Positions 1-64,000 of a stretch of 64,000 nt of DNA are shown piece after piece. The stretch's first letter is position 1. Each line of letters begins with the position of its first letter. Location: positions 1 to 64,000 of the forward strand of contig NZ_JASBRH010000007.1 in the NCBI RefSeq assembly GCF_029961155.1. Reading direction: 5' to 3'. This DNA is from Pontibacterium granulatum (lineage in GTDB: Bacteria; Pseudomonadota; Gammaproteobacteria; Pseudomonadales; Balneatricaceae). A program made the position numbers and the translations under genes. The notes beneath the pieces are model-generated. The model searched no databases. It was not told the origin of the DNA and saw only the letters and a list, made by a program, of their open reading frames with translations.

Positions 1-63
1 AAAATGATCGACGTTGTCTTGCCATTGGACACCTCTTCCTACGGTGGTGACTTTACCACCTAA
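1..63 (+). CDS. C-terminal end of an unidentified protein (partial)
   Basis: The first 63 bases read open in frame 1 and end in TAA at 61-63. The last residues are ...SSYGGDFTT, a plausible natural C-terminus. The gene body lies upstream of the window, so I cannot name the protein. A 127-bp tandem repeat and a hairpin follow, which fits a gene end. Confidence 0.5.
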   Translation, partial: KMIDVVLPLDTSSYGGDFTT

Positions 64-100
64 ATTGGTGTCCGGGTTCATTGAACCACTACAATACTGC

Positions 101-385
101 AAAGTAAACGCATGGTGTGATCACATTAATGCGTAGGTTGGCCATTGCGAAGCGATGCTCAACAAGTCGAGTCAGGGTTACCCTTAACTGTTGGGCTTCG
201 CGTTGCGAAGGCCAACCTACAACGTGGGAAGTAAGCGCACGTTGTAACCCCATAAAAGCGTAGGTTGGCCATTGCGAAGCGATGCCCAACAAGTCGAGTC
301 AGGGTTGCCCTTAACTGTTGGGCTTCGCGTTGCGAAGGCCAACCTACAACGTGGAAAGTAAGCGCAGGTTTGATCACAAAGAAAG
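101..385. repeat. 127-bp tandem repeat carrying REP-like inverted pairs
   Basis: Two nearly identical units repeat with a 127-base period; the inverted pairs span 134-219 and 261-346, and a third, partial copy of the flank runs into 355-380. Each unit has a left arm TAGGTTGGCCATTGCGAAGC and its complement about 25 bases later, so it can fold into one long stem. Related arms recur at 14240-14326, 15414-15502 and 27634-27679. This is the pattern of a dispersed REP/MITE-like family. I see no coding potential. Confidence 0.85.
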
Positions 386-412
386 CCCGGACATCAATCT
401 GTGCCGGGCTTT
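382..412. terminator. Hairpin terminator after choV
   Basis: The stem is AAAGCCCGG (382-390) with CCGGGCTTT (404-412), so T-rich flanks occur in both directions. It sits 21 bases beyond the choV stop and probably ends the choline transport transcript on the minus strand. Confidence 0.7.
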
Positions 413-433
413 TAGGTTGGGTGATGGGGTGTA

Positions 434-1627
434 TCAGGCCGCGCTGGTGGTGAAATGTTTGCCCAGCAGCGCGTGGTAGAAATCGCGGTCCGAGAGGATA
501 CCTACCAGGCTGTCGCATTCCTTGAGCAACACCGGCTGGCCGGTGCGATAACGGATCTCGATCGCCTGGCGCATGGAGATATCCGGTGTCGCCATGACCA
601 GGGTATCTTCCGCCAGATGGTCTACATTCTGACCTTCTTCCCACTGATGCAGCGACAATGGCTGCCCCTGACGGCTGGCGGCTACGACGTGGCCCAGCTC
701 GTTGGTGGCGATGCAGGTGTTGTCGTTACGGTTGAGTACCAACATCTCTTCCAGTTTTTCCAGCTCGTTGATCTCTGTCATCAGCGAACGGCCGCGCAGT
801 ACATTGAGCGGGTTAGTGTGAGCGACAAAATCTTCCACGTAAGCGTTGCTTGGATTCAGTACAATCTCTTCCGGCTTGCCGTGCTGGATGATCCGCGCAG
901 ACTCCATGATCGCGATATTGGTGCCGATCTTCAGCGCCTCGTCCAGATCGTGACTGACAAACAGGATGGTCTTGTTCAGCCGTTGCTGCAGTTCGATCAG
1001 CTCATCCTGCAGTTGGCTGCGGATCAACGGGTCCAGTGCGGAAAAGGGCTCATCCATGAGCAAAATATCGCTGTCCATGGCGAAAGCACGTGCAAGGCCT
1101 ACACGTTGTTGCATACCGCCCGAGAGTTCATGGGGGTATTTGTCTCTCCATTCAGCCAGGCCCACCATCTCCAGCTTTTCCATCGCCTGGGCACGGCGCT
1201 GCTGTTTGCCGATCCCCTGCATCTCCAGGCCAAACGCCACGTTGTCCAGCACGCTCAGCCACGGCATCAGGGCAAACTTCTGGAACACCATGGATATACG
1301 GTGGGTGCGCATGTGGCGCAGGGTAGCGGCATCACAGCTGGCCATATCCACCATATTGTCGCCGTCGCGCACCAACAGCTGGCCGCGGCTGATCGGATTA
1401 AGACCGTTGACGGCACGCAGCAGGCTGGATTTACCGGAGCCGGATAGCCCCATCAACACGCAGATCTCACCCTGCTGCACCTCGATCGTGGCGTTATGGA
1501 CGCCCACCACATCGCCGGTGGCGTCGATGATCTCCTGCCGGGACTTGCCTTGATCAAGCAGGTTCAGGCTCTGTTTCACGTTGTCGCCAAAGACAACGTC
1601 CAGGTTGCGAATACTTACTGCCGTCAT
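434..1627 (-). CDS. choV: Choline ABC transporter ATP-binding protein
   Basis: This is the ATPase subunit of an OpuA/ProU-type importer for quaternary amines at the inner membrane. Residues 60-68 form the Walker A motif (GLSGSGKSS), the signature LSGGMQQR lies at about 168-175 and Walker B ILLMDEPFSALDP at about 188-200. The C-terminal third, from about 285, matches the paired CBS region usual in ProV/ChoV, which gates transport by ionic strength. At 397 residues the length is normal. The start is two bases downstream of the choW stop, so the two are translationally coupled. Assignment to choline rather than betaine rests on the neighbouring ChoX and betA/betB. Confidence 0.92.
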   Translation of the reverse strand: MTAVSIRNLDVVFGDNVKQSLNLLDQGKSRQEIIDATGDVVGVHNATIEVQQGEICVLMGLSGSGKSSLLRAVNGLNPISRGQLLVRDGDNMVDMASCDAATLRHMRTHRISMVFQKFALMPWLSVLDNVAFGLEMQGIGKQQRRAQAMEKLEMVGLAEWRDKYPHELSGGMQQRVGLARAFAMDSDILLMDEPFSALDPLIRSQLQDELIELQQRLNKTILFVSHDLDEALKIGTNIAIMESARIIQHGKPEEIVLNPSNAYVEDFVAHTNPLNVLRGRSLMTEINELEKLEEMLVLNRNDNTCIATNELGHVVAASRQGQPLSLHQWEEGQNVDHLAEDTLVMATPDISMRQAIEIRYRTGQPVLLKECDSLVGILSDRDFYHALLGKHFTTSAA

Positions 1628-1629
1628 AA

Positions 1630-2475
1630 TTAACCCTCCTCCTTAGTGCCCGGTGCTTTGCAGATACGGTCGAGAATGATCGCCACCAGAACGATCGCCA
1701 GGCCGGCTTCGAACCCTTGGGAGATGTTGACGGTATTTAGCGCACGGATAACCGGTTTGCCCAGGCCGTCGGCACCCACCAGGGCGGCGATGACCACCAT
1801 GGAGAGGGAGAGCATGATGCACTGGGTAATGCCCGCCATGATGTTGGGCATCGCCGCAGGCAACTCCACTTTATACAGAAGCTTCATTGGCGTAGCGCCA
1901 AATGCCTTGCCAGCTTCGATCAGGTCTTCCGGCACCCGGCTGATCCCCAGGTAGGTCAGACGGATCGGTGCGGCGATGGCAAAGATAATGGTGGAGATCA
2001 GACCCGGCACCACACCCAGGCCAAACAGCACCAGCGTTGGGATCAGGTACACAAAGGTAGGGATGGTCTGCATCAGGTCGAGAATCGGTCGCAGAATGGT
2101 GTATAGCCAGGGGCGATGTGCGGCCAGAATCCCGATTGGGATGCCCACTATGACGGATAGAGTGGTTGCGGTGAGTACCAGGACAAAGGTTTCGATCATC
2201 TCTTTCCAGTACCCCAGATTGAGAATCAGCAGCAGCGCGACCACCACAAAAATGACCAGCGGCATACTGCGGTGCAGCGCCCAGGCGATGGCCGCGGTCA
2301 GTGCCATCGGCACAAAAGGGGGAAACCACTGAAAGATATCGACCATGGAGAGAATCACCCACTCCAGGGAGATAGATATCGCATCAAAAAAGCCAGCGGC
2401 GTTAAACGTCAGCCAGTCGACGAAGGCTTCCATCCAGCTGCCGAGCGGGAGTTTGTTTTCAGTAAACCAGTTCAT
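1630..2475 (-). CDS. choW: Choline ABC transporter permease
   Basis: A hydrophobic 281-residue protein of the BPD_transp_1 family, the membrane channel of the ChoXWV importer. The N-terminal part has membrane segments and an amphipathic stretch typical of ProW. The EAA-like coupling loop is seen around GISRVPEDLIEAGKAFGATP, which contacts the ATPase. It lies between choX and choV on the minus strand, nearly touching choV. A 171-base gap with two hairpins separates it from choX, which would let the binding protein be made in excess. Confidence 0.92.
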   Translation of the reverse strand: MNWFTENKLPLGSWMEAFVDWLTFNAAGFFDAISISLEWVILSMVDIFQWFPPFVPMALTAAIAWALHRSMPLVIFVVVALLLILNLGYWKEMIETFVLVLTATTLSVIVGIPIGILAAHRPWLYTILRPILDLMQTIPTFVYLIPTLVLFGLGVVPGLISTIIFAIAAPIRLTYLGISRVPEDLIEAGKAFGATPMKLLYKVELPAAMPNIMAGITQCIMLSLSMVVIAALVGADGLGKPVIRALNTVNISQGFEAGLAIVLVAIILDRICKAPGTKEEG

Positions 2476-2557
2476 CTGTTCTGCCTTATGTATCGATAGG
2501 GGGTACCAACGACAGGGCCTTGGGTACCCGAATTCTTTATTGTGTATGGGCAGTGTC

Positions 2558-2633
2558 GCGACCGGCGGCTGGTTTCACCGGTCGCAGTTGTATTAACGAC
2601 ATAGGGTCTGACGGAGTGTTTGCAGCCAGACCC
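2558..2633 (-). promoter_or_regulatory. Two hairpins between choX and choW
   Basis: GCGACCGG (2558-2565) pairs with CCGGTCGC (2578-2585), and GGGTCTG (2604-2610) pairs with CAGACCC (2627-2633). Neither is followed by a T-run on the minus strand. Such intercistronic stems commonly protect upstream mRNA or partly attenuate, giving more binding protein than permease; that role is inferred. Confidence 0.5.
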
Positions 2634-2646
2634 GTGATCAGCCGGA

Positions 2647-3606
2647 TCAGAGACCCAGGTGGCTGCGTACGGCTGCCAGGGCATCACCGCCGTCTTTGGT
2701 GGTCACGCCGTCCAGCCAGCCATTCAGAACTCCCGGATTGGCTTTCAGCCACTCACGGGCAGCTGGCTGCGGGGCCAGACCGATGTCCAGGATGGAGCCC
2801 ATCACTTCGTTCTCCATTTTCAGGCTGAAATTGAGGTTCTGCAGCAGACTACCCACATTCGGACACTCTGTGGTGTAGTTCTTACGGACGTTGGTGTAGA
2901 CGTTGGCACCGCCGTAGTTGGGGCCGAAGTAGTCATCACCACCGGCCAGATATTCCATCTGCACGTTGGCGTTCATCGGGTGTGGGGCCCAGCCCAGGAA
3001 AACGATCCACTGGTTGCGCTTCGCGGCGCGGGATACCTGGGAGATCATGCCTGCTTCGCTGGATTCCACCAGGTTAAAGCCTTTGAGACCGAAGGCGTCC
3101 TTGTCGATCATGTCCTGAATCAGGCGGTTGCCATCGTTACCCGGCTCGATGCCGTAGAGGCGGCCCTTGAACTTGTCTTTATGTTTGGCGATGTCGGCGA
3201 AGCTTTGCACGCCCGCATCGTAAACGTACTTAGGCACCGCCAGGGTATATTTCGCCCCTTCCAGATTGGCGCGCACCGTTTCAACCGTGCCTGCTTCGCG
3301 GTACTTGGCGATGTCGGCTTCCATGGTAGGCATCCAGTTGCCAAGGAACACGTCGATATCACCGTTGGCCAGGGAGGTGTAGGTAACCGGTACAGACAGC
3401 AGCTGTGTGGTAGGGATGTAGCCGAGGGCTTCAACCACTTCGCTGGTGATTGCGGTGGTGGCGGTGATATCGGTCCAGCCGACGTCGGAAAAGCGCACTG
3501 TGTCGCACTGGTCAGCAAAGGCCAGGGATGCCGATAGCCCCACTGCAGCGGCAACACCACGCATCAGGTTAAGTTTCAGGCCGGATTTGTTCTTTCGATT
3601 CATCAT
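2647..3606 (-). CDS. choX: Choline-binding periplasmic protein
   Basis: A 319-residue substrate-binding protein of the OpuAC family that captures choline in the periplasm for ChoWV. There is a signal peptide of about 31 residues, cleaved near SLAFA-DQ. Aromatic ligand-box motifs of the ChoX type are visible: GWTDITATT, LGNWMPTME and GWAPHPMN. Two consecutive ATG codons (3604-3606 and 3601-3603) could start it. It is first in choX-choW-choV. Choline specificity is inferred from these motifs and from the betA/betB genes nearby. Confidence 0.9.
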   Translation of the reverse strand: MMNRKNKSGLKLNLMRGVAAAVGLSASLAFADQCDTVRFSDVGWTDITATTAITSEVVEALGYIPTTQLLSVPVTYTSLANGDIDVFLGNWMPTMEADIAKYREAGTVETVRANLEGAKYTLAVPKYVYDAGVQSFADIAKHKDKFKGRLYGIEPGNDGNRLIQDMIDKDAFGLKGFNLVESSEAGMISQVSRAAKRNQWIVFLGWAPHPMNANVQMEYLAGGDDYFGPNYGGANVYTNVRKNYTTECPNVGSLLQNLNFSLKMENEVMGSILDIGLAPQPAAREWLKANPGVLNGWLDGVTTKDGGDALAAVRSHLGL

Positions 3607-3850
3607 GAGTGTTTCCCTTATTTTTGTTGTTCGGTCTCGTGCTCTTGATGTGATTCGGTCGATTGATCACACCGGTACAGGCTTGTGATAGTTCTCCCGA
3701 CTGAGAAGTTGGGTTACTATCCGTCATGGTCGTGATGGACCTCAGGGTCTGTTGTGAGAGCCAGTGACCTCGCAAATCAGCTTGGCTCCCACGGACGCGG
3801 CTTATGGGCCTGTATCTTGAAGAGGAAAGAGATATGGGCCCCCCCACCAC

Positions 3851-4579
3851 TTACTCGAATGTTCTGCTGATACTCAGAAACACCCGTGCGTCGGCCACCT
3901 CATAGGTGTCGGACGCGTCGTTGGCATCGGTATCGGTGTAGCTCAGCGCCATATCGAAACCGGCCAGGCTCTTGCTGAGAGAGGCCCCCCAGTGATTGAT
4001 CGCGTTATCTCCGTACCAGTACACGTCCTGGCCGTTGCCGCTGTCGAGCAGTTCGGTGTGGGACGCTTCCAGCGTCAGGCCTATCTCATTGCCCAGATCA
4101 AAGGTGTGGCTCAGTAACACCAGGTAGGAGGCGCCGACATCAAAGGAGTAGTTGTCGGAGTACGCCAATTTAAGGGTGGTGGCACCCTTGTAGGTCAGGG
4201 AACCGTAGACCTCGCCGTAATCGGATTCGAAGCCGGTATCGTTGGCACCCGGATAGGTGTAGTAGGCGTAACCCAGGTCGAAGCTCAGGTCGTCATTGAT
4301 GCTGCCGGCATAACCGGCGTACACATCAAACTCCAGCTCTGCATCGGGTAACCCCGCCGGAGTGAAGTCGATCTGGGAGGCAAACGCGCCGACGTAGAAG
4401 CCAGCATCGTTGTACCAGTCCACGCTGCCCTGCAGGGCTGGATTGCTGTCGGTTTGGCTGACGCCGTTATAGACATAATCCGATACCAGGGTGGCGGTTG
4501 CGGAGACTTCCGCCTGGCTTGAGGTGGCAAATGCACAAAGGGCCAGGGCGGAACTGACAGTCGTTATTTTTCTTATCAC
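3851..4579 (-). CDS. TorF-family outer membrane porin-like protein
   Basis: A 242-residue secreted protein with a signal peptide cut after about residue 23 (SSQA-EVSA). The rest alternates polar and aromatic residues as in a beta barrel and ends in aromatic F-E. The opening SATATLVSDYVYNGVSQTD is characteristic of the TorF/Gcw_chp family, named for porins found near trimethylamine oxide genes. Between the choline transporter and the alkaline phosphatase it probably lets the substrate through the outer membrane; the substrate itself is inferred. Confidence 0.8.
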   Translation of the reverse strand: MIRKITTVSSALALCAFATSSQAEVSATATLVSDYVYNGVSQTDSNPALQGSVDWYNDAGFYVGAFASQIDFTPAGLPDAELEFDVYAGYAGSINDDLSFDLGYAYYTYPGANDTGFESDYGEVYGSLTYKGATTLKLAYSDNYSFDVGASYLVLLSHTFDLGNEIGLTLEASHTELLDSGNGQDVYWYGDNAINHWGASLSKSLAGFDMALSYTDTDANDASDTYEVADARVFLSISRTFE

Positions 4580-4635
4580 TGTGAATCCCTTTTCAGGTTG
4601 TTGTGGTTGAATTGGCGCCCCGTCGAGTGGTTGAA

Positions 4636-4682
4636 CGCTTTCAGGACGAGGCGCGGAAAGGGCACCGGAACCGTCCGGTGCC
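4636..4682 (-). terminator. Hairpin element, copy 1 (after the phosphatase gene)
   Basis: A perfect 9-bp stem GGCACCGGA/TCCGGTGCC with a 4-base loop sits at 4661-4682, flanked by the conserved string TCAGGACGAG at 4641-4650. The same unit recurs at 6363-6411. It lies just past the alkaline phosphatase stop, so it may end or stabilise that transcript. There is no T-run. Confidence 0.55.
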
Positions 4683-4724
4683 GTGTTCTTACACGGTTGC
4701 CGTGCATCTCTGTCAATGCAGACG

Positions 4725-6320
4725 TTAGTGCGTGTTAATGCTGTTGATGGCGTGGTTCGCCCAGTCAGTTGTGTGCATCAGACCGTCGAATTTCCGAGTG
4801 ACCTCTTCAGGCCCCCAGGCGATAACCGGCACAGGGGTGTTGGTGTGTGTACCGGTTGCCCAGACAGTGTTCTGCTGCTTACCTACTACGCTCGCCAAAA
4901 GGTTGTGGCGCACGCCGCTGCCATACACAAAGAACTCTTTGTACTCGTTCACTTTGGGGAAGGTTTTGCTGCCGAGGTAGCCGTGGCCTTCGACGTAGTA
5001 TTCGTGGTCTTCCGTCGTCAGAATCTTCTGGGCTTCCGCTTCGGTGATTGGAAACTGGGTGTATTGGTTTACCAGTTTCACCAGGTGGGCAGGGGTTTGT
5101 TCAGCCTTTGGCAGCGCGTCGAACTCGCTGAAGATATCCTCATAGGATGCTTTCTGCTGATAGATCTTATCCAGCGTATCGTAGCGACCGAAGTTATAGT
5201 TGGGTTTGAAAGTTGTCCCTTTAAAAACGTCGCCTTTCAGGTCTCGGCCTTCGGGCAGATTGTTGCGCGAATAACTGAAACCAAAACCGCCCGTTTCATG
5301 GTCCGCGGTAATGATGATCAGCGTGTCATCCCTGTCTTTGGCCCAGTCATACAGATACCCGACGGTACGGTCCATCTTCAGCATCTCATGGAGCATATAG
5401 CCGGTATCGTTGTCGTGGGCAGCCCAGTCAATCAGCCCCGATTCGACCATCAGGAAGAAACCGTTCTCATTTTTTTCAAGTACAGAGATCGCTTTCTCGG
5501 TCATCTCCTGCAGCGTTGGTGTGGTGCGTTGCGGATCGGTAAGGGAGTTGGATTCCTCGATACCGTTCAGGGTTCGCGAGTAGGCAAACAACCCCAGCAA
5601 TTTTTCGCCGTCCGCGGCTTGCAGCTGCTCTTTATTGAACGCCAGTTGGTAGCCTTTGTCCTGAGCCTGCTGCAGCACATTCAGTTCGTCTTTACGTTTG
5701 GATTTGATCCGGACGCTGCCTGCGGTCATCTGTTGGAGTGTCTGATGGATATTGCTGGCTTTGTCATTTGCTGCTTTGGGAATCCAATGGCGCAAACCGC
5801 CGCCCAACATGACATCAACGTTGTTGTTCAGCATGTCCATGGCGATCTCGTTCTCTTTCGAACGATGGGTCTGGTGTGCGGCAAAGCCTGCGGGGGTCGC
5901 ATGGGTAACCCGGGTGTCGCTGATCAAGCCCGTCGCCATCCCTTTTTTCTCTGCCAGTTCCAACATGGTTTCGGTGGCGTCGCCATGTTGATCTGAACCG
6001 ACCATTTCAGAACCGGCCAGGGTGCCGCTGGCAAACTGGGTGGCAGAGGCTGCCGAATCCACAACCAGAGCGTTTGCCGGGTCGGTGTAAGCCAGTCCCA
6101 ACACCCCTTCGCGGGCGATGTTTTCCCAGGCACTGATACGGTTTTTATCCTGATACAAGGAGTTCGGCGCATGTTTGACATAGGAATTCAGCAGGCCTAC
6201 CTGCTGAGCGCCCATACCGTCGCCGATGACAACAATGACGTTCTTGATATCACTAGCGTAGGCGCAGCTCACCGAAAGGTATGCCGCACCCAGAGCAGCA
6301 GTCCACTTACTTAAACTCAT
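4725..6320 (-). CDS. Secreted alkaline phosphatase
   Basis: A 531-residue periplasmic phosphomonoesterase of the PhoA superfamily. A signal peptide ends near residue 22 (CAYA-SD). The metal-binding GDGMG carries Asp34, and the nucleophile is Ser89 in VDSAASATQFASG. Later metal ligands appear in ESGLIDWAAHDND and ADHETGGFG. A long insertion (about residues 330-450) makes it longer than E. coli PhoA (about 470) and closer to Vibrio-type enzymes. No Pho box was seen upstream. Its place inside a choline uptake and oxidation locus suggests that it frees choline from phosphocholine, which is an inference. Confidence 0.88.
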   Translation of the reverse strand: MSLSKWTAALGAAYLSVSCAYASDIKNVIVVIGDGMGAQQVGLLNSYVKHAPNSLYQDKNRISAWENIAREGVLGLAYTDPANALVVDSAASATQFASGTLAGSEMVGSDQHGDATETMLELAEKKGMATGLISDTRVTHATPAGFAAHQTHRSKENEIAMDMLNNNVDVMLGGGLRHWIPKAANDKASNIHQTLQQMTAGSVRIKSKRKDELNVLQQAQDKGYQLAFNKEQLQAADGEKLLGLFAYSRTLNGIEESNSLTDPQRTTPTLQEMTEKAISVLEKNENGFFLMVESGLIDWAAHDNDTGYMLHEMLKMDRTVGYLYDWAKDRDDTLIIITADHETGGFGFSYSRNNLPEGRDLKGDVFKGTTFKPNYNFGRYDTLDKIYQQKASYEDIFSEFDALPKAEQTPAHLVKLVNQYTQFPITEAEAQKILTTEDHEYYVEGHGYLGSKTFPKVNEYKEFFVYGSGVRHNLLASVVGKQQNTVWATGTHTNTPVPVIAWGPEEVTRKFDGLMHTTDWANHAINSINTH

Positions 6321-6362
6321 ACGGTTTTCCTTCTGTTTTTATACCGCACGCTGAATCGTTGG

Positions 6363-6411
6363 CACTTTTTCAGGACGAGCGGTGGGAAGGGCACCGGAAA
6401 ATTCCGGTGCC
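6363..6411 (-). terminator. Hairpin element, copy 2 (after the BCCT gene)
   Basis: The stem GGCACCGGA (6390-6398) with TCCGGTGCC (6403-6411) and the flank TCAGGACGAG (6370-6379) repeat the element found at 4636-4682. It lies between the BCCT carrier stop and the phosphatase start, so both ends of the phosphatase gene carry a copy. Confidence 0.55.
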
Positions 6412-6478
6412 TTGATGCTTTGCTTTGCGGCCGGTGGGCCGCTGTATCACAAGGTGTTTTGGCTTAGGCCTATGGGCG

Positions 6479-7612
6479 CTAAGCAGGCTGAGGGCTCAGC
6501 CCGGGACGGCGCTGCAACAGCAGCAGGTAGATCACGGCGTAGAGGGCGATCACCAGCAGGCCCACCCAGGCAATATCGAACGGGGTGAACTGGTATGCCA
6601 GGATCAGGCCGTACATCACGATGAAGTTACCGGCGATGTATCTGGTTTTGCCGTAACGCTCAACGGTCAGATCCATGTTGCTGGTGTACAGGCGGATCAG
6701 GGAGTCGAGGGAATTGATCACGAAGATGATGCCTACGACGATCATCGCCAGTTTCATCATGTCCACGATCTCCAGCGCATTAGCGTGGTAGTAGTAGAGG
6801 ACGGAGAACCACAATGCCAGTGGGATTGATGGGATCACCAGCAGGGCGGCACACAGCTGCCAGGTTTTCAGGCCACCTACAAAACGTGCCACGAACTGGC
6901 CGATCATGATGCTCCAGGAGAACCACCAAAACAGGTAGAACTGGTGATAGTCGGAGATGGGCAGAATGAACTGGTCCAGATTGGTGAAGTAGCCGCCGAT
7001 GCCCGCCAGGGTAGATGCCAGTTCAGGCAGACCCAGACCGTCAGCGTTGAGCATCACGCCTGCGATCAGCGCCAGGAACAGCCAGGTGGAGGCGATACTC
7101 AGTACCTTCACGTACTTGATATCGGTACTGGAAAGTACGGCCAACAGGACGACAATGGCAACCAGTCCAAAGCGCATCGGATCGGAGATACCATCCACGT
7201 AGCTTGGCAGGTAGCTGAGGAACAGGAAGCCGGTGAACGCGCAGGTGGCGATCACGACGATATTGTTGACGATCTTTACGGCAGGGATCTCAAACAGTTT
7301 GACCTTGGGTTCGATCACGCAGAAGTAGAAGGTGGTCAGGAAGTAGAAACCCCACACCAACCCACCCCAGAAGCCGAACTCTATCGCCAGCGGGTTAGTG
7401 AATTGGTAGGCCTGCTCCTCAGCGTACACCGGAAACTCGGTGAGCGGGAACATGATCAGGCCCACATCCAGGCCGGAAGTGAACAGGATCGCCAGGAACG
7501 CGAATAGACTGCTTGGTATTTCACCCTTACACAGCACATTACGGCCCTTAATTACGATAAAGGCCGATGTCAGGAGTGTCACAATAATTGCGACGGAAAG
7601 TATGGTGGTCAT
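6479..7612 (-). CDS. Short BCCT-family quaternary amine transporter
   Basis: An integral membrane protein of 377 residues with about ten hydrophobic segments. The BCCT signature is recognisable as FWWFSWSIMIGQFVARF at about residues 228-244, and ILFTSGLDVGLIMF matches the ligand-site helix of the family. Typical BetT/CaiT carriers have 500-670 residues and 12 segments; this one lacks most of the usual N-terminus and all of the C-terminal osmosensory tail. It probably brings in choline or betaine with an ion. The reading frame is clean, so it looks like a compact family member and not a broken gene. Confidence 0.78.
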   Translation of the reverse strand: MTTILSVAIIVTLLTSAFIVIKGRNVLCKGEIPSSLFAFLAILFTSGLDVGLIMFPLTEFPVYAEEQAYQFTNPLAIEFGFWGGLVWGFYFLTTFYFCVIEPKVKLFEIPAVKIVNNIVVIATCAFTGFLFLSYLPSYVDGISDPMRFGLVAIVVLLAVLSSTDIKYVKVLSIASTWLFLALIAGVMLNADGLGLPELASTLAGIGGYFTNLDQFILPISDYHQFYLFWWFSWSIMIGQFVARFVGGLKTWQLCAALLVIPSIPLALWFSVLYYYHANALEIVDMMKLAMIVVGIIFVINSLDSLIRLYTSNMDLTVERYGKTRYIAGNFIVMYGLILAYQFTPFDIAWVGLLVIALYAVIYLLLLQRRPGLSPQPA

Positions 7613-7971
7613 TTCAGGATTGCTCCGTTCTTATATTTATAGTCTTAACCGGGGAGCCAACATCAGCTTACTGCCGCTGGCGCCTTTGTCCAAGTGTTCC
7701 TCCGTAGAGTGAGGAAGGCTTGGTGATCTGCAGGGAGGCTATCCGCCGCTATGAGCGCGGGAGCCACTCCAGCCGGTTTTGAAACGGAGATCGCAATGAT
7801 CACGGCCAGAGCAAGCCGCGATAACGGTCCTGCTCTGCCAAGCACTACAGCGATGCGCGCCGGTGCTTGTGGGTTGAGTTCTCAGATATAGTTTCATCAA
7901 GCTTATACCTTTAATTATTTTTGTTGGCTGGGCTCTATTTTTTTATCTGCGAGAGGCTTGAAACCGACCGC
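7613..7971. other. Gap between betA and the BCCT gene
   Basis: These 359 bases hold no convincing gene. They must contain the 5' region of the BCCT gene on the minus strand. I see an AT-rich stretch at about 7885-7950 but no clear promoter, operator or terminator. Confidence 0.4.
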
Positions 7972-9672
7972 TTAGCGGGGCATAGCGCGTTCAGGCTCTC
8001 CGGCACGCTGACTTTGCTGCCAGCTGTTATCTATCCACACCGGAGCGTCGGTCACATCCAGTGGTTTGCGGCTGAGGATCATATCCGCCGCTTTTTCAGC
8101 CACCATGATGCTGGGTGCATTCAGGTTGCCGTTGGTGATGGTTGGGAAGATGGATGAATCCACCACGCGCAGGGCTTTGATGCCGCGTACCCGGCACTGG
8201 TTGTCGAGTACCGCCATCGGGTCGTTGTCCGCACCCATCTTGCAAGAGCAGGACGGGTGGTAGGCACTTTCCACATTCTGGCGTACCCAGGCGTCGATCT
8301 CTTCATCGCTCTGGATATGAGTGCCCGGTTGGATCTCATCGCCGCGGTAGGCGTCCATCGCAGGCTGGTTGAGGATCTCACGGGTGAGGCGGATACAGTC
8401 ACGCCAGTCCTGCTTGTCCTGCTCGGTGCTGATGTAGTTGAACTTGATGCCCGGCTTGGCATGTGGGTCGGCGGATTTGATCCACACCCGGCCGCGGGAT
8501 TCCGGTTTGTTCGGACCCACATGTACCTGGAAACCGTGTCCGTCAAAGGCTGCCTGACCGTCGTAACGCATCGCGGCAGGCAGGAAGTGGTACTGAATGT
8601 TCGGCCACTTGAGACCGGCGCGGGAGCGGATAAAGGCGCAGGATTCGAAGTGGTTGGTCGCGCCCAGGCCGTCCTTGAACAGGATCCAGCGGGTACCGAT
8701 CAGGCCTTTGCTGATCAGGCCCAGCTTGCTGTTCAGGGAGATCGGTTGTTTGCAGTGGAACTGGAAGTAAACCTCCAGGTGGTCCTGCAGGTTTTCACCC
8801 ACTCCCGGCAGGTCGTGAACAACCTTGACACCGGCATCACGCAGTACATTCTTCGGACCGATACCGGACAACTGCAGCAGTTGCGGTGAACCGATGGAAC
8901 CGGCAGACAGGATCACTTCGGTCGCAGCATGTGCTTCGGTGATCTGGCCGTTCTTTTCGTATTCAACGCCCACCGCTTGCTTGCCTTCCAGCAGCACCTT
9001 GCGGGTGACGACGCCGGTGATCAGTGTCAGGTTTGGGCGTTTCAGCGCACGGCGCAGATACACATTGGAGGTGGAAGCGCGCACACCTTTTTTCACGGTC
9101 ATGTGCATCGGGCCAAAGCCCTCCTGCTGGTAACCGTTGTAATCCTTGGTTTCCGGGTAACCCGCCTCAACACCGGCATCGATAAACGCCTGATACAGCG
9201 GATTCAGCTTCATGTCGTTGCCGTTGCAGGTGGCCAAAGGGCCGTCGCCGCCACGGTACTGGTCTTCACCACCGCTCCAGCTTTCGGCGCGGCGGAAGTA
9301 AGGCAGGCACTCCTGATAACTCCAGCCGTCGGCACCCTGTTCAACCCACTCATCAAAGTCACAGGCGTGGCCACGTACATACACCATGCCGTTGATGGAG
9401 GAGCCGCCACCCAGCACCTTGCCGCGTGGGCAGTGCAGGACACGGTTATCCACATCGCCTTCGGCTTCGGTTTCAAACTGCCAGGCGTACTTTTCGGTAT
9501 TCATCGGATAGGAGAGGGCGGTTGGCATCTGGATAAAGATGCTCTTGTCACTGCCACCGGCTTCCAGCAAAAGTACGTTGTTCTTGCCGTCTTCGGTCAG
9601 GCGGTCTGCCAGCACACAGCCTGCAGATCCCGCTCCGACAATGATGTAATCGTATTTATTTTTATTGCTCAT
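7972..9672 (-). CDS. betA: Choline dehydrogenase
   Basis: A 566-residue GMC-family flavoprotein that oxidises choline to betaine aldehyde at the membrane. The N-terminus has the FAD-binding [20 protein letters not shown] at about 9-28. The GMC signature [21 protein letters not shown] lies at about 80-100, and the catalytic histidine is in the C-terminal [12 protein letters not shown] motif. Length agrees with E. coli BetA (556). It lies 55 bases downstream of betB and was probably cotranscribed with it. Confidence 0.95.
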
Positions 9673-9727
9673 AGTTACAGCTCACAGCTAAATCAGCGTC
9701 GTTCCCGGTCGGTACCCAATAGGGGGC

Positions 9728-11185
9728 TTAGTACGGGCACTCCAGATCACCCAGCTCGATATACACACTCTTGGTCTGGGTGTAGTGCTTCAGTGTCTCA
9801 ACACCGTTTTCACGTCCGATGCCGGATTGTTTGTAGCCACCCACCGGCATTTCGGCAGGAGAAGACCCCCAGGCGTTGATCCAGCAGATGCCGGCTTCCA
9901 TCCGGGCGATAACACGGTGGGCGCGGGAAAAGTCGGTGGTAAACAGGCCTGCGGCCAGGCCGTACTCGGTGTCGTTGGCGCGACGGATCACTTCCTCTTC
10001 GTCGCTAAAGCGCAGGATTGACATCACCGGGCCGAAAATCTCGTCTTTCACGTTGGGCATATCGTCGGTGCAGTCGGCAAATACCGTTGGTTTTACAAAG
10101 TTGCCTTTGTCCAAACCGTTTTCGGTGGCGCGTTCACCACCGCTCACCAGACGGGCACCGGCTGCTTTAGCGGCTTCGATATAACCCAGGACCTTGTCCA
10201 TATGCTTGCTGCAGATGAGCGCGCCGATCTGGGTGTCCAGATCGCTGGGATCACCGATGATCAGGCGATCGGTACGTTCTTTAACCTGGGCGACGAACTC
10301 GTCATAGACGCTGTCATGGACAAAGACACGGGTACCGTTGGTGCATACTTCGCCCTGGGTGTAGAAGTTGGCCAGCAAGGCGCCGGATACCGCGTTCTTC
10401 AGGTTGGCATCTTCAAAGACGATCAGCGGAGACTTGCCACCCAGCTCCATGGTGACCTCTTTCAGGCTACCCGCTGCATCGGCCATTACTTTCTTGCCGG
10501 TTCCACATTCGCCGGTGAAGGAGACCTTGGCGATCTCCGGGTGGCGGGAGAGGGCCTGGCCCACACGGTAGTCACCCTGCACTACGTTGAATACGCCATC
10601 CGGCAGGCCTGCTTCAGTGAAAATCTCGGCCAGCTTCAGCGCAGTCAGCGGGGTTTCTTCGGAAGGTTTAAAGATCATCGCGTTGCCCGCAGCCAGTGCC
10701 GGGCCGGATTTCCACATGGCGATCTGAATCGGGTAGTTCCAGGCTCCGATACCGGCGCAAACACCCAGCGGCTCGCGGCGGGTGTAGAAGAAGTTGGTGC
10801 CGCCCAGGTCCTGTTGTTCACCCTGTAGGGACGCTGCCAGACCTGCGTAATACTCGATGACGTCGGCACCGGTCACGATATCCACACAGTTGGCTTCCTG
10901 TAGGGGTTTGCCGGTGTCCTGTACTTCCAGCAGTGCCAGCTCATCGTTGCGCTCGCGCAGAATAGCTACCGCTTTCTGCAGGATGCGGCCGCGCTCCATG
11001 CCGCTCATGGCGGACCAGACTTTGAAACCTTCCTGAGCAGACTTAACCGCAGCATCCACATCGTCCAGGGAGGCCTGCTGCACATTGGCCAGCAGCTCGC
11101 CGTTAGCCGGGTTACGGGTTTCGAATGTTTCTCCGGAGGTCGCGTTCTGGTAGCGGCCGTGGATGTATAAAGAGATTTCCTGCAT
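9728..11185 (-). CDS. betB: Betaine aldehyde dehydrogenase
   Basis: An NAD(P)-dependent aldehyde dehydrogenase of 485 residues that turns betaine aldehyde into glycine betaine. The general-base glutamate is in ELGGKSP and the catalytic cysteine in GEVCTNGTR; the cofactor region [12 protein letters not shown] is also present. I chose the ATG at 11183-11185 because AAGAAGG stands 9 bases before it. An upstream in-frame codon at 11251 would add 22 residues unlike the family. It is the first gene of the minus-strand set betB-betA, but the usual betI repressor gene is absent. Confidence 0.95.
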
Positions 11186-12134
11186 TGCCTGAAGCCTTCT
11201 TTTGAATTGCATGCTGGGTATTCCGGTCCGGCGGGTGTGCCGAGTTGTCAATCAGAATCCCATTGATTGAAATCATCTTAGGAGCGGAAAAATGGGGCTT
11301 CAAACTGTCAATTCTTGTGCAAAAAGATAAGGAATTCTTATGCCAAACAGGGGGAGGGCTATGTTTGAGTCCGGATTGTGCTTGCTGAAGCCGGTATCAA
11401 TCGTTGTCTCAAATACCGTCCTTGAGGTGTCTGTTTAAATATCCATATATGGCCGTAGGCCCCGTAAATAAAAGGCTTGGGTGAAGTTTGGGTTGTCGGG
11501 GAAAACGGGTTGAAGTTGTGTGGGAATCGGTTGCTTAAGTGGTCTGAGGGGGCGTGTTTTTTGTGGCTTTTTAGGTTGTTTAAGACGAAGGGAAATCTGG
11601 CGGAACCGGGGTTTTTAATTGTCTGTTCACGTCATGATCAATTTTCACGTGTCGTAAAAAGCTATTTTTAGCGTTTTGGGTGGGGTCGGCTCGTTTCGCA
11701 TTAGTGGTTCTTATTTAAATGAATAAGGATAAATCGTTTCTCCTGACACTGTGTTCGCTTTATGGTTTTTAGCGGATGTGGCTCCTGTGTAGACGGGAGA
11801 AGCATACAGTTAAGTCCTTTTAGTGCTTGAAGCCGAACCTATCCGTTTTTATGGAGAAGTTTGTTTGGTTTTGGTTAGTGCACTACTCCAGAGCGCCAGG
11901 TCTTGAGCGAAGGGCCTGCGCGCTATTTATGCAGATACTCCGTTCGGTCATGCTCTGGACAGGACGGGTGTCTGCTTTTTTATATACGGGAAAACGCGTT
12001 AACGGGTCAGGTGTGGCTAAGGGGTACGGAGTACTACTGTCGTCTCCGTATTACTACGTAAATGCATTGTGTTTGGTGGAATTTTGTTCAACGCTGATGC
12101 AGGATTAGCCGAATTTGTTACCGTTAAGCTCGCT
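11186..12134. other. Divergent control region between betB and a sensor kinase
   Basis: About 950 bases separate two divergent genes. Short open frames at 11477-11671 and 11827-12108 have unlikely composition and no family resemblance, so I do not call them. The betB-proximal part holds an AT-rich stretch at 11255-11345 with the partly symmetric string TTGATTGAAATCA (about 11265-11277), a possible operator. No firm promoter can be assigned. Confidence 0.45.
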
Positions 12135-13490
12135 ATGTCTCTTAAGTCCAAGATCCTCCTATTGGCTTTGTTGCCACTTATCCTGATGACCGCCGCTATC
12201 ATGCTGATCAGCCAGCGTCAGGCGCATGACCTGTCAGAACAGGAGATCCATACCTTTGAGGGGAATTTGCTGGAGGCGAAACGTAGCGAGTTGCAGAACT
12301 ATGTCAGTCTGGCGATGACCTCTATCGCTCATATAGTGAGGACCTACCAACCAGGGGATAAAGCGGCTGAAGAAGAGATCAAGCGTATCCTGCACGGTTT
12401 GACCTACGGAGACGACGGCTATTTCTTTGCATACGACCAGAGTGGCGTGAATCTGGTTCACCCGAAACAGCCTGAGCTGGTGGGTAAAAACCTGCTCGAT
12501 CTGCAGGATAAACACGGCCAGTTTGTGATCCGTGAGTTGTTACGCGAAGCACGTGAGGGCGGGGGGTATGTGCGCTACCACTGGCGAAAGCCCTCCAAAG
12601 GGGATCTGGAAGACAAACTCAGTTATGTGGTGACCATTCCCAAGCTCAACTGGATGATGGGGACCGGCATCTATGTGGATGATATCGCCAGCGAAGTGGC
12701 GAAGATCCGCAGTCAGGTGATCCACAACATCCGCAACACCTTCTTCACGGTACTGATGATCCTGGGCGGTACTGCGATCATCATTATTCTGATCGGTGTG
12801 GCAATCAACGTACACGCGACTCAACTGGCCGATAAGCGCTTGCGCGCGATTGTCCACAAGTACGTCCAGTTTCAGGTGAATCAGCGGCGTAACTTCGCCC
12901 GCGAGTTGCACGACGGAATCAACCAATTAATGGTATCGGTGAAGTTTCGTATCGAGTTGGCGCGGGACCGGATGTTATCCGATCCCAATAATGCCGCAGA
13001 GAATCTGGATAAAGCTGAGGATGTGCTTAATCAGGCAATTCAGGAAGTGCGGCAAATCTCCCACGACCTGCGCCCCAGTCTGCTGGACGACCTGGGCCTT
13101 AAAGCTGCGTTAGTGAGTATGCTGGATGATTTTGCCGAGCGCACCGGTATCCGCAACAACATCCGTTTGCAGCTGCCGGAGCACCGCCTGCCGGATGATA
13201 TCGAGATCACCCTGTACCGTATCGTGCAGGAAGCGATCACCAATGTGGAGCGTCACGCCGATGCCAACGAGCTGGTACTGCGCATCTGGACTGCCGATGA
13301 CCAGATCCGGGTGGATGTGAAAGACAACGGCCGTGGTTTTAACCTGAATGCTGATGATCCGTGCGAGGGGATCGGCCTGATGAACATGCGCGAGCGCGCC
13401 GAGCTGCTGGGTGGTAGTTTCGAGATTCGCAGTCGTCCGACCATGGGCACCCGCGTACGTGCTACATTTACGCTGGAACCTGTTAACTGA
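12135..13490 (+). CDS. Membrane sensor histidine kinase with single Cache domain
   Basis: A 451-residue NarL-type (HisKA_3) sensor kinase. One membrane segment at about 5-25 is followed by a periplasmic sCache_2 domain (motifs GDDGYFFAYD and WMMGTGIYVDD) and a second membrane segment at about 200-225. The dimer/phosphoacceptor motif is ARELHDGINQLM, with an HATPase_c domain at the end (DNGRGFN, GIGLMNMRERAELLGG). The ATG at 12135 precedes a normal membrane anchor; an upstream in-frame codon at 12069 adds 22 unlikely residues. The response regulator begins 10 bases after its stop. The ligand is unknown; sCache_2 domains usually bind small organic acids or amines. Confidence 0.9.
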   Translation: MSLKSKILLLALLPLILMTAAIMLISQRQAHDLSEQEIHTFEGNLLEAKRSELQNYVSLAMTSIAHIVRTYQPGDKAAEEEIKRILHGLTYGDDGYFFAYDQSGVNLVHPKQPELVGKNLLDLQDKHGQFVIRELLREAREGGGYVRYHWRKPSKGDLEDKLSYVVTIPKLNWMMGTGIYVDDIASEVAKIRSQVIHNIRNTFFTVLMILGGTAIIIILIGVAINVHATQLADKRLRAIVHKYVQFQVNQRRNFARELHDGINQLMVSVKFRIELARDRMLSDPNNAAENLDKAEDVLNQAIQEVRQISHDLRPSLLDDLGLKAALVSMLDDFAERTGIRNNIRLQLPEHRLPDDIEITLYRIVQEAITNVERHADANELVLRIWTADDQIRVDVKDNGRGFNLNADDPCEGIGLMNMRERAELLGGSFEIRSRPTMGTRVRATFTLEPVN

Positions 13491-13500
13491 GTAGAGGCTT

Positions 13501-14166
13501 ATGCACGAGAGCAGTCCAGAGAACACCACCATCCGCATCCTGCTGGTGGATGATCATCCGCTGGTACTGGAGGGTATAAGCGCACGCCTGGAGAGTGAAC
13601 CAGGTATCCAGGTGATCGGGCAGGCCAGTAACGGGCAGGAAGCGCTGGCGCTGGCAGCCGAGATGAATCCCGATGTGGTGCTGATGGATATCTCCATGCC
13701 GGTGATGAACGGCCTGGAGGCCGCCGAGCACTTCCACAACGATCAGCCCGATGTGCGGGTGCTGATCCTAAGCATGCACGAAAATCGTGAGTATATCGTC
13801 AAGATGATCCAGAGTGGCGCTGCGGGTTACGTGTTAAAAGACGTATCTTCCGACGAACTGTTGCGTGCGATCCAGACCGTGTATCAAGGTGGCACCTATT
13901 TCAGTGCCGGGGCTTCCGAAGCGTTGTTCAGCGAATTTGGTCATAGTGATCAGCCTGATAAAGCAGACACGGGGCTTACCAAGCGCGAAGAAACCGTGCT
14001 TAAGCTGATCGCCGAAGGGCAGGTCAACAAAGAGATTGCCCGTACCCTCAATATTTCGGTACGTACCGTCGAAACCCACCGCCAGAACATCAAGCAGAAG
14101 TTGAATATCCAGACAGCTGCTGGGCTTACCAAGTATGCCCTCGAGCATAATCTTATATCTCTGTAG
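13501..14166 (+). CDS. NarL/LuxR-type response regulator
   Basis: A 221-residue cytoplasmic transcription factor with an N-terminal receiver (acidic pocket around RILLVDDHP, phospho-acceptor Asp in PDVVLMDISMP) and a C-terminal LuxR helix-turn-helix (LTKREETVLKLIAEGQVNKEIARTL). It forms a two-component pair with the kinase just upstream. Likely targets are the divergent betBA genes or the TAXI receptor gene downstream; position alone does not decide which. Confidence 0.93.
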   Translation: MHESSPENTTIRILLVDDHPLVLEGISARLESEPGIQVIGQASNGQEALALAAEMNPDVVLMDISMPVMNGLEAAEHFHNDQPDVRVLILSMHENREYIVKMIQSGAAGYVLKDVSSDELLRAIQTVYQGGTYFSAGASEALFSEFGHSDQPDKADTGLTKREETVLKLIAEGQVNKEIARTLNISVRTVETHRQNIKQKLNIQTAAGLTKYALEHNLISL

Positions 14167-14326
14167 GGCAGGCTTTAGCCTGCCGGCAGCCTAAAGGCTG
14201 CCCTACATTGGTTAATGAACGGCCTTCCTTATGGATATTGTGTTGGACATCGCTTTGCGATGGCCAACCTACAAAAACGTGGCTCTTTCTATATGTAGGT
14301 TGGCCATTGCGCAGCAATGCCCAACA
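14162..14326. repeat. Two REP-like palindromes
   Basis: TGTAGGGCAGGC...GCCCTACA forms a stem pair at 14162-14207. An inverted pair of TGTAGGTTGGCCATTGCG-type arms spans 14240-14326. They belong to the two repeat families seen elsewhere in the window (27862-28177 and 134-346). The first overlaps the last bases of the regulator gene and could act as a terminator. Confidence 0.8.
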
Positions 14327-14411
14327 CCAACCACAATGCACACCCCATGACCAATCCCTACGGCTTTGCTACACTGGCGCATCGCTGATTTGCAGATCCA
14401 AGAGAACAATA

Positions 14412-15386
14412 ATGAAAGATTGGCTGCGGCATCTGACCCGTTCTGCTCTGTGTGGCATCACGTTAAGTGCTATCGCATTCGCACCTACGCATGCAGATAA
14501 TCGAATTATCTCCTTAGGCACGGGTGGCATTACAGGTTTGTATTACCCCGCTGGTGGGGCGCTGTGCCGCCTGGTTAATCTGACTCGTGAACAACACGGT
14601 ATTCGCTGTGAGGTACGCAGTACGCCCGGTTCTGTAACGAATCTACAGCAGGTCTCCGACGGTTCGTTGGACATGGGGATCGCTGAAGCCGGTCAGCTGT
14701 TCAATGCGCGTCAGGGCGCGGGGAAGTTCGACAAGCCCGATCCCGAGCTGCGCGCCCTGATCAATCTTTTCCCTGAATACATCTCTATTCTCAGCCGTAG
14801 CGACAGCGGTATCGAGCGCTTTGCCGATCTGCAGGGCAAACGCATCAACATCGGTAAAGACGGCAGCAGCCAGCGTATCACCCTGAGTATGCTAATGGAC
14901 GCCCGTGGCTGGCAATTGGATGACTTTTCACAGGTACATCAGCTGGCGCCTGCCAACCAGGCCGAAGCGCTGTGCCAGAATAAAATCGACGCGACCCTCT
15001 ATGTGGTGGGGCATCCCAGTGGAGCAATCAAGGAATCCCTGCGTGACTGCAATAGCCGTTTGATCAGCCTGAGCAAAGATGACGTTGATACGTTGACCCG
15101 CAAGAACCCCCACTATCAGCCATTAGTGATCAGTGGAAAACTGTATGGGGATGGGCACGAAGATGTGCACACTGTGGGCGTCAACGCGACCCTGTTTGCC
15201 CGTGCAGACATGCCCGATGCAGTGGCCTACGCGATGGTGAAATCCCTCTTCACCCAGTTCGAACGCTTCCGTCGATTGCATCCGGCGTTTGTAAATCTGA
15301 AGGTGGAGGATATGGTGCAAACCCCGTTGGCAGCACCACGACACCCAGGCGCGGAGCGGTATTTCAAGGAAGTTGGGTTGCTTTGA
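14412..15386 (+). CDS. TAXI-family TRAP solute-binding protein (no permease beside it)
   Basis: A 324-residue periplasmic receptor with a signal peptide cut near THA-DN (about residue 28). The TAXI motif SLGTGGITGLYYPAGGALC follows directly. A second conserved feature, LYVVGHPSGAIKES, is shared with the receptor at 17899-18888, and both end with RRLHPAF/KRLHPAF blocks. No TRAP permease adjoins it; it may share the permease at 19041 or act as a sensor partner for the neighbouring kinases. The ATG at 14412 was chosen because the signal peptide begins there; the longer frame from 14208 runs through a repeat. Confidence 0.88.
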   Translation: MKDWLRHLTRSALCGITLSAIAFAPTHADNRIISLGTGGITGLYYPAGGALCRLVNLTREQHGIRCEVRSTPGSVTNLQQVSDGSLDMGIAEAGQLFNARQGAGKFDKPDPELRALINLFPEYISILSRSDSGIERFADLQGKRINIGKDGSSQRITLSMLMDARGWQLDDFSQVHQLAPANQAEALCQNKIDATLYVVGHPSGAIKESLRDCNSRLISLSKDDVDTLTRKNPHYQPLVISGKLYGDGHEDVHTVGVNATLFARADMPDAVAYAMVKSLFTQFERFRRLHPAFVNLKVEDMVQTPLAAPRHPGAERYFKEVGLL

Positions 15387-15413
15387 TCCGTAGGTTGCCA
15401 GCTGAGCATATTG

Positions 15414-15502
15414 TGTAGGTTAGTCATTGCAGCGCAATGCCTAACATCGAATCCGGAATCGAAGGCATGATGTTAGGCTTCGCTACGCGAAGGCTAACCT
15501 AC
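15414..15502. repeat. REP-like inverted pair
   Basis: TGTAGGTTAGTCATTGCAGCGCAATGCCTAACA is followed about 25 bases later by its inverted partner ending in GCTAACCTACG. It is a diverged member of the family at 134-346 and lies between convergent genes. Confidence 0.8.
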
Positions 15503-15523
15503 GTTCTTTGGTTCCCGATCCGA

Positions 15524-17110
15524 TTACTTCCGCACCGGCCCCATATCATCTGTAACCAATGGCAACTCCATCCGGAAATGCGCCCCGTCTTCATTCGGCA
15601 AACACTCGATGTGTCCTTTCAGTAGCTGACTCACCAAGTTGAAGGTGATGTGCATGCCCAAGCCACTGCAGCCCTGATTGCGCTTGGTGGTCATAAACGG
15701 CTCGAACAGTTTGTAGCGCCATCCTTCGGGCACACCTACACCGTTATCCCGGTAATCGATGATCAGGTTATTGTCCTGTTGCCGGATCTCGATACGGATC
15801 TTGCCGCCCGGCTGGTTCTCAAACCCGTGTAACAGGGAGTTAAGAATCAGGTTGGTGAAGATCTGGTAGTAACTGCCCGGAAAGCTGTCGAGCAGCAGTT
15901 GGTCGGGGGCTTGAATGCTGATCTCAGGCTGGCAGCGTTTCAGACGTGGTTTCAGCGACAGCAGGATCTCATCCATATACTGCACCAGATCGAAGGTGCG
16001 ACGTTGTTCGCTGGATTGGTCGACGGAGACCTGTTTAAAGGCGCTGATCAGTTGGTTGGCGCGCTCCAGGTTCTGGCAGATCAGTTCGCTGCTCTCGACG
16101 GCGGTATCGGCCAACGGGTTGTCCGGGTTGAGCTGTTTCTGCTGTTTCGCCTGATCCGCCAGGAACGAAGCGGCGGTAAAACCGATGCCGATCGGTGTGT
16201 TGATCTCGTGAGCCACACCGGCCACCAGGCCACCCAACGCTGCGAGTTTCTTGGATTCCACCAGTTGTTGCTGGGTGGCCTGCAGCTTGGCCATGGCATC
16301 GTGCAGCTCCTGGTTACGTTCCTCCAGCTGTTGGGTGCGCTCGGCGACACGCTGTTCCAGTTCTCGGTTCAGCTTCGCCAGGGCCTGCTCGGCTTCGGCG
16401 CGTTTGCTCATATCCTTGAGCATGGATTCGCGCATGTTGTTCATTGCATCCACCACCTGACTCAATTCGTCGTCGCGGTTTTTCCCTTTGCGCTTGAGAA
16501 ACAGAGGCCGGTCAAGATGGTCCAGCTTCAGACGACGGGCATACTGCGCCATGGTGCCCAAGTGCTGGGTGATCATGCGATGAAAGATGGTGAGGATAAA
16601 GATCGATACCAGGAAGGTCTTGATCCCCTGGGAGGCCAGGATCACCAATACTTTATCGGCCAGGCGGCGGTATAGCTCGTCCAGGCTGATGATCAGGGTG
16701 AGATTACCCACATCGTAGATCACACCGTTATCAGCACGGTGTTGCAGATCATAGTGACGTTCCACAATCGGACCTTTCTCCGGGCGGCTGCCGGCGGCGT
16801 AAAAGTCACCGTACTGTGAGCTGATCTCCAGATAGCGTACGTCGGGCAGTTGGTGCAGGCCATCCAGTTGTACCTGAATCTGGTCCGGGCTGATCTCCCA
16901 CAGACTGTTGGAGAGGCTGTTAAGCGAGCTGGCCTCGATCTGCTGCAGACGTTCGTCGATCGCCGACAGTTCGTAGCGGTAATCCAGCCAAAGCTGGGTA
17001 CCGGTGGCAATCAGGGTGATGGCTGAGCTGCAAAGCAGAATCGCCGCCAACAGACGGATGCCCAGGGGCTTTTGGTAGCGGAACTGATTCAGGCGTTGCA
17101 GCAAGGTCAT
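15524..17110 (-). CDS. Sensor histidine kinase (orphan)
   Basis: A 528-residue membrane kinase with two membrane segments (about 17-40 and 160-185) bracketing a periplasmic sensor region with the motif NSLWEISPDQIQVQLDGL. A HAMP-like linker and a coiled coil (about 225-290) lead to the HisKA box LGGLVAGVAHEINTPIG and an HATPase_c domain (NLILNSLLHGF, DNGVGVP, GLGMHITFNLV). No response regulator adjoins it. It lies 10 bases downstream of the SMR exporter gene on the same strand and converges with the TAXI receptor gene, so it may sense a TAXI ligand or exporter substrate. Confidence 0.88.
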   Translation of the reverse strand: MTLLQRLNQFRYQKPLGIRLLAAILLCSSAITLIATGTQLWLDYRYELSAIDERLQQIEASSLNSLSNSLWEISPDQIQVQLDGLHQLPDVRYLEISSQYGDFYAAGSRPEKGPIVERHYDLQHRADNGVIYDVGNLTLIISLDELYRRLADKVLVILASQGIKTFLVSIFILTIFHRMITQHLGTMAQYARRLKLDHLDRPLFLKRKGKNRDDELSQVVDAMNNMRESMLKDMSKRAEAEQALAKLNRELEQRVAERTQQLEERNQELHDAMAKLQATQQQLVESKKLAALGGLVAGVAHEINTPIGIGFTAASFLADQAKQQKQLNPDNPLADTAVESSELICQNLERANQLISAFKQVSVDQSSEQRRTFDLVQYMDEILLSLKPRLKRCQPEISIQAPDQLLLDSFPGSYYQIFTNLILNSLLHGFENQPGGKIRIEIRQQDNNLIIDYRDNGVGVPEGWRYKLFEPFMTTKRNQGCSGLGMHITFNLVSQLLKGHIECLPNEDGAHFRMELPLVTDDMGPVRK

Positions 17111-17120
17111 AAGTTAAGTG

Positions 17121-17453
17121 TCAGTGGGCAGAGGTGTTGGAAAACACATTGATAACAATGACGCCGAGAACAATCAGCGCAATGCCGATGATCGCAGGCA
17201 TATCCAGCTTCTGTCCATAGAGCATCAGTGCAAGGACGCTTACGGCGACAATGCCAAGACCCGACCAGACGGCATAGGCCACGCCCAGAGGGATAGTGCG
17301 CAGTGTCAGCGACAAGGCATAAAACGCGACGCCATAGCCTACGACAACCAATAAAGAAGGTAGAAAGCGGGTAAAACCTTCGCTGGATTTCAGGGCCGTG
17401 GTTGCAACGACCTCTGAAGCGATAGCAACGGTCAGAAACAGCCAGTTTTTCAT
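17121..17453 (-). CDS. Small multidrug resistance (SMR) family transporter
   Basis: A 110-residue protein with four membrane helices, matching EmrE/QacE/SugE-size proteins. It has the conserved membrane glutamate near the start ([14 protein letters not shown]) and the motif [10 protein letters not shown]. It probably exports cationic or guanidinium-like compounds by proton exchange. The start at 17453 gives the family N-terminus MKNWLFL; the longer frame to 17564 adds 37 unrelated residues. It precedes the kinase gene by 10 bases, so the two may form an operon. Confidence 0.88.
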
Positions 17454-17898
17454 CGTGTGTGTCTTCCGGTTAATGGGTAATAAGGCGCAGAGTTTTTCAC
17501 AAACCCTGAGCCCGAAACAAGCTACAAATTCTAAGTCTCTCTCAAGCTTTTCTTTACCCACCATAGCCTGATCTGAGTCGTGATTTCATCTCTCGATGCT
17601 GGAAATTGCCAAAAGTGGCACGAAAGGAGGTTTTGTTGGCATGGAAGGCGGTCTTGGGTGTGTGGTCTTTCCAATATGTTAGAGGACGTCTTTTGTTGAA
17701 GACTCACTCCTGTAACACAAACGTGGTTGGCAAAAAGCATGAAGGGGGCCAGCCCCGGTTGCAGGGGAGGAGGTGGTTCACCGGTACGCCGGGCGAACCG
17801 CTTCCTGAGCGCAGCAGCGGTCGAGTGAGAACACGCTGCTGATATAAGAACTTATTTAATAGCCCGCATGCGGGCGCATAAAGATAAGAAGGGTTCCC
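17454..17898. other. Intergenic region before the TAXI operon
   Basis: About 445 bases between divergent genes with no gene I can support. A perfect GC palindrome GCCCGCATGCGGGC lies at 17862-17875, just before the strong ribosome site AAGAAGGG of the TAXI receptor gene. It could be a regulator site or an mRNA 5' stem for that highly expressed type of gene. Confidence 0.4.
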
Positions 17899-18888
17899 AT
17901 GTCTCTGAAGAACAAACTTGCAACTACGCTTCTGTCCTCCGCAGTTGGTCTGGCGGCTGCTTTCTCTGCAACTACAGCCAGCGCTGATCAGACGTACGTA
18001 ACGATCGGTACCGGTGGTCAGACAGGTGTTTACTACGTTGTTGGTCAGTCTATCTGTCGTCTGGTTAACCGTGAAACTAAAGACCACGGCATCAAGTGTA
18101 CTGCGCCTTCTACCGGCGGTTCCGTAGCAAACATCAACGCAATCCGTCAGGGTCAGCAGGACATGGGTATGGCCCAGTCTGACTGGCAGTACCACGCTCT
18201 GAACGGTACTAAGCACAAGACCTTCATCGATCAGGGTAAATTCGAAAACCTGCGCGCACTGTTCTCCGTACACAACGAGCCGTTCACTGTCGTGGCACGT
18301 GCGGATTCCGGCGTTGAAACCTTCGACGACCTGGTAGGCAAGCGTGTAAACCTAAACAACCCAGGTTCCGGTACTCGCGGCACCATGGAAGTGATCATGG
18401 CTGAGAAAGGCTGGACCAAGGACAGCTTCAAACTGGCAGCAGAGCTGAAAGCAGCTGAGCAGGCTCAGGCACTGTGTGACAACAAACTGGACGTCATGCT
18501 GTACTCCGTAGGTCACCCATCCGGTGCGATCAAAGAAGCGACCACTTCCTGTGACGCTAAAGTGATTCCAGTGACTGGTCCGGTAATCGACAAGCTGATC
18601 GCTGAAAACGATTACTACGCTGATGCAACCATCAAAGGCGGCCTGTACAAGGGCACTGATGCAGACGTTGCAACTTTCGGTAACGCTGCGACTTTTGTAA
18701 CTTCTTCTGATGTAGATGCAGACACTGTTTACACCGTAGTGAAAGCAGTATTCGACAACTTCGATCGCTTCAAGCGTCTGCACCCTGCATTCAACAACCT
18801 GGACCCACAGAAAATGGTTTCTGGTGGTCTGTCCGCTCCTCTGCACGAAGGTGCAGTTCGTTACTACAAAGAACGTGGCTGGATGTAA
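17899..18888 (+). CDS. TAXI-family TRAP transporter solute-binding protein
   Basis: A 329-residue periplasmic receptor. The signal peptide is cut near ASA-DQ (about residue 29), followed by the TAXI motif TIGTGGQTGVYYVVGQ. The body shows MGMAQSDWQYHALNGT and MLYSVGHPSGAIKEA. Codon use is strongly biased to CTG and GGT, suggesting high expression. It is followed by a hairpin and then the fused membrane subunit. Known TAXI ligands include glutamate/glutamine and 2-oxoglutarate; the NAD-glutamate dehydrogenase gene downstream makes glutamate a reasonable guess. Confidence 0.92.
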   Translation: MSLKNKLATTLLSSAVGLAAAFSATTASADQTYVTIGTGGQTGVYYVVGQSICRLVNRETKDHGIKCTAPSTGGSVANINAIRQGQQDMGMAQSDWQYHALNGTKHKTFIDQGKFENLRALFSVHNEPFTVVARADSGVETFDDLVGKRVNLNNPGSGTRGTMEVIMAEKGWTKDSFKLAAELKAAEQAQALCDNKLDVMLYSVGHPSGAIKEATTSCDAKVIPVTGPVIDKLIAENDYYADATIKGGLYKGTDADVATFGNAATFVTSSDVDADTVYTVVKAVFDNFDRFKRLHPAFNNLDPQKMVSGGLSAPLHEGAVRYYKERGWM

Positions 18889-18924
18889 TTTCACACATTA
18901 CACACCTTCACGCTTTGTGTAAGC

Positions 18925-18953
18925 AGAGGGTCAGGTGTCACGCCTGATCCTCT
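18925..18953 (+). promoter_or_regulatory. Intercistronic hairpin between receptor and TRAP permease
   Basis: AGAGGGTCAGG (18925-18935) pairs with CCTGATCCTCT (18943-18953), with one mismatch and a 7-base loop. It lies in a 152-base gap and lacks a strong T-run, so it probably lowers permease expression or protects the receptor mRNA rather than fully stopping transcription. Confidence 0.55.
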
Positions 18954-19040
18954 TCTGAGATCGCCGCTTCCCTTCGTTTGATGTGCAGATCTGCGGAGTG
19001 GGGTGGAGGTCTCTTTTTAATTCTGTAATTGGGAGCTGAT

Positions 19041-21659
19041 ATGACGGATCTGCAAAGCAGACAAGATCAGGTCGACGATAAAGAACTTCAGGACATGGTT
19101 GCGGCCAACGACACCGGCGCACGTATCCCTGAAGGTTTTCAAGGCAAACTGCTGCTGGGTATAGCGCTGTGCTGGTCTCTGTTCCAGCTGTGGATCGCTT
19201 CGCCACTGCCGTTTTACGACTGGCCTCTGATCGGTAGCTTCGGCATCTTTAACGACACTGAAGTTCGTTCTATTCACCTGGGCTTCGCCGCCTTCCTGGC
19301 ATTCACAGCATATCCTGCACTGGCGGGTTCACCGCGCCACCATATACCGGTCACGGATATTATTTTGTGCGCCCTGGGTGCCTTCAGTGCGTCTTACATC
19401 TTCCTGTTTTACGAACAGCTGGCAACCCGTCCGGGCCTGCCAAATACCCAGGATCTGGTTGTATCCATCATCGGTATCCTGCTGCTGCTTGAAGCAACCC
19501 GCCGTACGTTGGGGCCGCCGCTGATGATCGTCGCGATTGTGTTCCTGACATACTCGCTGGCCGGCCCGTACATGCCGGAGCTGATTGCACATAAAGGCGT
19601 TACACTAAAAGAGCTTGTTAACCACCAATGGCTGACCACGGAAGGCGTTTTTGGTATTGCGCTTGGCGTCTCCTCCAACTTTGTATTCCTGTTTGTATTG
19701 TTTGGTGCGCTGCTGGATAAAGCCGGTGCTGGTAACTACTTCATCCAGGTAGCGTTCTCCCTGCTGGGCCACATGCGGGGTGGCCCGGCAAAAGCCGCGG
19801 TTGTATCTTCCGGCCTGACAGGCCTGATCTCCGGTTCCTCCATTGCCAACGTGGTAACCACCGGTACCTTTACCATTCCGATGATGAAGCGTGTAGGTTT
19901 CACCTCCGAAAAGGCGGGTGCTGTTGAGGTTGCGTCTTCCGTTAACGGTCAGATCATGCCGCCGGTAATGGGGGCTGCTGCATTCCTGATGGTGGAGTAC
20001 GTGGGCATCTCCTATGTGGACGTTATCACCCACGCATTCCTGCCTGCGCTGATCTCCTACCTGGCATTGATCTACATCGTCCACCTGGAGGCGATGAAGC
20101 AGAATATGCAGGGTCTGCCGCGCCGTGTTGAAGTGAAAGCATGGCACCTGCGCCTGCTGGGTATTCTGACCGGTTTCCTGGTGACAGCGGGTATTGCTGC
20201 TGTTGTGTACTGGGGTATTGGCTGGATCAAACCTGCCGCCGGAGAATTCGCCGGTATGGTGATCGCTGTGCTGCTGGCGGGTGTGTATCTCTACTTGGTG
20301 CGTTTCGCAGCCAGCGTGCCAGATCTGAAACTGGATGATCCGAGTTCACCGATGGTACAGCTGCCGGAAGTGGGTCCTACCGTAAAATCCGGTTTGCACT
20401 TCCTGCTGCCTGTCGTTGTGTTGGTGTGGTGTCTGATGGTTGAGCGTTTGTCGCCGGGCTTGTCTGCATTCTGGGCGTCCGTGCTGATGATCTTCATCCT
20501 GGTGACCCAGCGCCCGCTGATGGCGTACTTCCGCAAACAGACCGATGTGAAAGCCCGTTTGCGTCAGGGCTTTAACGAATTGATTGACGGCCTGATTGTG
20601 GGGGCACGCAACATGATCGGTATCGGTATTGCGACTGCAACCGCCGGTATTATCGTAGGCGCTGTATCCCAGACCGGTGTCGGTGCCGTACTGGCGGATC
20701 TGGTAGAGGTGCTCTCTATGGGTAACCTGCTGCTGATGCTGATCCTGACGGCTATTCTGAGTCTGATTCTGGGAATGGGCCTGCCAACCACGGCAAACTA
20801 TATCGTTGTTTCCTCCCTGCTGGCACCGGTGGTGATCTCACTGGGTCAGGAGTCCGGACTGATCGTACCGCTGATCGCAGTGCATCTGTTCGTGTTCTAT
20901 TTCGGCATTATGGCGGACGTAACCCCACCGGTGGGGCTGGCGTCCTTTGCTGCGGCTGCGGTTTCCGGTGGTGATCCTATCCGGACCGGTTTCCAGGCGT
21001 TTAGCTACAGCATGCGTACCGCTTTACTGCCATTCCTGTTCATCTTCAACACTGACCTGTTGCTGATCGACGTAACCTGGGCTGAAGGTATCCAGATCTT
21101 CATCGTGGCGACTATTGCGATGCTGATCTTCACGGCCGCAACCCAAGGATACTTCTTTGCACGCAGCCGTTGGTATGAGTCAGTGCTGTTGCTGCTGATC
21201 GCGTTCTCCCTGTTCCGTCCGGGTTTCTGGATGGACCGCATTGTAGAACCGTACCAGCAGATCAGTCCGGCTGAGTTGGTGCAGAAAGCTGACGGTATCG
21301 AGACCGGTACAGAACTACGCTTGTGGATCGAAGGTGAAGATGAAGTAGGTAACCCGCGTTCTTTCGTAGCTAACCTGACGTTGGGTGAAGGCGAAGACGG
21401 TCAATCCCGTCTGGCCAGCACTGGAATCGAACTGCTTGAGCGAGATGGCAAAACCATCATCGATTATGTGGGCTTTGACAGTCCGGCGGAACATGCCGGT
21501 CTGGCGTTCGATCAGGTGATCACCGGAGTGGAAGCGCCACAAGCACAACCACCGAAGCAGCTGATCTTTATTCCGGCATTTGTTTTGCTGGCGATGATTA
21601 TTGTGTTGCAGCGTCGACGTCGCAAAGAAGAACCGGCAGCCGTACCCGCGGCGGCCTGA
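19041..21659 (+). CDS. TRAP transporter fused membrane subunit (DctQM type)
   Basis: An 872-residue inner-membrane protein that joins the small 4-helix and large 12-helix TRAP subunits, as usual for TAXI systems. DctM-type motifs are clear: GLISGSSIANVVTTGTF, LGMGLPTTANYIV and ADVTPPVGLA. After the last transport helices a soluble region (about 735-840) resembles the DUF3394/PDZ-like tail found in this family, and a final membrane helix ends in RRRRKEE. The start at 19041 follows GGGAG; an upstream TTG at 19029 is less likely. It is expected to import the ligand of the upstream receptor using a sodium gradient. Confidence 0.93.
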   Translation: MTDLQSRQDQVDDKELQDMVAANDTGARIPEGFQGKLLLGIALCWSLFQLWIASPLPFYDWPLIGSFGIFNDTEVRSIHLGFAAFLAFTAYPALAGSPRHHIPVTDIILCALGAFSASYIFLFYEQLATRPGLPNTQDLVVSIIGILLLLEATRRTLGPPLMIVAIVFLTYSLAGPYMPELIAHKGVTLKELVNHQWLTTEGVFGIALGVSSNFVFLFVLFGALLDKAGAGNYFIQVAFSLLGHMRGGPAKAAVVSSGLTGLISGSSIANVVTTGTFTIPMMKRVGFTSEKAGAVEVASSVNGQIMPPVMGAAAFLMVEYVGISYVDVITHAFLPALISYLALIYIVHLEAMKQNMQGLPRRVEVKAWHLRLLGILTGFLVTAGIAAVVYWGIGWIKPAAGEFAGMVIAVLLAGVYLYLVRFAASVPDLKLDDPSSPMVQLPEVGPTVKSGLHFLLPVVVLVWCLMVERLSPGLSAFWASVLMIFILVTQRPLMAYFRKQTDVKARLRQGFNELIDGLIVGARNMIGIGIATATAGIIVGAVSQTGVGAVLADLVEVLSMGNLLLMLILTAILSLILGMGLPTTANYIVVSSLLAPVVISLGQESGLIVPLIAVHLFVFYFGIMADVTPPVGLASFAAAAVSGGDPIRTGFQAFSYSMRTALLPFLFIFNTDLLLIDVTWAEGIQIFIVATIAMLIFTAATQGYFFARSRWYESVLLLLIAFSLFRPGFWMDRIVEPYQQISPAELVQKADGIETGTELRLWIEGEDEVGNPRSFVANLTLGEGEDGQSRLASTGIELLERDGKTIIDYVGFDSPAEHAGLAFDQVITGVEAPQAQPPKQLIFIPAFVLLAMIIVLQRRRRKEEPAAVPAAA

Positions 21660-21688
21660 GACCAGAGACCTTTTTGGTTTTCTGAACA

Positions 21689-21717
21689 GATGCCCGGCCC
21701 TACCCCGGTCGGGCATC
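21689..21717 (+). terminator. Hairpin between TRAP permease and usp
   Basis: GATGCCCG (21689-21696) pairs with CGGGCATC (21710-21717). Only a weak TTCC follows, so it may be leaky and allow readthrough into the UspA gene. Confidence 0.5.
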
Positions 21718-21751
21718 TTCCAAGCACGCGACTATGCAGGAGAGAGCACAG

Positions 21752-22183
21752 ATGTTTAAGAAAGTACTGGTTCCTGTGGACCTGGCCGAGCCAGAGTTCA
21801 CCCGAAAGGCTATGCAACTGGCCCTGCGCGAAGTAGATGAAAATGCCGCAGAGTTACACCTGGTCACTGTTGTACCGGGCTTCACCAACTCGTTGGTGGC
21901 CTCGTTCTTCAGTGAAAAAGACCACCAGAAGGCCCTGACCGAGGTGGCACGTCAGTTCAAAAAATACGCCAAGCAGGCACTGCCGGAAGAACTGAAACCC
22001 GTTTTGAAAGTATTGGAAGGGTCGCCGGCAGAGATGATCGTAAAGTATGCAAAAGACCAGGCGATAGACCTGATTATCATGTCTGCCCATCATCGTTCCA
22101 AAGTGGACGAATTCCTGCTCGGATCGGTATCAGCGCGGGTGGTAGAGCGGGCTCAAAGCTCCGTTCTTTTGCTGAAAAACTGA
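21752..22183 (+). CDS. Universal stress protein, UspA family
   Basis: A 143-residue cytoplasmic protein with the Usp fold (KKVLVPVDLAEPE at the N-terminus; ATP-binding type end GSVSARVVERAQSSVLL). The ATG at 21752 follows AGGAGAG and is preferred over one at 21734. A Usp protein beside a TRAP transporter parallels TeaD with TeaABC of Halomonas, where it tunes transporter activity; the same role is inferred here. Confidence 0.88.
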   Translation: MFKKVLVPVDLAEPEFTRKAMQLALREVDENAAELHLVTVVPGFTNSLVASFFSEKDHQKALTEVARQFKKYAKQALPEELKPVLKVLEGSPAEMIVKYAKDQAIDLIIMSAHHRSKVDEFLLGSVSARVVERAQSSVLLLKN

Positions 22184-22261
22184 GCAGTTTAAAGAAGGGC
22201 GAAAAAACGGGATTTTGTCCTGTTTGAAATCCAAATTCGGGAAAAGATTCTACAGATTTGG

Positions 22262-22283
22262 AAGCGCTAAGGGGTTAGCGCTT
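22262..22283 (+). terminator. Hairpin after usp
   Basis: A perfect 9-bp stem AAGCGCTAA/TTAGCGCTT with a GGGG loop lies 80 bases beyond the usp stop. CTATACTT follows. It probably ends the TAXI-TRAP-usp transcript. Confidence 0.6.
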
Positions 22284-22404
22284 CTATACTTGTGGGCTTG
22301 CGAATAGGTCTGAAACGGCCTCCACAAGAGGGGTTCGGGCGTATTCGCAGCATCCATTGCATAACGATAAAACTAACGCCTAATACAGGATAAAATAACC
22401 GACA

Positions 22405-25400
22405 ATGTCCGAACGAATCTGCGACAGCAGTGCGTTGCTGTCTCCGTTGAACGACCTTCTACAGCAACGCCTGTCTGCCGAAATGGCCACGCAGGTGACC
22501 GACTTCTCAAGTCATTACTACAAGACCGCAACTTCCGAAGAGCTGGCCGAACGCGCTTTGGAAAACCTCTACGGCGCCACCCTGTCGAGCTGGCAATGTA
22601 TCCAGTCCTTTGATGGTCTTAAACCAAAACTTCGTCTCTACAACCCGGATCTGGAACAGCACGGCTGGCGCGCGCAGCACACCGTGATCGAGATCGTACA
22701 GACGGATATCCCGTTTTTGGTCGATTCAGTGCGTATGGCGCTGAACCGCTGTGGTCTGGTGATCCATACCATCCACAATGCCATTTTGTTTACCCGCCGT
22801 AACGAAAACGGCGAGTTGATCGAATTGTGTGAGAAGTCGGCTGAAGGCGCAAAAGCGGAATCGGTTATTTACCTCGAAGTGGATCGCACCAGCGACGGTG
22901 CTGAACTGAAAGCGATCCACGACCAACTGAAAAAAGTCCTCAAGCACGTGCATATCGCGGTGGAAGATTATGCTGCGATGCAGGGCCGTGCCGAAGCGAT
23001 GCTGGCTGACTTGGCCGAGCGTGGTGAGCAGGAGGATATTCAGGCGTTCCTGCGCTGGATGCTGGACGACCACTTCACCTTCCTGGGGTACGATGAGATT
23101 CGTATCGATGGTGATCAGGTGCTGCCGGTTGAAGGCTCCGAGTTGGGGATCTTCAAATTAAATAAAAAAGCGTCCGGCAGTGCGCTGTCTGACCTGCGTG
23201 ATGCCGAGCGCGAGTTCCTGCTGGAACCTTCCCCGCTGATGTTTGCCAAGGATGCCCGCTCCTCTCTGGTACACCGTCCGGCGTACATGGATCGCATCGT
23301 TCTGAAGCAGTTTGACGACGACGGCAATGTGACCGGCAAGATCCGCTTCCACGGTCTTTACACCTCCTCTGTGTACTCCCTGCCGATGTCCGCGATCCCT
23401 GTGATTCGCGATAAGGCGAACAACGTACTGGAACGTAGCGGTTTCGACCGCAACAGCCACAACGGTAAACACCTGCTGCAGATCATGAACGATCTGCCAC
23501 GTGATGAGCTGATGCTGACCACCGAACAGCAGCTGCTGGAGATCGCCATGGGTATCTTCAGCCTGAACGAGCGCCGTAAGGCGCGCCTGCTGATGCGCCG
23601 TGATCGCTGCAACCAGTTCGTGACGTTCCTGTACTACGTACCACGAGACATCTTCACCACCGAGCTGCGCCTGCAGGTGCAGGATCTGCTGATGAAGGCG
23701 ACCGGTGGTATCGGCAGTGAATTCACCACCACCTTCAGCGAATCTGTACTGGCACGCGTACAGTACGTATTGCGTATCGACCCGGACAATGCGCCGAACG
23801 TGGATATGGCGCAGCTGGAAGCGGAAGTGGTGAAAATCTCCCGCGACTGGAGTGACGAGCTGCACGCCGCGCTGACCGACGCATGCGGTGAAGAGAAGGG
23901 CAATCAGCTGCTGCACAACTACCGTTACGCATTCACCAGCGCGTACCGTGAGCACTTTGGTCCGGCCAGCGCTGTTTACGATATTCAGCGTATCGAAGCC
24001 CTGGGTGACGCCAACCCGATCACCATGAGCTTCTACCGTGTGCTGGAGCAGAGCTCCGAGCTGCTGCGCTTCAAACTGTTCAACGCCGGTGAGCCGCTGG
24101 TGCTGTCCGACGTGATCCCGGTGCTGGAAAACTTAGGGATGCGCGTAGTGGGTGAGCACCCTTACGCGGTGCGGCGTGCGGATGGCAAACAGTTCTGGAT
24201 GCACGACTTTACCCTGATTTACCAAGGCTCCGAGCCGGTAGTGCTGGACGAAGTGCAGGACGTATTCCAGGATGCATTCGCCAGCATCTGGAGCGGCGGT
24301 GCAGAGAACGACGAATTCAACCAACTGGTTATCGGTGCCAATCTGAACTGGCGTGAAGTGGCAATGCTGCGTGCCTATGCCCGCTACAGCCAGCAGATCC
24401 GTTTTGGTTTCTCCCAGCCGTACATCGCAGGTGCACTGTCCCGTCACATTCAGGTAACCCGCCTGTTGGTGGCCCTGTTCCGTGCGCGCTTCGAGCCAAG
24501 CCGTCAGGACAGCGACAAGGTTAAAGCACTGGCAGATCGTATCGAGTCCAGCATCATCGACGCGCTGGACAAGGTGGATAACCTCAACGAAGACCAGATC
24601 TTGCGTCGCTTCCTGGAGCTGATCAAAGCAACCCTGCGTACCAGCTTCTTCCAGCGTGATGAAAATGGCGAGCTGAAGGATTACTTCTCCTTCAAACTGA
24701 GCCCGAAAATGATCAAGAACATCCCGCTGCCGCGTCCGATGTTTGAGATCTTCGTATACTCCGCGCGTGTGGAAGGTGTTCACCTGCGTGGCGGCAAGGT
24801 TGCCCGCGGTGGTTTGCGTTGGTCCGACCGTCTGGAAGACTACCGCACCGAGGTACTGGGTCTGGTTAAGGCGCAGCAGGTGAAGAACTCCGTGATCGTA
24901 CCTGTCGGTGCGAAGGGTGGTTTCGTCGCCAAGCAGCTGCCAACCACTGGCGGCCGTGAAGCATGGCTGAACGAAGGTATCGCCAGCTACAAGATCTTTA
25001 TCAGTGCGCTGCTGGATATCACCGACAACCTGGTGGCCGGTGACGTGGTACCGCCGGTTGATGTGGTACGTCATGATGAAGACGATCCGTACTTCGTAGT
25101 CGCGGCAGACAAAGGTACCGCGACCTTCTCCGACATCGCCAACGAAATCGCCGAGAGCCGTGGTTTCTGGCTGGGTGATGCGTTTGCGTCCGGTGGTTCC
25201 CAGGGCTACGACCACAAAGGCATGGGTATCACTGCCCGTGGCGCCTGGGAGTCCGTGAAACTGCACTTCCGCGAACTGGGCCTCGACACCCAGAGCGAAG
25301 AGTTCACCGTGATCGGTATCGGCGACATGGCCGGTGACGTATTCGGTAATGGCATGTTGCTGTCCGAGCACATCCGTATGTGTGCGGCGTTCAACCACAT

Positions 25401-27222
25401 GCATATCTTTATCGATCCAAACCCGGATGCCGCGAGCAGCTTCATCGAACGTAAGCGCATGTTCGAACTGCCACGCTCCACCTGGGAAGACTACAACCAG
25501 GAACTGATCTCAGCGGGCGGTGGTATCTTCAGCCGTGCCGCCAAATGGATCGAGATCAGCCCTGAAATGAAAGAACGCTTCGCGATTGAAGCGGATCGTT
25601 TGACCCCGAACGACCTGATCAACGCGCTGCTGAAAGCACCGGTTGACCTGATCTGGAACGGCGGTATCGGTACCTACGTGAAAGCCAGCCACGAAACCCA
25701 CGCGGAAGTGGGCGACAAGGCGAACGACGGTCTGCGTGTGAATGGTAACGAACTGCGCTGTAAGGTACTGGGCGAGGGCGGCAATCTGGGCTTCACCCAG
25801 CAGGGCCGTATGGAGTTCTGTGCCAACGGCGGTAAGTCCAACACCGACTTTATCGATAACGCCGGTGGCGTGGACTGCTCCGACCACGAGGTCAACATCA
25901 AGATCCTGCTGAACGAAGTGGTAGCCAACGGCGACCTGACCGTGAAGCAGCGTAACGCTTTGCTGCGTGACATGACCGACGAAGTGGCCGAACTGGTATT
26001 GCACAACAACTACGAGCAGGCACAGGCGATCAGTATCGCGCTGAACCACGCACACGGTTCCATGGACGAGTACACCCGCCTGATCAACCGTCTGGAAGAT
26101 GACGGCAAGCTGGACCGCGAACTGGAGTTTATCCCGGCGCAGGAAGTGCTGCAGGAGCGCAAAGTGAATGGCCTGGGGTTGACCCGTCCTGAACTGTCTG
26201 TGCTGATCTCCTACGTGAAGGCCGAGCTGAAAGAAGGCCTGATCGACAGCTGGATCACCGGTGACGAATACCTGAGCCGTGAAGTGATGACGGCCTTCCC
26301 GCAGACACTGATCGAGGGTTACCGCGAACAGATCAACCAGCACCGCCTGCGTCGTGAAATCATCGCCACTCAGATCGCCAACGGTATGGTGAACACCATG
26401 GGTATCACCTTCGGTGAGCGCCTGAGCCAGATGGCGGGTTCTGCCTTTGACGAAGTGGCGGCTGCTTACGTCATCGCCCGTGATGTGTTCGGCATCCAGA
26501 AACTGTGGGCTGATATCGAAGCACTGGATAACAAAGTCGACGCCGCCCTGCAGCAGCAGATGATGGCTGACCTGATCCGTATGGGCCGTCGCGCGACCTA
26601 CTGGTTTGTGCGCAACCAGCGTGCAGGCACTGACGTGGCAAGCGTGGTTGAGCAGTTCCGCCCAGCGGTACAGCAGCTGAGCAGTCAGTTGCAGACCCTG
26701 CTGAACGGCGAACCGCTGGAACGCTGGCAGCAGAAACACGACGAGCTGGTGGGTGCGGGTGTTCCTGCAGAACTGGCGGCCGTGGTGGCCGGTGCCGACA
26801 GCCTGTACTCCCTGCTGGGTGTCATCCAGGCGGCAGAAGAAACCGCTCAGCCGCTGGAGAAAGTGGCCGAGATCCACTTCAGCCTGGGCGACCGTCTGCA
26901 GCTGCACTGGTTCGACCACCAGGTGAAAGAGCTGGAAACCTCCAACCATTGGGAAACCATGGCACGTGACGGTTTCCGTGAAGACCTGACCCGTCACCAG
27001 CAGGCGATTACCGTCTCTGTACTGACTGCAGACGTTGAAGAAGCCGACGCAGCAGCAGAGAGCGGCAACGGTGCTCAGCTGGATAGCTGGTTTGCAAGCA
27101 ACGAAACCATGCTCAAGCGCTGGCAGCGTCTGCTGAACGACATCCGCAACAGTGCTCAGCAGGATTTCGCGATCTTCACTGTAGCGATCCGCGAACTGCT
27201 AGAACTGGCGCAGGCTAAGTAA
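22405..27222 (+). CDS. gdhB: NAD-dependent glutamate dehydrogenase, large type
   Basis: A 1605-residue cytoplasmic enzyme of the GDH2/L-180 class, which converts glutamate to 2-oxoglutarate and ammonium with NAD. The length matches the family (about 1600). The N-terminal half carries the ACT-like regulatory modules; the catalytic core near residues 800-950 has KNSVIVPVGAKGGFV with the active lysine, and the dinucleotide-binding segment includes VIGIGDMAGDVFGNGM and WNGGIGTYVK. Codon use is highly biased. It stands alone after the TAXI-TRAP genes, which would fit uptake and breakdown of glutamate. Confidence 0.95.
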   Translation: MSERICDSSALLSPLNDLLQQRLSAEMATQVTDFSSHYYKTATSEELAERALENLYGATLSSWQCIQSFDGLKPKLRLYNPDLEQHGWRAQHTVIEIVQTDIPFLVDSVRMALNRCGLVIHTIHNAILFTRRNENGELIELCEKSAEGAKAESVIYLEVDRTSDGAELKAIHDQLKKVLKHVHIAVEDYAAMQGRAEAMLADLAERGEQEDIQAFLRWMLDDHFTFLGYDEIRIDGDQVLPVEGSELGIFKLNKKASGSALSDLRDAEREFLLEPSPLMFAKDARSSLVHRPAYMDRIVLKQFDDDGNVTGKIRFHGLYTSSVYSLPMSAIPVIRDKANNVLERSGFDRNSHNGKHLLQIMNDLPRDELMLTTEQQLLEIAMGIFSLNERRKARLLMRRDRCNQFVTFLYYVPRDIFTTELRLQVQDLLMKATGGIGSEFTTTFSESVLARVQYVLRIDPDNAPNVDMAQLEAEVVKISRDWSDELHAALTDACGEEKGNQLLHNYRYAFTSAYREHFGPASAVYDIQRIEALGDANPITMSFYRVLEQSSELLRFKLFNAGEPLVLSDVIPVLENLGMRVVGEHPYAVRRADGKQFWMHDFTLIYQGSEPVVLDEVQDVFQDAFASIWSGGAENDEFNQLVIGANLNWREVAMLRAYARYSQQIRFGFSQPYIAGALSRHIQVTRLLVALFRARFEPSRQDSDKVKALADRIESSIIDALDKVDNLNEDQILRRFLELIKATLRTSFFQRDENGELKDYFSFKLSPKMIKNIPLPRPMFEIFVYSARVEGVHLRGGKVARGGLRWSDRLEDYRTEVLGLVKAQQVKNSVIVPVGAKGGFVAKQLPTTGGREAWLNEGIASYKIFISALLDITDNLVAGDVVPPVDVVRHDEDDPYFVVAADKGTATFSDIANEIAESRGFWLGDAFASGGSQGYDHKGMGITARGAWESVKLHFRELGLDTQSEEFTVIGIGDMAGDVFGNGMLLSEHIRMCAAFNHMHIFIDPNPDAASSFIERKRMFELPRSTWEDYNQELISAGGGIFSRAAKWIEISPEMKERFAIEADRLTPNDLINALLKAPVDLIWNGGIGTYVKASHETHAEVGDKANDGLRVNGNELRCKVLGEGGNLGFTQQGRMEFCANGGKSNTDFIDNAGGVDCSDHEVNIKILLNEVVANGDLTVKQRNALLRDMTDEVAELVLHNNYEQAQAISIALNHAHGSMDEYTRLINRLEDDGKLDRELEFIPAQEVLQERKVNGLGLTRPELSVLISYVKAELKEGLIDSWITGDEYLSREVMTAFPQTLIEGYREQINQHRLRREIIATQIANGMVNTMGITFGERLSQMAGSAFDEVAAAYVIARDVFGIQKLWADIEALDNKVDAALQQQMMADLIRMGRRATYWFVRNQRAGTDVASVVEQFRPAVQQLSSQLQTLLNGEPLERWQQKHDELVGAGVPAELAAVVAGADSLYSLLGVIQAAEETAQPLEKVAEIHFSLGDRLQLHWFDHQVKELETSNHWETMARDGFREDLTRHQQAITVSVLTADVEEADAAAESGNGAQLDSWFASNETMLKRWQRLLNDIRNSAQQDFAIFTVAIRELLELAQAK

Positions 27223-27315
27223 TAAGCAAGCTGAAATGCCGCGGCTCCGATGATAGGGGCCGCGGATTAACTAAATACACTTAACTAAACCCAACACCCA
27301 AAAAGTAACGCCAAC

Positions 27316-27543
27316 ATGACTTCTAATAACCCTTTTCGTCCGGCAGTACTGATTCAATTCGCACTTCAGGTGCGCCAAATGGGAGAAAACAGCTGGTGGG
27401 TATACCGCTACGAGATCGGTCGTAACGGTAAACTGAGCCAGAAATCCCGCGTCGTATTCTTCGGCAACAGCCGTGCAGAAGCGGATCAGTGGATCGAGCG
27501 TCAGAAGGAAGAAGCAACGATTTACATGCTGTCTGGCAACTGA
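27316..27543 (+). CDS. Small protein of unknown function
   Basis: A 75-residue basic protein starting MTSNNPFRPAVLIQ. It is aromatic in the middle (NSWWVYRYEIG) and ends with a helix-like RAEADQWIERQKEEA. It starts 93 bases after the glutamate dehydrogenase gene and shares its biased codon use, which favours a real gene. I do not recognise a family. Confidence 0.6.
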   Translation: MTSNNPFRPAVLIQFALQVRQMGENSWWVYRYEIGRNGKLSQKSRVVFFGNSRAEADQWIERQKEEATIYMLSGN

Positions 27544-28223
27544 TCCAAGCGGATTCGGACCACCAGACAGCAACGGTTATCCCCACGGATAGCTTTTACC
27601 AGAGTCCTCATGCAGGTTGCCCGTCCGAGCCCATGTAGGTTGGTCATCGCCAGGCGATGCCCAACAACAGGGATGTTGGACAAGGCCCCGAGTCACTCGC
27701 CGCTTTGATATGCGCAGATATCAGAGTGGTTGAAGGCAGCGCTTAAGCCCCGCAGCCTTCACCCCCAAGCAGCTGCTTTGCAGCTGCTGCCCCCTTTCTT
27801 TATCCCAGTAAAACTCCAGAATTATTTCCTCTGCAATCAACATAGATTATGTGCGGATTTTTGTAGGGTAGCCTTTAGGCTACCGGCACCCTGAAAGGTG
27901 CCCTACAGATCGTGTAGAGAGATAACTCGGCAGCGGCAGGTTATATGTTCCCACGCAGAGTATGGGAACGAGGCAAAGAAAGCTTGGAAGGTGTTTTGTA
28001 GGGTAGCCTTTAGGCTACCGGCACCCTGAAGGGTGCCCTACAATCCTGTAGAGAGATAACTCGGCAGCGGCAGGTTATGTGTTCCCATGCAGAGCCTGGG
28101 AACGAGGCAAAGAAATCTTGGAAGGTGTTATGTAGGGTAGCCTTAAGGCTACCGGCACCCTAAAGGGTGCCCTACAGAAGGCACGGCACTACGAGAGGAA
28201 TGCCAAAGCGATGCCCAACACCC
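27544..28223. repeat. Repeat-filled intergenic region with a 135-bp unit in 2.3 copies
   Basis: No gene is seen. A diverged TAGGTTGG-type REP lies at 27634-27679. A larger unit starts at 27862, 27997 and 28131 (period 134-135). Each start is a palindrome of TGTAGGGTAGCC and GGCTACC followed by CACCCT...AGGGTGCCCTACA. The first two units continue with GATAACTCGGCAGCGGCAGG and a GTTCCCA...TGGGAAC stem. The third ends after the palindrome (28176). A decayed REP arm follows at about 28202-28222. Confidence 0.85.
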
Positions 28224-29270
28224 TCAAATCGGCAAGACGCAGCGCAATGCACCGTTATCTTCGATATCCAGCATCTGGCCATGCAGCTGCTCGGCCAATA
28301 ACGTTATCTGTTGCTGCAGATGGACCACCCATGGCTCCTGGCTGAAGCGTGCCTGACCCAAGGTCTGGGAAACACTCAGCACCATCTGGTCATCCTGGCT
28401 ACCGACCTGCATGGTAATTTTCAGATCGTTACCGCCAGCCTGCAAAATCGCCAACTCCACCAAACTGATCAACAACTGACGCAGGTACGCCGGATCGGTT
28501 TTGATCTGCGCGGGCAGCTGCGGATCAATGCTGTAATCCAACAGCCAGCCATCGCGGCGGCTTTGCGGCAGGAAGGTATGCAGTACTTCATCCATCAGGC
28601 TGATCGGCTCGATCATATCTACCTGGTGGGGTGCGCTGATCTCGTTCAGCAGGCTGATGCTGTTGTGCAGGCGCTGGTGTTGCGCATGTAGGTTGCTGGT
28701 CAGGTCTTTTGCAACTGGGTTCAGGTCAAACTGCTGCAGCCGTTGGCTCTGCTGAAGGATTGGCTGCATCTGGCCGTGGAGCTGTTTTGCCGCGGACTCC
28801 AGCAGCTGGCTATCGTTACCCGGTTGCTCCGGGCTCGTAGCGGCTTGCTGACGGGCGGATTTGATATCGCGGTAGGAGCGCAATGCAACCACCACGGAGG
28901 TTAGCAGACGGGAGGCAGACAGCTCGGCCTTACTCAGGTAGTCGTTGATGTCGTAGTTCACGATCACCTGGGCTTCCGGTGCATATCCCGGATGGCCGGT
29001 ACGCAGGACGATGCGGATATCCTTGTTGCTAAGGTCGTTGCGGATATGCTCCACCAACAACAAACCGGCGTTGTCGGTTTCCATCACCACATCCAGCAAC
29101 ACCAGCGCGATATCCGGGTGTTGCGCCAGCATATCCTTGGCTTCGGTGCCGTTCATGGCACTGATCAGCTCAATCGGGCGTTGCTCAAACTCATAACCAC
29201 GGAAGATCATCCGGGTGATGCCGTGGATGCCTTCTTCGTCGTCTACGACTAGTACTTTCCAGGGTGCCAT
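28224..29270 (-). CDS. Receiver-domain protein with apparently degenerate kinase core
   Basis: A 348-residue protein. Residues 1-130 form a receiver (KVLVVDDEEGI; phospho-acceptor Asp in ALVLLDVVME; conserved RTGHPGYAPEAQVIVNYDINDY as in DUF3369-type regulators). The rest resembles a histidine-kinase dimer plus ATPase region (LRQLLISLVELAILQAG looks like an N-box), but the N-box asparagine and the glycine-rich ATP lid are not visible, so it is probably inactive as a kinase. There is no DNA-binding or output enzyme domain. It lies 75 bases downstream of the AraC-family gene on the same strand, so they are likely cotranscribed. Confidence 0.75.
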   Translation of the reverse strand: MAPWKVLVVDDEEGIHGITRMIFRGYEFEQRPIELISAMNGTEAKDMLAQHPDIALVLLDVVMETDNAGLLLVEHIRNDLSNKDIRIVLRTGHPGYAPEAQVIVNYDINDYLSKAELSASRLLTSVVVALRSYRDIKSARQQAATSPEQPGNDSQLLESAAKQLHGQMQPILQQSQRLQQFDLNPVAKDLTSNLHAQHQRLHNSISLLNEISAPHQVDMIEPISLMDEVLHTFLPQSRRDGWLLDYSIDPQLPAQIKTDPAYLRQLLISLVELAILQAGGNDLKITMQVGSQDDQMVLSVSQTLGQARFSQEPWVVHLQQQITLLAEQLHGQMLDIEDNGALRCVLPI

Positions 29271-29345
29271 ACGCTACTACAAATCGTCTTAATAATTATT
29301 GTCGATGTGGCTGTGCTCGCACTTATTGCACGTTTGAGCAAACCG

Positions 29346-32300
29346 CTATTTTGCCAGCAAAGCGAGGCGCTGTACCAGTTGTTTTACCTTGGTATCCGCA
29401 CCCCATCCCTCATAAAACCAGCGGGCTTCGTTAAAACAGAAACGGGCCAGGCTCGGTTGATCATAAGCACTGAGGTATTCGGCGTAACGCTCGTAGATCA
29501 GCGCCTTGTGGAAGCCAAACGGTTGCTCTCCTGTAGCTGCCAGTGCCTGTTCGAAAAAGCGACCTGCCAGCTGTCCGTCCAGGCGTGCCTTTTCTGCCTG
29601 TAACAGGAAAAGCTGACCGTTAAAGTTGGCCGGGCAGTGGCGTGCCCAGATCTCCAGACGCGACTCCAGTTGCTCCACCTCCAGGCGGCGACGTTTGCTG
29701 ATCGCGCCCTGTTGCTGGGCCTGGATCAGGCGCATCAGGGCGGTACAGAACAGCGCTTCACTCACACCAAAGTAACCGGCCAGCTCGTTCTCCAGTTGGG
29801 ATTCCCATTGGTAGAAGCTGTGCCAGAGGTGCTGTTGGTCAAGCAGCAGGGCGGCGATGATGGCGCTGACCGCCTGCCAGCCATGCTGGTATTCCACGGC
29901 ATTGATACGTTGCTCGGTGGTTAACTGATCAATCAGTTTGAGTGCGGAGCTTTGTAGGCACTCGGCGGAGTACGCCTGATGCTGGTTGATCATCTGTGCA
30001 TGTTGCTGCTGCAGATGTTCCCGTTGTGCCTTCAGGTCGCTGGTCGAGAACAGGTTGAGCTGTGCCAGCAGCAGACGGCTCTCACTTTGCAGTAACCACT
30101 GGCCGTGTTGACCCGTCAGGTGGTCGATCTGCTGCAGTTGCTCCTGCACGGAACGCAGTGGGCTGAACCAGTGCTGCACCTGACTGCAGTGGAGTAGGGC
30201 GGCACCGGTTGCCGAGTCGGTGTTTTCATTTTCCTGGATCAGGCCGCCGTAGCGGTTGGCCAGCTGCATGCCTTGCGCCGAAAAGGTCTGAGCGAGGGAA
30301 AAGTCGGCACAGAACCAGCTGGCAACCCAGGCGTAGGAAACAAACGCAAAAGGTGTGAGCGGGGTGCGGCCGTAACGCAGGCTCAGTTCGGTCATACGGC
30401 CAATAGCACAAGCAGCCAGCAACGGTTGGCTCTGCTGGCGGGCGAGCAGGGCGATCTGTTCCAGCAGCTGCAGGCGCACGTACTGAGAACTGTCGGTCAG
30501 CTCCTTCATGTCGGTGAGCGCCTGGGCGCTGAAGGCATCACTGATGTAGTTCAGCTGGGTAAGCAGCAACGACAGCTGCTCATTGGACTGTTGCGGCAAT
30601 GCCTGATCGATCTGCGCCAGTTGTGCCAGTAGATAGTCGAGTGCATCCTCATGGCGACTCTGATGTTGCAGCAAACGGCTGGTCATCAACGCTGCGCGCC
30701 CGGTATCGGAACGGCTCAGCTTCTGCTGCTCAATCACATCCAGCGTTTTTTGTGCTTCTGCAATCTGACCCGCCAGCAGATACAAATTGGCACACTGCAT
30801 ACGGCGTTCAGTGGGATCAGGCAGTCCCTTTGCGGGAGGCAGGCCACAGGCGATAGCCATGTAGCGGCTGGCGGTAGCAAAATCCTGCTGTTTGCGGGCG
30901 AGGTCGGATGCACGCAGGGTCAGGCGCAAATAAGCCTGTTGCAGCTCGCTGTTGAGATGATCCGCGCCGATCTCCTGCAGATGAAACAGCAGGTCGCCAA
31001 GCTGTTCGAGCCCGGCGGAGCGGGGCAGGTTAGCGATCAGAAAGCGTGCGTAATTAGCGTGCAATCGCTGCCGGTTATCGCTAGCAATTGCGTGGTAGAT
31101 CTGTTGCCACAGGTCGAGATCGGCAAATCGATACTGGGTGATGTCATCGCTATTCTGCAGGGCGATGATCAGCCCGGCTTGTTCCGCAGGCCAGAAGTGA
31201 ATTGCCAGACGCGCCAACGGGTTGCCGGTGACTTCAGCTATCTGGTTGAGGTCAAAATGCTCACCGATGATTGCGGCCCGCTCCAGCAGTTCCAGGCTGA
31301 AACGGCTGAGGCCAGTCAGCTTATGTGATAATTGTTTCGCCCGATCGGGGGACTTCAGCCAGTCAGTGTTTGGCTGGCTGGTGGTCTGCGCTGGAACACT
31401 GTCGATCTCAACCGGTTTAACCTGCTGGCGGTATTCGCTGGGTGCCATTCCCATCCACCGCTTAAAGGCTTTCTGGAACGCGGATTGGTTGGAAAAACCC
31501 AGCTGGAACGAGATCTCACCAAAGCTGAGCTGGCCGCGCTGGATCAGCTGCAGGCACACCTCCCTGCGGGTCTGGTCGTAGATATCCTGAAAGCTGCTGC
31601 CTTGCTGGCCCAATTTGCGCTGCAGGGTACGCAGGCTAAGTCCAACGGATTCGGCGATCTGTTCCCGCCGTACACTGCCACCACCTTCGGCCAGCTGTTG
31701 GCGGATCAGGTTTCGGGTCTGGGCGGTGAGGGCGTTTTGCAGTGAGGCCTTACTCAGCAGGGAGTCTGCGAATTCCCGGTGCAGGTGATGCATCTCGCTG
31801 TTGGCGTCTACACAGGTCATCTGCAGGTAATCACTGCTCAGCAGGAGCTGGTTACGGGCCGCATCAAACTCTACTTCGGCGGCAAAGAACTGCTGGTAGG
31901 GCTGGATGTTGATTGGCTCAGGCAATGTTAGCTGTACCGCCAGGGCAGGGACCTGACGCCCGATTAGCCAGCGGGGCCAGTTGATCAGACAGGCGAGGAA
32001 ATATTCCACCGCGTGGGGATCGTTGTCGTTCAGCTCCAGGGTTAAAACGGTGCCATCAACGTTCTGCTCCATCTGCAGCACCGCACCCTCAAACAGCAGT
32101 GGCAGGTAATCGATCAGTGTCTGGTAGGACTGCTCCAGGGTGGGCGCCGTGGACATCAGGAAGCCAATCGAACCCAGCATGCGTGGCTGGGTGGCTTCAC
32201 CCAGATGCAGGGCGATGAGCGGGTTGCCACTGATCTCGGAGAGCTTGTCGAGCACCTTCGGATAGAGCGAAGCCGGAAAGCGCGCGCCGGGTTTGGTAAA

Positions 32301-32429
32301 CTCCTGTTCGGGCAGTGCGGCAATCTCCAGAATACTCTGCTGCAGATCCTGCCCGGTCGGTTGACGGTAGTGCCGGGCCAGTTGCAGAACCGGCTCCAGA
32401 AGCTTGGCGGAAACTGTGGTTACGGCCAT
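29346..32429 (-). CDS. Large AraC-family regulator with STAND-like helical tail
   Basis: A 1027-residue protein, about three times the normal AraC length. Residues 1-210 match the Arabinose_bd/OruR-type N-domain. The double helix-turn-helix is at about 235-340 (VGLSLRTLQRKLG; FGEISFQLGFSNQSAFQKAFKRW). From about 365 onward the sequence resembles the region that follows the ATPase in PknK/AAA_16 signalling proteins (LLERAAIIGEHFDLNQIAEVTG, AGLI, ...LHANYARFL, TPR-like helices), but no Walker A or B motif is visible. It is divergent from a periplasmic binding protein gene, a possible target. The frame is intact throughout. Confidence 0.78.
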   Translation of the reverse strand: MAVTTVSAKLLEPVLQLARHYRQPTGQDLQQSILEIAALPEQEFTKPGARFPASLYPKVLDKLSEISGNPLIALHLGEATQPRMLGSIGFLMSTAPTLEQSYQTLIDYLPLLFEGAVLQMEQNVDGTVLTLELNDNDPHAVEYFLACLINWPRWLIGRQVPALAVQLTLPEPINIQPYQQFFAAEVEFDAARNQLLLSSDYLQMTCVDANSEMHHLHREFADSLLSKASLQNALTAQTRNLIRQQLAEGGGSVRREQIAESVGLSLRTLQRKLGQQGSSFQDIYDQTRREVCLQLIQRGQLSFGEISFQLGFSNQSAFQKAFKRWMGMAPSEYRQQVKPVEIDSVPAQTTSQPNTDWLKSPDRAKQLSHKLTGLSRFSLELLERAAIIGEHFDLNQIAEVTGNPLARLAIHFWPAEQAGLIIALQNSDDITQYRFADLDLWQQIYHAIASDNRQRLHANYARFLIANLPRSAGLEQLGDLLFHLQEIGADHLNSELQQAYLRLTLRASDLARKQQDFATASRYMAIACGLPPAKGLPDPTERRMQCANLYLLAGQIAEAQKTLDVIEQQKLSRSDTGRAALMTSRLLQHQSRHEDALDYLLAQLAQIDQALPQQSNEQLSLLLTQLNYISDAFSAQALTDMKELTDSSQYVRLQLLEQIALLARQQSQPLLAACAIGRMTELSLRYGRTPLTPFAFVSYAWVASWFCADFSLAQTFSAQGMQLANRYGGLIQENENTDSATGAALLHCSQVQHWFSPLRSVQEQLQQIDHLTGQHGQWLLQSESRLLLAQLNLFSTSDLKAQREHLQQQHAQMINQHQAYSAECLQSSALKLIDQLTTEQRINAVEYQHGWQAVSAIIAALLLDQQHLWHSFYQWESQLENELAGYFGVSEALFCTALMRLIQAQQQGAISKRRRLEVEQLESRLEIWARHCPANFNGQLFLLQAEKARLDGQLAGRFFEQALAATGEQPFGFHKALIYERYAEYLSAYDQPSLARFCFNEARWFYEGWGADTKVKQLVQRLALLAK

Positions 32430-32518
32430 AGTAATAGCAATTAAGACCCTGTTGGCATATAAAGACCAATTCCGATGCGGCTGATCAAAAACGAGAAAGT
32501 GCAGAGTTAGATTATAAT

Positions 32519-33292
32519 ATGTCCTTGCGTGCCAGTATAAGCCGATTCCTGAGCAAACCTGCCCGATTTATGATCGGTGTGCTGCTGTGTGCACTGTTCA
32601 GTTCTGCTGTGTTTGCTGAGATCCTGCGCGTGGGCATGCCGTTGCCCGGACAAAATCCCTTCTTCTGGCGTGATGATGGGGGGGCTTACAAGGGCATCTA
32701 TGTGGATACGCTGCGCCGTGTGGCGAATGATCTGGGCGTCGATCTCGAATTTATACCGCTGTCCCAGGCCCGTCTTCGCCGCCACTTTATCTCCGGCGAG
32801 ATCGATATCGAGATGGGGGTATCACTCAACTTTGAAGTGCCACCCGAACTGGAGCAGGTCTCCTTCTACAGCCGCCCCTACGGCATCGTGAACGAAGTGA
32901 TTATCTACAGCCCCCAGCTGTCGTTTCCGGTGTTTATCCTCAAGGACCTGGAGAACCGCCGCGTGGCCACCGTGCGCGGTACCTCCGTACCGGATAACCT
33001 GATCCGCGAAGACTTCGCCAACCAGTGGCAGATCGCCCAGCGGGTGCACCGGGGATGGAACGACGTAGGTCTGATGAAAGAGGTGCTGGCGATCCGCTAC
33101 CAGCGTGAAGACAACCTCAACTACGAGATCTCGCTGCCCTATAACAGCAATCCGGTTGTGTTCCGTTTGCATGTGGATAAGAAGGCGCTGCTGCAACCGA
33201 TGAATGAGTCGATCGAACGGTTGGAGGAGCAAGGTGAACTGGAACGCTTGGTATGTAAGTACCTTTGTGGCACGGGTGAGGTTAATCAGTAG
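32519..33292 (+). CDS. Periplasmic substrate-binding protein (SBP_bac_3-like)
   Basis: A 257-residue secreted protein. The signal peptide is cut near VFA-EI (about residue 36), followed by LRVGMPLPGQNPFFWRDDGGAYKGIYVDTL, typical of amino-acid type type-II binding folds. There are no transport genes on the same strand nearby. It is divergent (90 bases) from the large AraC regulator, so it may serve as a sensor or an ABC transporter receptor. The substrate is not evident. Confidence 0.75.
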   Translation: MSLRASISRFLSKPARFMIGVLLCALFSSAVFAEILRVGMPLPGQNPFFWRDDGGAYKGIYVDTLRRVANDLGVDLEFIPLSQARLRRHFISGEIDIEMGVSLNFEVPPELEQVSFYSRPYGIVNEVIIYSPQLSFPVFILKDLENRRVATVRGTSVPDNLIREDFANQWQIAQRVHRGWNDVGLMKEVLAIRYQREDNLNYEISLPYNSNPVVFRLHVDKKALLQPMNESIERLEEQGELERLVCKYLCGTGEVNQ

Positions 33293-33357
33293 GTTTTGCT
33301 TTAACCATGCAACAGGGCTTGAATCAGATTGGCGCAGACATTCGAGTGAATTTGGGC

Positions 33358-33385
33358 TTGCGCAGAAAAGCTGACTCACTATAAT
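33358..33385 (+). promoter_or_regulatory. Sigma-70 promoter of tRNA-Val
   Basis: TTGCGC at 33358-33363 and a perfect TATAAT at 33380-33385 are separated by 16 bases. The expected start lies about 5 bases before the mature tRNA at 33398. Confidence 0.7.
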
Positions 33386-33397
33386 ACGCCGGACTTC

Positions 33398-33474
33398 AGG
33401 ACTATAGCTCAGTTGGTTAGAGCACCACCTTGACATGGTGGGGGTCGGCGGTTCGAGTCCGCCTAGTCCTACCA
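33398..33474 (+). tRNA. tRNA-Val (GAC)
   Basis: A 77-base cloverleaf. The acceptor stem AGGACTA pairs with TAGTCCT, and CCA is encoded. The D arm contains AGCTCAGTTGGTTAGAGC. The anticodon stem is CCACC/GGTGG with loop TTGACAT, giving anticodon GAC for valine. The T arm is GGCGGTTCGAGTCCGCC. The accessory block begins right after it, which fits the use of tRNA genes as integration sites. Confidence 0.96.
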
Positions 33475-33486
33475 GAATTCTTAACG

Positions 33487-33526
33487 AAAACAGCCGCTTA
33501 CGGGTCATGCCGAGCGGCTGTTTTTG
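33487..33526 (+). terminator. Rho-independent terminator after tRNA-Val
   Basis: AAAACAGCCGCT (33487-33498) pairs with AGCGGCTGTTTTT (33513-33525) and is followed by TTTG. It ends the tRNA transcript. Confidence 0.85.
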
Positions 33527-33629
33527 TTTGTATATGGTGCTTAGACTGTTTGGGAAACCTTTGGGAAACATCGATGTGGAGTGAACGAGGGCGAGCCCGT
33601 TAACGCCTTACTATGAATATATGCTTTGA

Positions 33630-33914
33630 GTGTGTATTCCAGAGTGGTTGCTTCCCGTTAGTGTTGAGGATATTCAGCATCTGAAGAAAGGTAAGTCCTG
33701 CTGGCATTGCCGATATTACAACAGGCCTAAAACTGGGTTTATACTTGATGGCCCAGTTTCTAGCGTACGCACAGTAAATCGTACGAAGCTTTTGTATCCG
33801 ATCGAAGGCGAGTTTATGCCTAGAGATTGTCATACAGAAGCCTCCTATGGGTGCGATAAGTTCGAGATGGACATGCCGCCTGTTACCTGTAGCTATAGCG
33901 TATGCGTCCGGTAA
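33630..33914 (+). CDS. Possible small cysteine-rich protein
   Basis: A 94-residue open frame with a GTG start and no good ribosome site. It contains SCWHCRYYNRPKTG and later single cysteines, as in small metal-binding proteins, but I recognise no family. A stop codon lies directly before the start, and a short overlapping frame at 33612-33683 also contains a CxxC motif, so a broken gene is possible. It lies between tRNA-Val and IS debris. Confidence 0.3.
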   Translation: MCIPEWLLPVSVEDIQHLKKGKSCWHCRYYNRPKTGFILDGPVSSVRTVNRTKLLYPIEGEFMPRDCHTEASYGCDKFEMDMPPVTCSYSVCVR

Positions 33915-34974
33915 TCATACCTTGTCAGCGACAGGTGGCGTCCAGTTGTGCGTGACCAAAGCCGCGAGCTTGATGACCTTCAGCGGGAGGTTATTCACGC
34001 TCAGTTTCCGGTAGTTTGCACTCAGCACTTTACGCAGCTTTTCGAACAGGACGAACGCCATCATGGAGAGCGTCAGCCACCACTGGTTACTCCACCAGTG
34101 TTTGCTCGATGTGCGCTTGGCAAACAGGTCCAGCTGCTAATCCTTGATACGATTTTCCATATCACCCTTGACGCAGTAGTCTTCGCCGTACAGCTTGGTA
34201 TCGCCGCTGGTCAGGGTGGTGACCACAAAGCGTGGATTACGTCCTTTATCCGTGAGTTCTATCTTGGTAATCACGTCCCGCGCTTTCTTCCAGCGACCGG
34301 CCTGATATCGGTAGCGCCAGAACCATTTGGTTGCACCGGTCATGCCCTATTTTCGACATGATGCATGGCGCGGTTCCAGATGTTTCCAGAGGGGTTCAAT
34401 CAGCGCCTCCAGTCGGCTGTTCCTGGCAATCCCTACCAGATAATCAACCCGGTTACGGTCACACCAGTTCAAGACCAACTGGCGACAGAGGCCGCTGTTG
34501 CCCCGAAAGATGATCTGAACGTCAGGCCAGTGACGACGCATAAAGGTCACCAACAGCTTGAGGATGTCGCCGGTGTGCTTTGCTACATCAATCTTACTTT
34601 GCCGAAGGTACGCCGCCAGAGGGAAGCGACCGCTGAACACGTATAACGGCAGGTAGCAGTAATGATCGTAGTAGCCGTGGAGAACTTCTCCGGCTGGTCG
34701 TCGTGCAGCGGGGTGTCCGTTGCGTCGAAGTCCAGTACGATGCGCGTGGGTACCTTGCGGTGGCTGGTAATAAACTGCTCCCAGAGGAGTCGGTGCGACT
34801 CGATGATCGCCTCTCGATTCATCGCGGCTTCGAATCGATATAGTGTTGCCGGACTTGCCAGCGGTTGGAATCGATCAACGGTGGTTTGTAACGCCAAGTC
34901 AGACAGTAGCCTTTCATGGTCATACAGGTCTTCATACCCAGCAGTGATAGCAAATTGGCGCTGTTGCAACATGG
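33915..34974 (-). pseudogene. IS1380-family transposase, broken
   Basis: Three pieces match one IS1380-type DDE transposase. The N-part reads ITAGYEDLYDHERL and VLDFDATDTPLH. The middle reads IIFRGNSGLCRQLVLNW. The end reads YCVKGDMENRIKD and then QLDLFAKRTSS. Damage: the first 60-80 residues are missing at the junction with IS110 sequence, a frameshift lies near 34690 (before the expected HGYYDHYCYLPLY-like stretch), and two in-frame TAG codons occur at 34347-34349 and 34137-34139. The stop is TGA at 33915-33917. It cannot make an active enzyme. Confidence 0.85.
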
Positions 34975-35111
34975 CTTTTAAGCTGAGCGAAGAGCTTCAT
35001 CATCTGATTACGCTTTAGTGTCTTGCGCAGAGCGAAATGTTCCTGATCATCAACTCCGAATACTTCGAAAACATTCTTGGCTAAATCTAGACCAATACGC
35101 GTCATTTCCAT
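34975..35111 (-). pseudogene. IS110-family transposase, N-terminal fragment
   Basis: The first ~45 residues of an IS110-type DEDD transposase: MEMTRIGLDLAKNVFEVFGV followed by LRKTLKRNQMMKLFAQL. An AAGGAG ribosome site precedes the ATG at 35111. After about 34975 the sequence switches to IS1380 coding sequence in another frame, so only the 5' end of IS110 remains, fused to a truncated IS1380. The flank up to about 35270 probably includes the IS110 end. Confidence 0.8.
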
Positions 35112-35376
35112 GATGGGCTCCTTCTTTACGATTGGTTGCGTCAACTACCAATCTGGCACAAAGATGCCTTAGGAGGGGGAGTCCATCCCATTGCCCTAGT
35201 CCTCGAGTCAGAACGACTTTAACCAGACTATTCCGATTCCTCATGGTTTGTTCCCATATCCGAATTGCTCATATTGAAGCAATCGGCGTACTGTAGCTTT
35301 AGCACTCAAACTAATGATGTTTGATGCAAAAGATAGTTATCTAACCTGCTAACAAAAACAAAAACAGGACTAAAAC

Positions 35377-36777
35377 ATGGCTAGTACTTTTCCCGGCGTT
35401 ATCGCGTTTGCGATCCTCGCCAGTATGCTGTTGCTGGGCAGTATTCTTAGAAATCGCATAGGGTTTCTGCGCAACTCTCTAATCCCGGCAAGCCTGATAG
35501 GCGGTGGCCTCGGCTTTGCTTTGCTTTCTCTGGAGCTGATTCCTGGTTACTCGGCCAGTAATTTTACGGCACTAACCTTCCACTTTTTTACCCTGAGCTT
35601 TATGTCCCTCTGTCTCACCGGGTCGAGCAAAAAATACGTCGACAGCAGCGGCAGCAGCGTGGTTAATGGTGGCTTGTGGCTGACGGTGATGTGGAGCGTT
35701 AGCTTGGGTATGCAAGGTGTGCTGGGCTACCTCGCCATTCTTGCCTATGATGCCGTAACCGGCGCAGAAGTTAGCGCATATCTCGGCGCTCTGATCACCC
35801 ACGGTTTTACCCAGGGACCCGGTCAGGCACTGACCTATGGCGGCATCTGGGAGCAACAGTATGGTATTGAAAACGCTACTCAGGTCGGCCTGATCTATGC
35901 GTCCCTCGGTTTCATCGTCGCTTTCCTAGTCGGTGTGCCACTCACGAAACGGTTTATTGATCGTGGCCAGAACACCAATCAGACCGCAAATATCGATTCT
36001 GACTCCCTGTCCGGTTTTTATAAAGCAGAGCGGGCCCCAGCCACCGGTAAGATGATATCTCACCCTGGTAATCTGGACAGCTTAGCCTACCATCTGGGTC
36101 TCCTCGCTGTGGCTTATTTACTTACTCATCTGTGGCTAAGTTTTGTGCAGCCCCTGGTTGCCGGTGTTAAACCCATGGGTATTAACCTGAGTGTTCTATT
36201 CAGCCATAACTTGTTCTTCCTGCATGGCCTTGCCGTTTGTGTGCTGATGCGTATAGGGTTGGATAAAACCGGTCTGAATAAGCGGGTCGATGACGAAACC
36301 ATGAAGCGCATTACCGGATCATCCGTTGACTTTATGGTTGTGGGCACGCTGATGAGTATCAAATTCGCCGTATTGAGCGCGTTGTTGGCACCGATTGCTC
36401 TAGTAACGCTTGTCGTGACCCTCGCCACCCTGGCCAGTTGCCTCATGATCGGCCGTCTAAGCGGCAAACTGGGGCCAGAAAGGACTGCGGCATCCTTTGG
36501 CTGCTGCTGTGGTTCAACCGGTAGCGGACTTCTGCTGCTGCGAATAATGGACCCGGATTTCAGTACTTCGGTAGCTAAGGAACTGGCATTTTTCAACCTT
36601 GCTATCGTCATTATCAACATCCACATTCTGTTTATATTCGCACCCATTGCGCCCTCACTTGGTGGGTTGAGCTATGTCGCTATCTTCGGAGGTACAGCGC
36701 TCTGTGTACTGGCTCTAGTGCCATTCCTGATTAAGCGCAAGACCGCCATCTACACAGCAAGAGGAGCCGTCCAGTGA
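35377..36777 (+). CDS. Sodium/glutamate symporter family (GltS-like) transporter
   Basis: A 466-residue membrane protein with about ten to twelve helices. The N-part (LRNRIGFLRNSLIPASLIGGGLG) and the reentrant-loop type segments THGFTQGPGQALTYGG and FGCCCGSTGSGLLLLRIMD match the GltS/COG0786 fold. Substrates are expected to be acidic amino acids or related carboxylates, moved with sodium. Its stop overlaps the next start (ATGA at 36774-36777), so transport and the following hydrolase are translationally coupled. Codon use is less biased than in the chromosomal genes on either side. Confidence 0.85.
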   Translation: MASTFPGVIAFAILASMLLLGSILRNRIGFLRNSLIPASLIGGGLGFALLSLELIPGYSASNFTALTFHFFTLSFMSLCLTGSSKKYVDSSGSSVVNGGLWLTVMWSVSLGMQGVLGYLAILAYDAVTGAEVSAYLGALITHGFTQGPGQALTYGGIWEQQYGIENATQVGLIYASLGFIVAFLVGVPLTKRFIDRGQNTNQTANIDSDSLSGFYKAERAPATGKMISHPGNLDSLAYHLGLLAVAYLLTHLWLSFVQPLVAGVKPMGINLSVLFSHNLFFLHGLAVCVLMRIGLDKTGLNKRVDDETMKRITGSSVDFMVVGTLMSIKFAVLSALLAPIALVTLVVTLATLASCLMIGRLSGKLGPERTAASFGCCCGSTGSGLLLLRIMDPDFSTSVAKELAFFNLAIVIINIHILFIFAPIAPSLGGLSYVAIFGGTALCVLALVPFLIKRKTAIYTARGAVQ

Positions 36778-38402
36778 ATAAGACTATCTATGTCGCTCGC
36801 AACATCATCACGATGAACCCGTCTCAGCCCGAAGCCAACTACATTGCGGTATGCGATGGTAAGATCATGGCGGTTGGCCCCTGGCAAGCAGTTGAGCATC
36901 TCAACGACTACCGGCTGGATGAACGCTTTGCCGATAAGGTGATTATGCCGGGCTTTGTTGAGGGGCATAGCCATGCGCTGGAGGGGGCCATGTGGGATTA
37001 CCTCTATCTGGGCTATTTCTCCCGCACCGATCCCGATGGTCGATGCTGGGAGGGTATTACCGACCTCGGCGCCATGGCCGAACGTCTGAAGAACGCCGCC
37101 GATGAACTGCCCGAAGGGCAGCCGCTGGTGTCCTGGGGCTTCGATCCCATCTACTTCGATGATACGCGGCTGGATAGACAAGCCCTGGACCGGGTGCTAG
37201 CGGATCGACCGGTGATGGTCCTTCATGCCAATTGCCATGTGATGACTGTCAACAGCTTGATGCTGGAACTCTCCGGGTTACACCAGCATGCCGGTATTGA
37301 AGGGATCAAGCTCGATAGCCAGGGCATCCCCAATGGCGAACTGCAAGAGATGGCCGCAATGCACTGCGTGTTTGATGCGCTGGGACTAAATCTGTTTGAA
37401 GCGGTTTCGGTACCGGAAAACCTGCGTCGCTATGGAAAGGTTGCCCGTCAGGCGGGAATCACCACGGTCACCGATCTCTATAACCCACTCTCCGATGAGG
37501 GTGTTGCAGTATTGCGGGAGGTGACCGCGGAGGAGGATTTTCCGGTCCGATTGGTACCAGCGATGGGTGCTCTGGGCAGAGCTCCCGCCGAAGGGGTGGA
37601 ACGCCTGCAGGAGTGCATGGAATACAACACGGACAAACTGCATTTCGGCTTGGTGAAGATGATGACCGACGGCAGTATTCAAGGTTATACCGCACGCATG
37701 AAGTGGCCCGGTTATCACGATGGTCACCCCAACGGAATCTGGAACGCGCCCCAGGAAGTCTTGGCCGAGATGGTCCAGGTCTATCATCAGGCCGGTCTTC
37801 AGTTGCATATCCATACCAATGGCGATGAGGCTGTCGAGCTGATGCTTGAGGCTCTGGAGCAAGCGATGGAACTCTGGCCGCGGGCCGACCACCGTCACAC
37901 TCTGCAGCATTGTCAGGTGATCGATCACGCACAGCTCCGTCGGGTGGCCAAGATCGGCGTCTGCCTGAATATGTTTGCCAACCATATTTATTACTGGGGC
38001 GATATTCACCGCTCACGTACGCTGGGTTACGAGCGCAGCCTGCGTCTGGAGCCGCTAGCCTCAGCACTACGGCTTAACATACCGGTGGCAGCCCATAGTG
38101 ATGCTCCCGTAACGCCCTTGGGGCCGTTGTTTACCGCCTGGTGTGCAGTCATGCGGCAAACCGCCTCGGGGGACGTGCTGGGTACGAAAGAACGCATCAG
38201 CATCGAGCAGGCACTGGAGATGATCACCCTAGGTGCGGCCTACACCCTACGCATGGACCATCTGGTGGGGAGCCTTGAGATCGGAAAATTCGCCGATATG
38301 GTGGTGCTGGATCAGGACCCACTGCAGTGCGAGCCCGAACAGCTGCGTAATATTCAGGTGCAAGCCACGGTGTTGGGAGGTCAAGTATATGAGTGCAGCT
38401 GA
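36774..38402 (+). CDS. YtcJ-type metal-dependent amidohydrolase
   Basis: A 542-residue amidohydrolase-3 family enzyme. The metal site is seen as H65-S-H67 in GFVEGHSHA, a lysine in LVKMMTDGSIQG, histidines in LQLHIHTNGDEA and TLQHCQ, and an aspartate in VAAHSDAPVTP. Family members hydrolyse N-formyl or other C-N bonds of small amides; the substrate here is unknown. It overlaps the GltS-like gene by 4 bases and the COG0523 gene by 14. A C-terminal composite beta domain is complete (GKFADMVVLDQDP). Confidence 0.88.
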   Translation: MNKTIYVARNIITMNPSQPEANYIAVCDGKIMAVGPWQAVEHLNDYRLDERFADKVIMPGFVEGHSHALEGAMWDYLYLGYFSRTDPDGRCWEGITDLGAMAERLKNAADELPEGQPLVSWGFDPIYFDDTRLDRQALDRVLADRPVMVLHANCHVMTVNSLMLELSGLHQHAGIEGIKLDSQGIPNGELQEMAAMHCVFDALGLNLFEAVSVPENLRRYGKVARQAGITTVTDLYNPLSDEGVAVLREVTAEEDFPVRLVPAMGALGRAPAEGVERLQECMEYNTDKLHFGLVKMMTDGSIQGYTARMKWPGYHDGHPNGIWNAPQEVLAEMVQVYHQAGLQLHIHTNGDEAVELMLEALEQAMELWPRADHRHTLQHCQVIDHAQLRRVAKIGVCLNMFANHIYYWGDIHRSRTLGYERSLRLEPLASALRLNIPVAAHSDAPVTPLGPLFTAWCAVMRQTASGDVLGTKERISIEQALEMITLGAAYTLRMDHLVGSLEIGKFADMVVLDQDPLQCEPEQLRNIQVQATVLGGQVYECS

Positions 38403-39279
38403 CAGTAATCCCATTCCCGTCACTGTGATTGGCGGTTTCCTTGGTGCCGGTAAAACCACCTATCTGAACCGCCTGATCGGTCAGGGTGACTTGCCGGCTA
38501 ACAGTTTGATACTCGTGAATGACTTTGGTGGGGTCAATATCGATGCCGAACTGATCGAGTATCGTGACGATCGCGTCATGAAACTGAGCAACGGTTGTAT
38601 CTGTTGTACTCTGGGAGGCACGCTCGCCGAACAGCTGGCACAAGTACTGCGCATGCCTGAACCAGTTGCGGCGATCTATATCGAGGCCAGCGGGGTCTCC
38701 GACCCTGCGCGGATCGCGGATATTGCCCGAGTATCCCGGCAACTGAAACTGGACGATATAGTTTGCGTGCTGGATGCCAGCCAGCTGCATAGGAATAGTG
38801 CTGACCCACTGGTTAAGGATGTCTGGCATGCCCAGGTTCGAAGTGCCACCAAGCTATGGTTGAACCGCGGTACATCCGCTGATACCGAGTTCTTGCTGCA
38901 CCAACTTAACCCCTCAGTTGAGCTGATTATCGATGATCGGCCGCCACCGGCGGCCGCCAACACGCAACATCTTAGTTCTCCGCGAACAGTTGAAACTTCG
39001 GTGGCTAGAACAAAGCTGGCCACCTTCAGCCTGATCCTTGAGGCACCTGTCGATCAAGACTGGCTGGCCCAACTGTTCGAACAATATCAGGACATCTTGG
39101 TACGGGCAAAGGGCATTGTCTACACCCGCCCGACTCACAAAGCGCAAGTGGTGCATCTCAGTGGCGATCTGCTCAGTTGGTGGCCGACGAAGAAAGCGCC
39201 GACGAAGGGGCAGCTGGTGTGTATCGGTGCAGAGGGAGCGCGCTTCGAGGCACTTAAAGGTGTATTAAAGGCTTGCTGA
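38389..39279 (+). CDS. COG0523/CobW-family GTPase metallochaperone
   Basis: A 296-residue G3E GTPase. Walker A is GGFLGAGKTT (residues 15-24), the metal motif CxCC is Cys70-Ile-Cys72-Cys73 in SNGCICCTL, and switch features EASGVSDPARIA and LWLNRG (in place of NKxD) follow. A CobW_C domain ends the protein. The start at 38389 gives the family N-terminus; the longer frame from 38233 is out-of-frame reading of the hydrolase gene. Its 14-base overlap with the amidohydrolase suggests that it loads metal into that enzyme, an inference from context. Confidence 0.85.
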   Translation: MSAADSNPIPVTVIGGFLGAGKTTYLNRLIGQGDLPANSLILVNDFGGVNIDAELIEYRDDRVMKLSNGCICCTLGGTLAEQLAQVLRMPEPVAAIYIEASGVSDPARIADIARVSRQLKLDDIVCVLDASQLHRNSADPLVKDVWHAQVRSATKLWLNRGTSADTEFLLHQLNPSVELIIDDRPPPAAANTQHLSSPRTVETSVARTKLATFSLILEAPVDQDWLAQLFEQYQDILVRAKGIVYTRPTHKAQVVHLSGDLLSWWPTKKAPTKGQLVCIGAEGARFEALKGVLKAC

Positions 39280-39306
39280 CTCTTCACAATCCAGTGTCAC
39301 CGGACC

Positions 39307-39333
39307 TAAGCGTGAAATCCGCTTAAGACCTTT
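39307..39333 (+). terminator. Hairpin after the COG0523 gene
   Basis: TAAGCG (39307-39312) pairs with CGCTTA (39320-39325), followed by AGACCTTTTT. It is a modest terminator separating the three-gene operon from the MFS gene. Confidence 0.5.
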
Positions 39334-39460
39334 TTGCAATACAGGGCCTGCCCTTGGGGGGCCCAATTTGTGCTATCCGATCCGGCACATCCCTTCCGTT
39401 CACCCTGGTTTTCCATAAAAAGCAAGGCGTGTTGATCCGCATCTGTTGAGGAGTGCTTTC

Positions 39461-40738
39461 ATGCTTTATCCCAGCCGAACCTTTCTTGAAATCTTCGCCC
39501 TGGCCCTGGCCCATGGCCTTAGTCTCTTTTACCGATCTTTATTATCGGTGATTTCCCCAGAGCTCTCAGCAGACCTGGCGATCGACGAAAGCCAGCTAGG
39601 CTTGCTCAGCGCAACAGTATTTATCACCTTTGCCCTGATGCAGGTACCTCTGGGTATCGCCTTCGACCACTTTGGGCCACGCAGGGTGATCGCAACAGTG
39701 ATGCTCTCGGCAGTTCTGGGGGCAGGAGTACTGGCTGGCGCTTCGAACTACTGGATGGCGATCCTTGGGCAAGCCCTGATCGGCATCGGTTGTGCTCCCG
39801 TTTTTACCGGGGCTATGGTGATTATCGCCCGAGGCTATCCAGCCGAACGTTTTGCACTTTTATCTGCCTCGGTATTGACCTTTGCCACCTTAGGGGATCT
39901 CTTGAGCACCGCGCCCTTTGCAACCCTCGCCGAGTATGTGGGTTGGCGCGGTGGGCTCTGGATCGCCGTGAGCCTGACTGCACTCTCCTCTGTACTCTGC
40001 TGGTTGTTTATCAGAGACTCACGCACTCTGGCAGAGGGCCAGAGTCAGGAAACCCTACTACAATTGTTCAGCGGCTGGGGCGAGCTAGTACGAGTCGTCG
40101 GACTCTGGCCGATATTCCCCTTATTGCTGGGAGGGTATGCCGTCTTACTCTGTGTACGAGGCCTGTGGGGCGGACCTTACCTGGCAGATATGTTTGGCCT
40201 TGATCCCAGTGGGCGAGGTATAGTCCTTATGTGTATGTCCCTCGCCATGGCTCTGGGCACAATCGGTTATGGCTTGGCCCCTCGCGTTATCCGCTCAGCG
40301 AAACTTACCATCGGTATTGGCTCGGCTCTAGCGATAGTCTCACTCACAATTCTGGCCATCGCTGGCTCAGGCCCCCTCACATCGGCAGTGATGCTGCTTT
40401 GTGTTCTGGGCTTATTCGGTGCCACCTACCCCCTGCTGATGGACCATTGCCGACGATTTGTCCCCCCGTACCTGATGGGCAGAGGCATGGCGTTATTGAC
40501 ACTGATCTGCTTTGCTGGCGTAGCAGCTGTGCAGGCGGGATCCGGAGCACTCATCGAAGCCGCTTTCATTGCTGGCTGGCCGATTCAGGACCGCTATGCT
40601 TTGCTGTTCGGTGCCTTGGCTGTCACCCTGGCCGTGGCATTGGTTGCCTATAGCTTTAGCCAAGAAGCACCCTTCGAGGCTGGTTCTATGAAGCACTCCG
40701 ACCCATTGCCTGTAAATGTTCCCGTCAAGCGTAGTTAA
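39461..40738 (+). CDS. Major facilitator superfamily transporter
   Basis: A 425-residue protein with about twelve membrane helices. The helix 2-3 loop has the MFS motif-A-like FDHFGPRRVIA, and the central loop follows CWLFIRDSRTLAEG. The ATG at 39461 follows GAGGAG and is preferred over a codon at 39446. It may handle the same substrate class as the amidohydrolase operon 180 bases upstream. The direction and the compound are not evident. A decayed partial copy of its 3' part follows at 40820-41035. Confidence 0.85.
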   Translation: MLYPSRTFLEIFALALAHGLSLFYRSLLSVISPELSADLAIDESQLGLLSATVFITFALMQVPLGIAFDHFGPRRVIATVMLSAVLGAGVLAGASNYWMAILGQALIGIGCAPVFTGAMVIIARGYPAERFALLSASVLTFATLGDLLSTAPFATLAEYVGWRGGLWIAVSLTALSSVLCWLFIRDSRTLAEGQSQETLLQLFSGWGELVRVVGLWPIFPLLLGGYAVLLCVRGLWGGPYLADMFGLDPSGRGIVLMCMSLAMALGTIGYGLAPRVIRSAKLTIGIGSALAIVSLTILAIAGSGPLTSAVMLLCVLGLFGATYPLLMDHCRRFVPPYLMGRGMALLTLICFAGVAAVQAGSGALIEAAFIAGWPIQDRYALLFGALAVTLAVALVAYSFSQEAPFEAGSMKHSDPLPVNVPVKRS

Positions 40739-40819
40739 CCTATATGGCGGGGGCACGAGGGGGCTCTCCGTCAGTGGGAGATACGATCTGGTAATATTAA
40801 TCCGTACACCGGAGTTTGC

Positions 40820-41035
40820 TCCTTGCGTTCATCCTGATTTTTAATAAAGAGCATGGCGCAGCTGACACTTCTCTCTTGTGTTGGCGTCGCCACAATGCTG
40901 GCAGCCTCGGGGCTGTCATAGAAGCGGCCTTGAAAGCTGGATAGTCACCCCATAATACCTATGCATTGCTATTCGGTAGCCTCGCCCTGACTCTGGCCCT
41001 GGTAAGTTAGGGTTTCAGCTGGGAACATCCGGCAA
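40820..41035 (+). pseudogene. Remnant of a second MFS transporter gene
   Basis: Translated with one 1-base deletion, 40855-41035 reads AQLTLLSCVGVATMLAASG and then IEAALKAG*SPHNTYALLFG and SLALTLALVS*GFSWE. The intact gene at 39461-40738 has LLTLICFAGVAAVQAGSG and IEAAFIAGWPIQDRYALLFG at its end, so the match is clear; two stops replace Trp and Tyr codons. The stretch before it (about 40822-40860) resembles the leader of the intact gene (about 39388-39425). It is therefore a duplicate that lost its middle and decayed. Confidence 0.8.
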
Positions 41036-41460
41036 AGTCAGATAAAGAAAGATTACTGATTGAAGGCCTGGCCCAGATATATACTGAAAGATAGGTCAGG
41101 CGAACGCTCCAAACCCCGTTGGCGGTTGATCGGTGAATCACCTGTAGACACTCCGGCGGCTGCTGGAAAACACTCTGCCGGTCGAATTCAGATCGAACCA
41201 CTGGTCGGCACGGTCTAAGTGCGGTGAGCATCATAAGGTGATGGGAAGCTATACGGAAGCGCGTCTGAGCATGATAGCGCACTCGTACGATTTTCGGTGG
41301 CTGTCCTGGCGGCTGTAGGTGGACACCATACAGACCAGGATAGAGGAAATGGTATTAACTGGCGCATCGGTCTTGAGTTCCGTAGCATCGAGGGGCTCTA
41401 CCGGCGAACTTTCAGCGTATATAACTAATACTAATAAAAGTAGCGCAGGTATTATAAGTA
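41036..41460. other. Gene-free stretch before the LysR gene
   Basis: I see no gene that I can support in these 425 bases; frames are short and unlike known families. AT-rich sequence at 41420-41460 probably carries the LysR gene promoter and leader. The rest may be more decayed sequence. Confidence 0.4.
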
Positions 41461-42369
41461 ATGGACCTAAAATGGCTTGAGGATTTTATCAGTTTATCGC
41501 AAACAAGAAATTTTTCCCGGACGGCGGAGGAGCGGAATATAACTCAATCGGCTTTAAGCCGTCGCATCCAGTCACTAGAAAACTGGGCGGGAACCCGTTT
41601 GATTGATCGCAAGAGTCACCCCATCACCTTAACCCCATCGGGGGACTGTATCCTCAAACATGCCGAAGAGATCGTGCGTAGAACTCATTTGGCCAAAGCC
41701 GAAGTTCATGCCCGGACCCGCCTCAAGGGAGAGCCTATCGCTTTTGCTATGCAGTATACGATCGCTCGTTCCATTTTTCCCAAATGGTTGCAGGCAATCG
41801 AGCCCCTACTGGAACCGTTCAATGTGCGAATTAAGGCCGATAATCTAACTAGCTGTTTAAGGGATCTGATAGAGGGGAGAGTCGACTTTATGTTCTGCTA
41901 CGACAGTCCACATTATAAAACTATAGATATCCCAAAAAATCTATCTTTCATTCGAGTCTCCGACAGCAAATCGATCCCAGTCTGTATACCCACCGATGAT
42001 GGAAAACCAAAATATTCATTACCTGGCAGCGTCGATAGGCCCTTGCCCTTCCTCAGCTTCGGACCCGAGGCGCCTCTCGGCTGGCAGTTTGAGGTGCTGC
42101 TGGCCGCTCGCGGGCTAACTCCCTATCTGGAAACAAAGTATGAAGCCTCAATCTCCGAATGTCTGCGGGAAAAGGTGCTCGAGGGGGAGGGGGTGGCCTG
42201 GTTACCTTATCCAGTGGTGGAAGATGACATCAGACTGGGGCGTATGGTGCTGGCGGGAGACGACACCTGGGTTATCGAAGCAGAGGTACTGATGTACCGT
42301 ACCCGAGGTGTCGGGAGTGCCAAGGTGGAGTCTCTGTGGCAAGTCGCCAGTAAACTACCAAAACTCTAA
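41461..42369 (+). CDS. LysR-family transcriptional regulator
   Basis: A 302-residue regulator with an N-terminal winged helix (DFISLSQTRNFSRTAEERNITQSALSRRIQSLE) and a substrate-binding-like effector domain (from about residue 90). It lies on the same strand as the upstream MFS and amidohydrolase genes, not divergent from them, so control of that cluster is likely but not shown. It has more rare codons (ATA, CTA) than flanking chromosomal genes, in keeping with acquired DNA. Confidence 0.9.
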   Translation: MDLKWLEDFISLSQTRNFSRTAEERNITQSALSRRIQSLENWAGTRLIDRKSHPITLTPSGDCILKHAEEIVRRTHLAKAEVHARTRLKGEPIAFAMQYTIARSIFPKWLQAIEPLLEPFNVRIKADNLTSCLRDLIEGRVDFMFCYDSPHYKTIDIPKNLSFIRVSDSKSIPVCIPTDDGKPKYSLPGSVDRPLPFLSFGPEAPLGWQFEVLLAARGLTPYLETKYEASISECLREKVLEGEGVAWLPYPVVEDDIRLGRMVLAGDDTWVIEAEVLMYRTRGVGSAKVESLWQVASKLPKL

Positions 42370-42412
42370 ATCACCCTCGCCTCGGCCGGGCGCTACCCCG
42401 TTTCCACGGACG

Positions 42413-43210
42413 GTTTTAAAAGGGCGGAATACTTAAAATCCTGCGTAGCAACTCTGCGCCTCATTCTAGGATTGTGGAACCGCTCAATATAGTCGAACAC
42501 ATCGCTCCGAGCCTCATTCCGCGTTCGATAGTAGCGATGGTGGACACGCTCTCGTTTGAGCATTCCGAAGAAGCCCTCGCAGGCCGCATTGTCACCGCAA
42601 TGGCCAACAGCACTCATACTACTCACCAAAGCCTTCTTGCTCAGGCAGCGCTGGAAGTCACCGCTGGTGAACTGAGTGCCGCGGTCTGAGTGAACTATTA
42701 CAGAAGTGTACCCTAGCTTTGCCAGACAGCCATTTCAGCCGCTCGAACGACTATGTGACGATCCTGGCGGTGATGCATAGACCAACCCACGACCAGCTTA
42801 CTGAACAGATCAAGGACTACGCACAGATATAGCTTGCCCTCCTGAGTTGGGATTTCTGTTATATCTGTCACCCATTTGGTATGCGGCTCCTGCACCGAGA
42901 AATCTCGCGCAAGGTGGTTACGAATACCCGCAGGGCGCACAGAGGCTCGGCGGGCTCCTCGTCGCTTCTTACGTGGCCAGCCTTGAATGCCGTGCGCTGA
43001 CATCAAGCGGGCAACCCGATTCAGGCTTATAGATTCACCTTCTGCAACCAGGTCTTTATGCATACGAGGGGCGCCGATCACTCTACCGCTGTCATCGTGA
43101 ATTTCACGAATACGGCTCAACAAGCGCTGATTGTCTCTGGCCCTGGCAGAGTCAGGACGAGAGACCCAAGCGTAATATCCGCTCGGTGATACGTTTAGGC
43201 AACGGCACAT
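42413..43210 (-). pseudogene. IS3 orfB (DDE transposase), frameshifted
   Basis: The first part (43210 to about 42715) reads [20 protein letters not shown] and [15 protein letters not shown] with the first catalytic Asp. Near 42715 the frame changes; the continuation reads VIVHSDRGTQFTSGDF (second Asp) and CEGFFGMLKRERVHHR (Glu). All three catalytic residues survive, but the frameshift splits the protein. Confidence 0.85.
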
Positions 43211-43257
43211 AAGCCTTATTGGAAAGTCGTGGCGGCAATGCTGAATCGCTTGATACT

Positions 43258-43545
43258 TCAGGACGACTCTTTGGCAAAGAACACTGCCGCTTCGCGTAAA
43301 AAATCACGTTCCTTCTTTACCCGTGACAACTCCCGCTTGAGACGGGCAAGCTCTTCATCTCTGGGAGATCCTGAGCCTTTGAAGGCCTTGTCTGTTGCAT
43401 CATCCGCTTCACGCCGCCAGCGAGATAACACGTTGGGATTGATACCAATTTCCAGGGCAATCTGACAACAGCTCACACCCGGTTGTCGGGTCAGGGCAAC
43501 AGCCTCACGTTTGAACTCTGAACTCTATTTTCTGCGTTTGGTCAT
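43258..43545 (-). pseudogene. IS3 orfA, interrupted by a stop codon
   Basis: From the ATG at 43543-43545 the reading is MTKRRK, then TAG at 43525-43527, then SSEFKREAVALTRQPG and the helix-turn-helix/leucine-zipper region up to [10 protein letters not shown]. The stop replaces what is usually a tyrosine codon, so full-length OrfA is not made. Confidence 0.82.
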
Positions 43546-43602
43546 AAACACTCCTTTGGCAAATTGTGCCTCTTTTCAGAAGTGTCCGCAGTAACGGGGT
43601 AG

Positions 43603-44103
43603 AACACCAGAAGGATGTCGGAAAAAAACGAGCATACGTGTATAAATCTATTACATATAGTAAAACGCAGCTCGCAAAAAACCGGGGCTACATTAATAGT
43701 CCCCGATCAGGAGTTAATAATTTTTCATATAATTTAAACTAGATAGTCACCGACAAACAATGCGTATACGTTATGCAACTATGCTAAAAAGTGATAGTCA
43801 CTTCATTCTTCGCAATGCCGCTCCCCTTAAGTGAACAGCATTAAGCCTTTTGGCGGTTTTTTGTGTCGAAATTTTATCTCACTATTGGGTTAAATTCGTT
43901 TCATTTGCAGGCGTGAATTTGCTCTCTCCAAGACGTATTTCTCGTCGCTGCAAACAACCTTGCTGGTATTTTTGAATTCTTCTCACTCCACTCGATGAAT
44001 TTTCAGAGAATGGTGTGATGGTCTTTGATTTAGCTCCTGTCTTTTTGCGCTGCAACAAGCTATAAATCCTCCCGATTATGTATTTCCCCTGATGGAGTTG
44101 AAA
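43603..44103. promoter_or_regulatory. AT-rich region before the CoA-transferase gene
   Basis: About 500 bases with no gene. It contains a GGGG...CCCC stem at about 43685-43708 with an A-run before it, and AT-rich blocks at 43715-43745 and 43855-43900 that are likely promoter sites. The frame 43882-44124 on the minus strand is not convincing. Confidence 0.4.
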
Positions 44104-45399
44104 ATGTCCCCTCGTATTGCCCATAGCGCTGAAGATGCCGTGTCCTCAATTCAGGATAACGAAGCGATCTGGACGCACAACATGGCGGCCACCCCTGGCC
44201 TGTTGCTGAAAGGCCTTGCCAAGCACGCATTGTCGCGTAGCAATCTGACCTTGCTGCAACTGCATACGGAAGGTGAAGGGGCGGCAATGATGACGGCGCC
44301 TGAGCTTCGTGGTCATCTGCGTTGTCGTTGTTATTTTGTTGGTGCGGTAACGCGTAAGGCGGTGCAAAATGGTGATGCGGACTATGTTCCGATGCTGCTG
44401 GCCGAAGTGCCGAAGCTGATCCGTAGCGGTGAGCAGCGGGTTGATACGGCGATTATTCAGGTAAGCCCGCCTGATAAGCACGGCAACTGCTCACTGGGGA
44501 TATCGGTTGAAGCGACCCACGCCGCGCTGGAGAAAGCGGGTAAGATCATCGCTCACATCAACCCGAACATGCCACGCACCCACGGTGACGGTATCATCGC
44601 CTATAAGGATTTTCACACGGTTTACGAAGAGGTTGCGCCACTGAATTGCCACGAGCCTGCAGTTCAAAGCGACATTTATAAGGCGATTGGCGAAAATGTC
44701 GCCGCGTTGGTGCAGGACCGTGATTGTATCCAGACCGGTATCGGTGCGATTCCTGATGCAGTGCTGGCGTGCCTGGGTGATCGCAAGGATCTGGGCGTAC
44801 ATACCGAGATGTTCTCCGATGGTGTACTGCCGCTGGTTGAAAAAGGTGTGATCACCGGTGCTTACAAAAAGAACCACGCGGGCAAAATTGTCACGAGCTT
44901 TGTGATTGGCAGTCAGAAGCTGTACGACTTTGTGAACGACAACCCGATGGTTCAGTTCCTGGATACCGAGTATGTGAATGATATGCGCAGTATCCAGCGC
45001 AACCCGCAGGCAATGTCGATCAACAGTGCCATTCAGGTGGATTTGACCGGTCAGGTGTCTGCTGATTCGGTAGGCACAAAAATCTACTCAGGTTTCGGAG
45101 GCCAGATTGACTTCGTGCGGGGTGCATCATTGTCTGAAGGTGGGCGTGGTGTTATCGCATTGCCATCTACAGCTGCAAGCGGAACTGTCTCCCGTATTAC
45201 TACTACCCTGAATGATGGTGCGGGTGTCGTAACAACACGTGCGCATGTGCATTACATTGCTACGGAATACGGCGTTGTTAATCTGCGTGGCCGCAGTTTG
45301 CGTGAGCGTGCTCGTGATTTGATCGAGATTGCGCATCCGGATTTCCGCGAGGCGCTGAACCGGGAGGCCTTTGATAAATTGCGCCTGAGTCTTAACTAA
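44104..45399 (+). CDS. Acetyl-CoA hydrolase/transferase family CoA-transferase
   Basis: A 431-residue enzyme of the Cat1/Ach1/ScpC type that moves CoA between acyl-CoA and short carboxylates such as acetate, succinate or propionate. The motif GIGAIPDAVLACLGD is followed by LGVHTEMFSDG, which carries the catalytic glutamate, and by GFGGQIDFVRGASLSEGG near the end. The ATG at 44104 follows GGAG; an upstream ATG at 44092 is less likely. It stands alone, ended by a terminator at 45412. Confidence 0.9.
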   Translation: MSPRIAHSAEDAVSSIQDNEAIWTHNMAATPGLLLKGLAKHALSRSNLTLLQLHTEGEGAAMMTAPELRGHLRCRCYFVGAVTRKAVQNGDADYVPMLLAEVPKLIRSGEQRVDTAIIQVSPPDKHGNCSLGISVEATHAALEKAGKIIAHINPNMPRTHGDGIIAYKDFHTVYEEVAPLNCHEPAVQSDIYKAIGENVAALVQDRDCIQTGIGAIPDAVLACLGDRKDLGVHTEMFSDGVLPLVEKGVITGAYKKNHAGKIVTSFVIGSQKLYDFVNDNPMVQFLDTEYVNDMRSIQRNPQAMSINSAIQVDLTGQVSADSVGTKIYSGFGGQIDFVRGASLSEGGRGVIALPSTAASGTVSRITTTLNDGAGVVTTRAHVHYIATEYGVVNLRGRSLRERARDLIEIAHPDFREALNREAFDKLRLSLN

Positions 45400-45411
45400 A
45401 GCTTGCTAACA

Positions 45412-45440
45412 AAAAGCGCTCCTTTCATAGGGGCGCTTTT
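45412..45440. terminator. Bidirectional terminator
   Basis: AAAAGCGCTCC (45412-45422) pairs with GGGGCGCTTTT (45430-45440). T-rich ends on both strands fit its place between the convergent CoA-transferase and YqiA genes. Confidence 0.85.
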
Positions 45441-45460
45441 ACTCTTCCGTTAACCGCAGA

Positions 45461-46015
45461 TTACTGGGATTTAAATCGGTTAATCATCTCGCCCAGTAAC
45501 TCCACATCATCCACCCGATGACCCCAATCGACTTCATTCCAGTTCCAGCCTTGTTCAATACAAAACTGCTGCTGTTGAGCTGCCGGAATCACATCGTCGT
45601 TCATGCCAATCACAATCTGCAGGGTATCTGGTTGCCTCCCATGAGCTGAGGCGGTGGGTAAGAAAGCATCCAGCATCGCTTGAACAAACGGAATCGGCGT
45701 ATCGGTGACGTAATCATGGGCTGGCTGATCCAGGTATTTCTGTAGCAGTGTTGCCGGTTCAAAGCATGGATTGATCGCAATAGTGGGTATGACAAAGCGC
45801 TCGTACAGTTTAAGAGCGTAGTAACCACCCATAGAGGTGCCTGCGATCAGTACAGGTTGATGGTGCTCGACCAGTTGAACGAGTTGTTCCAGGCTCTCAT
45901 TATAGAACTGAGGGCGGTAGTCGGGGGAGATCACATCGAACCCCAACTCAGAGAGACCACGCGCAGTGGAGGATTGACCGTTAGAACCCAGTCCGTGGAG
46001 GTAGATGATCTTCAT
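45461..46015 (-). CDS. yqiA: YqiA/UPF0227-type esterase
   Basis: A 184-residue alpha/beta hydrolase. The N-terminus MKIIYLHGLGSNGQSSTARG and the nucleophile elbow LIAGTSMGGYYA (Ser in GTSMGG) match the YqiA family, and the late aspartate and histidine appear in GMNDDVIPA and DWGHRVDD. It is probably a short-chain esterase in the cytoplasm. It converges with the CoA-transferase gene. Confidence 0.85.
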   Translation of the reverse strand: MKIIYLHGLGSNGQSSTARGLSELGFDVISPDYRPQFYNESLEQLVQLVEHHQPVLIAGTSMGGYYALKLYERFVIPTIAINPCFEPATLLQKYLDQPAHDYVTDTPIPFVQAMLDAFLPTASAHGRQPDTLQIVIGMNDDVIPAAQQQQFCIEQGWNWNEVDWGHRVDDVELLGEMINRFKSQ

Positions 46016-46191
46016 TATGCGCTCCCTGTTCTTGATCGGATTAGCCTGGTCGCTACCGTATCAGCCGGGAATGATGGCCTCAATAGATTGATCGTTCAAT
46101 CGATGGGGTATAAGGCATCAAAGAACTTTCCCTGTGCCTTCTAGCCTAAGTAACTACACACTCTTCGTTTCCCGCACTTCGGGAGAGCGTT

Positions 46192-46629
46192 ATGTCTGCT
46201 ATCAAATGGCTCGTCGGTTTTTTACTGCTGATTTTCTCTGTTGCGCTTGCGCAGGCCGGAGATCGGGCACCCCGAATGGATGTCCTAAATGATAATGCAG
46301 CCCGTATCTATAACGTTCGCTTAGAGGGCAAAGGCATGAAGTTGCGTGGACGGGTAACGCGCAGCGATCGAGACGTTAAAGTCCCCCACGGTCAGGTGAT
46401 CACTGTGATCTACAACGCGCAAGGCCGGGAGCTTCATACGTTGCAATCGACCTACAAACCCCGTCACGTTCATCGCAAGAAAAAGCGGGCTTCCTACTTC
46501 ACCGTTCACTTACCCCAAGATGTTGATCTGCGCCAGAGCCGTATCCAAATCTATTACCTCAGCGATGAGTCTTCCCGCAAACGAGCCGATAACAGGTCGA
46601 TAAATACACGCACTTTGTTCGAAGAATAG
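46192..46629 (+). CDS. Secreted protein of unknown function
   Basis: A 145-residue basic protein with a signal peptide of about 22 residues (ending LAQA-GD). The mature part contains KPRHVHRKKKRA and is predicted mostly beta. I recognise no family. A good Shine-Dalgarno (GGGAGAG) precedes the ATG. Its last 76 bases overlap the end of the convergent LysR gene. Confidence 0.65.
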   Translation: MSAIKWLVGFLLLIFSVALAQAGDRAPRMDVLNDNAARIYNVRLEGKGMKLRGRVTRSDRDVKVPHGQVITVIYNAQGRELHTLQSTYKPRHVHRKKKRASYFTVHLPQDVDLRQSRIQIYYLSDESSRKRADNRSINTRTLFEE

Positions 46630-47465
46630 CGGTCGTGCCGGTGCAGGATATGGACGGGCTGGGCAGGCGGCTCGTAACCCGCGAGTACATACTCCAGCTC
46701 GTTTTGTGCGACACGGTTTGCGACCTGATAGGAGAGTACACGGGTGATGCCGAAGCCGTCGGCAGCTGAGGCGATGGCGGCATCGTTGGTGGTGACTTTC
46801 AATCGTGGTTTGACCTGCACTTGTACCTCGTCGTAACCATCGAAGAAACGCCAATGGCCCGTCGAGGTGGCGTGCATACTGCCAGCCTGCGGAATAATAA
46901 CGGTGTGTTGTGGTAATTCATTGGGGTGGGCGGGGTTACCTTGCGATGAAAGGTAGTCCGGCGAGGCTACTAGTACCTGCCGCACTGACCCAACCTTCAA
47001 GGCCCGCATGCTGGAATCGGGCAGCTCACCGATACGCACACCCAGATCGATCCCTTCCTCCATCAGGTTAACCACGCGGTCGAGCAGTACCATCTCCACC
47101 TCCATCTCCGGATAGAGGCGCAGATACTCCAGTACAACGGGCATCACAAAGAGTTGCCCGAACATCACCGGCGCGGTAATCGTTAAGTGCCCACGGGGCT
47201 CAGCATTGATGCCCGCTGCTGCGTCGTCGGCGGCTTCTACCTCACTGAGAATACGGCGGCTGTCTTCCAGGTAACGCTGCCCAGCTTCGGTGACGCGAAC
47301 ATAACGGGTCGTGCGGTTGAGCAGTTTTACCCCCAGCGCTTCCTCCAGCGATGCGACCATCCGTGTGACCGCGGGCGGGGACATCTGCAGGCGACGGGCT
47401 GCTGCAGCGAAGCCCTCCTCCTCTGCGACCGCTACGAAGACCTGCATCTGGCGAAATCGATCCAT
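46554..47465 (-). CDS. LysR-family transcriptional regulator
   Basis: A 303-residue regulator of the CrgA/AaeR-like group. The N-terminal helix-turn-helix is FVAVAEEEGFAAAARRLQMSPPAVTRMVASLE, and the effector domain is complete. I chose the ATG at 47465 (MDRFRQMQ), because the extension to 47534 reads through the intergenic promoter. It is divergent from the flavin/iron-sulfur fusion gene at 47585, its likely target. Confidence 0.9.
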   Translation of the reverse strand: MDRFRQMQVFVAVAEEEGFAAAARRLQMSPPAVTRMVASLEEALGVKLLNRTTRYVRVTEAGQRYLEDSRRILSEVEAADDAAAGINAEPRGHLTITAPVMFGQLFVMPVVLEYLRLYPEMEVEMVLLDRVVNLMEEGIDLGVRIGELPDSSMRALKVGSVRQVLVASPDYLSSQGNPAHPNELPQHTVIIPQAGSMHATSTGHWRFFDGYDEVQVQVKPRLKVTTNDAAIASAADGFGITRVLSYQVANRVAQNELEYVLAGYEPPAQPVHILHRHDRYSSNKVRVFIDLLSARLREDSSLR

Positions 47466-47584
47466 CTTTATTCCACTTTTCGTAATAATTAATTTCAATT
47501 TTAGGTGATTCTTGCTTTGTGTGGAATTTGTCATAGTGGATCTACAGACACAGGTTATCCACGAATCAGACTGAGGGCATAGAG

Positions 47585-49156
47585 ATGGGCCACAAATTTG
47601 CTGAGATCGCGTTCACGCCGGTCATCCGGGAGATGCAGGCAGAAATGGGCAGCCGCAGCTTTTATGCCGAGATGGACAGGGGCCAGGACTACAACCATCA
47701 GCTGACCGCAAAAGAATCGACGTTTATCACAGCCCGCGACAGCTTCTATATGGCCAGCGTGACTGAAACCGGCTGGCCCTATATTCAGCACCGGGGTGGC
47801 GAGCAGGGTTTTGTAAAGGTGCTGGACGAGGGGCGGATCGGATTTGCGGACTACACCGGTAACCGGCAGTACGTCAGTACCGGGAACTTCACCCACAACA
47901 ACCGTGTTGCCCTGTTTTTTATGGATTATGCCAATCGGCGACGCTTGAAGCTGCTGGGGCGGGTACAGATCGTGCCGCTGGATGATCAACATACGCTGGC
48001 CCAACTGGTGGACGAATCCACTGCCGTTCAGGTGGAGCGGGGTTTTGTGATCGAAGTGGAAGCATTTGACTGGAACTGTCCGCAGCACATCACACCGCGC
48101 TTTACTGCGGAGCAGGTTGAATCGCTTGTGACCCCGTTAAAAGCCGAGAACGAACGCTTACATGCCCATTACCAGGCCGATGCCGAATTGCGATTGGATC
48201 ATGGCGAGCTCGCGCTGGAGATTACCGGCATGCGCCAGTTAACACCACGCATTCGATCTTTTGAACTCCGTGACCCAAACGGGCACGAGTTACCGCCTTT
48301 CCAGGCTGGTGCGCATCTGGAAGTGCCGGTTCGACTGGATAACGGCGAGATCGGGTCACGTCACTATTCGATCAGTTCAGACCCAAACAATCTGAGCCGT
48401 TACGAGATTGCGGTACTGCGTGAGGATAAAGGCCGGGGGGGCAGTCGCGCGCTGCACCGGCAATATCAGCTCGGGATGCAGTTGCTCAGCTCGTTGCCAA
48501 AAGGGCACTTCACGTTGCATGACGATCAGCGTCCTGCAGTGCTGATTGCTGGTGGAATTGGTATCACGCCTTTGAAAGCGATGGTGCATCAGTTACAGGC
48601 ACGTGGAGCCGGTTTTCACCTGCATTATCTGGGACGCAGTAAACAAGAGATGGCGTTCGTTGAGGTATTGGAGCAATCGATACCGGATCATGTCTCGTTG
48701 TATCCCACCGACCAAGGTAAGCGCTTGGATCTGGAGCCTCTTTTACGTGCCTTGCCTGCGGAGAGCGTTGTTTATGTCTGTGGGCCTGCGCGATTGATCG
48801 ATGCGGTGAATGCTATGGCTGAACAACTGAAAATCCCATCGGAGCGGATCAGATTTGAACGTTTTTCAGCGGAGTCCTCTGCTGAAGATAAATCCTTTGA
48901 GGTGACCCTGGCACAGAGCGGACAGGTGATCAAAGTTCCGGCTGACAAAAGCCCGCTGGATGCCCTGTTAGATGCCGGCGTTGATATGCCCTACAGCTGC
49001 AAGAGCGGAAACTGCCGCACCTGTGCTGTGAAAGTGCTGGACGGTGACGTAATTCACCGCGATGCAGTGCTAACCGATGACGAGCGTAATACGGAACAAC
49101 TGTTCTGCCCCTGCGTGTCTCGCGCCCTAGGTGACACGCTCACCCTGGATATCTGA
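47585..49156 (+). CDS. PNPOx-like / ferredoxin reductase / 2Fe-2S fusion protein
   Basis: A 523-residue cytoplasmic redox protein. Residues 1-180 form a pyridoxamine-phosphate-oxidase-like flavin-binding domain (FYMASVTETGWPYIQHRGG). Residues 215-420 form a ferredoxin-reductase module with the FAD motif SRHYSISS and the NAD region GGIGITPLKAMV. Residues 435-523 are a plant-type 2Fe-2S domain with CKSGNCRTC and a last cysteine in EQLFCPC. The whole could pass electrons from NAD(P)H to an internal flavin site. The divergent LysR regulator and the following GST suggest a stress or detoxification role. Confidence 0.88.
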   Translation: MGHKFAEIAFTPVIREMQAEMGSRSFYAEMDRGQDYNHQLTAKESTFITARDSFYMASVTETGWPYIQHRGGEQGFVKVLDEGRIGFADYTGNRQYVSTGNFTHNNRVALFFMDYANRRRLKLLGRVQIVPLDDQHTLAQLVDESTAVQVERGFVIEVEAFDWNCPQHITPRFTAEQVESLVTPLKAENERLHAHYQADAELRLDHGELALEITGMRQLTPRIRSFELRDPNGHELPPFQAGAHLEVPVRLDNGEIGSRHYSISSDPNNLSRYEIAVLREDKGRGGSRALHRQYQLGMQLLSSLPKGHFTLHDDQRPAVLIAGGIGITPLKAMVHQLQARGAGFHLHYLGRSKQEMAFVEVLEQSIPDHVSLYPTDQGKRLDLEPLLRALPAESVVYVCGPARLIDAVNAMAEQLKIPSERIRFERFSAESSAEDKSFEVTLAQSGQVIKVPADKSPLDALLDAGVDMPYSCKSGNCRTCAVKVLDGDVIHRDAVLTDDERNTEQLFCPCVSRALGDTLTLDI

Positions 49157-49214
49157 AAAAACACGCTTTTGTAAACCAATGAGTCAACCTGACCAAACAA
49201 TCTGGAGATATACG

Positions 49215-49838
49215 ATGACAACGCTAAAACTACACGGACTGGACCTGTCCGGTCATTCCCACCGTGCGCAACTGTTTCTGTCCCTGTTGGGACTGGAAGC
49301 CGAGGTAATTCGGGTGGACCTGTTGAACGGTGCTCACAAACAGCCTGAATTTTTGGCGAAAAACCTGTTTGGTCAGATCCCGGTGCTGGAAGATGGCGAG
49401 ACCGTGATTGCGGACTCCAACGCCATCTTGGTTTACCTGGCGCAGAAATATGATCAAAGCGGCAACTGGTATCCAAAAGATCCACAGACCGCCGCGGAAA
49501 TTCAGCGCTTCCTGTCTGTGGCGGCAGGGCCGGTGGCTAACGGTCCCGCCAGTGCGCGTCTGGTGAATGTGTTTAAGGCACAACTGGATCACGAGCGGGC
49601 CATCAGTATCGCCCACGCAATGTTGTCGGTACTGGACCAACATCTGGAAGGCCGCGAGTGGCTGGTGGGGGATCATCCGACTATCGCCGATATCGCGAAC
49701 TACACCTATATCGCACACGCACCGGAAGGAGGTGTATCGCTTGAAGCCTATCCACAGGTGCGAAACTGGTTGGCACGGATCGAGCAGTTGCCCGGTTTTG
49801 TAGCAATGCCAAGCACCGCCGTGGGGCTTGCAAGCTGA
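49215..49838 (+). CDS. Glutathione S-transferase
   Basis: A 207-residue protein with a thioredoxin-like N-domain (LKLHGLDLSGHSHRAQLFLSLLG; the glutathione-binding IPVLEDGETVIADSNAILVYLA) and a helical C-domain (HPTIADIANYTYIAHAPEGG). The ATG at 49215 follows CTGGAGA and gives the family start. It follows the fusion gene by 58 bases on the same strand and is probably in its operon. Confidence 0.9.
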   Translation: MTTLKLHGLDLSGHSHRAQLFLSLLGLEAEVIRVDLLNGAHKQPEFLAKNLFGQIPVLEDGETVIADSNAILVYLAQKYDQSGNWYPKDPQTAAEIQRFLSVAAGPVANGPASARLVNVFKAQLDHERAISIAHAMLSVLDQHLEGREWLVGDHPTIADIANYTYIAHAPEGGVSLEAYPQVRNWLARIEQLPGFVAMPSTAVGLAS

Positions 49839-50019
49839 ACGGAAAGCCAGTGATACCGGTTGTGGTACTGCAGCCGGTATTCATCCTACAAAATTTGTCG
49901 AGGGTAAACCCTTGGTTTTTCTTGATGTCCCACGCTTTCTGAGACAGACTAACTGCACTGTTATTTTCGTGATGCCCGCTCCGCGCTGAGCGTCATCACC
50001 CGAGTTGGAAGGAAAGCGT

Positions 50020-51441
50020 ATGTTCATCAATGGTGAGTGGATTCAGTCAGATAAAACGTTTGCGGTGTATAACCCGGCAAACGGTGAAGAGATCGGACAG
50101 GTGACCGACGGTACCCGCAACGATGCCAAGCGTGCAATCGATGCGGCACAGGCGGCTATGCCAGGCTGGTCTGCCTTGACCACCTACCAGCGTTCAGACT
50201 ACCTGCGCCGCGCCTACGACCTGATGATCGAGCGTAAGAAGGAGCTGGCGGAATTGATGACCCGCGAGCAGGGTAAGCCGTTTAAGGCTGCGATGGCTGA
50301 GGTTCAGTACGGGGCTGATTATCTGCTCTGGTTTGCAGAGGAAGTGAAACGTTCCTACGGCGAGACGATCCCATCGGCACGCCCTGATCAGCGATTCCTG
50401 GTGCAACATATGCCGGTGGGTGTGGTCGCTGCAGTCACACCCTGGAACTACCCGGTATCGATGATCACCCGTAAAGTGGCGCCGGCTATTGCTGCCGGTT
50501 GTACCATTGTTCTGAAGCCGGCCGAGGCGACACCTCTGTGTGCCATTGCGATCTTCAAGATTCTGGAAGAGGTGGGTATTCCGGCGGGTGTTGTGAACCT
50601 GGTCACTACCCATGACCCTGCGCCAGTCGGTAAAGAATTCTGTACTAACCCCATCGTGCGCAAACTCACGTTCACTGGATCCACCGCTGTGGGTAAAAAG
50701 CTGGCTCAGGACGCCGCGCCGCAGTTGAAGCGGGTTTCCATGGAGCTGGGTGGGCACGCGCCGTTTATCGTTTTTGATGATGCGGATCCGGTGCATGCAG
50801 CGAAAGGTGCTTCCCTGGTTAAATTCCTCAACACCGGACAGGCCTGTATCAGCCCGAACCGCATCTTTGTGCAGCGTTCTATTCTTGAACCGTTCCTGGC
50901 CGAGTTTGAAAACCGTGTTGCCAAGATGAAAGCCGGTAACGGTATGGAGCAGGGCGTAAATATTGGCCCGCTGGTAAATGTCGCGGCAGTGAACAAGGTC
51001 AACAATCAGGTGGTTGATGCGGTGGAGAAAGGGGCCAAGTTGCATGCGGGTGGTCAGGTTCTGACGGAAGCTGGTTTGGATCAGGGCCATTTCTATGCAC
51101 CAACACTGTTGAGTGGTGTGACCGAGGAGATGCTGATCTACCGCGAGGAAACGTTCGGACCGGTCGCGGCGGTGATTCCGTTTGATACCCAGGAGGAGGT
51201 GTTGGCCAAGGCGAACGACACCAACTATGGTCTGGCCGCGTATGTGTATACCACGAATATGTCTCGCGCAATGCGTATGTTCGAAGGGCTTCAATTTGGC
51301 ATGGTGGGCATCAATGACATCAACCCAACCAGTGCCGCTGCACCGTTTGGTGGTATGAAGGAGAGTGGCCTGGGGCGTGAAGGTGCACGCGAAGGTTTGA
51401 TGGAGTACTACGAAACCAAGTTGGCAGGTATCTCTATCTGA
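50020..51441 (+). CDS. NAD(P)-dependent semialdehyde dehydrogenase, GabD-like
   Basis: A 473-residue aldehyde dehydrogenase. The catalytic glutamate is in ELGGHAPFIVF and the cysteine in TGQACISPNR; the cofactor site LTFTGSTAVGKK is typical. It is most like succinate-semialdehyde dehydrogenase, but other aldehydes are possible. The ATG at 50020 follows GGAAGGAAAG; the TTG at 50005 is part of that leader. No gabT gene is near. Confidence 0.88.
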   Translation: MFINGEWIQSDKTFAVYNPANGEEIGQVTDGTRNDAKRAIDAAQAAMPGWSALTTYQRSDYLRRAYDLMIERKKELAELMTREQGKPFKAAMAEVQYGADYLLWFAEEVKRSYGETIPSARPDQRFLVQHMPVGVVAAVTPWNYPVSMITRKVAPAIAAGCTIVLKPAEATPLCAIAIFKILEEVGIPAGVVNLVTTHDPAPVGKEFCTNPIVRKLTFTGSTAVGKKLAQDAAPQLKRVSMELGGHAPFIVFDDADPVHAAKGASLVKFLNTGQACISPNRIFVQRSILEPFLAEFENRVAKMKAGNGMEQGVNIGPLVNVAAVNKVNNQVVDAVEKGAKLHAGGQVLTEAGLDQGHFYAPTLLSGVTEEMLIYREETFGPVAAVIPFDTQEEVLAKANDTNYGLAAYVYTTNMSRAMRMFEGLQFGMVGINDINPTSAAAPFGGMKESGLGREGAREGLMEYYETKLAGISI

Positions 51442-52911
51442 TCAGGTGCGTAGCACCGTCACACGGCGTCTGTAGTTAGTGGCTATGTGGCGGAATTATG
51501 AGAGGCAGGGGGGAGCGAAAGTGGCATTCCGTTGCCTCCACTTCCGTAAACAGGTCTGCAGGCATCCCAACGATGCAGACTGCATGGGCATTCCTTGCAT
51601 GCAGCTCCTCATTCTCCACTTCGTCGGCGCTTGTTGCTGACAGCAAGGCCAACGCTGAGTTGATTGTGGCATCCGTTGCGTACTGCTCCTTCGGATCGGT
51701 GGTGCGGAGACTACCTGGTAATCCCTGCCAACTTCCGCGCCTGAACGATCATAGCAATCCATCGCGTACTGCTCCTGTGTTCAGTCTCACCAAGACTACC
51801 TAACCACCATGTCTGCTTTGGTGAATACCTGAACGTCACTCCCTTGGTTACTGCTCCTTTTTCTCTACACCGAGGTACAGACAGCTCCACTGTCCTCGTA
51901 GATGCTTGAATAGGGCACTCCTTCGCATACTACTCCTTGATTTGCCCGTCTTCGCCAAGACCGCCTGATCGGTTGATCAGCTTTGGTTCTGAACTGAGCG
52001 TCAATCCCTTGGTTACTGCTCCTGTTTTCCATTACGTTTGGGGTACAGACGGCTTAACTGTCCCCATCGGTAATTGAATTAGGCACTCCCTTGCGCTGTT
52101 GCTCCTGAATTGTTGGTAACGTCAGGCCTCGACTGCTGACGGACGGGCCTATACCAATCAGAATTCCCCTTCCTTGATAGGTCGATAACCAGATAATCCG
52201 TTATCCAAGAGTGAGTACAGTCCGCTTGCAGGCACCATAGGCAGGGCCATCCTAATCCTCATCTCCAGGCGCACGCATACCGTGTGTACGTTCTGAAAAT
52301 GTTAAGAATTCAGGCAAAACAAATCCTGCCTGGTAATTAAACCAGGAGTGGCTATTTGAGATTCAGAGAACTCTGTGGCGGCAGAAGATCCAGAACCGGT
52401 CATTGCGTCATTCTTTGCGAAAGATCTGCAGCTACCGGCTGAAGAGGAGAAACTCTCTTTCGGTAGTCCGGCTATCCGTCGAGGGACCCGTGACTTTGCG
52501 TCATCCGATTGCTCGGATTTTGCTCTTATCGGGAGAAGATCTTTCTGAGTTGCTCCAAAGCATGTGGACTCGAAGAGTCGTAAATCGTCCGTTACATGCT
52601 GTTCAACTCTGTTACAGGTGCATCCTAACAAAAAAGCTTGGAAAAATGTTATACAAATTTGGAATAAACGATCGTTTGTTTTATTTGCTCTAGATGAATT
52701 GGATCAGTTTTTAGCTGCTGAAAACGATTGTCCATAACACAGGGAATATCGATTTTTTAGTTAAATGTATCTAAGTATCAGTAAGTTATGATTCTTTGCC
52801 GATTGTTTTGGTATCTGCTGTCGAGTGTTGAATTTGCCTGCAGCATCGTGCAGTATCGGTTAAACATTTACCCTGTCATGTTATGCGTTTGATGTGGTGT
52901 GACAGGAGGAA
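51442..52911. other. Long gene-poor region with a degenerate tandem array
   Basis: This 1.47-kb gap contains the repeat array at 51520-52145, then structured sequence including GATAAC...GTTATC at about 52184-52205. AT-rich leader sequence at 52640-52910 comes before the GGDEF-EAL gene. Small open frames on both strands at 52302-52693 lack recognisable families or good starts, so I do not call them. Confidence 0.6.
51520..52145. repeat. About eight degenerate 79-86-bp tandem units (possible ncRNA)
   Basis: A core close to GGCACTCCCTTGCGTACTGC followed by TCCT recurs. The TACTGCTCCT part starts at about 51600, 51681, 51767, 51849, 51928, 52014 and 52097, and a weaker copy lies near 51523. The spacings 81, 86, 82, 79, 86 and 83 are mostly not multiples of three, so it is not a repeated protein. 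Between cores lie variable stems: GGTACAG...CTGTCC in alternate units, AGTCT...AGACT or GTCTT...AAGAC in the others, and CGTCAG...CTGACG in the last. Read on the minus strand each core has AGGAG and a second GGA about 15 bases later. Confidence 0.7.
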
Positions 52912-55572
52912 ATGAGCCGTGTCCTTTGGTGGAGTTTGCGCTTGATTCGTAACAAGGCAATACCTGGGTTTTCGACAAAAAACAGTGTCATTCAGTCCCT
53001 GTTGCTGCCGGTCGGGGCGATCTTTTTTGTTTCGATTCTTGTTGTGGGTTACCTCTGGACCAGTAGCGAATTTCGCAAGCTGGAGGAGGAAAACGCCCGC
53101 TACGAGGCTGAGTATCTGGCTAACCAGAAATCCATCCTGCGCTCTGAAGTGTTGCGTGTTAAATCGCTTCTGCTTCGGGAAAAAGAGAAGGCCGAGGCAC
53201 AACTACAGGCCACCCTCAAGGGGCAGATCGAATTTGCCCACCAGATCGCATCCAGTGTTTATCAGCATAGCCTTGGCAAGTACACGGACGAAACCATCCA
53301 GCAGATGATCCTCTCCTCGTTACAGGACGTCGAAATCAATGACGATGGTTACTTCTTTATCGCCACACTCGAGGGCGACATGTTGCTGTACCCCCCCGAT
53401 CTGTCGGCCAATGGTGAACATGTTGGTTTGATGTTTCCCGACAGCGGTCAGGACATTCTGCTGGAGATTCGCGAGCTGGCGAAAGACCAAAAGCAGGGTT
53501 TTATCCGCTATATGTGGCCCAAAGATGGCAAGCGTGGTGAGACAGCTATTAAGTTCAGCTATGTAAAACTGTTTGAACCTTACGGTTGGGTGATAGGCAC
53601 AGGTGCCTATCTCGATGACTTCGAAGAAAAGATCAAACAGCAGATCTTTCAGCAGATCTCTGAGATTACCTACGGCACAGATAACGAAGGGTATTTCTTT
53701 ATCAATTCCTATGCTGGCGATCTTTACGTGACCAACGGCAAGTACTTTGCTGGTGAGAAGAACATTTGGGATGTTCAGGATGCACGCGGTACCAAGGTGG
53801 TTCAGGAAAATGCGCATATTGCCCAAGAAAACCCGGAAGGTGGCTTTTCCACCTATTTCTGGCAGAAGAACAGTGGTGAGGTGGAAGAGAAACTCTCCTT
53901 CGTGTTGGGTATGGATGAGTGGCAGATCTTTATCGGTACCGGCGCCTATCTGGATACCGTGCGCAATGAGCTGAGCCGACGCGAACTGACCCTGGCGGAT
54001 CAGGTTAAGAAGCGGATTTACAGCGCCGTTGTGGTATTGGGGGCTGCGTTGTTGATCGTGCTGGCGGCGATGTGGCTGATCGGTAAACGCCTGGCGGGCA
54101 ATATGCGCCTGATTCGGAATAGTTTTGAAGAATCGGTATCCAGTCGTCAGCATATCGATGTGGAAGAGGTCTATTTTGACGAATTTCGTGCCTTAGCCCG
54201 CAGTGCCAACAACATGATCGACGGCCTGAATCAACAGGCGGATGAGCTGCAGCACCGTGTATTGCACGATCACCTGACCTCTCTGCCAAACCGGCTGCAA
54301 GGGGCAAATCACCTGAACAGCATGATCGAACGTTCGGTCCATTCCCAGGCAATGGTGGGGCTGCTGTTTATCGATCTGGATAACTTTAAAGAGATCAACG
54401 ACTCTCTGGGACACTCCGCAGGCGACGAGCTACTGCAAAAGGTATCCCAGCGTCTGCAGAGCGTGGTGCGCGATGACGATATCGTGGCGCGCTTGGGTGG
54501 AGACGAGTTTACCGTGATCACCGGTTTGTTGAGCGAACGAGGTGATGCTGTCGTGATTGCCGATAAACTGCTGGCGGCGTTCAGGCAACCGTTTACCGTG
54601 GAAAACACCGAGCTGCATGTAACCGCCAGTATTGGTATCAGTCTGTTCCCGGATGATGGCGACGACGCGGAGATCCTTTTGCGTAACGCGGATTCGGCGA
54701 TGTATGGAGCGAAACGTGACGGTCGTAATGGCTTCCGTTTTTATACACCGGATATGACCGTGGAGGTGCGTCAGCGCGTACTGATGACCGACGAGCTGCG
54801 CGAGGCGATCGAGAAAGGCCAGTTCCTGCTGCACTTCCAGCCACAGCTGTGCCTCACCACCGGCGAGGTGATTGGAGCAGAAGCCTTGGTGCGTTGGAAA
54901 CACCCGGAGCGGGGTATGGTACCGCCGGGTGAGTTTATCCCGTATGCCGAAGCCAGTGGCCAGATCGCTCAGATTGGCGAATGGGTTCTGCGTGAGGCCT
55001 GCAGAAAGATGGCCGAATGGCATGCGCAGGGGTATTCGCTGCGTAAGGTGGCCGTGAACATCTCCAACCAGCAGCTGCGGCGCCGTTCGCTGGTGACCCT
55101 GGTGAAAAGTGCGCTGAAAGATACCGGCTGCGAACCGGATGCGCTGGAGCTGGAGATTACCGAAAGCACCCTGATGCAGAATCCGGAAGAGATGGTTGAG
55201 GAACTGGTGCAGCTGAAGGCGCTGGGTATCAGCTTGGCGATTGATGACTTCGGTACCGGATACTCGTCCCTGAGTTACCTCAAGCAGTTGCCGATCAACA
55301 AGCTGAAGATCGACCGCTCCTTCGTGCGTGATATTGATGTGGATGAGAACGACCGTGCCATCACCCGTGCGATTGTGGCACTGGGCAAGAGTCTGAACCT
55401 GACGGTGATTGCCGAAGGGGTGGAGTACGCGTCGCAGATCTCGTTCCTGGCGAACGAGGAGTGTGAGCAGATCCAGGGATTCTTCTACAGCAAACCGTTG
55501 CCGGAAACGGAGTTCCTGGAGTATCTCAACACCCATAAATCCCGGCGGGAGGAGATGGCAGAGTGGATCTGA
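52912..55572 (+). CDS. GGDEF-EAL cyclic-di-GMP protein with two Cache domains
   Basis: An 886-residue membrane protein. After a helix at about 25-45 come two sCache_2 modules (NDDGYFFIATLEGD...GWVIGTGAYLDD and DNEGYFFINSYAGD...WQIFIGTGAYLD), a second membrane helix at about 365-390 and a HAMP-like linker. The cyclase domain has an intact RLGGDEF, and the phosphodiesterase domain has an intact EALVRW with DDFGTGYSSLSYL. It may both make and break c-di-GMP in response to a periplasmic ligand. AGGAGG stands only a few bases before the ATG, which is rather close. Confidence 0.92.
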   Translation: MSRVLWWSLRLIRNKAIPGFSTKNSVIQSLLLPVGAIFFVSILVVGYLWTSSEFRKLEEENARYEAEYLANQKSILRSEVLRVKSLLLREKEKAEAQLQATLKGQIEFAHQIASSVYQHSLGKYTDETIQQMILSSLQDVEINDDGYFFIATLEGDMLLYPPDLSANGEHVGLMFPDSGQDILLEIRELAKDQKQGFIRYMWPKDGKRGETAIKFSYVKLFEPYGWVIGTGAYLDDFEEKIKQQIFQQISEITYGTDNEGYFFINSYAGDLYVTNGKYFAGEKNIWDVQDARGTKVVQENAHIAQENPEGGFSTYFWQKNSGEVEEKLSFVLGMDEWQIFIGTGAYLDTVRNELSRRELTLADQVKKRIYSAVVVLGAALLIVLAAMWLIGKRLAGNMRLIRNSFEESVSSRQHIDVEEVYFDEFRALARSANNMIDGLNQQADELQHRVLHDHLTSLPNRLQGANHLNSMIERSVHSQAMVGLLFIDLDNFKEINDSLGHSAGDELLQKVSQRLQSVVRDDDIVARLGGDEFTVITGLLSERGDAVVIADKLLAAFRQPFTVENTELHVTASIGISLFPDDGDDAEILLRNADSAMYGAKRDGRNGFRFYTPDMTVEVRQRVLMTDELREAIEKGQFLLHFQPQLCLTTGEVIGAEALVRWKHPERGMVPPGEFIPYAEASGQIAQIGEWVLREACRKMAEWHAQGYSLRKVAVNISNQQLRRRSLVTLVKSALKDTGCEPDALELEITESTLMQNPEEMVEELVQLKALGISLAIDDFGTGYSSLSYLKQLPINKLKIDRSFVRDIDVDENDRAITRAIVALGKSLNLTVIAEGVEYASQISFLANEECEQIQGFFYSKPLPETEFLEYLNTHKSRREEMAEWI

Positions 55573-55596
55573 CCGCTCTGCCATGATGATTGCAAC

Positions 55597-55971
55597 TTAG
55601 ACTTCGTCGTTACCGTCTATCCAGTGCAGCGCTTGCAGGAACTGGGAGCTGGTGAAGTGACGGGTTTCGCCGCCTGCCAGCAGATCGGCAATTTTCGCCA
55701 GCCACTCCATCCAGTCAGCGTCGCCCACGACGGCCAGACGCAGGAAATCGTTGCGGTGAGCCAAACCAAACTTTGCATCTTCCCACAGCGCTGCGGCTTC
55801 AAACCCGGTGAAGCCGTGGTCCAGATACAGCAGTACGCGCACTTTCTCGTGGGTGGCCAGTTTTTCTTCAAGGAGCGGGATAAAGGTTTCGGTATAGTCC
55901 TTGGCAGTGAGAGTGTCTGTCGCCTGTACAACGATAATATCCCCGGCCGTTTCCGGTAGGTTGTAGAGCAT
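55597..55971 (-). CDS. SpoIIAA-like (STAS/SEC14-type) protein
   Basis: A 124-residue cytoplasmic protein. The pattern VQATDTLTAKDYTETFIPLLEEKL followed by VRVLLYLDHGFTGFEAAALWEDAKFG and RLAVVGDADWMEWL matches the SpoIIAA-like family (PF11964). The function is unknown; it may bind small lipids or act as an anti-sigma-antagonist-like fold. It converges with the GGDEF-EAL gene. Confidence 0.8.
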   Translation of the reverse strand: MLYNLPETAGDIIVVQATDTLTAKDYTETFIPLLEEKLATHEKVRVLLYLDHGFTGFEAAALWEDAKFGLAHRNDFLRLAVVGDADWMEWLAKIADLLAGGETRHFTSSQFLQALHWIDGNDEV

Positions 55972-56080
55972 AGTGGATTCCTTTTTGAAAAACGCGTTGA
56001 CGGGGATTATACGCCGGAACGGTGCTTTTATCCGGTCTAAAGGGTATAGTGCTCCACCTGAATATCGATGGGTCTGACTG

Positions 56081-56554
56081 ATGAACTACATCCCACTATC
56101 TGAGTACAAAAAAGCCTGGATTTTTCGCCACCGTGATCTGCCTCTGAGTGCAGAGGATCTGGAACAGATTAAACCGATGACGGAAAAACGAGCGGCTGAA
56201 GTGTGGTCTCAGAATGTGAGTCGTCAAAGCACCCACTATACCCATTTCTGTAAGGGGGACTGGGCCGGACAGGCTAACACCTGGGAAGCGAGCGGTAGCT
56301 GGCAGGGAGCCTGGGACAGCGATGATATGGCGCTGCCGGACGAGCTGGCGGAGTTTATTCAGTGGGACGACAACACCGTGGTGTACTTCTGCTACGAAAG
56401 CGATCACGTGATCCAGACCACCTGGGAAGTGTTCAAGCGCGCTTGGAAAAACTTCCTGTTTATGGACGATGGCCCGTTGCTGATCGGTCGTAAGCGGAAG
56501 GAAGTGGCCCAGTTCTTTGAAAACGGTCAGTTCAAACTGGGGCGCCGTCCTTAA
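56081..56554 (+). CDS. DUF2947 family protein
   Basis: A 157-residue cytoplasmic protein starting MNYIPLSEYKKAWIFRHRDLPLS, which I recognise as the DUF2947 family of marine gammaproteobacteria. It is rich in tryptophan and acidic residues (WDSDDMALPDELAEFIQWDD). The function is unknown. Its stop overlaps the stop of the convergent LysR gene by 4 bases. Confidence 0.75.
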   Translation: MNYIPLSEYKKAWIFRHRDLPLSAEDLEQIKPMTEKRAAEVWSQNVSRQSTHYTHFCKGDWAGQANTWEASGSWQGAWDSDDMALPDELAEFIQWDDNTVVYFCYESDHVIQTTWEVFKRAWKNFLFMDDGPLLIGRKRKEVAQFFENGQFKLGRRP

Positions 56555-57462
56555 ATCCCATGTTCTAGCTCTTCAGGAAAATGCTGCGCCACGCGAGCCC
56601 TGATAATCTCTCCAAGGTGACGGGTGGCGCGCCCGGCGTAGTCGCCACGGCTATACACAAGGTAGAGTTGTACACGCCGCTCTGATCCCTCCGTCATCGG
56701 TAGCGGTTTGAGAACCTCTCGCTCAAGCTCTTCCATGATTTTTACGCGCGGAAACCATGCGTACCCCAGACCTTTGGTTGCTGCTTCGATAGCCGTACTC
56801 TGGTTGCTCAGCGTCAAGCGTTGCTGGGCACCCAGCCACCCTGCGTCCGAGCGTTTGGCTCCAGAGTCACGCACAACCAGTTGGCGTTCCTGGCGCAGAT
56901 CCTGATACGTCAGCTCCCGCCCCAGTTGGTGTAGCGGGTGATCGGGATGCGCGACGGCCACAAACGTGATCAGCATTAACGGATCTCCCAGGAAACCGGT
57001 TGGTACCCGACCGGTAATAGCCAGATCTACCTCCCGGTTCATCACGGCGTCATGGGTTCCGCTCAGAACGGTCTCCTTTACGTCAACGCGTGTCTGAGGT
57101 GCATCTTCACTGAATTGAGACAGCGCTTCCAACAATAGCCAGGGCGGAAACAGTGTCTCCACCGCCATATTGATCTCCGCTTCCCACTGTTGCCCGAACT
57201 GTGCGGCCAGCGCTTCAATCTGTTCGGCTTCGTGCACCAGGGTTTTTGCACGTTGCAACAGGATCTGTCCGGCGGGTGTGAGCTGTGCCTTACGCCCCTG
57301 AATCGCCAGGACCGCAATACCCAGGCTGCCCTCAAGTTTTTGGATTGCATAACTGACGGCTGACTGGCTCTTACCCATTGCTTCTGCCGCCTGGGCATAG
57401 CCGCCGTGTTCCACCACGGCGATCAGGGCTTGCCATTGCTCCAGCGTAACCTGTGTTGTCAT
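56551..57462 (-). CDS. LysR-family transcriptional regulator
   Basis: A 303-residue regulator with the helix-turn-helix AVVEHGGYAQAAEAMGKSQSAVSYAIQKLEG and a full effector domain. It is divergent from azoR with a 133-base AT-rich gap, so it probably controls azoR-yqjG-pirin in response to quinones or other electrophiles. Confidence 0.92.
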   Translation of the reverse strand: MTTQVTLEQWQALIAVVEHGGYAQAAEAMGKSQSAVSYAIQKLEGSLGIAVLAIQGRKAQLTPAGQILLQRAKTLVHEAEQIEALAAQFGQQWEAEINMAVETLFPPWLLLEALSQFSEDAPQTRVDVKETVLSGTHDAVMNREVDLAITGRVPTGFLGDPLMLITFVAVAHPDHPLHQLGRELTYQDLRQERQLVVRDSGAKRSDAGWLGAQQRLTLSNQSTAIEAATKGLGYAWFPRVKIMEELEREVLKPLPMTEGSERRVQLYLVYSRGDYAGRATRHLGEIIRARVAQHFPEELEHGI

Positions 57463-57595
57463 CTTAAATATCTAAAAAACTGATAATAATGCGTATATTT
57501 TTGCTGTTTTTAATCGGTTAAATCAATACGAAAATAACTCCATCAACATCGAACACAGCGATTCACTGCATCGCAAAAAGATTTAGGAGCTATCC

Positions 57596-58198
57596 ATGAG
57601 CAAACTACTGCATATCAAAGCAAGCGTATTTGGTGATGAAGGTCAGTCCAGCCAGTTGGCAGCACGGTACATCGATCAGTGGCAGCAACGCACCCTGGGT
57701 AACGAAGTGGTCGTGCGCGATCTGGTGGGTGACTCCGTACCACATTTGGATGGCGCGGTCGTTGGTGCTTTCTTTACCCCGGAAGAGCAGCGTAGCGCTG
57801 AACAACAGGCGATCGTAGATTTCTCCGACACCCTGATCAAAGAACTTCAGGACGCCGACGAAATCGTACTGGGCTTGCCGCTCTATAACTTCGGTGTCCC
57901 ATCCCAGATGAAAGCGTACTTCGATCACCTGGCGCGTGCGGGTGTGACTTTCAAATACGCCGAAACCGGTCCTGTTGGCCTGCTGGGAGACAAGCCTGTA
58001 CGTGTATTCGCCACCCGCGGTGGTTTATACAAAGACACTGGCATGGATCACCAGGTGCCATTTCTGAAGCAGTTCCTGGGCTTTATTGGTCTGAATAACG
58101 TAGAGGTTATCTATGCAGAAGGCCTGAGCATGGAAGAGGTGAAGGAAGGCTCGCTGGCAAAAGCCCGAGCAGAAGTGGATCAACTGGCATCTGCCTGA
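57596..58198 (+). CDS. azoR: FMN-dependent NADH-azoreductase / quinone reductase
   Basis: A 200-residue flavodoxin-fold enzyme that reduces quinones and azo compounds by two electrons. The N-terminal phosphate loop KLLHIKASVFGDEGQSSQL and the FMN site GLPLYNFGVPSQMKAYFDHL match E. coli AzoR (201 residues). It is first in an operon with yqjG and a pirin gene, 45 bases before yqjG. TTTAGGAG precedes the ATG. Confidence 0.93.
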   Translation: MSKLLHIKASVFGDEGQSSQLAARYIDQWQQRTLGNEVVVRDLVGDSVPHLDGAVVGAFFTPEEQRSAEQQAIVDFSDTLIKELQDADEIVLGLPLYNFGVPSQMKAYFDHLARAGVTFKYAETGPVGLLGDKPVRVFATRGGLYKDTGMDHQVPFLKQFLGFIGLNNVEVIYAEGLSMEEVKEGSLAKARAEVDQLASA

Positions 58199-58243
58199 TC
58201 TACCCAGTCGAATAACAACGCATAGCGTATGTGGAGGTGAATA

Positions 58244-59233
58244 ATGGGCTTACTGATTGACGGCGTATGGCACGATCGTTGGTACGAGACCAAATCCAGC
58301 GGCGGCAAGTTTGTGCGTAGTGCATCGCAGTTTCGCAACTGGATCACGCCGGATGGCCGTCCAGGCCCAAGTGGCAACGGCAGCTTTGAGGCCGAAGCCG
58401 GTCGCTATCACCTCTACGTGTCGCTGGCGTGCCCCTGGGCACACCGCACACTGATCATGCGCACCTTAAAGGGGCTGGAACAGATGATCTCCGTATCGGT
58501 GGTTGACGCACTGATGCTGGATCAGGGCTGGACCTTTAATAACCCCGATGCCAGTGCACCGGCGGGCAGTGGTGACACCTTGTACGGCCTGGACTATTTG
58601 CATCAGGTCTACAGCACAGCGCAGCCGGACTACACCGGTCGAGTAACGGTGCCGGTGCTGTGGGACAAGAAGCAACAGACCATCGTTAACAATGAATCCT
58701 CAGAGATTATCCGCATGCTGAACAGCGCGTTTGATCATCTGGGCGCAAAGGTGGGGGATTACTACCCGCAAGCCTTGCAGAGCGAGATTGATGCGGTCAA
58801 CGAATGGGTCTATCCGAACGTGAACAACGGTGTGTACCGGGCGGGTTTTGCCACGTCGCAGGCCGCGTACGACGAAGCGGTGGCGGCACTGTTTAACACC
58901 CTGGATGAGCTGGACGAGAAGCTGAGTAAGCAACGCTATCTGGTGGGTGATCAGGTGACAGAGGCGGATATCCGTTTGTTCACCACGCTGGTGCGCTTTG
59001 ATCCGGTGTATGTAAGTCATTTCAAGTGCGACCACAAAATGATCGCCGAATACCCGGCCCTAAGTCGTTACCTGCGTGAGCTGTACCAGCTGCCAGGGGT
59101 AGCGGAGACCACCAATATGGAACATATCCGTCACCACTACTTTGCCAGCCACCTGATGATCAACCCAACCGGTATTATCCCGGTGGGCCCCGAGTTTGAC
59201 CTGCTGGCCCCTCACGGGCGTGAGCAACTGTAA
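58244..59233 (+). CDS. yqjG: Glutathionyl-hydroquinone reductase
   Basis: A 329-residue Xi-class glutathione transferase. The active cysteine is in SLACPWAHRTLI at about residue 64, and the N-terminal FRNWITPDG and the C-terminal helical domain are typical. It removes glutathione from glutathionyl-hydroquinones. Length equals E. coli YqjG (328). It sits between azoR and the pirin gene with short gaps (45 and 14 bases), and AGGTG lies before the ATG. Confidence 0.94.
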   Translation: MGLLIDGVWHDRWYETKSSGGKFVRSASQFRNWITPDGRPGPSGNGSFEAEAGRYHLYVSLACPWAHRTLIMRTLKGLEQMISVSVVDALMLDQGWTFNNPDASAPAGSGDTLYGLDYLHQVYSTAQPDYTGRVTVPVLWDKKQQTIVNNESSEIIRMLNSAFDHLGAKVGDYYPQALQSEIDAVNEWVYPNVNNGVYRAGFATSQAAYDEAVAALFNTLDELDEKLSKQRYLVGDQVTEADIRLFTTLVRFDPVYVSHFKCDHKMIAEYPALSRYLRELYQLPGVAETTNMEHIRHHYFASHLMINPTGIIPVGPEFDLLAPHGREQL

Positions 59234-59247
59234 GGCGGAGATACGAC

Positions 59248-60096
59248 ATGACTGTCCGAACCATTCAACAGATTATTCCGGCCATCGACACCAGTGACGG
59301 TGCCGGTGTCCAGCTCAAGCGCAGTATCGGCCAGCGTCAGCGTATCCGGGTTGACCCGTTCCTGATGCTGGATGCCTTTAATTCCGCCAATGCAGATGAC
59401 TACATTGCCGGTTTTCCGCCCCATCCGCACCGTGGCTTTGAAACCGTGACCTATATGCTCAACGGCAGCATGATCCACCGTGACCATATGGGCAACGAAG
59501 GTGAACTGGTTGCGGGTGGTGTGCAGTGGATGACCGCCGGACGGGGGGTGATCCACGAAGAGCGTCCGCAACGTACCGACGGACTGATGCGGGGGTTCCA
59601 GCTGTGGGTGAACCTGCCGGCCCGTGAAAAGATGAAACCGGCCCACTACCAGAATATCGAACCGGAACAGGTGCCGGAGGTCCAGTTGGCAAGTGGCGGT
59701 CAGGTCCGTGTGGTTGCCGGTAGCCTGGATGTGGGTGGTGATACCGTGACGGGTCCTGTTATGGGCGTTGCTGCTGATCCAGTGTATCTGGACCTGCGTC
59801 TGCAGCCGGGCGAGACCTTTACCTATCCGGTACCGGAAACCCACAACCTGTTTATCTACCCGTACGAAGGTTCATTGCAGGTGGATAACCGCCGTATTCA
59901 AACCGATCATGCAGTGGTATTGGCGGATGGGGATGAGGTTTCTGTGCAGGCTTCGGAAACCGGAGCGGCGTTCCTGCTGCTGGCGGGCAAACCGATCGGT
60001 GAGCCGATTGCCCAGTACGGCCCGTTTGTGATGAATACGCCGGAAGAGATCGACCAGGCGCTGAAGGATTATCAGGACGGTCGATTAACGGAGTAA
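59248..60096 (+). CDS. Pirin family protein
   Basis: A 282-residue bicupin. The N-terminal metal site is visible as FPPHPHRGFETVTYMLNG...MIHRDHMGN and later the glutamate in GVIHEERP. Family members act as quercetin dioxygenases or redox-sensing regulators. It is the last gene of the azoR-yqjG-pirin operon and is followed by a strong terminator. Confidence 0.92.
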   Translation: MTVRTIQQIIPAIDTSDGAGVQLKRSIGQRQRIRVDPFLMLDAFNSANADDYIAGFPPHPHRGFETVTYMLNGSMIHRDHMGNEGELVAGGVQWMTAGRGVIHEERPQRTDGLMRGFQLWVNLPAREKMKPAHYQNIEPEQVPEVQLASGGQVRVVAGSLDVGGDTVTGPVMGVAADPVYLDLRLQPGETFTYPVPETHNLFIYPYEGSLQVDNRRIQTDHAVVLADGDEVSVQASETGAAFLLLAGKPIGEPIAQYGPFVMNTPEEIDQALKDYQDGRLTE

Positions 60097-60122
60097 GTTT
60101 ACCCCGAAGTTCCCGAAAGATT

Positions 60123-60157
60123 GCCCCGACCACCTTGCGCCGTTGTCGGGGCTTTTA
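60123..60157 (+). terminator. Rho-independent terminator after pirin
   Basis: GCCCCGAC (60123-60130) pairs with GTCGGGGC (60145-60152), followed by TTTTATGTTTTTT. It ends the quinone-stress operon. Confidence 0.88.
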
Positions 60158-60279
60158 TGTTTTTTATCGTCAGAACGCTTAGAACCGATATATCGGCATT
60201 TACACGTCAAATGCCGTAGAATCGCAGCCCGATATTAGGAATGAGCCTGAGTAACCCCATAGGGCGAGAGAGAACAACG

Positions 60280-61455
60280 ATGACGGAATTGATCGCTCAG
60301 GAGAGTGAACTGCACGTGTTGATGAGAGAGTGGCGTCGCGATCTGCACGCCCATCCCGAGACAGCATTTGAAGAACACCGCACAGCCGCTAAGGTGGCAG
60401 ATCTGTTGCGATCGTTTGGTCTGCAAGTACACACCGGGCTGGCTGAAACAGGGGTTGTGGCTACGCTGACGGGTAACACAGCTGGGACAGGCATGATCGG
60501 TCTGCGGGCGGATATGGATGCCTTGAATATTCAGGAGCTAAACCGCTTCTCCCACTGTTCGCGACATAAAGGCAAGATGCATGGGTGTGGCCATGATGGA
60601 CATACCGCCATGTTGCTGGGCGCAGCAAAATACCTTGCAGGGCATCGTGATTTTGCCGGTACAGTTGTGTTCATCTTCCAGCCTGCTGAAGAGGGAAAGG
60701 CCGGTGCACGGCTGATGTGTGAGCAGGGGTTATTTGAACAGTTTCCGGTGGATGCGGTATATGGCATGCATAACTGGCCGGGGCTGGGGGCGGGTGAGTT
60801 TGCAGTACACCAAGGACCGGTGATGGCGGCGATGGATCTGTTTGATATCCAGGTCACCGGTAATGGCTGCCATGCCGGTATGCCCCATATGGGCGTTGAC
60901 CCGGTGGTGGTGGCCGGACAATTGATCGGGGCGTTGCAGGGGATCGTCAGCCGTAATCTGAGCCCGTTGGATTCCGGCGTGGTCAGTGTGACCCAGATGC
61001 ACGGTGGTGACGCATATAATGTGGTACCGGACAGCGTAACCCTGTCAGGCACCTGCAGAACATTCTGCGAAGACGTGAGAACTCAGATTCGACAGCAGAT
61101 GGCAACGATGGTCGAGCACTTCTGTTCGGGATATGGGGCGACAGGTACGTTGGATTATCGCGCTGGCTATCCGGCGACGGTTAACGATCCGGAGCACGCT
61201 ACGCTGTGTGCTGATATCGCGGCAAGCCTGGTGGGCAACGACAAAGTCCATCAGAATGAGGCGCCAAGTATGGGGGCCGAAGACTTCTCCTTTATGCTGA
61301 AGGAACGCCCGGGAGCCTATATCTGGATCGGCAACGGTTCTGCTGAGGACGGGCGGGGGCTGCACAATCCCTACTATGACTTTAACGATGAAATACTGCC
61401 TTTGGGCGCGAGTTATTGGGTGGCTCTTGTGCAAGGGTCTCAGTCAGTACGTTAG
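60280..61455 (+). CDS. M20-family amidohydrolase (hippurate hydrolase-like)
   Basis: A 391-residue zinc amidase. Conserved metal and catalytic motifs are DLHAHPETAFEEH, GLRADMDAL, HGCGHDGHTAMLLGAA, FQPAEEG and the late MGAEDFSFML. It probably cleaves N-acyl amino acids or related amides. I chose the ATG at 60280 because it follows GAGAGAGAACAACG; an ATG at 60241, 39 bases upstream, is possible. It stands alone. Confidence 0.88.
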   Translation: MTELIAQESELHVLMREWRRDLHAHPETAFEEHRTAAKVADLLRSFGLQVHTGLAETGVVATLTGNTAGTGMIGLRADMDALNIQELNRFSHCSRHKGKMHGCGHDGHTAMLLGAAKYLAGHRDFAGTVVFIFQPAEEGKAGARLMCEQGLFEQFPVDAVYGMHNWPGLGAGEFAVHQGPVMAAMDLFDIQVTGNGCHAGMPHMGVDPVVVAGQLIGALQGIVSRNLSPLDSGVVSVTQMHGGDAYNVVPDSVTLSGTCRTFCEDVRTQIRQQMATMVEHFCSGYGATGTLDYRAGYPATVNDPEHATLCADIAASLVGNDKVHQNEAPSMGAEDFSFMLKERPGAYIWIGNGSAEDGRGLHNPYYDFNDEILPLGASYWVALVQGSQSVR

Positions 61456-61536
61456 ACGATCAGCAACGTACTTTGCGCCGATGTCCGGATGCGGGGCATT
61501 CAGATGTCGGCATTTCCTGTCACCGTCTGGCACTGA

Positions 61537-62094
61537 TCAGACACCAAACTGTTCCCGCAGCAGCGCCAGCTTCAACAGGCCCGCCACACTCAGCGCATCG
61601 GTAATCTCGCCATCCAATGCCATGCGGATCGCGTCATCCAGCGGCAGGCGGCGGAGGGTGATGTCTTCGGTATCTTCGTGATCGTGTTCTTCCTGGCGGA
61701 GCCCTTTAGCCACAAACAGGTAGGCGATCTCGTTACATACGGAATTAGAAGGGTGCAAGGTCATAAGCGGGACGTATTCATCGGCGACCAGACCGGTTTC
61801 CTCTTTCAACTCACGGCGGGCGCATTCCAGCGGATCTGCCCCGGCCGGGCTGCCACCCTCCGGAATCTCCCAGGAGTATTCGTTCAGGGCGTAACGCCAT
61901 TGCCCAACAAGCCAGGTGTACCCTTCGTCATCCACAGGGATTACGCCCACGGCTTCGTTTTTGAAGGTCACCACGCCGTAGATCCCACGCCCCCCGGCAG
62001 GGTTGATTACCTGGTGCTCGCAGACGTTGATCCATGGATTGTCGTATTGGTCTTCCCGGCTCAGGGTTTGCCACGGGTTTTCATAATCTTTCAC
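61537..62094 (-). CDS. NUDIX hydrolase (ADP-ribose pyrophosphatase-like)
   Basis: A 185-residue enzyme that hydrolyses nucleoside diphosphate derivatives. The Nudix box is GGSPAGADPLECARRELKEE with TGL after it; the metal-binding REL-EE part is intact, while the first glutamate of the pattern is alanine. The start is a GTG at 62092-62094 after AGGAAGG; an ATG at 62130 would add 12 residues but lacks a ribosome site. It is convergent with the M20 gene. Confidence 0.88.
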   Translation of the reverse strand: MKDYENPWQTLSREDQYDNPWINVCEHQVINPAGGRGIYGVVTFKNEAVGVIPVDDEGYTWLVGQWRYALNEYSWEIPEGGSPAGADPLECARRELKEETGLVADEYVPLMTLHPSNSVCNEIAYLFVAKGLRQEEHDHEDTEDITLRRLPLDDAIRMALDGEITDALSVAGLLKLALLREQFGV

Positions 62095-62337
62095 AGCTGA
62101 TCCTTCCTGGGGGCATCCATAATCAAACAAATTTTATCTTACAACCGTTCACCGGTTATGCAGTCTGTCAGTTTGATAGTGACACAAATCCCTAGGAAAC
62201 GGGGTTTGTTGCAGTGCCGTTGTAAGACCTTTGTCCTGTTCTGCAAAAAAGTTCTAGTCAAACCGCAAGATACTTCCAAGGTGTTGTATTAGCTGTTGCT
62301 AAACCTACCTTAAACCCCAAGAGCTGGAGCGATCGTC

Positions 62338-62991
62338 ATGGAGCAGATCAATAAGGGCTCAGTTCGCCGCTTGCCAAGGTTATCTGCAGGGATAGTGGTG
62401 CAAGTGGTTTCAAGGGATGGACAGCTTAAATTGTTAACGCCGCTGGTTGAAGCCCATGGCGCAGAGGTGGTGATAGGCCGCCTGCCGGATTCGACCGTCG
62501 AGCGAGAGCGCTACTTTAGCTTCAACCAGACATTGCTGGTTCGGACATCCGACCAGGGCGTCCTCTACTCCTGTGAAACGCAGGTTGTAGACGTTTCCCT
62601 GCACCGCGCACGCCTGCGCATGAATACCGCACCCCGGGAGATCTACCGCCAGTATCAGCGAATGGAACAACGCTATGACTGTGCGCTGTGCGCGTATCTG
62701 CATGGGCATTGCGCGGTGCAGGACGGACGTGTTGAAAATATCAGTGTAAGTGGTTGCCAGCTTGTCGTTAGCGATCCGCGCGTGATTACCGAAATTCAAA
62801 CGCTTCAGAGCCAAAACAAGCCGCTTGGTTTTGAGGTGATGTTCCCTCACTGCGATCAATACCAGCACCTGCAGGGTAATGTGGTTTCGTTTATTGATCG
62901 TCTGGAGGATTCGCCTTGCAGGGTGGGGTTGGAATTTTGTGGCAAGCGTGATGTGGTGACGGAGTACATCCAGCTGTTGCGCCTCAGTTGA
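62338..62991 (+). CDS. PilZ domain protein
   Basis: A 217-residue protein. The N-terminal half resembles the YcgR-type flanking domain, and the C-terminal half has the PilZ-like QYQRMEQRYDCALCAYLH and VENISVSGCQLVVSD, a variant of RxxxR and DxSxxG (the Asp is Asn). It probably binds or once bound c-di-GMP and fits with the GGDEF-EAL gene in the same region. Confidence 0.7.
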   Translation: MEQINKGSVRRLPRLSAGIVVQVVSRDGQLKLLTPLVEAHGAEVVIGRLPDSTVERERYFSFNQTLLVRTSDQGVLYSCETQVVDVSLHRARLRMNTAPREIYRQYQRMEQRYDCALCAYLHGHCAVQDGRVENISVSGCQLVVSDPRVITEIQTLQSQNKPLGFEVMFPHCDQYQHLQGNVVSFIDRLEDSPCRVGLEFCGKRDVVTEYIQLLRLS

Positions 62992-63524
62992 CTCTCCAAT
63001 GACCGGTTATCTCGCATCGGATGCTCCTGCTAAGGAACCTGCGAAGTAAGTCCGAGACTTTCTCTGCGGTCGATAAAACAGCTTATACCCAGAGGGCACG
63101 CTGATGCGCGAAAGGCAGTGCAGCGGAATGACTGGTCCTTTCCAAGCTGCCTGACAAAGCAGAAGGCTGTTTTAGCGCCCGCCCTTCGGGGTATTCAGTG
63201 GTCCGTCACACGGGCAATCCGATCGATCTCTACGTTAGCGATTTGCGCCCGGCAGGCGTTCCTGAGGCAACCAGCATGGCTGTAACCACTGCCTTGATCT
63301 CGAATTGCTCTGGATGCCAGAGGCGTTTTGGACTTGTTCGTAGGTTCCCTAAGCAAGCGTAGGACATCAAGCCGTTGTAAACTAAGGAAAGGTGCGATCT
63401 GGTTCTGCATGCGACAGGACCTCCGGCAATATGTCCGCACCTCTTTAAAATGATCAGCGGTAAATCCCTCCTATCGTGAAATGCGTATCGTATAGCAGTT
63501 TGCGCAGGTAAGGGTGTAAAGGAT
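62992..63524. other. Gene-free region with stem-loop potential
   Basis: About 530 bases without a supported gene. It contains complementary parts such as ACAGCTTATACCC and AGAAGGCTGTTTT, and a CGTAGG...CCTAAGC string. A minus-strand frame at 63195-63440 has no family likeness. The last part must hold the promoter of the ABC gene. I do not recognise an RNA family. Confidence 0.4.
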
Positions 63525-64000
63525 ATGAGGTATATGCGGCAGGACCGGGTGCAACACTACAGTTGGCGTTACATCTTAGATGTGGCGCTGGAACACAGGC
63601 GGCAGTTGGTGCTGGCCAATGTGATCGCCATCATCGCGACCATCGCATCGGTGCCGCTACCGTTGCTGATGCCGTTGCTGGTGGATGAGGTGCTGCTCGA
63701 GCAGCCCGGTGTCATTGTTGAAACCCTTAATCCCTGGTTCCCGGAAAACTGGCACGGACCTACCCTCTATATCACCGCCGTACTGGTGATTACGGTGATT
63801 CTGCGGGTGATTGCCCTGGCATTGAACGTCTGGCAGGCACGCCAGTTCACCCATATCTCCAAAGACGTCATCTTCCGCATCCGCAGCGGTTTGCTGGAAC
63901 GCTTGAAGCGGATCTCCATGGCCGAATACGAAACTCTCGGCAGCGGTGCCGTGGCGTCCCATTTTGTCACGGATCTGGATACGGTCGATCGCTTTGTTGG
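63525..64000 (+). CDS. ABC transporter with N-terminal membrane domain (5' part)
   Basis: The first 158 residues of an ABC exporter cut by the window end. After RVQHYSWRYILDVALEHRRQL come membrane helices (VIAIIATIASVPLPLLMPLLVDEVLL; LYITAVLVITVILRVIALALN) and the intracellular-loop-like HISKDVIFRIRSGLLERLKRISMAEYE. This is the type-I exporter transmembrane fold; the ATPase part lies beyond the window. The substrate cannot be told. The ATG at 63525 follows AAAGGAT; another ATG stands 9 bases later. Confidence 0.82.
   Translation, partial: MRYMRQDRVQHYSWRYILDVALEHRRQLVLANVIAIIATIASVPLPLLMPLLVDEVLLEQPGVIVETLNPWFPENWHGPTLYITAVLVITVILRVIALALNVWQARQFTHISKDVIFRIRSGLLERLKRISMAEYETLGSGAVASHFVTDLDTVDRFV

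Follow-up and report, generated by a model that had tools for sequence, protein, structure and literature searches.

Gene and domain organization

The window, that is, the whole 64,000-nucleotide stretch of Pontibacterium granulatum DNA analysed here, carries on its minus strand an uninterrupted open reading frame of 1027 codons (29346-32429 with the stop codon, 29349..32429 without it). The frame encodes an AraC regulator with a STAND-type tail, and 34 further ATPase-less orthologues were found. The protein consists of an AraC half (residues 1-343), a linker of about 20 residues (344-362; 31344..31400, minus strand) and a helical tail of 665 residues. An earlier, sequence-only reading had proposed an Arabinose_bd domain and an AraC helix-turn-helix for the front half, and Pfam matches both: Arabinose_bd at residues 31-204 (31818..32339, minus strand; PF12625, E 3.5e-34), whose fold match is the N-terminal domain of VirS (8rcw, Z 21.2), and HTH_18 at residues 258-336 (31422..31658, minus strand; PF12833, E 5.9e-18), with AraC/Rns/ToxT fold matches at Z 12-14. 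The double helix-turn-helix DNA-binding domain of AraC/XylS regulators is thus present by both family and fold. When compared with models of GliR, QhpR and CypR and with the CdpR structure 5chh, residues 23-337 share the Arabinose_bd and HTH_18 arrangement of QhpR, GliR and CdpR, the Arabinose_bd group of AraC/XylS regulators; unlike the window protein, however, these are only about 280-340 aa long and have no C-terminal extension. The window protein also falls below the NCBIfam equivalog cut-offs for QhpR (194 bits against 250) and GliR (164 against 570), and PADLOC gave no match.

Beyond these two domains, no Pfam model reached the threshold in the other two thirds of the protein; there was no AAA/NTPase match, and TPR_19 stayed below threshold. 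Scans of the whole protein for GxxxxGK[ST] and for the relaxed [AG]xxxxGK[ST] returned zero matches, so the earlier claim that Walker A and B motifs are missing holds and no hidden P-loop came to light. Thus, the P-loop NBD with Walker A and B motifs that characterizes STAND proteins is absent, while the tail has the winged-helix domain (WHD), arm and repeat sensor that follow the NBD-HD in such proteins.

The neighbouring genes

Immediately downstream and co-oriented in 32/32 loci is a gene for a REC domain joined to a degenerate histidine-kinase region (28227..29270, minus strand). Pfam Response_reg matches 15/15 of these REC-pseudokinase proteins, and the acceptor Asp60 is kept in all 15 aligned; the second half matched no Pfam kinase family, and the predicted fold of this C-terminal part resembles histidine kinases (LvrB, RetS). 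On the other flank, the divergent neighbour in 24/32 loci is a gene for a periplasmic solute-binding protein of the SBP_bac_3 family (SBP; 32519..33289, plus strand; Pfam E 6e-14), downstream of which two apparent broken transposase genes were seen by eye only (33948-34972 and 42716-43210).

The opposite side holds TRAP, Usp and/or glutamate-dehydrogenase genes in most of the 32 loci. In the window these form an operon on the plus strand, with genes for a TAXI solute-binding protein (17899..18885; Pfam NMT1_3), a TRAP permease (DctM + DUF3394; 19029..21656), a universal stress protein (21734..22180) and an NAD-glutamate dehydrogenase (22405..27219; Pfam Bac_GDH_CD, E 1.6e-271). The TAXI protein is close to the solved TAXI structures 8s4j (best match, E 2.8e-123) and 9ibo. 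The related VC0430 of Vibrio cholerae is glutamate-specific and has a Usp gene downstream (PMC11574862), and this closeness, together with the Usp gene, points to glutamate uptake and breakdown as the setting of the locus. The window operon resembles VC0429/VC0430 in its closely similar TAXI protein, TRAP permease and Usp, but adds the dehydrogenase and a tandem-repeat element. A CHASE5 histidine kinase that may provide input to the REC protein is encoded at 15530..17110 (minus strand; Pfam CHASE5, HATPase_c), and such a gene lies near the locus in 7/32 loci within the flanking DNA examined.

Origin of the tail

The sequence-only reading had likened the tail to the region behind the NTPase domain of PknK/AAA_16 proteins, and profile comparison bears this out. 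In a search with a profile built from ten tails, the second tier of hits comprised proteins of 1650-2250 aa from the same bacterial family, with E down to 2e-51. They include HstK-type proteins (Ser/Thr kinase - AAA_16 - TPR-like - GAF - HisKA), whose tail is collinear with that of the window protein over about 650 residues. Alignment of the 35 ATPase-less tails to HstK tails with hhalign gave a match that is collinear throughout its 648 columns, with probability 100 and E 5e-50; reversed controls and controls with shuffled columns gave E 0.13-0.31. In addition, BLASTP of the window tail against the HstK-like protein of its own genome gave E 1.6e-18 over positions 8-664, nearly the whole tail. 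In contrast to HstK-type proteins, the window protein has no kinase, AAA_16, GAF or histidine kinase and bears an AraC half in front. The N-terminal Ser/Thr kinase of the HstK/PknK type persists as a truncated remnant only in ATPase-bearing relatives, and the C-terminal GAF, HisKA or other output is absent, the window protein stopping where the tail stops.

The AlphaFold model (pLDDT 85.6) agrees with this assignment. Residues 363-435 form a helix-helix-strand-helix-helix-hairpin, as expected of a winged-helix domain (helices 363-372, 376-388, 394-401 and 405-417; strands 391-393, 421-424 and 432-435), followed by a helical solenoid. Together with the HstK-tail alignments, the model places the winged-helix domain of the lost NOD at residues 363-436 (31122..31343, minus strand) and the arm and TPR-like sensor solenoid at residues 437-1027 (29349..31121, minus strand). 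MalT domain III (1hz4) matches the model with Z 14.9 over 334 residues, and Foldseek finds PH0952 (6mfv), a STAND protein with a TPR sensor, at E 1.2e-4. Many other structural matches are unrelated TPR solenoids, and the tail profile, when searched against PDB sequences, matched nothing but generic TPR proteins (E about 0.003). Since helical repeats match many structures, the case for a STAND origin rests on the sequence comparisons. One may argue from these matches, and from the merely sub-threshold TPR signal in Pfam, that the tail is an unrelated TPR solenoid which looks STAND-like only because helical repeats look alike. We regard this as extremely improbable, since the HstK-tail match is full-length and collinear, has clean controls and includes the non-repeat winged-helix start, and since relatives at the same locus carry AAA_16 directly before the same tail. 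The 665-residue tail is the winged-helix domain, arm and TPR-like sensor of an HstK/PknK-type STAND protein. In terms of the STAND scheme of NBD, HD, WHD, arm and sensor (PMC6468293), the window protein keeps the last three and lacks the NBD and HD, the cut falling at the HD-WHD hinge.

The HstK-like protein of the window genome (L110, 2126 aa) is assigned as such by its domain order, Pkinase - AAA_16 - tail - GAF - PAS - HisKA - HATPase - REC - Hpt. Its gene (L110:3319-9696, G000 contig C27) encodes the catalytic-loop motif HKQISPDN, with Gln in place of the usual aspartate, a substitution also seen in several of its relatives in the family; the kinase may therefore be inactive. In a protein from a relative (L111:2854-7917), an HstK-type front of kinase, AAA_16, tail and GAF is joined to a GGDEF diguanylate cyclase in place of a histidine kinase; one and the same tail thus serves several outputs.

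Relatives that retain the ATPase

Four relatives of 1458-1542 aa combine an AraC half, a truncated pseudokinase, AAA_16 with Walker A/B and the same tail, and their gene neighbourhood is that of the ATPase-less forms. G001, a second species of the window genus, has at the same locus a protein of 1458 aa in which a 473-aa insert, comprising a kinase-C-lobe-like stretch and AAA_16 (E 1.2e-8) with the Walker A motif GGSGSGKT, separates the AraC half from the tail. The other three, in G095, G093 and Motiliproteus sediminis, are 1467-1542 aa long, with AAA_16 at E 1e-27, 2e-32 and 2e-19, respectively. Alignment with HstK proteins shows that the kinase N-lobe is absent from all four and that the AraC half occupies its place. 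G095 and G093 retain Walker A, Walker B and the GNPFF motif, whereas in M. sediminis and G001 Walker A/B are retained and the other NOD motifs have decayed. The pseudokinase and AAA_16 of these proteins, 473-528 aa in all, lie where the ATPase-less proteins have a linker of only 20-54 aa.

Distribution and order of events

The ATPase-less architecture is kept in 35 species (independent assemblies, the window included), with lengths of 1013-1171 aa, and the locus occurs in Amphritea, Neptunomonas, Marinobacterium, Pontibacterium, Oceanospirillum, Neptuniibacter and Motiliproteus. The idea that such proteins make up a distinct family is thus upheld by their presence in many genomes of the window's family; outside it, no AraC-tail architecture was found in 390 genomes of the order or 369 of the class. 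In another family of the order, AraC hits fell in open frames of 470-934 aa that resembled additional fusions, but these proved to be stop-free read-through beside AraC genes of normal length.

When nine HstK-type tails are used to root the tail tree, G095 and G093 branch first, then G001 and M. sediminis, and then all 35 ATPase-less proteins as one clade (SH-aLRT 99), although the exact placement of G001 and M. sediminis is uncertain because of their long branches. Trees of the AraC half and of AraC plus tail each likewise require one change only. Since the ATPase-bearing forms are basal, the AraC fusion came first and the pseudokinase-NBD-HD block was lost once, later. The window protein descends from an AraC-pseudokinase-AAA_16-tail ancestor that lost the pseudokinase and whole NBD-HD in one event; both the HstK origin of the tail and the single loss of the ATPase are well supported. 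Hence, the earlier suggestion that a DNA-binding domain was swapped in for the ATPase was wrong about the order: AraC joined first, and a single deletion of the ATPase followed. Some genera have both ATPase-bearing and ATPase-less forms at this locus, which requires gene exchange or an old duplication besides the single loss.

The clean split of the two architectures on the unrooted AraC-plus-tail tree might instead indicate that AraC was fused separately to a tail fragment and to an ATPase-tail protein, without any loss of an ATPase in this lineage. This is improbable, as the AraC halves, the locus and the REC and SBP neighbours are orthologous between both forms, and the HstK-rooted tail tree has the ATPase-bearing forms at its base with intermediate motif decay.

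Selection has acted on both parts of the protein. In the pairs compared, some of them near synonymous saturation, dN/dS is 0.03-0.08 for the AraC half and 0.10-0.18 for the tail, which is still under purifying selection. As 35 species keep the ATPase-less architecture under low dN/dS, the open reading frame of the window is not a chance one. The AraC half does evolve more slowly than the tail, by a factor of about 2-4, as would be expected if the tail were a functionless, decaying remnant on an ordinary AraC regulator; but the tail, with its dN/dS of 0.10-0.18, its full length retained in 35 species and its many invariant residues, makes such decay, if anything, slightly less probable still than separate fusions.

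A putative operator

De novo motif discovery upstream of the AraC gene yielded TGGCACGcAAGGAcaT (likelihood 187, against 46-52 for shuffles). In the window, the corresponding half-site TGGCACGCAAGGACAT (32519..32534, minus strand), conserved in 29 orthologues, coincides with the first codons (MSLRA), start codon included, of the divergent SBP gene; the half-site is nevertheless kept in Amphritea, whose locus has no SBP gene. The AraC promoter has one half-site only, whereas 246 bp upstream of the TAXI gene lies a putative operator, the direct repeat TGGCACGAAAGGAGGT-TTTGT-TGGCATGGAAGGCGGT with copies 21 bp apart (17616..17652, plus strand), beyond which, at about 20 bp, lies a TATGTT element. 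In most genomes with this TAXI gene the repeat occurs upstream of it with the consensus TGGCAYGnnAGGmGGT, twice, at 21-bp spacing. The core TGGCACGnAAGGA is common to the repeat and the half-site.

In scans of 450 bp upstream, TAXI genes of the locus score 43-61 (G001 included) and that of M. sediminis an intermediate 27, while TAXI paralogues score about 0 or below, even one 84% identical in the same genome as a positive. Among 116 family genomes, the 37-bp element occurs in exactly one copy in each of 23, with none in the backward control. Of these, 21/23 also have the regulator, and the two that lack it are incomplete genomes; the Fisher value of this co-occurrence, 4e-11, is uncorrected for relatedness, and the association is confounded by phylogeny. 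At the stringency used, 16/37 AraC-tail genomes are without the tandem repeat: Amphritea, the divergent g11 group, G060 (with a weaker repeat) and the three ATPase-bearing genomes of g13, in which M. sediminis has a degenerate repeat and G093 a half-site. Searched for genome-wide with up to 3 mismatches, the single half-site is uninformative (43 matches, 58 in the backward control); only one further perfect match exists in the genome, within a coding sequence.

XylS sites are direct repeats with A and B boxes (PMC5481539), and the putative operator in the window has the same layout. It is strongly suggested that the regulator binds this 21-bp-spaced repeat before the TAXI-TRAP/Usp/glutamate-dehydrogenase operon, and the half-site in its own promoter, as an AraC-type activator; the repeat as operator is a strong computational prediction. 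A less likely arrangement, though one with more to commend it than the alternatives above, is that the repeat and operon answer to another regulator, for instance a partner of the CHASE5 kinase or the response regulator encoded at 13501-14163, and that the AraC protein controls only the SBP gene and itself. The half-site does lie in the AraC/SBP intergenic region, a second two-component pair is encoded near the TAXI gene, and Amphritea has the AraC protein and its promoter site with no repeat at TAXI. Nonetheless, A and B boxes in direct repeats of this spacing are the pattern of AraC/XylS regulators, and the shared TGGCACGnAAGGA core ties the repeat to the AraC gene promoter, both of which favour control by the AraC protein.

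Proposed mechanism and significance

STAND proteins are thought to require nucleotide exchange in the NOD for switching, and their WHD-arm-TPR module is normally clamped by the ADP-bound NOD. The window protein, in contrast, is best read as an activator of glutamate uptake and catabolism that derives from a STAND protein and works independently of nucleotides. An ATPase-less regulator derived by loss, which binds the repeat and senses through an ATP-free tail, is jointly the best explanation of the data (probability about 0.68).

The closest comparisons are MalT, a STAND transcription activator of E. coli, and AfsR (SARP - NOD - arm - TPR). MalT shares the WHD, arm and TPR sensor with the window protein and its domain III is a structural match, as is the STAND protein PH0952 with its TPR sensor; but in MalT the NBD-HD is functional and a LuxR helix-turn-helix forms the C-terminus, whereas the window protein has no NBD-HD and an N-terminal AraC half. 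AfsR, like the window protein, places a DNA-binding activator before the STAND parts, and it binds direct repeats at the -35 region (PMC10936776); unlike the window protein, it retains the NOD and belongs to another DNA-binding family. In both MalT and AfsR, ATP binding in the NOD relieves inhibition by the arm and sensor (PMC6468293, PMC10936776). Since this route is closed to the window protein, a direct allosteric one is inferred. Without an ATP/ADP switch, the tail would be an ordinary allosteric sensor, in which WHD, arm and sensor restrain or position the AraC half. The CHASE5 kinase or the SBP might then sense a signal, which a partner, judging from gene order most plausibly the always-adjacent REC-pseudokinase, would relay by docking on the TPR-like tail. 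Once freed, the AraC half would pair at the tandem repeat and bring in RNA polymerase at times when glutamate from outside the cell repays its uptake. Rap proteins offer a precedent for TPR-REC contact, with RapH-Spo0F (3q15) among the structural matches of the window model, whereas here the contact is proposed from gene order only. That a STAND protein has in this way naturally become a nucleotide-independent switch, its WHD-arm-TPR module acting directly on the AraC domain upon a signal from the REC-pseudokinase, with ATPase-bearing relatives at the same locus and operator, is a tentative proposal to which we give somewhat less than an even chance.

AraC regulators that carry an HstK-derived tail do exist, some with the ATPase and some lacking it, and a literature search, with most subscription journals outside its reach, found no description of an AraC-STAND or AraC-kinase-AAA_16 fusion. 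As the NBD-HD was deleted once and the sensor kept, what such a sensor can do without ATP becomes testable. Moreover, the surviving series, from HstK-like ancestors through decaying NODs to none, has the DNA-binding half in all its members. Because ATPase-bearing relatives survive, the loss can be traced stepwise, with glutamate uptake as a probable and testable target; the locus also offers candidates for the regulator, its partner and its operator in TAXI-TRAP import of glutamate by marine Oceanospirillaceae. In the stretch that contains the TRAP operon lies a gene for a second TAXI-type binding protein (14466-15377, plus strand). Its product is about 43% identical to the glutamate TAXI protein, and the gene adjoins those of a histidine kinase (12069-13487) and of the response regulator mentioned above (13501-14163).
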